From IMG/VR virus record IMGVR_UViG_3300031951_000999, positions 1 through 27,410 of that record: 27,410 bases of DNA. One strand, written 5' to 3'. Of this stretch, positions 1-27,410 are shown one piece after another (position 1 is the stretch's first letter; each line of letters begins with the position of its first letter). This DNA comes from a virus. The notes below the pieces were generated by a model, which saw only the letters and a list, made by a program, of their open reading frames with translations, searched no databases and was not told the origin of the DNA. The translations under genes and the position numbers were made by a program.

Positions 1-32
1 ATGATTTAAATTTCTTTACTTCATTATTTAAT

Positions 33-668
33 ATGACAGGTCCAATGTTGAATGTTTTAAATTCAATACAAACCTATGTTAATACCGCATCGAATTTTGT
101 AAAGAATCCGTTTAATACATTAGCTTCATTTTTACCACCAGAAGTAAAAAATATAATTGATAAAGTTGATCAAATAGGAAGTGATCCAGAAGGATTTATA
201 TCCGATACGTTATCAAATTTTGGGTTATCGTATATAAATACTGCACTACAAGGTGATGTGGTCGGAGCTTTGGCTGAAAAATTTGGATCGAATTACGCAT
301 CTAAAGCAAGTCCATTAGCAGATGTAATGAGTAAAGCAGGTGCTATTTGGAATAGATATAGTGCCGATGGATCTACATTACCAACTGGAGTTAATGATTT
401 CTTGGATAAGAATTTGTTTGATTCCGATCAAGGTGTAGAAGATAAATACGGAAACCCTAAAAATTTTGGCGATATAATAAGAAATACTCAAGAAGATTTT
501 AAAAATATATCTTCTGATGTTTCAACTCTTGGAGGAACTGTAAAATCAGACATATCAAAAATAACCGGATCTGTTGGTTCTGGAATTAATAAATTGGGAG
601 AATCGATTAAAGGTGTTTTTAATTCAAATAAAAAACCACAAGATAGTGATGGAGTAGAAAAAACATAA
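33..668 (+). CDS. Putative virion-associated protein, possibly 5'-truncated by the window edge
   Basis: I do not recognise the family. The product is about 211 residues with no transmembrane segment. It has a mildly hydrophobic helical N-terminal half with a Pro-Pro turn near residue 35. The C-terminal part (about 145-200) is rich in Ser, Gly and Lys and predicted helical, and it ends in a charged tail. It lies 8 bases upstream of the baseplate hub gene on the same strand, so a tail or baseplate role is inferred from context only. The start is uncertain. The reading frame stays open upstream of the ATG at 33 to position 3 with no stop, and no ribosome binding site precedes 33, so the gene may begin outside the window. 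A later in-frame ATG lies at 45. Confidence 0.6.
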   Translation: MTGPMLNVLNSIQTYVNTASNFVKNPFNTLASFLPPEVKNIIDKVDQIGSDPEGFISDTLSNFGLSYINTALQGDVVGALAEKFGSNYASKASPLADVMSKAGAIWNRYSADGSTLPTGVNDFLDKNLFDSDQGVEDKYGNPKNFGDIIRNTQEDFKNISSDVSTLGGTVKSDISKITGSVGSGINKLGESIKGVFNSNKKPQDSDGVEKT

Positions 669-676
669 AATAATTT

Positions 677-2485
677 ATGTATAAGTTAAATAACATTTAT
701 GTTGGAATTGTTGTTAATAACCAAGACTTGGAAAATAGAGGAAGAGTTCAGGTTTTTATACCGCATTTAACAAATACTTTATATAAAGGATGGAACGAAT
801 CGGGTGAAGATATTAAATTTAAATCTTTTGAATCTTCTGTTTTTACTCCTGATATTATTTCTAGATTAACTGACGTATTACCTTGGTCGGAAATGGCTAT
901 GCCATTTTTTGGTGGAGGAACTGGTGCTCCGGTAAATCAAAGCACATATACTCCTACTCCCGCACCTACTTTCATGACTTATGGTTCTACTGGTGGTATC
1001 GCACCATCCACGTCTTTTCCTGTTGGTAAAAATAATTATGATTTAAATGCTATCGTTAAAAACAGTAATGGTGGAAATTCTGCTTCTTATTATAATGGGC
1101 AAAATGTTAATGTAGGGGTAGATGTAAAAAATCTTAATTCTACTTTTTCTCAAAGAATTGCTGGGTTTGCTAATGAATTAAAATCTGCTGGCTATGATGT
1201 CACTATAAGTTCTGGATTCAGAGCGCCTACCATGACAGAAAAAAATGCAATAGGAAGCACCGGAACCGATCAAGCAACTCTATATAAACAAAATAATGGA
1301 AGGGGTACAGCACCACCATATAAATCAAATCATGGATTTGGAATAGCTGCCGATATTAAAATAATAGGAAATGGAAAATTTGGTTTCGTTGATATAATGC
1401 GAATAGATACTGCTCTGGATAAAGATAATAAAACACCACCAGAACTACAAGTTTTAAAACAAAAATGGGGTCTTCATACTCCAGTAAATAAGGAACAATG
1501 GCATTTTGAACCGGTAGAAACTGGAATAACTGGAAATGGGTTTCAAACTGCTAATAATTTAAATAACAATAACGTACCAGCATTTTCCGGTTCTGCAATC
1601 GCTCAAGACGGAACAGCAACTAAACAAGAATTTCCAAAAAAAGACGGAATGAATAATAAAGCTGCGGAGGTTAGTAAATCTGAAACTAGTGTAATTTCTT
1701 TAGTTAAAAAAGATTTAAAATTATCAAACGACCAAGCAAATAATGCTGCAATTGCATATAGAACAGCTTATAATGAATCTATTAAAAGAAATTTAACGCC
1801 CAAACAAGCTAGTGTTGTAGCTGGGGCTATTGTTGGTAATATAAAACAAGAATCTTCGTTTAATCCAAATTTAACTCATGATGGAGGTAGGGGTTATGGG
1901 TTATTAGGAGAACAAGGTGTTCATTTAGAAAGAATGCGTAATTATGCTAAAAATGTTAAAAAAGAAAATATTAATAATGGAATTTCCGTACAAACACAAA
2001 TAGAAGCATTATTTAATGATCCAGATTTTCTAAACGGAAGACCTTCTAGTGGTGGTCCATCTTGGAAAGGATTATCAACTATAGCTAATGCTAATAGCGT
2101 AGAAGAAGCGGCTCAATTATTTAGCGGGCAGACATTAAATCCTACAACTGGATGGGGATACTTAAGACCCGGAAACCCACAAATGGAAAATAGAATATCA
2201 TATGCCAAACAAGCAAATCAAACATTTTCTCAATTAGGAGAAGGAGAATTAGCGTCTATTGAACAATCTCCAAGTCAACAACATAATAATATAATGAAAC
2301 CAACTGATATGTTTCAAAACGCGGGAAATGGTGTAGCTAAAATTGGAGGCGCGGGAACTGCTATGGGTATGTTTAGTATTCCTCAAGTTGGATCTAAAGC
2401 ATATGTAATGTTTTTAGATGGAAACCCATTAAAACCAATTGTAGTTGGTTCATATCAAGAACCTTCAAATGTTAGGTCATCATAA
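677..2485 (+). CDS. gp5-like baseplate hub with M15 peptidase and tail-lysozyme domains
   Basis: This is probably the central baseplate hub and cell-wall-degrading protein used during injection. Residues 1-84 look like the first strands of a gp5/VgrG OB-fold (GRVQVFIPH at 22-30, then LPW and FFGGGTG). The matching last strands lie at 555-594 (IPQVGS, then VMFLDGNPLKPIVVGSY). Between them sit two enzyme domains. About 145-282 resembles M15 (VanY/D-Ala-D-Ala carboxypeptidase-like) peptidases, with SGFR at 179-182, SNHGFGIAAD at 217-226 (H219, D226) and QWHFEP (H276) as zinc-site candidates. About 355-515 resembles the phage tail-lysozyme family, with VGNIKQESSFNP at 386-397 (E392 a candidate catalytic acid) followed by a GYGLLGEQG segment. 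Low-complexity linkers separate the domains. The start follows an A/T-only leader, 8 bases after the previous stop. T4 gp5 has a single muramidase, so two activities here is unusual. Family calls are by motif. Confidence 0.85.
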   Translation: MYKLNNIYVGIVVNNQDLENRGRVQVFIPHLTNTLYKGWNESGEDIKFKSFESSVFTPDIISRLTDVLPWSEMAMPFFGGGTGAPVNQSTYTPTPAPTFMTYGSTGGIAPSTSFPVGKNNYDLNAIVKNSNGGNSASYYNGQNVNVGVDVKNLNSTFSQRIAGFANELKSAGYDVTISSGFRAPTMTEKNAIGSTGTDQATLYKQNNGRGTAPPYKSNHGFGIAADIKIIGNGKFGFVDIMRIDTALDKDNKTPPELQVLKQKWGLHTPVNKEQWHFEPVETGITGNGFQTANNLNNNNVPAFSGSAIAQDGTATKQEFPKKDGMNNKAAEVSKSETSVISLVKKDLKLSNDQANNAAIAYRTAYNESIKRNLTPKQASVVAGAIVGNIKQESSFNPNLTHDGGRGYGLLGEQGVHLERMRNYAKNVKKENINNGISVQTQIEALFNDPDFLNGRPSSGGPSWKGLSTIANANSVEEAAQLFSGQTLNPTTGWGYLRPGNPQMENRISYAKQANQTFSQLGEGELASIEQSPSQQHNNIMKPTDMFQNAGNGVAKIGGAGTAMGMFSIPQVGSKAYVMFLDGNPLKPIVVGSYQEPSNVRSS

Positions 2486-2517
2486 TTGAATTTTATAAAA
2501 CATTAATAAGTAACATT

Positions 2518-4611
2518 ATGGCATCACAAAAAACAAATAATTCTGAACCTCCTATTGTAAATAACGATAAATCAGTAGAAGCAAGTCGTTTAGGTAATGA
2601 AGCTGGTGCTTTATATTTTCAAACTAAAATAGAAAAAGATCCTAACGGTTCCGCAATACCTGTTGATAGATCTTTTATACAACTACAAGATAAGTTTGGA
2701 ACTTATATTCATATGTCAGAAGGAAAGTTGATAGAACAATCTTCTACTGATATGGGATTTTACTCTGGTAAAGATTTTTATCAATTCGTACAAGGTGATG
2801 CTCAATATCATTTTCATGGTGATAAACATGAATACATACAAGGAAACAGAACAATACAAATAGGTCGTCAAGGGAAAGAGCAACGCGAAGCAGCAGAGAA
2901 ACTAGCAAAAATAGCAGATGAAATTAGTAATGCGGGTGTAAAAGAAATTGAATCAAATGCTGGAAAAGGAGATAGAATAGAATGTCCTATTTGCGCTCAA
3001 GAAATGGCAGTTGATAGAGCCGCCAGAACATTTGCTACCGCATCAAAATATTTAAGAAAAATTTTTAATTTTTTACCTAATTCTCCTCTTGGTGGATTTA
3101 TAGATAAAGTAGAAAAAATTTTAAAAGCAGTTATCGCATTCTTTTTAGATTTTATGCCGGTGTCTGCATTGAATGGTGGGTCTTGTGGTTGTAGTGGATG
3201 TAAAAATAATTCTATTGCTTCTCCAATTCATGCCATACAAAAAGCCAATGAAAAAGTATCGGAGCAATTTGAACAAAATAAAAAAGAAATAGAAAAACTT
3301 GAAAAATTAGCATCTGATGGAAGTTTAACAGAAACAATACCAAATGATATAAAAGTTCATGTTGGAGGTCCGATGAGAGAATGTGAAACTGTTGCTCTTT
3401 CAGATCCAAATCCATTAATAACAGAACTTACTGACGGAAATCCAAAATATTGTTTTATACCTTCTTCTAAAGGAACTTGCAAAGCTGCTATATATCAACC
3501 TTCAGTTCAAACCAGTGGAAATGAACAAAAAACCGTTTCACATAGTTATCAATTAAAAGTAGGTTCTGGTGGAATAGACGTAGCTACTTCTGGAAAACAA
3601 AAAATAAGTGGTTCCGTAGTTGAAGTTACAACATCTAAAGGTGAATTACTTTTAAACTCTCCAAATAAAACTATAATAGGTGGAGCTAATATCGTTTTAC
3701 AATCAAAAGGTAATCCAAATGGAGATGCTATAATTTTAGATTCCGATAGAGTTTATGTTGGTGGTAAATTAAGCGTTCAGGGTGATATAGCTTTAAAGGG
3801 ATCGTTAATGATGGATGGTGGAATCTATGCCCCCCATTTAACAGTACCCGGAGAAAGAATTGATAGTGAAGTATCAAGCTCTGCTCATAATGTTCATTCC
3901 GCTGCAAATTGGAATAACCCAGTAAAACCCGACGCAACCAAGACAGATATTTTTGATAAAATTTATAAAGTAATGCGCGATATAGCGGCGACATTAATGG
4001 GTTTAGTTTTAACTCCGGATTATTTAAAAACTAAAATTGAAGAAACATATTCTACCGCTCAAATATCAATGGTTGTGGATAATACATTTTTACCAACTGG
4101 ATTTGCAATGGTATATGATTATTATACATATATGCCTTTATTCGTTTTTGGAACTTGTACTTATGGTGGTGCTGTTACTGGCTATGTTTTACCGGCTATG
4201 ATTCCTGTTTACACTTATACTCACAATCACGGATCCCCCGGAGATCCTCATTCTCATGGATATACCACGCCTAAATGCGTTACTCATGGAAATGCTGCGG
4301 CATCAATAGCAGCAAGGCAACCAGCATCAAGCATTCCAACTCCAGCTCAAACTACTGGAATGGGATCAGAACCCGGACATAAAAACGCAGGAGACTTAGG
4401 ACCGTGCGGTGGAGGCGGTGGACCATTCGGAAATGCAGGAAGAGTAAACTCTGCCAAGTTGAGAAGAAATAGAGCATATGGAATTAACTCTATTGATGCT
4501 TTCGGAGGAAAGGATTATATAGATACTACAGAAAATGGAGTGAATGTTTCTTATAATTCAGACGGAACTACAAATCCAATTCCAGAGTTTAAACTTCCAG
4601 ACTGTGATTAA
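2518..4611 (+). CDS. Large baseplate spike or tail-tip protein, Cys- and His-rich
   Basis: This is a 697-residue structural protein, most likely part of the central spike complex. Residues 52-116 show the short polar repeats of a gp5-type beta-helix (QDKFGTYIHMSEGKL, then a Gly/His/Gln-rich stretch). About 120-265 is helical and charged and contains CPIC (C156, C159) and CGCSGC (C223, C225, C228), which could bind a metal. Residues 340-435 return to beta-rich repeats with regular SG, GG and GD turns, like a beta-prism or beta-helix. Near the C-terminus are two HxH pairs (H569/H571 and H578/H580) around a GSPGDP loop, then a Gly-rich segment. HxH motifs that hold iron occur at the tips of P2 gpV-type spikes, so a metal-stabilised tip is a reasonable inference. 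Cyanophage VrlC-type proteins are an alternative comparison. The gene ends 4 bases into the convergent neighbour. Confidence 0.7.
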   Translation: MASQKTNNSEPPIVNNDKSVEASRLGNEAGALYFQTKIEKDPNGSAIPVDRSFIQLQDKFGTYIHMSEGKLIEQSSTDMGFYSGKDFYQFVQGDAQYHFHGDKHEYIQGNRTIQIGRQGKEQREAAEKLAKIADEISNAGVKEIESNAGKGDRIECPICAQEMAVDRAARTFATASKYLRKIFNFLPNSPLGGFIDKVEKILKAVIAFFLDFMPVSALNGGSCGCSGCKNNSIASPIHAIQKANEKVSEQFEQNKKEIEKLEKLASDGSLTETIPNDIKVHVGGPMRECETVALSDPNPLITELTDGNPKYCFIPSSKGTCKAAIYQPSVQTSGNEQKTVSHSYQLKVGSGGIDVATSGKQKISGSVVEVTTSKGELLLNSPNKTIIGGANIVLQSKGNPNGDAIILDSDRVYVGGKLSVQGDIALKGSLMMDGGIYAPHLTVPGERIDSEVSSSAHNVHSAANWNNPVKPDATKTDIFDKIYKVMRDIAATLMGLVLTPDYLKTKIEETYSTAQISMVVDNTFLPTGFAMVYDYYTYMPLFVFGTCTYGGAVTGYVLPAMIPVYTYTHNHGSPGDPHSHGYTTPKCVTHGNAAASIAARQPASSIPTPAQTTGMGSEPGHKNAGDLGPCGGGGGPFGNAGRVNSAKLRRNRAYGINSIDAFGGKDYIDTTENGVNVSYNSDGTTNPIPEFKLPDCD

Positions 4612-5807
4612 ACTACAAAAAGTTTTTTTATAGGAGACGCTAATTTTGTAGCAGAATTTTCATACTGTGGAATTTCAGTATATTTAACTTTTGCGTATTG
4701 ATAAAATAGTTTTTGTAATAATGGATCTTTCATTATTCTCTTATAATCTGGATATTGATCTGTTATAGCTCTCATCATAGCATTACTTGATGGATTTAAA
4801 CCAGTGCTTGAGATATTAACAGAAATATTTTGTATGTTTAATTTTTCAGAAATAAAACTCATTTGATCCTCCCAGTATTTAAAATACATATGTTTTACTG
4901 TTGAAGTATAACTATATCCATTACTTCCCAATAAAGAAGTAAAATCTGTTGATCCAGATTTTTTAGTTAATTTAATATAAAAAATTGGAGGATTTGTTAT
5001 TTTATTAAATGATAATGTCCAACCTCTGTTTAAGAAAAACTTTTTAAGAAACTCTATAAAATATAAAGAATGTTGATTTCTACCAAATTTAATAAAATCA
5101 TTAGTAAAGTTTGTATATTCATCTGGTGTTGTTGGTACAAACAACATATCATAATCCAAATCTTTTAAACATAAATCTAAAGAATAATCATAAACAAAAA
5201 GATTATTAACTTTATTACTTCCGGGAGTAAAAACTGGTGGGTTTATATTATCTTGTTGATCTATATCATCTATTGATGAATCTAAATTTGCTATTTTAAT
5301 TTCTGGTTGTTCTAAACATATAGTCTTACTAAAATCATAATGAGGGTATAAATTTGCAACCTCTGGTTGCTCTAAAATAGATTTTACATCTAATAGTTTT
5401 TCTTCTTGTGGTTTAGATTCTAAACTGGTTGATGTTTGAATTTTTATTGGATTTCCGTCTTTATCGCAAATATAATTGTTTATTACTCTCGCACCACCAT
5501 ATTTATATGTTTCCGCATATACTATATTTCTCGGCATGAAATTAGTGTATCCAGCCGATATTGATAAACCAAGAGAAACGCGAGGATCTCCTACTGAGGA
5601 TAGACCGGAAAAATCTGTTCTTTGTGGATAATAGTTTATTTCTTGTTCTGATAAAATTGGACTTATATTAGGAATGTCTACTAATTTTAAAACTTCACAT
5701 AAAAAAGATTTAACATCAAAATTGGGATCCAAAAATTTAGCAGATGAATCCCTAAATAAAGATGTATTTATTAATTTATTTTTACAAAATTCTTCAATTA
5801 CGTCCAT
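4608..5807 (-). CDS. Hypothetical protein, 399 residues
   Basis: I do not recognise this protein. It is soluble by appearance, with an Asp/Asn/Pro-rich middle (about 160-195) suggesting a flexible linker between two folded parts. The N-terminal part has a GlySer-rich beta-like segment around residues 70-90. The C-terminal part is aromatic-rich (a LYFIEFLKKFFLNRG helix near 245, then a beta-like stretch) and ends in a positively charged tail. It is the last gene of the long minus-strand operon and converges on the spike gene with a 3-4 base overlap. Its start overlaps the stop of the upstream gene as TAATG, indicating translational coupling. Proximity to virion genes makes a tail or assembly role possible, but nothing in the sequence demonstrates it. 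Confidence 0.7.
   Translation of the reverse strand: MDVIEEFCKNKLINTSLFRDSSAKFLDPNFDVKSFLCEVLKLVDIPNISPILSEQEINYYPQRTDFSGLSSVGDPRVSLGLSISAGYTNFMPRNIVYAETYKYGGARVINNYICDKDGNPIKIQTSTSLESKPQEEKLLDVKSILEQPEVANLYPHYDFSKTICLEQPEIKIANLDSSIDDIDQQDNINPPVFTPGSNKVNNLFVYDYSLDLCLKDLDYDMLFVPTTPDEYTNFTNDFIKFGRNQHSLYFIEFLKKFFLNRGWTLSFNKITNPPIFYIKLTKKSGSTDFTSLLGSNGYSYTSTVKHMYFKYWEDQMSFISEKLNIQNISVNISSTGLNPSSNAMMRAITDQYPDYKRIMKDPLLQKLFYQYAKVKYTEIPQYENSATKLASPIKKLFVV
4610..4629 (+). terminator. Weak possible terminator after the virion genes
   Basis: A short stem, AAACT (4610-4614) pairing with AGTTT (4621-4625), has a six-base loop and is followed by four T residues. The stem has only one G-C pair, so it is weak. 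Its position at the meeting point of the plus-strand virion genes and the minus-strand operon is the main argument for it. It would act only on plus-strand transcripts. Confidence 0.3.
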
Positions 5808-6193
5808 TAGTCTAAAAATCCTTCCATTTGTTGTTTAACAAAAACATTCTTTAAAAATTCCATTATTGCATCTCTATCTCTAGCAGTTTCAAATTTTTGA
5901 ATGATAACTCTATCATCTTCTAAATTATAACCAAATAACAAGAAAGACCCCATATATTCACTTATCGTATCTTTTAAAATTGATAAATCTCTTCTATTAA
6001 CTTGTTGTTTTTGTCTTAATTGTTTCTCCCATTGAAAAAGACTTTTTTGAAGTTCTAAATGATTTATCTGTTCAAAAATTTTTGATTCAGTATCGTTTAA
6101 AGAAACTTCTTTATTTTTAACAAAAACTTCATCGGAAGATAATTGAGGGCTTGATGTTGTTTTTGAATTTTTTCTTTTTCTTTTGGGTTCCAT
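5807..6193 (-). CDS. Small hypothetical protein with basic N-terminus
   Basis: The family is not recognised. The first ten residues are strongly basic (KRKRK), followed by a Ser/Thr-rich segment. A predicted amphipathic helix rich in Glu, Leu and Gln then spans about 36-72 and may form a coiled coil. The last 50 residues look like a compact alpha/beta domain (FLLFGYNLEDDRVI near 85-98) ending in a helix and a short hydrophobic-acidic tail (EGFLD). The gene directly abuts the stop of the upstream 107-residue gene with no gap and overlaps the next start by one base. T4 late-transcription coactivator gp33 is also small with a hydrophobic C-terminal tail, but the resemblance is too weak to assign. 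Confidence 0.65.
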   Translation of the reverse strand: MEPKRKRKNSKTTSSPQLSSDEVFVKNKEVSLNDTESKIFEQINHLELQKSLFQWEKQLRQKQQVNRRDLSILKDTISEYMGSFLLFGYNLEDDRVIIQKFETARDRDAIMEFLKNVFVKQQMEGFLD

Positions 6194-6517
6194 TTAGTTG
6201 CTTCCGTATTTCGAATACTTATTAGTGATATTGAATTTTGAAAGGTATTCAATTACAACTTCTATGGAACTTGTTTTTAACTTAAAATTTTCTGGTATGT
6301 ATTGTCCTCCATCATATAAAGTGAAATATTCTTCACCAAAAAAATTATGATTATTAAAACATGTTATAAAAACAGATGTATTTCCCGGATCTATTACAAC
6401 AGTCCAAGATCTTGCATCCGATTTTGAATAATTAGTGAATAGTTTTTCAGTTACGTATCCAGAATCTTTCATTCTTTTTACAAAATAACTAACTGTTGTG
6501 ATTTTGTTAATTGCCAT
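6194..6517 (-). CDS. Small hypothetical protein, 107 residues
   Basis: I do not recognise the family. The layout reads as one small alpha/beta domain. It has an N-terminal basic helix (about 5-20, VSYFVKRMKDSGY), then beta strands with a Trp-Thr-Val-Val-Ile segment and a Gly-Asn turn (45-55), an aromatic hairpin (NHNFFGEEYFTLYDGG, about 56-73), and a C-terminal helix (about 84-95). There is no membrane segment. The start follows an A/T-only leader of about 24 bases downstream of the clamp gene stop. That leader contains TATAAATTA on the coding strand, which resembles the T4 late promoter core. This could make the three downstream genes a partly separate late unit, but that is inference. Confidence 0.65.
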   Translation of the reverse strand: MAINKITTVSYFVKRMKDSGYVTEKLFTNYSKSDARSWTVVIDPGNTSVFITCFNNHNFFGEEYFTLYDGGQYIPENFKLKTSSIEVVIEYLSKFNITNKYSKYGSN

Positions 6518-6524
6518 ATATTAT

Positions 6525-6533
6525 AATTTATAA
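6525..6533 (-). promoter_or_regulatory. Possible late-promoter-like element upstream of the 107-residue gene
   Basis: On the coding strand the element reads TATAAATTA, close to the T4 late promoter core TATAAATA. It lies in the only gap between the clamp gene and the next gene. It sits within about 10 bases of the ATG, which would leave almost no leader, and A/T-only strings are common here, so support is weak. Confidence 0.2.
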
Positions 6534-6541
6534 AATGTAAT

Positions 6542-7300
6542 TTATTTAACAAGAGCTGATACGATATATTTTAATTCAACATCGTCATTTTCTTTTGTTT
6601 GAAAGACTAATACTTTGTATTCTTTATTGATTTTTACTTTTATCGGTAGTTTGCTTGTTATTAAGCTTTTAAATACTTCTAGTTTAAGAGGTATTGGGTC
6701 TAAAATATCATTACCAGCTAATGTATTGGAAACTACAAAACTCATATTATCAACGTTTGACATTGTTTTATCATCAATATCTGCGTGAACTTTTTTATCT
6801 TTAGAATAAAAATAAATTTTAGATGCATCAGTTACAAAGGTATAAGCTGACATTATTTGTTTAAGCTTTTGAGTCGAAATTTCAAATTCGTTATCAAAAT
6901 TTAATTTTGATATTGTTTCTACATTAACTGTAGATTCTGTAATAATACCATCATCAACCAAATGATACTTAAAAAATGTATTTTCAGAATCAGATTCGTT
7001 TTCCATTTGACATCTAATATGATTCTTATTCAAGAACATTTTAAATGTTCCGTTATCTCCTAAGCAATCTAAGCCATTTAAGAATTTTTTAATACTAATA
7101 AGATTAAGTTTAACCTCATTTTCTATGACTAATGGTAAGTCGCATTTAGCATAAAGAATAACAGACTTATCTTCAGATGTACAAATACTATATAATAAGT
7201 TTTCTTTTGTTTTTAAAATGCAAGAGTCTGTTGCTCTATTAATAGGTTTTAAAAACTTTTCTAAAGATGTTTTTGGAATTGGTAATAACGAATTAACCAT
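6542..7300 (-). CDS. 45: gp45-like DNA polymerase sliding clamp
   Basis: This is the processivity clamp that tethers the phage polymerase to DNA and, in T4, also couples replication to late transcription. At 252 residues it is slightly longer than T4 gp45 (228). The two-domain clamp layout is visible: an N-terminal half with a SIKKFLNGLDCLG helix (about 68-80), and a C-terminal half with SAYTFVTDASKIYFYSKD (about 150-167), which resembles the conserved segment of T4 gp45, followed by a DDKTMSNVDNMSF strand. It lies just downstream of the 32 gene and a linker gene. Its ATG overlaps the previous stop by 8 bases and has no ribosome binding site, so it is probably translated by coupling. Clamp loader genes 44 and 62, usually adjacent in T4, are not here. 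The identification rests on these motifs and replisome context. Confidence 0.85.
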   Translation of the reverse strand: MVNSLLPIPKTSLEKFLKPINRATDSCILKTKENLLYSICTSEDKSVILYAKCDLPLVIENEVKLNLISIKKFLNGLDCLGDNGTFKMFLNKNHIRCQMENESDSENTFFKYHLVDDGIITESTVNVETISKLNFDNEFEISTQKLKQIMSAYTFVTDASKIYFYSKDKKVHADIDDKTMSNVDNMSFVVSNTLAGNDILDPIPLKLEVFKSLITSKLPIKVKINKEYKVLVFQTKENDDVELKYIVSALVK

Positions 7301-7685
7301 TTTTAATAAACTTAACTAATGTTTCCAAATTTTTATCGATATTAGATAATATAGATTCGATATTAGATGAATTTGGTATAGATTGTGTAGAAGTTTGTTG
7401 TGGAGGTGGCGGCTGATGTCTAGGTACATCAGGAACCATCTGCCTTATTACATCTTCTGGTGGTGGAGCCGCAAACCCCCTCGGGATCGGCGGCTGCCCC
7501 ATGTTCTGTTGATTATACTGTTGACCTTGGTTGTTATTAACAACCTTTGATACAAACTGATTCACATCTAATCTATTCGCTCTGGATCTAGGATCGACTG
7601 CTAATGAATCGATCTTATTTAAAGAACTGCTTACAAATTTTGCTAAAAGTGCAGCTTGTAGTGCGTCTTCTTTACTTTCATCCAT
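7293..7685 (-). CDS. Pro/Gln-rich linker protein between ssDNA-binding protein and clamp
   Basis: The family is not recognised. The 130-residue product has three parts: an N-terminal amphipathic helix (about 4-28, Ala/Leu/Ser-rich), a long disordered centre dominated by Gln, Asn and Pro (about 50-105, with a PPPPQQ run), and a C-terminal helix (about 108-128, IESILSNIDKNLETLVKFIK). Two helices joined by a flexible linker suggest an adaptor that binds two partners. Because the gene sits 3 bases after the 32 stop and overlaps the clamp start by 8 bases, replisome or late-transcription partners are the obvious guess. The linker region is clearly richer in G and C than the neighbouring genes because of CCN and GGN codons. 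Confidence 0.65.
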   Translation of the reverse strand: MDESKEDALQAALLAKFVSSSLNKIDSLAVDPRSRANRLDVNQFVSKVVNNNQGQQYNQQNMGQPPIPRGFAAPPPEDVIRQMVPDVPRHQPPPPQQTSTQSIPNSSNIESILSNIDKNLETLVKFIKNG

Positions 7686-7688
7686 ATT

Positions 7689-8537
7689 TTATAGATCCTT
7701 TAGAATATCCTGCATCTTCTTTTCTTCGTCTGTTAATGAAGAGTCTGAATCATTTTCCGTAGATGATACACTTGGAGAAAAGCTTTCTTCTTCCTCTTCG
7801 ATATCATTAACTGGAGCTTCATTCTTTTCTTCATCTTTACCGAAGAAATGTACATCCATTAACTTCTTGATTTCTTCGTAAGTCTTTCTTTGGAAAATAG
7901 AGTCAAGACTCTTGACCGAATCATAAACGGAATCTGTATCATCAATTCCTTCAATCTTCGACGGAGACATGAATCTAGAACTTACGTATGATGGATAACC
8001 ACCTTCATTCTTCTCTACCTTGATTCTAAGGTTGCAACCATTTTCAGAAAGATCAAAGATCTTGAAACCAAACTCTTGAGAATCATCTCCGTCAATCGCG
8101 CTTTGAATAATCTTTTGAAGCTGTACACCAGCATTCAAAATCTTAACTTGACCGTTATTTTCTGGATTTGATGGATCGCTAATAACATATGCGTTATAAA
8201 GCCACTTTTCAGTTTTTCTCAATGGCTTGGATTGCTCAATAAGCTTTTCATTCTTTGAAGCCCAAACCTTTGAACGATATTCATCAATCGGACACTTTTC
8301 TCCGTATGTGTTTGGACAAAGAATAGAAATCTTCTTTCCAGTTACACAACTGTCGAAAATATGCTGCCAGTAGTGAAATCTTGTTTTTGAATTATCTTCC
8401 AAGTTTGGAAGAAGTCTTACAATGTAAGTTTTGTCCGGTTCACACTTCAAGAAATCCTTGAAGGATGAATCTGTTTTTGTTTTTGCGCTTAACGTTTCTT
8501 TCAACGATTCGAATAGATTTGATGTGTATTTGCTCAT
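7689..8537 (-). CDS. 32: gp32-like single-stranded DNA-binding protein
   Basis: This protein coats single-stranded DNA at the fork and organises polymerase, helicase loading and UvsX. At 282 residues it is close to T4 gp32 (301). The N-terminal basic region is followed by a core with the expected zinc-site pattern: H55 or H59, C64, C74 and C82 are candidate ligands, with CPNTYGEKCP at 74-83. The core ends in aromatic and basic residues (KWLYNAYV at 111-118). The C-terminal 55 residues are strongly acidic and Ser-rich, matching the gp32 protein-interaction tail. Codon use differs from the flanking genes: AAG, TTC, AAC and TAC are frequent, as expected for an abundantly made protein. It is preceded by a 27-base leader with no Shine-Dalgarno sequence. 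Confidence 0.9.
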   Translation of the reverse strand: MSKYTSNLFESLKETLSAKTKTDSSFKDFLKCEPDKTYIVRLLPNLEDNSKTRFHYWQHIFDSCVTGKKISILCPNTYGEKCPIDEYRSKVWASKNEKLIEQSKPLRKTEKWLYNAYVISDPSNPENNGQVKILNAGVQLQKIIQSAIDGDDSQEFGFKIFDLSENGCNLRIKVEKNEGGYPSYVSSRFMSPSKIEGIDDTDSVYDSVKSLDSIFQRKTYEEIKKLMDVHFFGKDEEKNEAPVNDIEEEEESFSPSVSSTENDSDSSLTDEEKKMQDILKDL

Positions 8538-8564
8538 ATCAGACTTAATATTATTACAGGTTTT

Positions 8565-9215
8565 TTACTTTTGCAACTCTTTTTTTACAAAATCTCTAAT
8601 TTTGTTTGTTGCTTGTTTAACTAAAGCTATAGTTTTGTTAGAGTTATTATATCTAACTTTAAATGTTATTATTTTATTATTAAAATTTTCTGAAAATATA
8701 TCTACTATATCGCTTGGGGTGTCATCCAAAGTTTTGATAATATCTCCAATTTCCATTAGCGAGTATGGGTTTATTTTTCTTTGTCTATAGTGATCCATCC
8801 AACTTGGTATTACACCCGTTTTATGTTTTAGATAATCATCTAGCTGTATTTTATTTTTAATACAAAACATTCCAATAAAAGAAAAACTTTCTTTTATAGA
8901 ATCAATTTGATTTTCTGGATTTTCGTTTTCTTTCTTTTTATTAAATAACGAATATACTCTTATCGCAACTCTTGTATTAAAATAATCCAAGTTTGGATAT
9001 GGATTATCTGGATATATAGAAATGGGTGCTTCAAAAAAGTTTTGTATGTTTATATGAGGATATTTAGAAAAAAAAGTTTCTAGCTTTTTAAGATTTAAAA
9101 TTACGCCGTCTGATAAATTATCAAAATTCTTTCTATATTGATATGGTTTACCATATCTAGAAAATTTTAAATATGTGTTATATATCCTTTTGCTCGACTC
9201 GGTTATTTCTTCCAT
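8565..9215 (-). CDS. Hypothetical protein in the gp59 (helicase loader) position
   Basis: The protein has 216 residues, nearly the length of T4 gp59 (217), and lies immediately upstream of the 32 gene as gp59 does in T4. The sequence itself is not a clear match. It has a basic, Tyr-rich N-terminal part (YGKPYQYRKNFD at 21-32), a helix leading to NFFEAP (59-64), a Pro/Tyr turn (YPDNPYPNLDYF at 68-79), and a helical C-terminal half with INPYSLMEIGDIIKTLDD (about 148-165). I do not see the KYN / YFF.KL pattern of known gp59 proteins. The start overlaps the upstream gene by 38 bases and no closer in-frame ATG exists, so a non-ATG start inside the overlap is possible. A helicase-loading role is inferred from position and size only. 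Confidence 0.6.
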   Translation of the reverse strand: MEEITESSKRIYNTYLKFSRYGKPYQYRKNFDNLSDGVILNLKKLETFFSKYPHINIQNFFEAPISIYPDNPYPNLDYFNTRVAIRVYSLFNKKKENENPENQIDSIKESFSFIGMFCIKNKIQLDDYLKHKTGVIPSWMDHYRQRKINPYSLMEIGDIIKTLDDTPSDIVDIFSENFNNKIITFKVRYNNSNKTIALVKQATNKIRDFVKKELQK

Positions 9216-9504
9216 TTTTGTTTAATTTAGATCTGAATATTTTTTTATAAACATTTGGAGTAGAACCCAAGTAAGCTCTTATTATAACATGAAGATTTTC
9301 TTCTCCTAATATAGAACAATAAATTTTTTGTGTTTTTTTATCGTCTATTATTAGTTTTAATAAGTTTAAAAAGTTTAATTTTTTTCTTTTAGAGATACAA
9401 ATAAATGATCCTATTTTTAAAGTCAAACTTTCAAATTCTTCTATATTTAATGCTTCGGATGGATTATATAATTCCTCCAATTGTTGTGTTGATGTGATAA
9501 TCAT
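9178..9504 (-). CDS. Small hypothetical protein in the gp33 position
   Basis: The family is not recognised. The 108-residue protein has an acidic N-terminal third (about 8-28, EELYNPSEALNIEEFE). A hydrophobic-basic core follows (KIGSFICISKRKKLNFLNLLKLIIDD, about 30-55), then a helix (NLHVIIRAYLG, about 70-80) and a strongly basic tail. The basic tail could contact nucleic acid. It starts with an ATGA overlap against the DHH gene stop and runs 38 bases into the next gene. T4 has gene 33 beside 59, but this protein lacks the acidic, Leu-terminated C-terminus of gp33, so I do not assign it. Confidence 0.6.
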   Translation of the reverse strand: MIITSTQQLEELYNPSEALNIEEFESLTLKIGSFICISKRKKLNFLNLLKLIIDDKKTQKIYCSILGEENLHVIIRAYLGSTPNVYKKIFRSKLNKNGRNNRVEQKDI

Positions 9505-10424
9505 AGCTCCTCAAAATTTTTAGTCAATTCCAAAAAGAGTGGAGTTATTTTTCCAACTGCGGAAAATTTATTTCCAGACCCTTCGCAATATTTTTCGACA
9601 AATTCTTTTAAGTCAAAAGGTGAGTCTGACTTTTTTTGTCTAAATGTTATTTTTTCTGTTTTTGTATTTATGTACATAAATAAATCTGGTTTGTATTTAT
9701 CTATTAAATAGTCCATTGCAAGGATGTCTGTTTTATCAGACATTACCGCTACTATTTCTCTTGATTCCAAATTTATTTTAATTTTAGATTTAAATTTTTT
9801 TAAAGATTCTCCATAGTTTTTTGCTTTTATCTTAACTTCATTTATTTCTTTTTTTTCTTTATCTGAAAATGGTACAAATCCATTTTTATATTTTTTTATA
9901 AAACCTTGAAAATTATTTCTATATAAATTCCAAAATAATATATTTAAGTCATATGACTCTTTAAATTCTAATTTAAAACAATCATAATCGTCACCGTATA
10001 ATATTAATTTTTTTTGAGCATCAGTTAAATTTGGAAATTTTTCTTGAAATAATTTCCTAAGTAACAAACAATTAGAAGTGAATTCTTTATGTAAGATTTT
10101 TGAGTTTTTAAATTTATCAACTAAAGAAGTTGATCTTTCGTGGTGATCTATTATCGTTATAAACGATTGATCTAAATCGGGTAAAAACTCTTCTCTTAAT
10201 GGCAAATCCAATAATACAACGTTTGGTGGATTGATAGTTCTATTAACATAATTTTTAATTTTATCTATTTCCAAATTTGTTATTTCTTCATATGAAATAA
10301 CAGCATCTGGTCTAGACCATAAAAAAGTTAGTAGGCTTATTGCTCCATCTAAATCTTTGTGTGTAAAAATATGATACGCTTTGTCATGCATCAAATTATT
10401 TACATCTATATTATCAAAAGTCAT
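9501..10424 (-). CDS. DHH-family phosphoesterase
   Basis: This is a predicted manganese-dependent phosphoesterase of the DHH superfamily (RecJ, NrnA and exopolyphosphatase relatives), which cut phosphodiester bonds in short oligonucleotides, single-stranded DNA or cyclic dinucleotides. The family motifs appear in order: HKDLDG (H22, D24, D26), LLDLPL (D73), DHH at 93-95, and YGDDYD (143-148). A C-terminal GSGNKFSAVG (282-291) resembles the glycine-rich DHHA substrate loop, but Asn-Lys stands where the usual His lies. At 307 residues it has NrnA-like rather than RecJ-like size. It sits in the replisome operon, its start forming an ATGA overlap with the helicase stop. T4 carries RNase H elsewhere near 33/59, so this protein may process primers or degrade oligonucleotides instead. 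That substrate is inferred. Confidence 0.85.
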   Translation of the reverse strand: MTFDNIDVNNLMHDKAYHIFTHKDLDGAISLLTFLWSRPDAVISYEEITNLEIDKIKNYVNRTINPPNVVLLDLPLREEFLPDLDQSFITIIDHHERSTSLVDKFKNSKILHKEFTSNCLLLRKLFQEKFPNLTDAQKKLILYGDDYDCFKLEFKESYDLNILFWNLYRNNFQGFIKKYKNGFVPFSDKEKKEINEVKIKAKNYGESLKKFKSKIKINLESREIVAVMSDKTDILAMDYLIDKYKPDLFMYINTKTEKITFRQKKSDSPFDLKEFVEKYCEGSGNKFSAVGKITPLFLELTKNFEEL

Positions 10425-11845
10425 TGGGATTCATTCAATAAATCTAATTTTTCTAGAGTATTCAAAACATCTAAACTGGATGTTGAATGATCGTCATCAA
10501 AATCAGATTCTAGTTTATCAGCTATGTTATTAGGATTTTTAGCTTTTGGTCTTGGATTTTCCAAATCCACTTCTTCGCTTTCTGATAGAGTTAATGTTGG
10601 GTAATCAATATTCAATATGGTTGTATGTTTTCTAGGACCAAATCTGTTTTTAACAATACCCATATGTATAATACCTAAGTCCGCATCTCCTTCTTCTGTC
10701 CATATTGAAAATTGAGCATCTACGGTGTGAGAAAGCCCCATGGATTCACTAGTCTTATCTAAATCTAATTCTCCGGAGTTAACAGCACTTCTTGTAGCCT
10801 GAGTAGCTGAAATCACTGGACATTCAAATGTATATGACAACGCTCTCAAATTTTCTGTTATTTGTTTTATAGATTCATATGAATTTGATCCGCTTTCCGT
10901 AGGAGCTAAAAGATTTATATAATCTAAAATAATAGCATCTGGTTTTATTCCTTTTTTTACTAATTTATTAATATATGTCTTAATGTTTAATACCGTTACT
11001 CCCTTTGGCGGAAACTCTTTAATTATTAATTTAGCATCTTTTTGTTTAGTTTTATATTCGTTCAAAGAATCTTTTAATTTAACTAAATTATTTGTTAACC
11101 CATCAAATGGTATTTGAGTTAATTGAGAAGAAATTCTTTTAGCGTATACTTGTTCAGACATTTCAAGAGAAATTAGAACTACTGTTTTCCCTTGATTTAA
11201 TATGTTTGTCGCCATATTACCTAAGAATATGGATTTTCCTACGTTAGTAACACCAAAGAAAACATACAATGCTTTTCCTTCTTGCATGAATCCTCCACCA
11301 ATTCTATTATCTAACCATTTCCAACCAGTAGAGATTGTTTTAAATACTTTTTTAAGATCTTCGCAATGCTGATCTACTGATTCTAAATAATCGAATCCAA
11401 TGTTTTCTATTAGAGAAATACTACAAGCGTTTTCAAATTTATTTAAAATCTTTGATGTATCTATTTTTCCAGTTTGAACATCTAGTGAAGTTTTATTAAA
11501 AACATCTAAAACTGATTTTTCTTTTAAGAACCTTTCAGAATTTTTCAACAAAATATCTTTGTTATAATTTTTATCTAGATTAGAAAAAGACAACACCAAT
11601 TCTTTAAGGGATTGTTTATCCTCTGAAGTTATTAAGTGTGCTTTTAGTTCTGTTATGTTAGGAGCAGTATTATGTTCTAAGTAATACTTTTTTAATACAT
11701 CAAAAATTTTTTTAATGTTTTGATCTTTAAAAAAAGAAGACTTTGTATGTTCCAAAATAGTTTCCAAATAATCATGATCCATAAGAGCATTATAGATCAT
11801 GATTTTTTCGAAAACCTCGAAATCTAATGGTAATTGTTCACTCAT
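10421..11845 (-). CDS. 41: gp41-type replicative DNA helicase (DnaB/RecA fold)
   Basis: This is the hexameric 5'-3' replicative helicase. Its 474 residues are almost exactly the length of T4 gp41 (475). The N-terminal domain (1-150) is helical, as in DnaB-type helicases. The RecA-like motor follows: STGWKWLDNRIGGG (172-185) is the family lead-in, the Walker A motif is GVTNVGKS at 198-205, the SLEMS motif is at 226-230, and Walker B is AIILDY at 304-309. A later SATQATR segment matches the DnaB sensor region. The C-terminus is acidic and may bind the primase or loader. It begins 2 bases after the uvsX stop and shares an ATGA overlap with the DHH gene. The gp61 primase partner is not in this window. 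Confidence 0.93.
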   Translation of the reverse strand: MSEQLPLDFEVFEKIMIYNALMDHDYLETILEHTKSSFFKDQNIKKIFDVLKKYYLEHNTAPNITELKAHLITSEDKQSLKELVLSFSNLDKNYNKDILLKNSERFLKEKSVLDVFNKTSLDVQTGKIDTSKILNKFENACSISLIENIGFDYLESVDQHCEDLKKVFKTISTGWKWLDNRIGGGFMQEGKALYVFFGVTNVGKSIFLGNMATNILNQGKTVVLISLEMSEQVYAKRISSQLTQIPFDGLTNNLVKLKDSLNEYKTKQKDAKLIIKEFPPKGVTVLNIKTYINKLVKKGIKPDAIILDYINLLAPTESGSNSYESIKQITENLRALSYTFECPVISATQATRSAVNSGELDLDKTSESMGLSHTVDAQFSIWTEEGDADLGIIHMGIVKNRFGPRKHTTILNIDYPTLTLSESEEVDLENPRPKAKNPNNIADKLESDFDDDHSTSSLDVLNTLEKLDLLNESQ

Positions 11846-11847
11846 TA

Positions 11848-12954
11848 TTATTCCGATGCTTCACTTTTAAATGTAAGTTTTTCTTTTAATTTAATTTCTA
11901 ATTTAGGTAATATTTTACTCCACGCCGCATCATCGTCTCTCCACTCTTTATAAAAACCAAGTACTTCTCCTTCAATAGCATATCGATGCCCTTGCTTTTC
12001 GATAATACCATATCCTTCTGCCATTTCCAAAAGACCAGAATATTTTGAAAGACCATTTTTAAAATTTAAATACATTTCACATTCCAAGAACGGAGGAACG
12101 AATCTATTCTTTGTGGTCAATGCTCTCATTGTTAATCCGTTTACATCTTTTGAAATCGGAGTTGATTCGTCTGATGCGTTTTTGTTATCCGACTTTCCAA
12201 CTCTCTCTTGTTTAGTTGACATCTGAACTAATACAGATGACATATAAAGAGGACCAGAACCTCCAGATTGGTTTTTAACTAATGTTGGATACATCGCCCC
12301 CGGATTATCATAAATGTGATTTGTAAAGATAATAGGACAATTTGCTTTTGCCGATACGTGAGTGATAGCTCTTAACATACTTTTAAGTGATACTGCTCTA
12401 GCACCCATATCAGCTGAATCTTTTCCATCTTCAATAATTTTAGCTTCTCTAGCTGAGATTAAATTACCAAGAGAATCAATCGCAAGCATAACTTTTCCTT
12501 GCAAGCCCTTTTCAATTACTGTTTTTAAAAATTTTACAATTTGATTTCTGCAATCTTCTATAATTTCAGTTGGGCAATGTTTAATCTTTGATGGATCACA
12601 TCCTAAGTTTTTTGCTGTATCACGGTCTAGAGCGTTTTCAGTATCAAAGTAAACTACGTGCATACCTTTCCTTTGCGCGTTAGCCATAATCTTATTAACC
12701 ATTAAAGTTTTTCCGCAAGCTTGAGGGCCAGCAAACCCTGTTATTCTACCCATCGGTACACCACCATATAGTGATCCAGAAATAATAGCATTCAATGCCA
12801 TGCAACCTGTATCGATCCATTCGTTAACTGTAGATAGAGTATTTTCATCCAAGAACGCAGCATCTGGATTTAGATCATCTAATACTTTGAATGCATCATC
12901 AATTTGTCCAATATCAACTTGGTTGTTATCTGTTTCTTTTTTTGTTTTAGCCAT
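11848..12954 (-). CDS. uvsX: UvsX recombinase (phage RecA)
   Basis: This is the phage strand-exchange protein. It forms filaments on single-stranded DNA and starts recombination-dependent replication. It has 368 residues (T4 UvsX 391). The first 40 residues are charged and contain helices that probably mediate subunit contacts. ATP-binding motifs are GPQACGKT (76-83, Walker A), VYFDTENALD (101-110) with the catalytic-type Glu, and LAIDSLGNL (Walker B, about residue 158). TNHIYDNPGAM corresponds to the RecA L2 approach region, and SGGSGPLYMSS follows it. It is the first gene after a strong terminator, and the A/T-rich stretch TATTATACTAATAAG just upstream is a plausible promoter or leader. Codon use is somewhat richer in G and C than the gene average here, suggesting good expression. 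Confidence 0.93.
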   Translation of the reverse strand: MAKTKKETDNNQVDIGQIDDAFKVLDDLNPDAAFLDENTLSTVNEWIDTGCMALNAIISGSLYGGVPMGRITGFAGPQACGKTLMVNKIMANAQRKGMHVVYFDTENALDRDTAKNLGCDPSKIKHCPTEIIEDCRNQIVKFLKTVIEKGLQGKVMLAIDSLGNLISAREAKIIEDGKDSADMGARAVSLKSMLRAITHVSAKANCPIIFTNHIYDNPGAMYPTLVKNQSGGSGPLYMSSVLVQMSTKQERVGKSDNKNASDESTPISKDVNGLTMRALTTKNRFVPPFLECEMYLNFKNGLSKYSGLLEMAEGYGIIEKQGHRYAIEGEVLGFYKEWRDDDAAWSKILPKLEIKLKEKLTFKSEASE

Positions 12955-12971
12955 ACTCTTATTAGTATAAT
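12955..12971 (-). promoter_or_regulatory. Candidate uvsX promoter and leader
   Basis: On the coding strand the 17 bases ahead of the uvsX ATG read TATTATACTAATAAGAG followed by T-ATG spacing. Transcription from upstream should be stopped by the terminator directly before it, so uvsX needs its own start nearby. TATACT or TATTAT would serve as a -10-like hexamer. The leader would be very short, so the exact element is unproven. Confidence 0.3.
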
Positions 12972-13015
12972 AAAAAACCCCGAAAAGTCAAAAGCTTTTC
13001 GGGGTTTCTTTTTTT
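12972..13015 (-). terminator. Strong intrinsic terminator, possibly bidirectional
   Basis: A perfect 13-base-pair stem joins AAACCCCGAAAAG (12975-12987) and CTTTTCGGGGTTT (12995-13007) with a seven-base loop. Read on the minus strand it is followed by a T run, ending transcripts of the small gene at 13031-13420 before uvsX. On the plus strand it is also followed by a T-rich run (13005-13015), so it could work in both directions. Its GC content stands out sharply from the surrounding A/T-rich DNA. Confidence 0.92.
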
Positions 13016-13030
13016 CCTATGTTTCAACTC

Positions 13031-13420
13031 TTACTCATCAAACAACTTAATCACGTCATTGGATGATTGTTGTGGCGCTTGTTGGGGTTGTCCTCCAGCG
13101 ACAAATTCATTGTTCTTGTTGAACATTTGAGCGTACTGTGCTTGAAGTCTATAGTCGATAGCTTCGATTGAGGTTTCGACGACTTTATCTTTTAGAAAAG
13201 TAAAAACTACATCTTCAGTTTTATCAGCTAAAAATTCTCTAAAAAATAGAGGATAAAGCTGAACAGACATTCTACCAGAATTGTCTGGTGCTGGAGGTAC
13301 GTGAAGAATTACTGGATTCTTTACTTTAAGAGCGGAATCTGTGGATTCTGTTAGTTCACCGATAATGCTTCTTCCTAAATAATCAAGGAAGACCGTTAGT
13401 TTTGTGTTTGATGTATTCAT
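13031..13420 (-). CDS. Small Sm/LSm-like protein, separately transcribed
   Basis: I do not recognise the exact family, but the layout resembles an Sm/LSm-type beta-barrel: TKLTVFLDYLGRSIIGELTE (residues 7-26, a strand-Gly-strand unit), then ALKVKNPVILHVPP (30-43), an NSGRMSVQLYPLF segment, and a strand-forming TEDVVFTFLKDKVVE. After a helix (about 85-100) comes a Gly/Gln/Pro linker and an acidic tail (IKLFDE), similar in style to the tails of ssDNA-binding proteins. The frame is open to an earlier ATG at 13456, but the ATG at 13420 gives a natural N-terminus (MNTSNTKL) and a 129-residue product. It stands alone between a divergent promoter region and a strong terminator, and its codons are richer in G and C than average. 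Both features suggest an abundant protein. RNA or ssDNA binding is an inference. Confidence 0.7.
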   Translation of the reverse strand: MNTSNTKLTVFLDYLGRSIIGELTESTDSALKVKNPVILHVPPAPDNSGRMSVQLYPLFFREFLADKTEDVVFTFLKDKVVETSIEAIDYRLQAQYAQMFNKNNEFVAGGQPQQAPQQSSNDVIKLFDE

Positions 13421-13472
13421 CGTTAATATATTAATATTGTTTGAATAAAAAATCAATAGGATAAATATAAAA
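13421..13472. promoter_or_regulatory. Divergent promoter region
   Basis: These 52 bases separate two divergently transcribed genes and must contain both start regions. The minus side is TAATATATTAATATT-rich directly before the ATG at 13420. The plus side contains ATAAATATAAAA ending at the ATG at 13473. Neither has a Shine-Dalgarno sequence. Individual -10 and -35 boxes cannot be assigned with confidence in such A/T-rich DNA. Confidence 0.45.
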
Positions 13473-13766
13473 ATGAGTAAAAAAGAATTTATATATCATC
13501 CGTATACAAACGAATATAGACATAAAACATTTCCAATATCTATTGATTCTGAATTATTTAAAGATATGTCAGAAGAAGAATTGGAAAACTTTTTTAATTC
13601 AAAAATAAACGATATTAATAAAGAAATTTCTTCTATTAAAAAACCAGAACGAAAAGAAATTCCAGCTTCAGATGAAGATATTAAAACTATGTTTTCTAAT
13701 TTAAGAAAACAATTAGCAATGCAAGAAAGTTTTAAAGATTATTTTTGTCGCCAGAAAACAAACTAA
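13473..13766 (+). CDS. Small charged hypothetical protein, lone plus-strand gene
   Basis: The family is not recognised. The 97-residue product starts with a Tyr-rich segment (FIYHPYTNEYRHK, residues 6-18), then a helix rich in Glu and Lys (about 31-55, EEELENFF onwards), a Pro-containing turn, and a second helix (about 68-92). No membrane segment is present. It is the only plus-strand gene between 4611 and the right end. It fills the space between the Sm-like gene and the polymerase, with which it overlaps tail to tail by 35 bases. Its reading frame has coding-like Lys/Glu/Ser composition and no competing frame over most of its length, so I think it is real, but it lacks any homology cue. Confidence 0.55.
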   Translation: MSKKEFIYHPYTNEYRHKTFPISIDSELFKDMSEEELENFFNSKINDINKEISSIKKPERKEIPASDEDIKTMFSNLRKQLAMQESFKDYFCRQKTN

Positions 13767-16326
13767 TTATATCTGTTACTTGTTCACAACCAATTGCTGG
13801 TAATGGCCATCCGATAATATAAAAAATTCTGCTTATTACTGGTAATACGTTTTTCTCAAACATTAACTTATAATCTATTTTCAGAGAATTTTCAAATTCT
13901 TTTGGATATTCATCTATAAACGCCATAGTTTTAATATTGAATTTATTTTTTTGAGCGTAAAAATATTTTATCTTTGTTCCATTTCCTATCTCTGGATATA
14001 GATGTTTTAGTTGATAGTCTTCAAGTAATTTATTATAGAATAAAGCTCCTTGATAATGGTTTGGTGTTCCTTTACCAAATTTATTATCATTAAATAAATC
14101 ATACCATTTAGAGTAACTTTTAGCATTTTTTCTAACTGATATTGCTTCTATAGGAAGTTTACAAAAATTTTCATATCCTTTATGGAAAAGATCAGATGCT
14201 TTTTTTCTATCTTTAGCAAGTATAGCCGATTCTATAACGTTTTTAGTTAATTCTTTAACTTCTTTAGATAACGCGGCTTTAACTATTTCTATTCCTTTAT
14301 ATAAGAATTTATCAGTTTTAACTCCTTCGTTATCTAAAACGTGTAATATGTAAAACTTTTTGGCTTGTAGTAATGCAACATCGCATATCTTTTCTCTCTT
14401 GAAATGATATCTAGGATCTAAAGAATTTAAATCTTTTTTAGCCCACTCGTTTATTTCTTCATTTACATATTTTCCAAGATCTGAAATAAACGTATTAGCA
14501 TCTTCTGTTAATCCGTTTTCATCTTTTAGTTTAATGCCTTTGAAATTAAAAAAATCTTTAAACGAAAGAAACGCACTGTCCGTATCAATGTATTTAACTA
14601 CATCTTCATAAGATCCTTTATAATCACATTTATTAACTAGATATTGATGAAATAATTGCGATCCCTTTTTAACTACAGATTGTCCAGTTAGTGTTACGCT
14701 TTTAGCATGGTCGATATCAAAAAACGGAGAATATTGTTGTGAAAAAACTCCATAGATAGAATTAATCAAAGTTTTATATACATTAGATAATGAGTCATTA
14801 TCATTTGCAATAGTAAGTAATCTCCTTTTTTCGTCTTCGTTTTTACACTTTGCCGCTTTTTTCTTAGCATCAAGCATTTTATTTTTAGCTTCTACTCTTT
14901 GCGTATAAATTTTATCAATTAAATTTGGAACGACGCCTTTAAATTTTTGAGTATATAAAACATTAGCTTTTGTTATTGATAATTTTTCTTCTCTTATAAG
15001 ATTTAAAAACTGTTCTTTAGTTAAAGAAATTTCTTTGTTTTGGATAGTTTTTATGATGAACTTACCGTCTTTTACATCCAATAACTTTCCAACTTTTGTT
15101 TCCGGAGAAATGTTTAATGTTATGATAGTATTTGGATAAAGACTATTAGCGTCATACGTAACAACATCTTCATATAGGTTAGGTTTTGGTTGTAAAACAT
15201 ATCCACCCTCAAATTTTTGTTTTATATTCTCGTATGTAAATGTCGGAATTATTAAATTTTGCAGTAATGCTTGGTGAGCTACTGCGCCAGTAATCATAGA
15301 AACTTTACCTAAAGATTTTTCAAACGGAATAAATCCTTTATAAGACAAGTTTCTTATTAAATCCATGTATTTTAATTTATCATCTAATTTAACTAAAAGT
15401 CTAACGTCTTGAATGTTATAATCAACAAACGTAGTCCAATCTGTATCAGCTAATTTTGTTAGTGATGATGCATTATAATTTAATTTGGATTCTTCAAGTT
15501 CATATTCGCCGATATACCCTAAACTATAAGATTCTCTTTCTCCCATAGAAAAAGTCTTGTATATATCCATATAATCTAAACAGCTAACACCATGTAAAAA
15601 CCATTGGTTTTTCTTTTGACCTAATTTATTTACGGATACCCCTTCTCTATATTCCACTCTTTCGATTGGAGACATTTTTTTGTTTTTATCTTCATCAAAT
15701 AAAATAGTAAGACGATTCATGATATATGGTAAATCGTAACCATGAAAGTTCCACCCCGATACGATATCAGGTGTATTCTTTTTCCAAAATTTTAAGAATA
15801 AAGATAATAATTCTTTTTCAGAAGCGCACTTTACATAAGTAACATCTTCTTGAAGTGTTGAGTATGGTTTAAGACCCCATACATAATATTTTTTAAATAA
15901 AGAATCATAAACGGTTATTACGTTTATCATGTCTTTTGCTTCTTCTGCCGTACTAAAAGCATCTAATTCATTTTGTTTATAAGTTTCTATATCCAGAAAG
16001 TAAATTCTTAATGGATTTTTAGAAAAATTTTCTAATAATGAAGCATCTTTGAAAGTAGTTAATAAAAATTGTTGATCTGGATTTAGATTAAAAAATATTC
16101 TTTTGTTTTGAGTATTTTTAACAAAATCTCGTCTTCTAAAATTATTAATAAAAGACATCTTCTTAAGATTTGTACCAAAAATAGAAGTAGCATCTTGTAT
16201 ATTCTTATCTTCTACATATAGGAACGGTTCGAAATCGACTTCGATTTTTACTCTTTCGCCGTCCTCACTCCAAGTCCAAAGATGAATTATACTCTTCTTG
16301 TAATCGTAATAGATATTCCTATACAT
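13732..16326 (-). CDS. 43: gp43-type family B DNA polymerase
   Basis: This is the phage replicative polymerase with 3'-5' proofreading exonuclease. Its 864 residues are close to T4 gp43 (898). The exonuclease motifs are YFLDIET (109-115, D112 and E114), GWNFHGYD (191-198) and YNIQD (303-307). The polymerase motifs are DANSLYP (392-398, motif A), KTLINSIYG (518-526, motif B) and YIDTDS (579-584, motif C with D581 and D583). The sequence ends in IISLFSGDKNNL, which could serve as a clamp-binding peptide. It begins 33 bases after the glycosyltransferase stop, behind an A/T-rich leader. Its 3' end overlaps the small convergent plus-strand gene by 35 bases. No intein or split is seen; all motifs are in one frame. 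Confidence 0.96.
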   Translation of the reverse strand: MYRNIYYDYKKSIIHLWTWSEDGERVKIEVDFEPFLYVEDKNIQDATSIFGTNLKKMSFINNFRRRDFVKNTQNKRIFFNLNPDQQFLLTTFKDASLLENFSKNPLRIYFLDIETYKQNELDAFSTAEEAKDMINVITVYDSLFKKYYVWGLKPYSTLQEDVTYVKCASEKELLSLFLKFWKKNTPDIVSGWNFHGYDLPYIMNRLTILFDEDKNKKMSPIERVEYREGVSVNKLGQKKNQWFLHGVSCLDYMDIYKTFSMGERESYSLGYIGEYELEESKLNYNASSLTKLADTDWTTFVDYNIQDVRLLVKLDDKLKYMDLIRNLSYKGFIPFEKSLGKVSMITGAVAHQALLQNLIIPTFTYENIKQKFEGGYVLQPKPNLYEDVVTYDANSLYPNTIITLNISPETKVGKLLDVKDGKFIIKTIQNKEISLTKEQFLNLIREEKLSITKANVLYTQKFKGVVPNLIDKIYTQRVEAKNKMLDAKKKAAKCKNEDEKRRLLTIANDNDSLSNVYKTLINSIYGVFSQQYSPFFDIDHAKSVTLTGQSVVKKGSQLFHQYLVNKCDYKGSYEDVVKYIDTDSAFLSFKDFFNFKGIKLKDENGLTEDANTFISDLGKYVNEEINEWAKKDLNSLDPRYHFKREKICDVALLQAKKFYILHVLDNEGVKTDKFLYKGIEIVKAALSKEVKELTKNVIESAILAKDRKKASDLFHKGYENFCKLPIEAISVRKNAKSYSKWYDLFNDNKFGKGTPNHYQGALFYNKLLEDYQLKHLYPEIGNGTKIKYFYAQKNKFNIKTMAFIDEYPKEFENSLKIDYKLMFEKNVLPVISRIFYIIGWPLPAIGCEQVTDIISLFSGDKNNL

Positions 16327-16359
16327 TAACCATTACATTAATCTTTTTTAATTTTAAAA

Positions 16360-17658
16360 TCAAGAAATATCTTGTTCTGGATTGTTCTTTACTAGATTTG
16401 GTGCTTTTTCTTTTCTTTCTTTGGAACCCCATTCTGTAAAGTATACAGCTTCATATTCATTAATATGATCCTCTAACCAAAGACCTTCTACAAAGGTTCT
16501 AGATTTTTTGGATAGTTTCATGTAACGATCAAAATCTGAAGTTATGTATTCCAACTTTTGAATTAAATCGTCTCCAGACGTGAATTTAACATCTGCGTCC
16601 TCGTAAGTACACATATCTTGGAATGCTCCGGGCATACCTAACGCACCTGATTCAACCATTTTAATATTACTCTTGGATCTATTAAATACATTGTCTTGCA
16701 GCGAAGCAAAAACAGCATTGCAATTAGTATCTACTAATCCTTGTGGATAATCTATAAGAGATGACCATTCTACATATTCCATGTCTCCGTTATCAATATA
16801 TGGTTTGAGAACTAATGGATAGCATCCCTTCCATACAAAGTGGAACTTTTTACGGGCTTTAATTATCCAATCTGTAACATGTTTAAAGTCATCATTTAGA
16901 CCTGTTTTATTTAAAACGTCAATATGAGTTCCAGATCCAGAATATAAAATTCTAGGACGCTTTTTGTGTTTTTGATACAGTTTCTCAATCCGGTCTGGAT
17001 CATAAAATCTGTCTAACCAGAACTTAGGAGCATAGTTTGGAATAACTGTTACTCTATCAGTTCCAATTTTTTGTTTATAATATTCTTTCATGTAATTACA
17101 TGTTACTGTAATTTCATCTACAGATTGCATTATTTCTACTATACTTTCGGTAATAGCTTTGTCGCAGAACGGATCTTTGCATCTATTATAGTCTGGAATA
17201 TCATCTTTAAATACGATATCATCAACTTCATATATAAGTCTAAATCCTAATTCTTTTCCTAGCTGTTTAAGTTGTAAAACAAAATCTTTTTGTGCTGGTG
17301 TAGCTTGTCTTTGAAGTCTTATAGCTTTTATTCCTTGATAAAATCTAGGATCTAATACCATGCAAGTTAATCCCGATATACAAGCTTTTTGATAACTGTT
17401 CAAAAGATATTCAGGCCAAATCATTCTCCAGAATCCACAACCACCATAATCTGCATAATAATTTAATGCTCTTGGAAGTTTTGATTCCGGCATTTCTACT
17501 GGAGGAGCATCCGGTATGCTAATAGGTATTAGAGATACCAAGGTATAAACCGGAAGACCAAGAGGTGCGCCTTGTGGGAGCATTGGGATTCCCATGTATA
17601 TTGGATTATACTTATAGATAATCTTACTTTTATTTTCTTCTTTGATTTTTAAAGCCAT
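16360..17658 (-). CDS. GT-B fold glycosyltransferase (GT4-like)
   Basis: This is a predicted nucleotide-sugar-dependent glycosyltransferase of the GT-B type. The acceptor-side half contains GFRLIYEVDD (138-147), a motif frequent in GT4-like enzymes, followed by CNYMKEYY and VIPNY (205-209). The donor-side half opens with RPRILYSGSGTH (234-245) and contains NIKMVESGALGMPG (331-344), where E336 corresponds to the conserved Glu contacting the donor. The N-terminal 60 residues are unusual, being Pro-rich with several hydrophobic short segments (about 20-58). It sits between gp46 and the polymerase rather than inside the glycan cassette, with small A/T-only gaps on both sides. The acceptor is unknown. 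DNA, virion protein or host surface sugars are all possible. The motif evidence for a glycosyltransferase is good. Confidence 0.8.
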   Translation of the reverse strand: MALKIKEENKSKIIYKYNPIYMGIPMLPQGAPLGLPVYTLVSLIPISIPDAPPVEMPESKLPRALNYYADYGGCGFWRMIWPEYLLNSYQKACISGLTCMVLDPRFYQGIKAIRLQRQATPAQKDFVLQLKQLGKELGFRLIYEVDDIVFKDDIPDYNRCKDPFCDKAITESIVEIMQSVDEITVTCNYMKEYYKQKIGTDRVTVIPNYAPKFWLDRFYDPDRIEKLYQKHKKRPRILYSGSGTHIDVLNKTGLNDDFKHVTDWIIKARKKFHFVWKGCYPLVLKPYIDNGDMEYVEWSSLIDYPQGLVDTNCNAVFASLQDNVFNRSKSNIKMVESGALGMPGAFQDMCTYEDADVKFTSGDDLIQKLEYITSDFDRYMKLSKKSRTFVEGLWLEDHINEYEAVYFTEWGSKERKEKAPNLVKNNPEQDIS

Positions 17659-17681
17659 AATATATAAAATTTAGTTTAGTT

Positions 17682-19481
17682 TTACGAATTAACAAGTTTA
17701 GTTTCTCCGTTTTCTTTTTCTAAGAGAATAACATTATCAATATTTGATTTTGTACTAGTCTTATGAGATATAATATACACTGATTCTTGATACTTTTCCA
17801 CTTTTAATTTTAAAATATTCAATATTTTATCAACTCCCAAGTCATCCAAAGCGGAATCGAATAATTCATCATATATATTCAAAGAATATGATATTCCAGA
17901 ATGCAATCTTAAAACATCTTGGAAAGTGAATAGTATAGCAACATCTATTCTTTTTCTTTCACCCCCGCTGAAATTAAAATATGAACATTCTTTTCCTTGA
18001 TCGTTGTAAATTATTTCTTCAAAAACATCATTGAATTCACACTTACATGGAGCATCAAAAGTTTTTAAATAAAAATTTAATCTTTCATTCAAGATTTTCA
18101 GTATTTTATTAATAATAAATGTTTTTACTCCATCTTCTGATACTATAAATTTACAAGAATCAAGAACTTGTAAATGTTTTTTAGTTCCTAAAAGTTTTTC
18201 GTTCAGATTTTCAATTTTTTTATTACACTCTACTATGTTTTTATCATAATCATATTTTTCATTTTTAATTTTTAATACGTCATCATTATATTCTTTATTC
18301 TTTTCTATTAAGTTTTCTATTTTTTGTTCGGTTAAAATATTTTTTTGTATTTGATTTGTATATAATAAATTTTTATTTTTTATTTTTTCTAATCCAGTTT
18401 CGATTCCAGATGCTTTTTCTTTTAATTGTTTTTCCTTATCTAGAAGTATATTAAATTGTTTTGTTTTTTCTTCTATTAAAACGTCTAACTCGTTTATTTT
18501 TGTCTGTATAGTGTCTATATCATCTTTGCAGTATTCTCTATTACAAACAGGACATGAATTACCTTTTTCTATAAATTTTTGTTTTTCCTTTTTTGATTGG
18601 TTTATTTCAGATGAAATTTCTGCTTTGTTTGAAATGATTTGATTTGATTCGATTTGAATCTTTTTAAACGCGTCAGATATAATTTTATTCTTTTCGTTTA
18701 AATCTTTAATTTTTTGTTTTAATTCATCTGTACTTTCAGATATAGAAAGTTTATTTTTTTCTATTTCATTTTTATTAATTTCTATTTTATCGTTTATAGA
18801 TTTTATTTTATTATTTTTTATTTCTTCAAAATTAACTTTTTGTTGTTCAAAAAGTTCTAAGTTTTTTTGTTGGTTTACGAAGTCATTACTTAATAAATCA
18901 TTTTCTTTTTTATAATCATTATATTCCGAACGTATTTTTAATAACATTTCGCTGAATATATTAAGTTGTAAAATACCTTCTATGAATTTTCTTTTATCCA
19001 CTTTTTTCTGAGCCATAAACGGAAGCGTATTATTAGCTGACATTATGACTGAGTTTTGAAAAACTTCTTCGTTTCCTCCTATTAAAGTTTTTATCAATTC
19101 ATCTGTTAAAGGTATTGTAGATGGGGTTATATCTTCTTCATCACAAACCAAAGATACTTTAGATGGTTCTAAAGTTCTTTTAAGAACATAATTTTTGGTT
19201 TCATTTTTATGCTCTATTTTGAATGTCAGAACAACTTCACAATCATTTTTACTTTTATTGTGTATTATTTTATCTTTTTTTAACTCTCTTATGGTATTAC
19301 CAAATAAACACCAATATATAGCATCGGTTATTGTGCTTTTACCGACTCCATTTTTTCCATTGTTATCTTTATTTTCTCCTGTTATCAAAGATATACCAGA
19401 GTTAAAATTTAATTTTAACTTGTTTTTACCTACCGATAAAAAGTTTTTAATTTCTACCGAATCAAAAAATATTTTTTTCAT
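17682..19481 (-). CDS. 46: gp46 recombination nuclease subunit (SbcC/Rad50-like)
   Basis: This is the ATPase subunit of the T4-type gp46/gp47 complex, which resects DNA ends for recombination-dependent replication. Its 599 residues compare with 560 in T4 gp46. The Walker A motif is KNGVGKST at 43-50. A long Lys/Glu/Asn-rich coiled coil (about 190-440) is broken by a zinc hook with C310 and C313 (CPVC). The ABC signature is FSGGERKR at 504-511, and Walker B is SLNIYDEL at 533-540 with the catalytic Glu E539. The ATG overlaps the stop of the upstream methyltransferase gene as TAATG, so it is coupled to the glycan cassette. The partner nuclease gp47, next to 46 in T4, is not adjacent here: a glycosyltransferase follows instead. 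Confidence 0.93.
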   Translation of the reverse strand: MKKIFFDSVEIKNFLSVGKNKLKLNFNSGISLITGENKDNNGKNGVGKSTITDAIYWCLFGNTIRELKKDKIIHNKSKNDCEVVLTFKIEHKNETKNYVLKRTLEPSKVSLVCDEEDITPSTIPLTDELIKTLIGGNEEVFQNSVIMSANNTLPFMAQKKVDKRKFIEGILQLNIFSEMLLKIRSEYNDYKKENDLLSNDFVNQQKNLELFEQQKVNFEEIKNNKIKSINDKIEINKNEIEKNKLSISESTDELKQKIKDLNEKNKIISDAFKKIQIESNQIISNKAEISSEINQSKKEKQKFIEKGNSCPVCNREYCKDDIDTIQTKINELDVLIEEKTKQFNILLDKEKQLKEKASGIETGLEKIKNKNLLYTNQIQKNILTEQKIENLIEKNKEYNDDVLKIKNEKYDYDKNIVECNKKIENLNEKLLGTKKHLQVLDSCKFIVSEDGVKTFIINKILKILNERLNFYLKTFDAPCKCEFNDVFEEIIYNDQGKECSYFNFSGGERKRIDVAILFTFQDVLRLHSGISYSLNIYDELFDSALDDLGVDKILNILKLKVEKYQESVYIISHKTSTKSNIDNVILLEKENGETKLVNS

Positions 19482-20011
19482 TAAATAAAAGCAACTAAAA
19501 TATCATTTTGAACATAACCATCTTCAAATTTAAATTTATAGTTTGGATTTATTTCTTGTAATTTTGTTTTTAAAGTTTCTAATTCTATACCTTCACCCCA
19601 ATGTGATCCAAAAACTCTAACATCATCAATTAAGATTGTATGATTTTTTATTGGGTTTGTTTTAATAGCGTCTAATTCTTCATACAGAGGACACTTTTTA
19701 ATTCCATTAGGTCCAAAATCAACATGAGCATCTAACCAAAAGGTAGTTGGTTTATCTAAATCGGGAACTAAAGAATTCATAACTAGAAGAGAATCTCCCA
19801 ATATCAATGAAACTTTACCTAAATCTATCAGCGGTTGATAGTTTTTAACATTTTCGTTTTGTAGAGTTTCGTCTATTTCTATACTATAAACTTTTTCAAA
19901 TCCAACCTCTAAGGCTAATCTAACGCAGTCTGCATTAGCAGTTCCCGTTTCTAAAAAATATGGATTTTTGTACTTCTGTAAGACTTCTTTTTTTAATGTT
20001 GTATATATCAT
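19481..20011 (-). CDS. Class I SAM-dependent methyltransferase-like protein
   Basis: This is a predicted methyltransferase of Rossmann fold, 176 residues. Motif I is FLETGTANADC (19-29). The acidic end of the second strand is SIEID (43-47), a GDS turn follows at 72-74, and WLDAH (92-96) marks the fourth strand. HTILIDDVR (124-132) provides a likely metal- or substrate-binding acidic pair, as in macrocin- or glycan-type O-methyltransferases. The size is compact, essentially one domain. It has an ATGA overlap with the fucosyltransferase-like gene upstream and a TAATG overlap with gp46 downstream. Its place at the end of a glycan gene series suggests a sugar or glycan as acceptor. This is inferred from context. 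Confidence 0.75.
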   Translation of the reverse strand: MIYTTLKKEVLQKYKNPYFLETGTANADCVRLALEVGFEKVYSIEIDETLQNENVKNYQPLIDLGKVSLILGDSLLVMNSLVPDLDKPTTFWLDAHVDFGPNGIKKCPLYEELDAIKTNPIKNHTILIDDVRVFGSHWGEGIELETLKTKLQEINPNYKFKFEDGYVQNDILVAFI

Positions 20012-20841
20012 ATAATAATCTTTCCGAATAATTTAGAAAAATTTAAAAAGGTACTTATAGACTCTATAATGATAGAGGTTTTAGATAAAACTAACATATC
20101 TAAAAACGCTTCTATTACAGATTCCTTAGATCTTTTTATATTAAAATCAAATATTCTTCCTTCGTTATCAATTATATTATCATTCCATCCAATATCAACA
20201 TTTAATTTTTCAGCGTAACTATTTTTTTTGATTGTTATGACATTTTTATAATTTGAAAATTTTATTTCTGTGTTTTTATCATCCGAACATACAAAAAACT
20301 TTTTATTTTCATTTGATTTTATTAAATCTTCTATTTTATTTTCATTTAAAAACAATTTAAAATCTGTTTTTCTTATATGTATTCCTAATGTATTTTTATC
20401 GATATTATTAACATCACATATTTGATTTACTTTTATTAAAATGTCTTGTTTTATATTTAAAGTTTTAATTTTATTTAAAATTAAATCCTCACTATAAAAA
20501 TTTGGTATTAAACTATTATAGTAAACTATATCACCATCTGTAAGAGTTTTAAAAAAGTTAATATTTTCAACGGTTGGGTAATAATGCTTTATATTTATTT
20601 TAGATTGATTTTCATGAATTAAAAAATTATTTAATTTATATTTTTCAAATAATTCATTTATATTATATTTTATAAGAGGTGTATTAGTTTCAAATAAATC
20701 GCTAAATGATGCTCCACACCAAGTATTTTCTGGCCAGCAGATTATTGGGGTTCTATTTAGTTCATCTGCTATTAATAACCCACCTATTAAAGCCCCTAAT
20801 CTATTTCCTAAGCCGCCATCGCAAAATATGATTAAATTCAT
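20008..20841 (-). CDS. Fucosyltransferase-like glycosyltransferase (GT11/NodZ-like)
   Basis: The product resembles the GDP-fucose-dependent transferase group (GT11, GT23/NodZ and protein O-fucosyltransferases). It has an N-terminal GGLGNRL motif (9-15), a central GIHIRKTDF (153-161) matching the H-x-R-R-x-D nucleotide-binding signature, and FVCSDD shortly after. The C-terminal part contains LVLSKTSIIIES, similar to the conserved Ser-rich donor motif of these families. Using the ATG at 20841 gives 277 residues and a four-base ATGA overlap with the upstream FkbM gene. An earlier in-frame ATG at 20856 is less natural. Donor identity is inferred from family resemblance. A different deoxy-sugar is possible. 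Confidence 0.75.
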   Translation of the reverse strand: MNLIIFCDGGLGNRLGALIGGLLIADELNRTPIICWPENTWCGASFSDLFETNTPLIKYNINELFEKYKLNNFLIHENQSKINIKHYYPTVENINFFKTLTDGDIVYYNSLIPNFYSEDLILNKIKTLNIKQDILIKVNQICDVNNIDKNTLGIHIRKTDFKLFLNENKIEDLIKSNENKKFFVCSDDKNTEIKFSNYKNVITIKKNSYAEKLNVDIGWNDNIIDNEGRIFDFNIKRSKESVIEAFLDMLVLSKTSIIIESISTFLNFSKLFGKIII

Positions 20842-21398
20842 GATAAAGCGTCCCAATATGACAGGTTTAAATTTATTTTATTTAAATCATTTTTTATTTG
20901 TTGTTCTTTTTCAAGAAACTCACTAGACATCCAACACGAATGAAATTCACAAAATAATTCATTAACATAATGAATAACTTCTGTATCTATCAAATCTCTT
21001 AAAACATCATATTCAGAACCTTCAATATCTAATTTTAAAATTATGTAATCTTCTTTATTAAAATTATTTTTTATATATTCTGATAAGTTTATACTTTTAA
21101 CTTCTATATAATCGGTTTCTTCTATACTATCCCAATTTGCTTTACTTTTTTGTGTTGTGGACCCAACACTGTTTTTATTTTTTACGCACCCCCATAACTT
21201 TATTACATCATTTTTGTTTGAAATTGCGAAATTAAATTTTTTACAGTCATCAAATTCGGGATTTAACTCTATTTGATTATACAAATAAGTGTTAGCTTCA
21301 AACATATGATATTCATATGTTATATCATTTAATATATTTCTAAATTTTTTAACAGATTCGCCTAAATGAGAACCACAATCTAATACAACTTTTTTCAT
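20838..21398 (-). CDS. FkbM-family methyltransferase
   Basis: This is a predicted SAM-dependent O-methyltransferase of the FkbM family, often found with glycan and polyketide clusters. The cofactor motif is LDCGSHLGES (6-15), the second-strand acidic motif is MFEAN (32-36), and the family hallmark LKLDIEGSEYDVL is at 121-133. The C-terminal part contains a strand-helix with CEFHSCW (150-156), matching the usual terminal His segment. Its 186 residues are short for the family but complete. It has a TAATG overlap with the AsnB-like gene upstream and an ATGA overlap with the fucosyltransferase-like gene downstream, so it is translated as part of the cassette. The likely substrate is a sugar hydroxyl. 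Confidence 0.85.
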   Translation of the reverse strand: MKKVVLDCGSHLGESVKKFRNILNDITYEYHMFEANTYLYNQIELNPEFDDCKKFNFAISNKNDVIKLWGCVKNKNSVGSTTQKSKANWDSIEETDYIEVKSINLSEYIKNNFNKEDYIILKLDIEGSEYDVLRDLIDTEVIHYVNELFCEFHSCWMSSEFLEKEQQIKNDLNKINLNLSYWDALS

Positions 21399-22729
21399 TA
21401 AAATCCTCTCTTTTCTAGTTTTGCATACGGAAAATTATTTTTATTAAAATAATAATCTATAGGTGCTTTATATTCTTTATTTTTTAAATCTTGATGCAAC
21501 CATAAAAACTCTTGAACCACATTTTTATCTAAAAAAGGATATCTCATTTCTATACCAAAAGCTCCTCCAACATATTCTTCTTTTGCTAAATATGACTCTA
21601 AAGTAGAACCATAAAAACTCGCCCATGGGAATATTGAACTTAAATCTTCTGGAAATTTTCCACCGAAATTACTATGTTGGTATAATTTTTTACCATTAAA
21701 TCCATAATCAGAAATTATTTCATCTGCTCCGGAACCAGATAGACATATTTTACATTCATATTTTTTTGCTGCTCTACATATAGAGGCGAAGTTATTAGAC
21801 CCTCCATCATCTATAAGCAAAGTATTGTATTCATTATAATCACTAGAAGAAGAATGAATGGTATAATAAAAAGGTTCAGTCCTATTTTTTATAGTCATAT
21901 GCGAAAAATTATACATCGAATCTTCTTTATATAATTTATAACACGTAGAGTTTTCATTTTTAAGTTCCAATCTTCGCAACACAATATCTTCATTTTCAGA
22001 CCCTAATAAACTAAAAGAATAAAATGTATTATTATTTTTTAATAATTCTGAAAATATTAAACCACTATCATAACCACTACTAAGACCTATAAAAATTTTT
22101 TTATCTGTATTTTTAGTTCTTTTTATAATAGAGTTTGAAAAAGCAAGACACCAATCATCATATGATTGTTTATGTTGTTTTAAATCAAAATTATATATAC
22201 TTTGTTCTTTTAAAATTTTAAACGTTTTTAAACATATAGTATATGTAGTATTTGGTTTTGCTTTTTTAATATTTTTATAATTTAATTTTTCTAACGGTGT
22301 TTTATATGAAGAACAACCAAAACCATCATCATCTAAAGAATAAAATAATGGTTTTGTTTTAAAAATGTCTGAACTCAAAACCACCAAATTCTTTTTATAA
22401 TCAACTAAGCATATTGCAAACTCCCCGTCTAATTTTTTAATAAAATTATCACCATACTCTTTATATAAAGGAATTAAACATTCGCCATCAGAAGAATAGT
22501 TTCCAAATTCATCATAATTGTATATCTCTCCGTTATAAATCAAATGAATATCATCATCTTGATATGGTTGTGATTTAAATTCTCCAGTGATAGAAAGTAA
22601 ATTATGTATAAAAATATTATTATTAATAGTTTTAACATTAGTAAAATCCGGACCTCTAAATTTTAAATAATAATTTAAATCGTCTAAATCTTCATTGTTA
22701 TGTTTGGTTGAAAATAAAATACTACACAT
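21398..22729 (-). CDS. AsnB-like glutamine-dependent amidotransferase
   Basis: This resembles asparagine synthase B. The N-terminal class II glutaminase has Cys2 exposed after Met removal, FRGPD (24-28) and IYNGEIYN (64-71). The C-terminal ATP-pyrophosphatase domain has LSSGYDSG (216-223) in place of the usual SGGxDS loop, and LSGSGADEI (330-338). A short 443 residues compares with over 550 in E. coli AsnB. The Arg normally preceding the Asp of the KPL segment is Ser here (SSDIFKTKPL, 119-128). It has a single-base gap to the DUF616 gene and a TAATG overlap with FkbM. It may make asparagine, but AsnB relatives in O-antigen clusters (WbpS type) amidate sugar uronic acids, and the glycan neighbourhood makes that equally likely. 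Confidence 0.85.
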   Translation of the reverse strand: MCSILFSTKHNNEDLDDLNYYLKFRGPDFTNVKTINNNIFIHNLLSITGEFKSQPYQDDDIHLIYNGEIYNYDEFGNYSSDGECLIPLYKEYGDNFIKKLDGEFAICLVDYKKNLVVLSSDIFKTKPLFYSLDDDGFGCSSYKTPLEKLNYKNIKKAKPNTTYTICLKTFKILKEQSIYNFDLKQHKQSYDDWCLAFSNSIIKRTKNTDKKIFIGLSSGYDSGLIFSELLKNNNTFYSFSLLGSENEDIVLRRLELKNENSTCYKLYKEDSMYNFSHMTIKNRTEPFYYTIHSSSSDYNEYNTLLIDDGGSNNFASICRAAKKYECKICLSGSGADEIISDYGFNGKKLYQHSNFGGKFPEDLSSIFPWASFYGSTLESYLAKEEYVGGAFGIEMRYPFLDKNVVQEFLWLHQDLKNKEYKAPIDYYFNKNNFPYAKLEKRGF

Positions 22730-22730
22730 A

Positions 22731-23417
22731 TTATTTTAAATGAGGAATTTCTTTTGAATATAAATTACCTCCTCCGTGATTATTTGCAAACCCTTTCAAT
22801 CTTTTAAAAGAGTATATTACATTTTTATTTCTTAATTTCCAAATACAATACATAAAGCTACATTGATCTCTTGAACTAAATTTGCAAATTTGTTCCCACC
22901 AACAAAATTCTAAATGTTTTATTTTATCTGTATTTTTTCTAATAAAAAAAGACATTTCTAATAATCCTATATTATTTGGAAAATTATCTTGAATGTAAAA
23001 TTGTTTTTGGTTATTAATCAGTTGATTATCATCTAAATTTAGAAGTTTAACTATTTCCATTTCTTGATAAATGCAATTTCTCTCTGGATGGAAGAAACCT
23101 AATATATCCGCATCTCCGTATTCATCAATTATTAATTTTGGATTTACTATTAATTCTTTGTTAGCATCCATCCAAACAATGTATTTATAATTTGGGAAAA
23201 AGGTAGTACTTAATATCTTGTAGATTTTAGCATCTCTTCGATCTGAATAATTATCTATATTGGAAAAGTGAAACCCTTGTTGTTGTTTCCATACTTTTAA
23301 ATCGGTTTGGTTGTCTGTAAAAGCTATATAATCGCAATTATCATATACTTCGGAAGGATCTTTTAATAAATCTTTTTGACCAAAGTTAGAGGTTAAAATT
23401 AAAAAATCTTTGTTCAT
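22731..23417 (-). CDS. DUF616-type glycosyltransferase-like protein
   Basis: The product matches the DUF616 (TOD1/MUCI70-like) glycosyltransferase pattern. YIVWMDANKEL (79-89) provides the strand with the acidic donor-binding motif. HPERNCIYQE (110-119) is the characteristic His-Pro-Arg-x-Cys-x-Tyr-x-Glu segment. RDQCSF (183-188) supplies a second conserved Arg-Asp-Gln, and the C-terminus carries a Gly-rich NNHGGG. It has 228 residues and no signal peptide or membrane segment. It begins 2 bases after the preceding gene ends and leads into the AsnB-like gene. The sugar and acceptor are unknown. The family is best known from plants and some bacteria, so a phage copy is notable. Confidence 0.8.
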   Translation of the reverse strand: MNKDFLILTSNFGQKDLLKDPSEVYDNCDYIAFTDNQTDLKVWKQQQGFHFSNIDNYSDRRDAKIYKILSTTFFPNYKYIVWMDANKELIVNPKLIIDEYGDADILGFFHPERNCIYQEMEIVKLLNLDDNQLINNQKQFYIQDNFPNNIGLLEMSFFIRKNTDKIKHLEFCWWEQICKFSSRDQCSFMYCIWKLRNKNVIYSFKRLKGFANNHGGGNLYSKEIPHLK

Positions 23418-23419
23418 TT

Positions 23420-24160
23420 TTAAGATAAAAGTTTAAATTTTTTTAAATTATTAATAAATTCAATATCATCATCGTAATTATCTAATAAATCCAAAAGTGG
23501 TTTTTTAAATTCCTCTCTTCCGTGAAATCCAAAATATGAACATAAATTTATAACTTTTTCGTCGTGATGTGGTGGAAGCTCAATACCGAATCTATTTGCT
23601 ATTTTCATGGGTGCGAATTTAATACCTTTATCTACTAATTGTCTTCTAGATACTCCACATAAAAACATATCTTCATTAAGAGGATAATCGTAATTAAGAT
23701 TTGAAGATTCTTGTAAAAACTTTTTACTTCTAAGAGAAAAACCCCCATTTCCTACAATATTTGGTATAGATTTTAAAGAATTAATATCAACTCTAGTGAA
23801 ATGTAATACTAATTGAGATACTCTTTTATCCCAAGGAGATCCGACATAATCATATTTTAAAAACTCATCAGTCCACATGAAAGGATTAGTGACATAACCA
23901 TCGGTTTGAACGACTAGACAATAATCTGTTTCTATGTAATCAACTAATTTTTTGATGCAAAAAAAACTATATTCATTTACATCATTAAATGTTTTTATAA
24001 TTTTTGTTTCTATAAAAGGATGTTCAATTTTTCTATCAGATAAAAGAATATATTTTCCAAAATTTATATATTTTGAACTTCTTTCTATTGCTTTTATACT
24101 GTTTTCCGGATCTCTAGTGTTTAAAGATACTATCGTAGTGTGCTTTAAATCAATTTTCAT
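23420..24160 (-). CDS. DUF5672-type glycosyltransferase-like protein
   Basis: This resembles the DUF5672 family of GT-A-like proteins. An acidic strand QTDGYV (85-90) is followed by YDYVGSPW (103-110), the family hallmark VGNGGFSLRS (136-145), and NEDMFLC (162-168), which supplies the catalytic-type acidic pair. A late GFHG segment (about 214-217) is also typical. The product has 246 residues and is cytoplasmic by appearance. The start overlaps the upstream gene by 11 bases. Close to the start the coding sequence holds a stem of TTTAAAG and CTTTAAA (24120-24126 and 24143-24149). Donor and acceptor are unknown. Confidence 0.8.
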   Translation of the reverse strand: MKIDLKHTTIVSLNTRDPENSIKAIERSSKYINFGKYILLSDRKIEHPFIETKIIKTFNDVNEYSFFCIKKLVDYIETDYCLVVQTDGYVTNPFMWTDEFLKYDYVGSPWDKRVSQLVLHFTRVDINSLKSIPNIVGNGGFSLRSKKFLQESSNLNYDYPLNEDMFLCGVSRRQLVDKGIKFAPMKIANRFGIELPPHHDEKVINLCSYFGFHGREEFKKPLLDLLDNYDDDIEFINNLKKFKLLS

Positions 24161-24935
24161 TTGAAATTTTTAAAAATTTATTTTGTAACTCATTTTCATT
24201 TTCCAATGGAGTCAAAAACTGACCATATGGTTTTCTATGTATTAAATTTGAATATATAAATTCATGCCACTTTTCGTGGTATGGTGTTTTTTCCCACAAT
24301 AAAGAATTATATTTGGCTTCTAAAGAATTTTCATTCCAATTTAAATCATGTTTTTCATGAGCTATAAAGAATTCTTTATTTTGTAATATACAATCACTAT
24401 AATTAAACATTTTTAAAGAAAAATCAACATCCCAAAGTGGTTCTGCGTATATAAAATCTTCAAAAATATTATTATTTTTAACCCACCATTCTTTTTTTAC
24501 ACACCAACAATCAAATCCAGCAATTTCTATCCGAAAAGGAATGATTTTATCTGTTAAACTTGTTAGTGGGTATATATCATGTCGAGAAAATACCATAGTT
24601 TCAAATTTTTTTGATAAAATTTCTTTTAAAAGTTTTTCGGAAATTAAAATATCACTATTTAAAAATAAAAAATAATCACATTCTTGATTAGATAGCACAT
24701 CAAAAAACTCTTTTGCTATTGGTTTTTCAGATATTGATCCGTTGATTATATCTTTTGCTCTTTTTTTTAATAAAGGAAGATGAATAAAATCACTATCTAA
24801 ATTCTTTTCAGTGTCAAAAGATATATTATACAATTCTATATTTGAATATAGACGTTTTAATTTTTTTAAAACGTCTATACATCTTGTTTGTCGATCATAA
24901 GATTTAAAAATATTAATCCCTATTGCTATTTTCAT
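24150..24935 (-). CDS. GT-A-like glycosyltransferase
   Basis: This is a predicted GT-A fold transferase. It starts with a beta strand (IAIGINIF, 3-10), then a run of basic residues and helices, and has YFLFLNSDILI at 88-98, with Asn-Ser-Asp in the place of a DxD metal motif. A later W-D-V-D-F segment (about 168-172) and the EKHDLNW stretch (about 194-200) would supply acceptor-side residues. It has 261 residues and no membrane segment. It overlaps its upstream neighbour by 23 bases and the downstream DUF5672 gene by 11. The beginning of the gene contains a long perfect inverted repeat. The family is less clear than for the other transferases, so the call rests on fold-level motifs and context. 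Confidence 0.65.
   Translation of the reverse strand: MKIAIGINIFKSYDRQTRCIDVLKKLKRLYSNIELYNISFDTEKNLDSDFIHLPLLKKRAKDIINGSISEKPIAKEFFDVLSNQECDYFLFLNSDILISEKLLKEILSKKFETMVFSRHDIYPLTSLTDKIIPFRIEIAGFDCWCVKKEWWVKNNNIFEDFIYAEPLWDVDFSLKMFNYSDCILQNKEFFIAHEKHDLNWNENSLEAKYNSLLWEKTPYHEKWHEFIYSNLIHRKPYGQFLTPLENENELQNKFLKISNEN
24847..24879. repeat. Perfect 14-base inverted repeat inside a coding region
   Basis: The arms TATAGACGTTTTAA (24847-24860) and TTAAAACGTCTATA (24866-24879) pair perfectly around a five-T loop. It lies 57-89 bases into the transferase gene on the minus strand. In RNA it would form a stable hairpin for such A/T-rich DNA. No T run follows on either strand, so it does not look like a terminator. 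Confidence 0.75.
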
Positions 24936-25722
24936 TTTTTATTCTTCTTAACTTATCAATAACTTCATTTTTATCTGCTGTTGGTATATTTTGTATTTCT
25001 ATGTTATGTTTTTTTCTAAAAAATTCAAATGTTTTATACAATAATTGTTGTCTAGATCCATCCGGTCTATCAGATTGTAACCTACTTTGTGCGTTTGGAT
25101 TATTTTCTATATAATCATCTGAATTGGATATGTCTGGAAACCACCAAAATGGAGTTGTCCATTTTCCTATTTTAGCTTCTCTATAAGCCATATCAATATC
25201 AAAGGCGTTTCTAAGCTCTGGAGATGGATCATAAAGACCAAGTTCATTAAAAACTGTACAATGATGATATGTAAATTCATTGCACATATTTTGATAAAGA
25301 GATAAATTTATATTATTATTATATTCAACAACAGTTTTTGGTGTTCTATTATAAGCTGAACCTGAACCTTGACCTGTACTAACAAAAGAAAAATATTTTA
25401 ATCCGGATATAGTTGATGCTTCAATATATTTTTTAAAAATATCTGAATTTTTAATAATCATATCATCTTCAATTAAGAAAATGTGTTCGCAATCTCTATT
25501 TAATAGATATGTTATGCAATCATTTCTAGATTGTGCTGGATAAAAATTTTTATTATGTTGAATCCAATCACAATCATAATTATTATTGTATTTTTCTCCC
25601 CCATTTACAACAACTAATTCGTTTACTTTGGTATTGTCGATACTTTTATATAAAGTTTTGAAATATTCTTCAGAATTATATGTTGTTATTCCAACTCCAA
25701 TTTTATTTTTAATGTATTTCAT
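24913..25722 (-). CDS. GT2-like glycosyltransferase (tandem paralogue A)
   Basis: This is a predicted inverting GT-A transferase of family 2 type. GVGITTYN (9-16) begins the nucleotide-binding domain, QSRNDC (64-69) is the conserved Arg-Asn-Asp region, IFLIEDDMIIK (81-91) carries the EDD metal motif (85-87), and TTPFWWFPDI (189-198) lies near the acceptor site. It is 269 residues long without a membrane anchor. It is clearly paralogous to the gene directly upstream: the ITYN start, EDD motif, TTPFWWF segment and the C-terminal EVIDKLRRIKN tail correspond. It starts within a 14-base overlap of that gene. The pair probably adds related sugars in sequence. Specificity cannot be read from the sequence. 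Confidence 0.8.
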   Translation of the reverse strand: MKYIKNKIGVGITTYNSEEYFKTLYKSIDNTKVNELVVVNGGEKYNNNYDCDWIQHNKNFYPAQSRNDCITYLLNRDCEHIFLIEDDMIIKNSDIFKKYIEASTISGLKYFSFVSTGQGSGSAYNRTPKTVVEYNNNINLSLYQNMCNEFTYHHCTVFNELGLYDPSPELRNAFDIDMAYREAKIGKWTTPFWWFPDISNSDDYIENNPNAQSRLQSDRPDGSRQQLLYKTFEFFRKKHNIEIQNIPTADKNEVIDKLRRIKNENSNRD

Positions 25723-26500
25723 TTTTTAATTGTTTTAAACAGTTTATTACTTCGGTTTCAGTTAAATTTGGTACTTCAAATATGTCTAAACCGTGTAATT
25801 TTTTAAAAATTTGTCTAGCTTCATTGAAATATTTTTGAATTGTCTCTGGATTTCGTACTTTTGAGTCTGTAGTAAAGTCGCTTTGGTTTTCAATCATATC
25901 CCAACTACCATATATATCAGCAAACCACCAGAAAGGCGTAGTTAACCCGTGTTTGTATGCTCTATATGTCAATTCTAGGTGATCTCCATGACCTTTATTA
26001 AAGTCTTTATGGTGTAATCCGACCGTTTGTAGTGCTTTTCTAGTATAAAATGTAAACGCACCTAATATATTTTGGTTTAAAACTATTTTAGAGTTCTTAT
26101 ATTCTATAATTTTACGCCAAACTGGTTTTAAATTGTGATCTAGGTTTTCTCTTTGGGAATATCCAAAATTAAAATGCTGAATTCCTGTTTCTTTTGATGC
26201 ATTAATGTATTTTTCAAAAATATTATCATCTTTTATTATAATATCGTCTTCTAAAGTAAAAATATAATCACAATTATTGTCCAAAAGATACCGCATTGCG
26301 TCATTTTTACTTTCTCCTACGTTTTTATTTGTTTCGTGTTGAATTATTTGCGTATCTTCGAGATGAAATGGTAATTTATCTCCGTCATTTACAACTAAAA
26401 AATGATCAATTTTGTCTTGTGGGATAGAATTAAAACATTTTTTGAAAAAATCAGGTCGATTATACGTTATAATCGCTACTCCTACGTTACTTTTTTGCAT
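25709..26500 (-). CDS. GT2-like glycosyltransferase (tandem paralogue B)
   Basis: This is a predicted GT2-type transferase of 263 residues. Motifs in order are VGVAIITYNRPDFF (6-19), SKNDAMRYLL (64-73), IFTLEDDIIIK (80-90, EDD at 84-86) and TTPFWWFADI (187-196). The C-terminus ends with TEVINCLKQLKN. The chosen ATG at 26500 gives a 14-base overlap with the upstream gene, identical in length to the overlap it makes with its own downstream paralogue. An in-frame ATG at 26527 lies further into the neighbour and would add nine Lys/Phe-rich residues with no family match. An inverted repeat, CGATTATA and TATAATCG (26457-26475), lies just inside the gene. Donor and acceptor are unknown. Confidence 0.8.
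   Translation of the reverse strand: MQKSNVGVAIITYNRPDFFKKCFNSIPQDKIDHFLVVNDGDKLPFHLEDTQIIQHETNKNVGESKNDAMRYLLDNNCDYIFTLEDDIIIKDDNIFEKYINASKETGIQHFNFGYSQRENLDHNLKPVWRKIIEYKNSKIVLNQNILGAFTFYTRKALQTVGLHHKDFNKGHGDHLELTYRAYKHGLTTPFWWFADIYGSWDMIENQSDFTTDSKVRNPETIQKYFNEARQIFKKLHGLDIFEVPNLTETEVINCLKQLKNEIH
26457..26475. repeat. Short inverted repeat near the start of a GT2 gene
   Basis: CGATTATA (26457-26464) and TATAATCG (26468-26475) form a perfect eight-base-pair stem with a three-base loop. It falls 26-44 bases after the ATG at 26500. Short A/T-rich palindromes arise often by chance here, so function is doubtful. Confidence 0.45.
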
Positions 26501-27242
26501 AATTTTTTTGAATTTCTTCCATAACACTTAATAATTCATCCGAAGATGCTGGTTGTGGCTCGTTTTGGTTTGGTATATATTTGTTTTTATGATAAAAATA
26601 TCCATAAGATAGCTGTAGAGATTTATCTTCTGCTGGAAGATCTTTATATCCTATAGCATTTATGGGTGAATTTGTTTTTTCAAACCAATTTTGAGGTATA
26701 GTTGGGTGATAACCGTTTGGTGGATATACTTTTTTTGTTTTTAAGTTTATTAAATAGTCTATAATGTCTAATTCTTTACCATTAAAGAATCTTTCATCAA
26801 AATATCCGTTATTTTTAATAATTCCGCTTATCGTAAATAAAAATTCAGAGTTTAATTTAGTAGAAATGTTTAATTCTAGTCCACTTTCATCTTCTAATGA
26901 GAGCTTTTTGCTTTCATTTCCAAAAATAACCCAACTTCCGAATGTTTCTCCGAGTTTTATCGTGTCATTTGCGAAGTTTTTATTTTTAATAATGTTATTT
27001 GAATGAATTATAAAATAATATTTCAAATTTTTAATTCTAAATTGAGATATTATATAATTTCTGAGTGTTGCTAATGGAGTTTGCGATGAATATCTTATAT
27101 AATTTTCTGTTTTTATCTTATTATTCGTCAAAGATGCAACAAATATTGAATCTTTATACTCATTTAAAGATTCCAAACAACGATCAAGACTGTCTTGATC
27201 GTATAAATCTAATATTCCTATTCCAATTTCATTATTATTCAT
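26487..27242 (-). CDS. Divergent GT-A-like protein of the glycan cassette
   Basis: This 251-residue protein resembles its GT2 neighbours in layout but lacks clear motifs. IGIGILDLYDQDSLDRCLESL (6-26) corresponds to the first strand and helix of a GT2 domain, TLRNYII (59-65) to the conserved Arg-Asn region, and YYFIIHSNNIIKNK (75-88) to the strand that carries EDD in the neighbours. Here that position is Ser-Asn-Asn, so the metal-binding acidic pair appears to be missing. A middle IKNNGYFDERFF segment (about 142-153) resembles the GT2 region after the donor site. It may be an inactive or altered paralogue, or a partner protein. It starts inside an ATGA overlap with the partial gene at the right edge. 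Confidence 0.6.
   Translation of the reverse strand: MNNNEIGIGILDLYDQDSLDRCLESLNEYKDSIFVASLTNNKIKTENYIRYSSQTPLATLRNYIISQFRIKNLKYYFIIHSNNIIKNKNFANDTIKLGETFGSWVIFGNESKKLSLEDESGLELNISTKLNSEFLFTISGIIKNNGYFDERFFNGKELDIIDYLINLKTKKVYPPNGYHPTIPQNWFEKTNSPINAIGYKDLPAEDKSLQLSYGYFYHKNKYIPNQNEPQPASSDELLSVMEEIQKNYAKK
27180..27202. repeat. Near-perfect palindrome at the start of a cassette gene
   Basis: Arms ACGATCAAGAC (27180-27190) and GTCTTGATCGT (27192-27202) are perfect reverse complements around a single central T. The arms are richer in G and C than surrounding DNA. The palindrome lies 41-63 bases into the minus-strand gene starting at 27242. Confidence 0.65.
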
Positions 27243-27409
27243 GTTAATTTATTATATAATTCTTTTAAGTAATCTTCAACTTCTTTTTTATTGTCTATAT
27301 CTAGAGTTTGTATGAAATCTTCTATAGATTTTAGTATGTTTGAAGAGTCGTATTCATTATCCGTTTCGTTTTTATCAAAATCTTTATCGTTATTTTCATA
27401 ATCAACCCT
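27239..27409 (-). CDS. C-terminal fragment of a gene cut by the window edge
   Basis: An open frame enters from the right edge and ends at a TGA (27241-27239) that overlaps the next ATG as ATGA. The 56 visible residues begin with a Asp/Asn/Glu-rich segment and end with two helices, NILKSIEDFIQ and KKEVEDYLKELYNKL. The tail resembles the C-terminal helices of the two GT2 genes (EVIDKLRRIKN and EVINCLKQLKN), so this may be another member of the glycosyltransferase series. Too little is visible to assign a function. Confidence 0.7.
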   Translation of the reverse strand, partial: RVDYENNDKDFDKNETDNEYDSSNILKSIEDFIQTLDIDNKKEVEDYLKELYNKLT

Positions 27410-27410
27410 T

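Follow-up and report, generated by a model that had tools for sequence, protein, structure and literature searches.

An Sm-like protein gene beside uvsX in a T4-superfamily phage lineage, and a hairpin that appears to carry the uvsX promoter

A small gene stands between gp43 and uvsX in the replication region of an uncultured T4-superfamily phage. What kind of protein does it encode, what might that protein do, and how are the gene and its neighbour expressed? The window analysed here is the whole of a 27,410-base virus record, a stretch of replication and baseplate genes. The minus-strand order in the window is gp46, a glycosyltransferase-looking gene, gp43, the Sm-like gene, uvsX, gp41 and a DHH protein, followed by a small unnamed gene, a gp59-like gene, gp32, a second unnamed gene and gp45. 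UvsX, gp43 and gp32 were named from PHROG/Pfam matches, and the identities of gp41, gp45, gp46 and gp59 are our reading of the sequences. The features are collected in Table 1. A longer alternative reading of the Sm-like ORF, with a TTG start, would begin within the promoter-like site of the gene.

Table 1. Features at the Sm-like gene and its neighbours (window positions)
Feature	Position	Strand	Remarks
Sm-like protein gene	13031..13420	-	129 aa; ATG at 13420, stop 13031-13033; conserved family proteins
Sm-like core, residues 6-106	13103..13405	-	AlphaFold2 models, 3BY7 match
Invariant C-terminal peptide, VIKLFDE in the window	13034..13054	-	56/56 complete members listed
Sm -35 box TTGATT	13451..13456	-	conserved promoter-like site
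Sm -10 box TAATAT	13428..13433	-	ends 7 nt upstream of the ATG; predicted leaderless transcript
Putative Sm terminator hairpin with T-tract	12972..13010	-	hairpin scan, folding, relatives
uvsX -35 box TTGACT, in hairpin loop/3' arm	12986..12991	-	conserved in relatives
uvsX -10 box TATACT	12964..12969	-	ends 9 nt before uvsX ATG
uvsX recombinase	11848..12954	-	phrog_97, 2.3e-65; next gene in 56/56 loci listed
gp43 DNA polymerase, upstream of Sm-like gene	13732..16326	-	phrog_262, 3.9e-187
Divergent 97-aa ORF	13473..13766	+	antisense overlap with gp43 3' end; 16/57 families

Viral contigs were scanned twice for relatives, the second scan covering the best 80 of 119 matches. At least 107 loci were obtained, including the window's own, with at least 57 distinct family proteins, and one of the 57 ends at a contig edge. 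Identity of the listed relatives to the window protein ranged from 80% to 38%. Searching 50,697 phage records by tblastn with the window protein and with L018 gave no relative. Bacterial and archaeal genome contigs gave 159 pattern matches with no relative among them, and therefore no host clue. Three near-complete phages of the group (G001-G003) had one Sm-like gene each.

The next gene on the same strand was uvsX in every one of the 56 distinct loci listed. The two genes were at most 10 nt apart in 26/56 of these loci, often joined as TAA-T-ATG, and so the Sm-like gene is not generally monocistronic. The original prediction of a monocistronic gene fits the window and 30/56 listed loci in all. 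Spacers of 50-200 nt were found in 29 listed loci. In L077 the spacer was 765 nt owing to an inserted stretch, and the terminator/promoter element described below was intact. The insert, between the Sm-like gene and the element (L077:3980-4745), looks by eye as if it may hold a reverse-strand homing-endonuclease-like gene. On the upstream side of the Sm-like gene, the divergent arrangement that had been predicted was real, with the 97-aa ORF reading away across a common 52-nt intergenic region. This ORF had no family match. Two other genes kept their places in most relatives: the DHH-phosphoesterase-like gene 3' of gp41 (9501-10424, minus strand) and the glycosyltransferase-looking gene between gp46 and gp43 (16360-17658, minus strand).

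The structure of the window protein was modeled with AlphaFold2 twice, with 16 and with 56 sequences. Both models contained the same five strands (residues 8-12, 18-26, 30-40, 54-57, and 72-76) and a helix at 90-99, with pLDDT of 78 and 80 and pTM of 0.67 and 0.68, respectively. PDB entry 3BY7 was the top PDB match of both (Foldseek E 3.3e-4 and 3.4e-4), and VIA-align gave Z of 10.6 over 86 residues at 2.8 A and 10.3 over 81 residues at 2.5 A. The title of that entry notes structural similarity to Sm/LSm-like RNA-binding proteins, and its source is uncultured and marine; the protein is reported to be cyanophage-derived. Canonical Sm/LSm chains ranked behind it, with Z of 5.3-6.8, a range flagged by the tool as doubtful.

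Sequence comparison led to the same entry by way of cyanophage proteins. In a single hhalign comparison, the 56-member profile matched seven cyanophage proteins with a probability of 90.8 and E of 1.2e-6, and the cyanophage profile matched 3BY7 with E of 3e-14. PHROG 527 matched 11/56 members at E ≤ 0.01, the window protein not being one of them. With a limit of E 0.01 the window protein itself matched no PHROG, nor did it reach the cut-off of any Pfam family, and direct sequence searches of the PDB gave weak unrelated matches or none, 3BY7 not being found. The Hfq and LSM family models gave no match at E up to 1. The predicted Sm/LSm-like beta-barrel is supported by the structural match and the profile chain. 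The N-terminal helix before strand 1, a feature of Hfq, is absent; the models begin with a strand, and their only long helix is 90-99. Because of the structure match, the profile chain and the PHROG 527 matches, the evidence supports the phage Sm-like kind (3BY7/PHROG 527), and not Hfq or canonical LSm by sequence. The core probably self-assembles, perhaps as a pentamer. The 3BY7 entry holds five chains of one sequence, presumably a pentamer, which leaves the predicted hexa- or heptameric ring unsupported.

The window protein shares its core fold with 3BY7, which is joined to it through the cyanophage profile but has no detectable direct sequence match to it and, with a sequence of 100 residues, is too short for the core plus a long linker and an LFDE tail. 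The PHROG 527, 431 and 471 paralogues of the cyanophages Syn1, S-SM1 and ACG-2014f have a related profile and likewise lie in replication, recombination and late-sigma clusters. They differ from the window family in their neighbour genes and in number of places (three in S-SM1, three in ACG-2014f and one in Syn1, against one in this phage group), and the LFDE ending is absent from the seven cyanophage proteins compared. In the cyanophage loci (L108-L118, L155), PHROG 527, 431 and 471 genes were seen next to gp43, near gp55/uvsW and within the clamp-loader operon. The label 'methylamine utilization' carried by PHROG 471 members is probably a misnomer. With Hfq and Sm/LSm proteins, the window protein has in common a predicted beta-barrel topology, a possible ring and a disordered tail; it differs in lacking a family-model match, in having a helix on the C-terminal side, and in its fixed tail peptide. 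The family forms a new branch among the known phage Sm-like proteins, and its expression element is conserved and unusual.

All 56 complete members listed end in the pattern [VIT][VI][NK]LF[DE][DEQ], which is kept even across family pairs that are only ~40% identical. Between the helix and this motif lie 10-28 variable, low-confidence, Q/P/S-rich residues across the family, and in the window protein pLDDT fell below 50 at residues 107-123. The acidic disordered tail of the original prediction is thus half right: the tail is low-confidence or disordered, but it is Q/P/S-rich with an acidic-hydrophobic tip and not acidic throughout. A variable linker with an invariant tip suggests a docking peptide. 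An ending similar to the gp43 and Sm tails, DVVELFV, was seen in a 113-aa protein of G002 (175744-176085, minus strand), possibly a further binder of the same partner.

The Sm-like gene has a promoter-like site very close to its start codon. A site ending 4-11 nt before the Sm ATG was found in 55/57 listed genes, compared with 0.785 of 57 in shuffles; L007 and L046 were the two without one under the rule used. The site in the window matches only 8/12 bases. Since promoter-like sites of a generic kind are as frequent in the window as chance predicts, the case for a promoter rests on conservation. For uvsX, the -10 box is followed 6-10 nt later by the ATG, in L035 and L037 by way of a second ATG that aligns with the others. 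No SD-like sequence was found upstream of the Sm-like gene in the 57 listed. Since the promoters are so near the ATGs, both transcripts are predicted to be leaderless, with putative start sites close to the start codons. A TANNNT about 12 nt before the start is a sign of a leaderless gene in the available parts of two reports (PMC3160421; PMC12340547), and the genes here have a -10 box ~10-12 nt before the start and no SD.

G001, G002 and G003 (L121-L153) have a genome-wide excess of such near-ATG sigma70-like promoters and a scarcity of SD sequences. With genes called from the first ATG of each ORF, 39 strong promoter-like sites ended 5-10 nt before a called ATG, compared with 31 spread over the other 55 distances (binomial P 2e-21), whereas the split at non-start ATGs was 42 to 283. 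These sites correspond to 39/814 genes with a leaderless-type promoter, and most genes of the three phages are without one. The same calling gave 0/779 such genes in OspM_OC, Syn1 and 122 kb of T4. None of the 39 genes had an SD-like sequence. SD-like sequences preceded 80/814 genes in the group and 343/779 in the comparison phages; because these phages are SD-poor in general, the absence of an SD at Sm and uvsX is not specific. Leaderless, SD-free mRNAs for early and replication genes, made from host sigma70 promoters, are probable in this lineage, though well short of certain.

The spacer between Sm and uvsX in the window folds into a hairpin after the Sm stop codon. With 6 GC pairs it has the most among hairpins in the window scan, and its 14 pairs tie for the most with 24847-24879, which has 3 GC pairs. 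The fold z was -5.3 (79 nt) and -7.3 (51 nt), and 0/200 shuffles were as stable. Terminator-like sites in the window numbered 5, against 5.5 expected by chance, and the hairpin was judged real because of its fold energy and conservation, not the number of such sites. A stable GC-containing hairpin followed by a U-tract is the form of an intrinsic terminator, and the Sm message would end here. A strong terminator had been predicted, and the hairpin and T-tract agree with that; the prediction saw the terminator only, although the hairpin also contains the uvsX -35 box. The hairpin of the Sm message thus appears to hold the start signal of the next gene. Rfam matches near the hairpin were all sub-threshold, for example His_leader with 34.3 bits (49 needed), and were taken as chance.

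This layout is conserved. A sigma70-like uvsX promoter was present in 30/30 listed loci with a Sm-uvsX spacer, with its -35 box in the hairpin loop/3' arm in 29/30. TTGAC(A/T) occurred in 29/29 spacers of 50-200 nt, which represent 25 distinct elements, and all 25 had TTGAC, a gap of 16-17 nt and TANNNT. In 24/25 the stem was uninterrupted over 10 bp or more, with TTGAC in the loop and 3' arm. The stem cores vary (CCCCG, CCCTG, CCTC, CCCAC, TCCCG, CCTAG, GGCCG, and others). The elements' own arms paired at a mean of 14.8 bp, whereas arms swapped between different cores reached 10 bp or more in 11% of 554 swaps, with a mean of 6.4 bp, in a test that relies on the same hairpin search that defined the elements. 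The hairpin arms co-vary: the sequence differs and the predicted pairing is kept. Within-column shuffling of single 5' bases kept 83% of pairing; it was too weak a control, because the columns are conserved, and was replaced by the whole-arm swaps. In L055 the hairpin stands side by side with the promoter, just upstream of it, and its T-tract leads into the -35 box, an arrangement that speaks for the retention of both termination and initiation. A single interleaved element with a proper -10 box was present in each of the window, G001 and G003, always at Sm-uvsX, and no further one (stem of at least 11 bp plus -10 box) was found elsewhere in the window, G001, G002 or G003. An ordinary terminator stood upstream of two more of the 39 leaderless-type genes in G001-G003, making 4/39 in all compared with 6/230 sampled others.

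We propose, with a probability of about 0.6, that the gene encodes an Sm-like ring subunit of a T4-superfamily phage lineage, of the 3BY7/cyanophage PHROG 527 kind, with tails that dock it, a leaderless promoter of its own and a terminal hairpin holding a second leaderless promoter. Sequence analysis shows the gene, its fold match and tail, the synteny, the promoter-like sites and the co-varying hairpin, whereas the ring, nucleic-acid binding, docking, true start sites and termination are inferred. The folded core would carry flexible tails that end in one invariant hydrophobic-acidic peptide. The ring may bind single-stranded RNA or DNA, and several tails would dock it onto one fixed partner in replication or recombination, most likely UvsX or another protein of that module; UvsX is favoured because it is the constant neighbour. 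A host-type sigma70 promoter of its own would drive the Sm gene, giving a leaderless mRNA that ends at the hairpin. The loop and 3' arm of the hairpin contain the -35 box for a further leaderless promoter, which would serve uvsX-gp41. In a sister clade, the hairpin is missing and Sm and uvsX are a tightly joined pair.

Several other explanations were weighed. An Hfq-like phage RNA chaperone that regulates phage or host transcripts, as originally suggested, would agree with the Sm-like fold, with the disordered tail and its acidic tip, a layout known from Hfq, and with a transcript ending in a hairpin and U-tract. We regard it as unlikely, though it is the strongest of the alternatives: the Hfq and LSM models did not match, the structural models are without the N-terminal helix, the tail closes with a hydrophobic peptide that is strictly conserved, not with a merely acidic tip, and the linkage to uvsX is fixed. 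As a constant partner gene, uvsX speaks for recombination/replication no less than for RNA chaperoning. For the palindrome upstream of uvsX, the other reading is a protein operator or general cis element and not a terminator. A near-perfect inverted repeat overlapping a promoter-like site would suit an operator, but the arms differ between relatives while pairing is kept, a T-tract follows the palindrome, the two parts stand side by side in L055, and the window, G001 and G003 contain it once each; we therefore consider this reading improbable.

The tail also invites comparison with sliding-clamp clients. The C-terminal peptide could bind gp45 in the manner of the motifs in gp43, gp33 and gp55, with the ring riding the clamp. 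The available part of one report describes for gp55 a variable linker and a conserved hydrophobic-acidic C-terminus (PMC2988020), the same layout as that of the Sm tail. The gp43 of these phages has the C-terminal pattern TDL-x-(D/E)-LF, the corresponding Sm pattern is V(V/I)(N/K)LF(D/E), and endings of a loose pattern occurred in 6/292, 3/273 and 3/249 genes, Sm included each time. This clamp-binding reading of the tail looked good by eye, but independent T4 clamp-peptide motif scores, from gp43, gp33, gp55 and ligase, did not single the tail out, ranking it 143/292, 20/273 and 126/249, and the gp55 of these phages is without a clamp-like tail. A motif built from the group's own gp43 tails ranked it 17/292, 12/273 and 14/249 (top 4-6%). 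We judge a clamp client doubtful, slightly more so than the chaperone. A more far-reaching idea, taken as a whole, is a long shot: early/replication genes would be expressed from leaderless, SD-free, host-sigma70 mRNAs, and the single Sm-like ring would be a dedicated partner of that mode, handling 5'-AUG or U-tailed transcripts. Its invariant tails would anchor it to the machinery of recombination and replication, and one complex would then both handle RNA and recombine DNA.

Returning to the proposed Sm-like ring with its two leaderless promoters, the expression signals can be compared with leaderless genes of Deinococcus-Thermus and Actinobacteria, as described in the accessible portions of PMC12340547 and PMC3160421. 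Both have TANNNT about 12 nt before the ATG and no SD. The present group differs in having a TTGAC-type -35 box, in being T4-superfamily phages, and in the integration of one promoter into a terminator. According to a passing remark in the part of PMC5312081 that was available, leaderless transcripts are frequent in phages. The open-access literature on phage Sm-like proteins, leaderless phage genes and terminator/promoter overlaps, so far as its text was accessible, described neither this terminator/promoter element nor leaderless genes across whole genomes of T4-like phages. If confirmed, the terminator/promoter chimera and the leaderless starts would mean a T4-like lineage that starts translation quite unlike T4, and the leaderless mode would have consequences for gene calling and for host guessing. 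Sm-like proteins recur in T4-superfamily phages, and those compared are without useful annotation (PHROG 'unknown function' or 'methylamine utilization'); the fixed uvsX linkage and the fixed tail peptide are two direct handles on function.

Elsewhere in the window, a run of minus-strand genes at 19481-27242 looked by eye like glycosyltransferase, methyltransferase and glutamine-dependent asparagine synthase genes.
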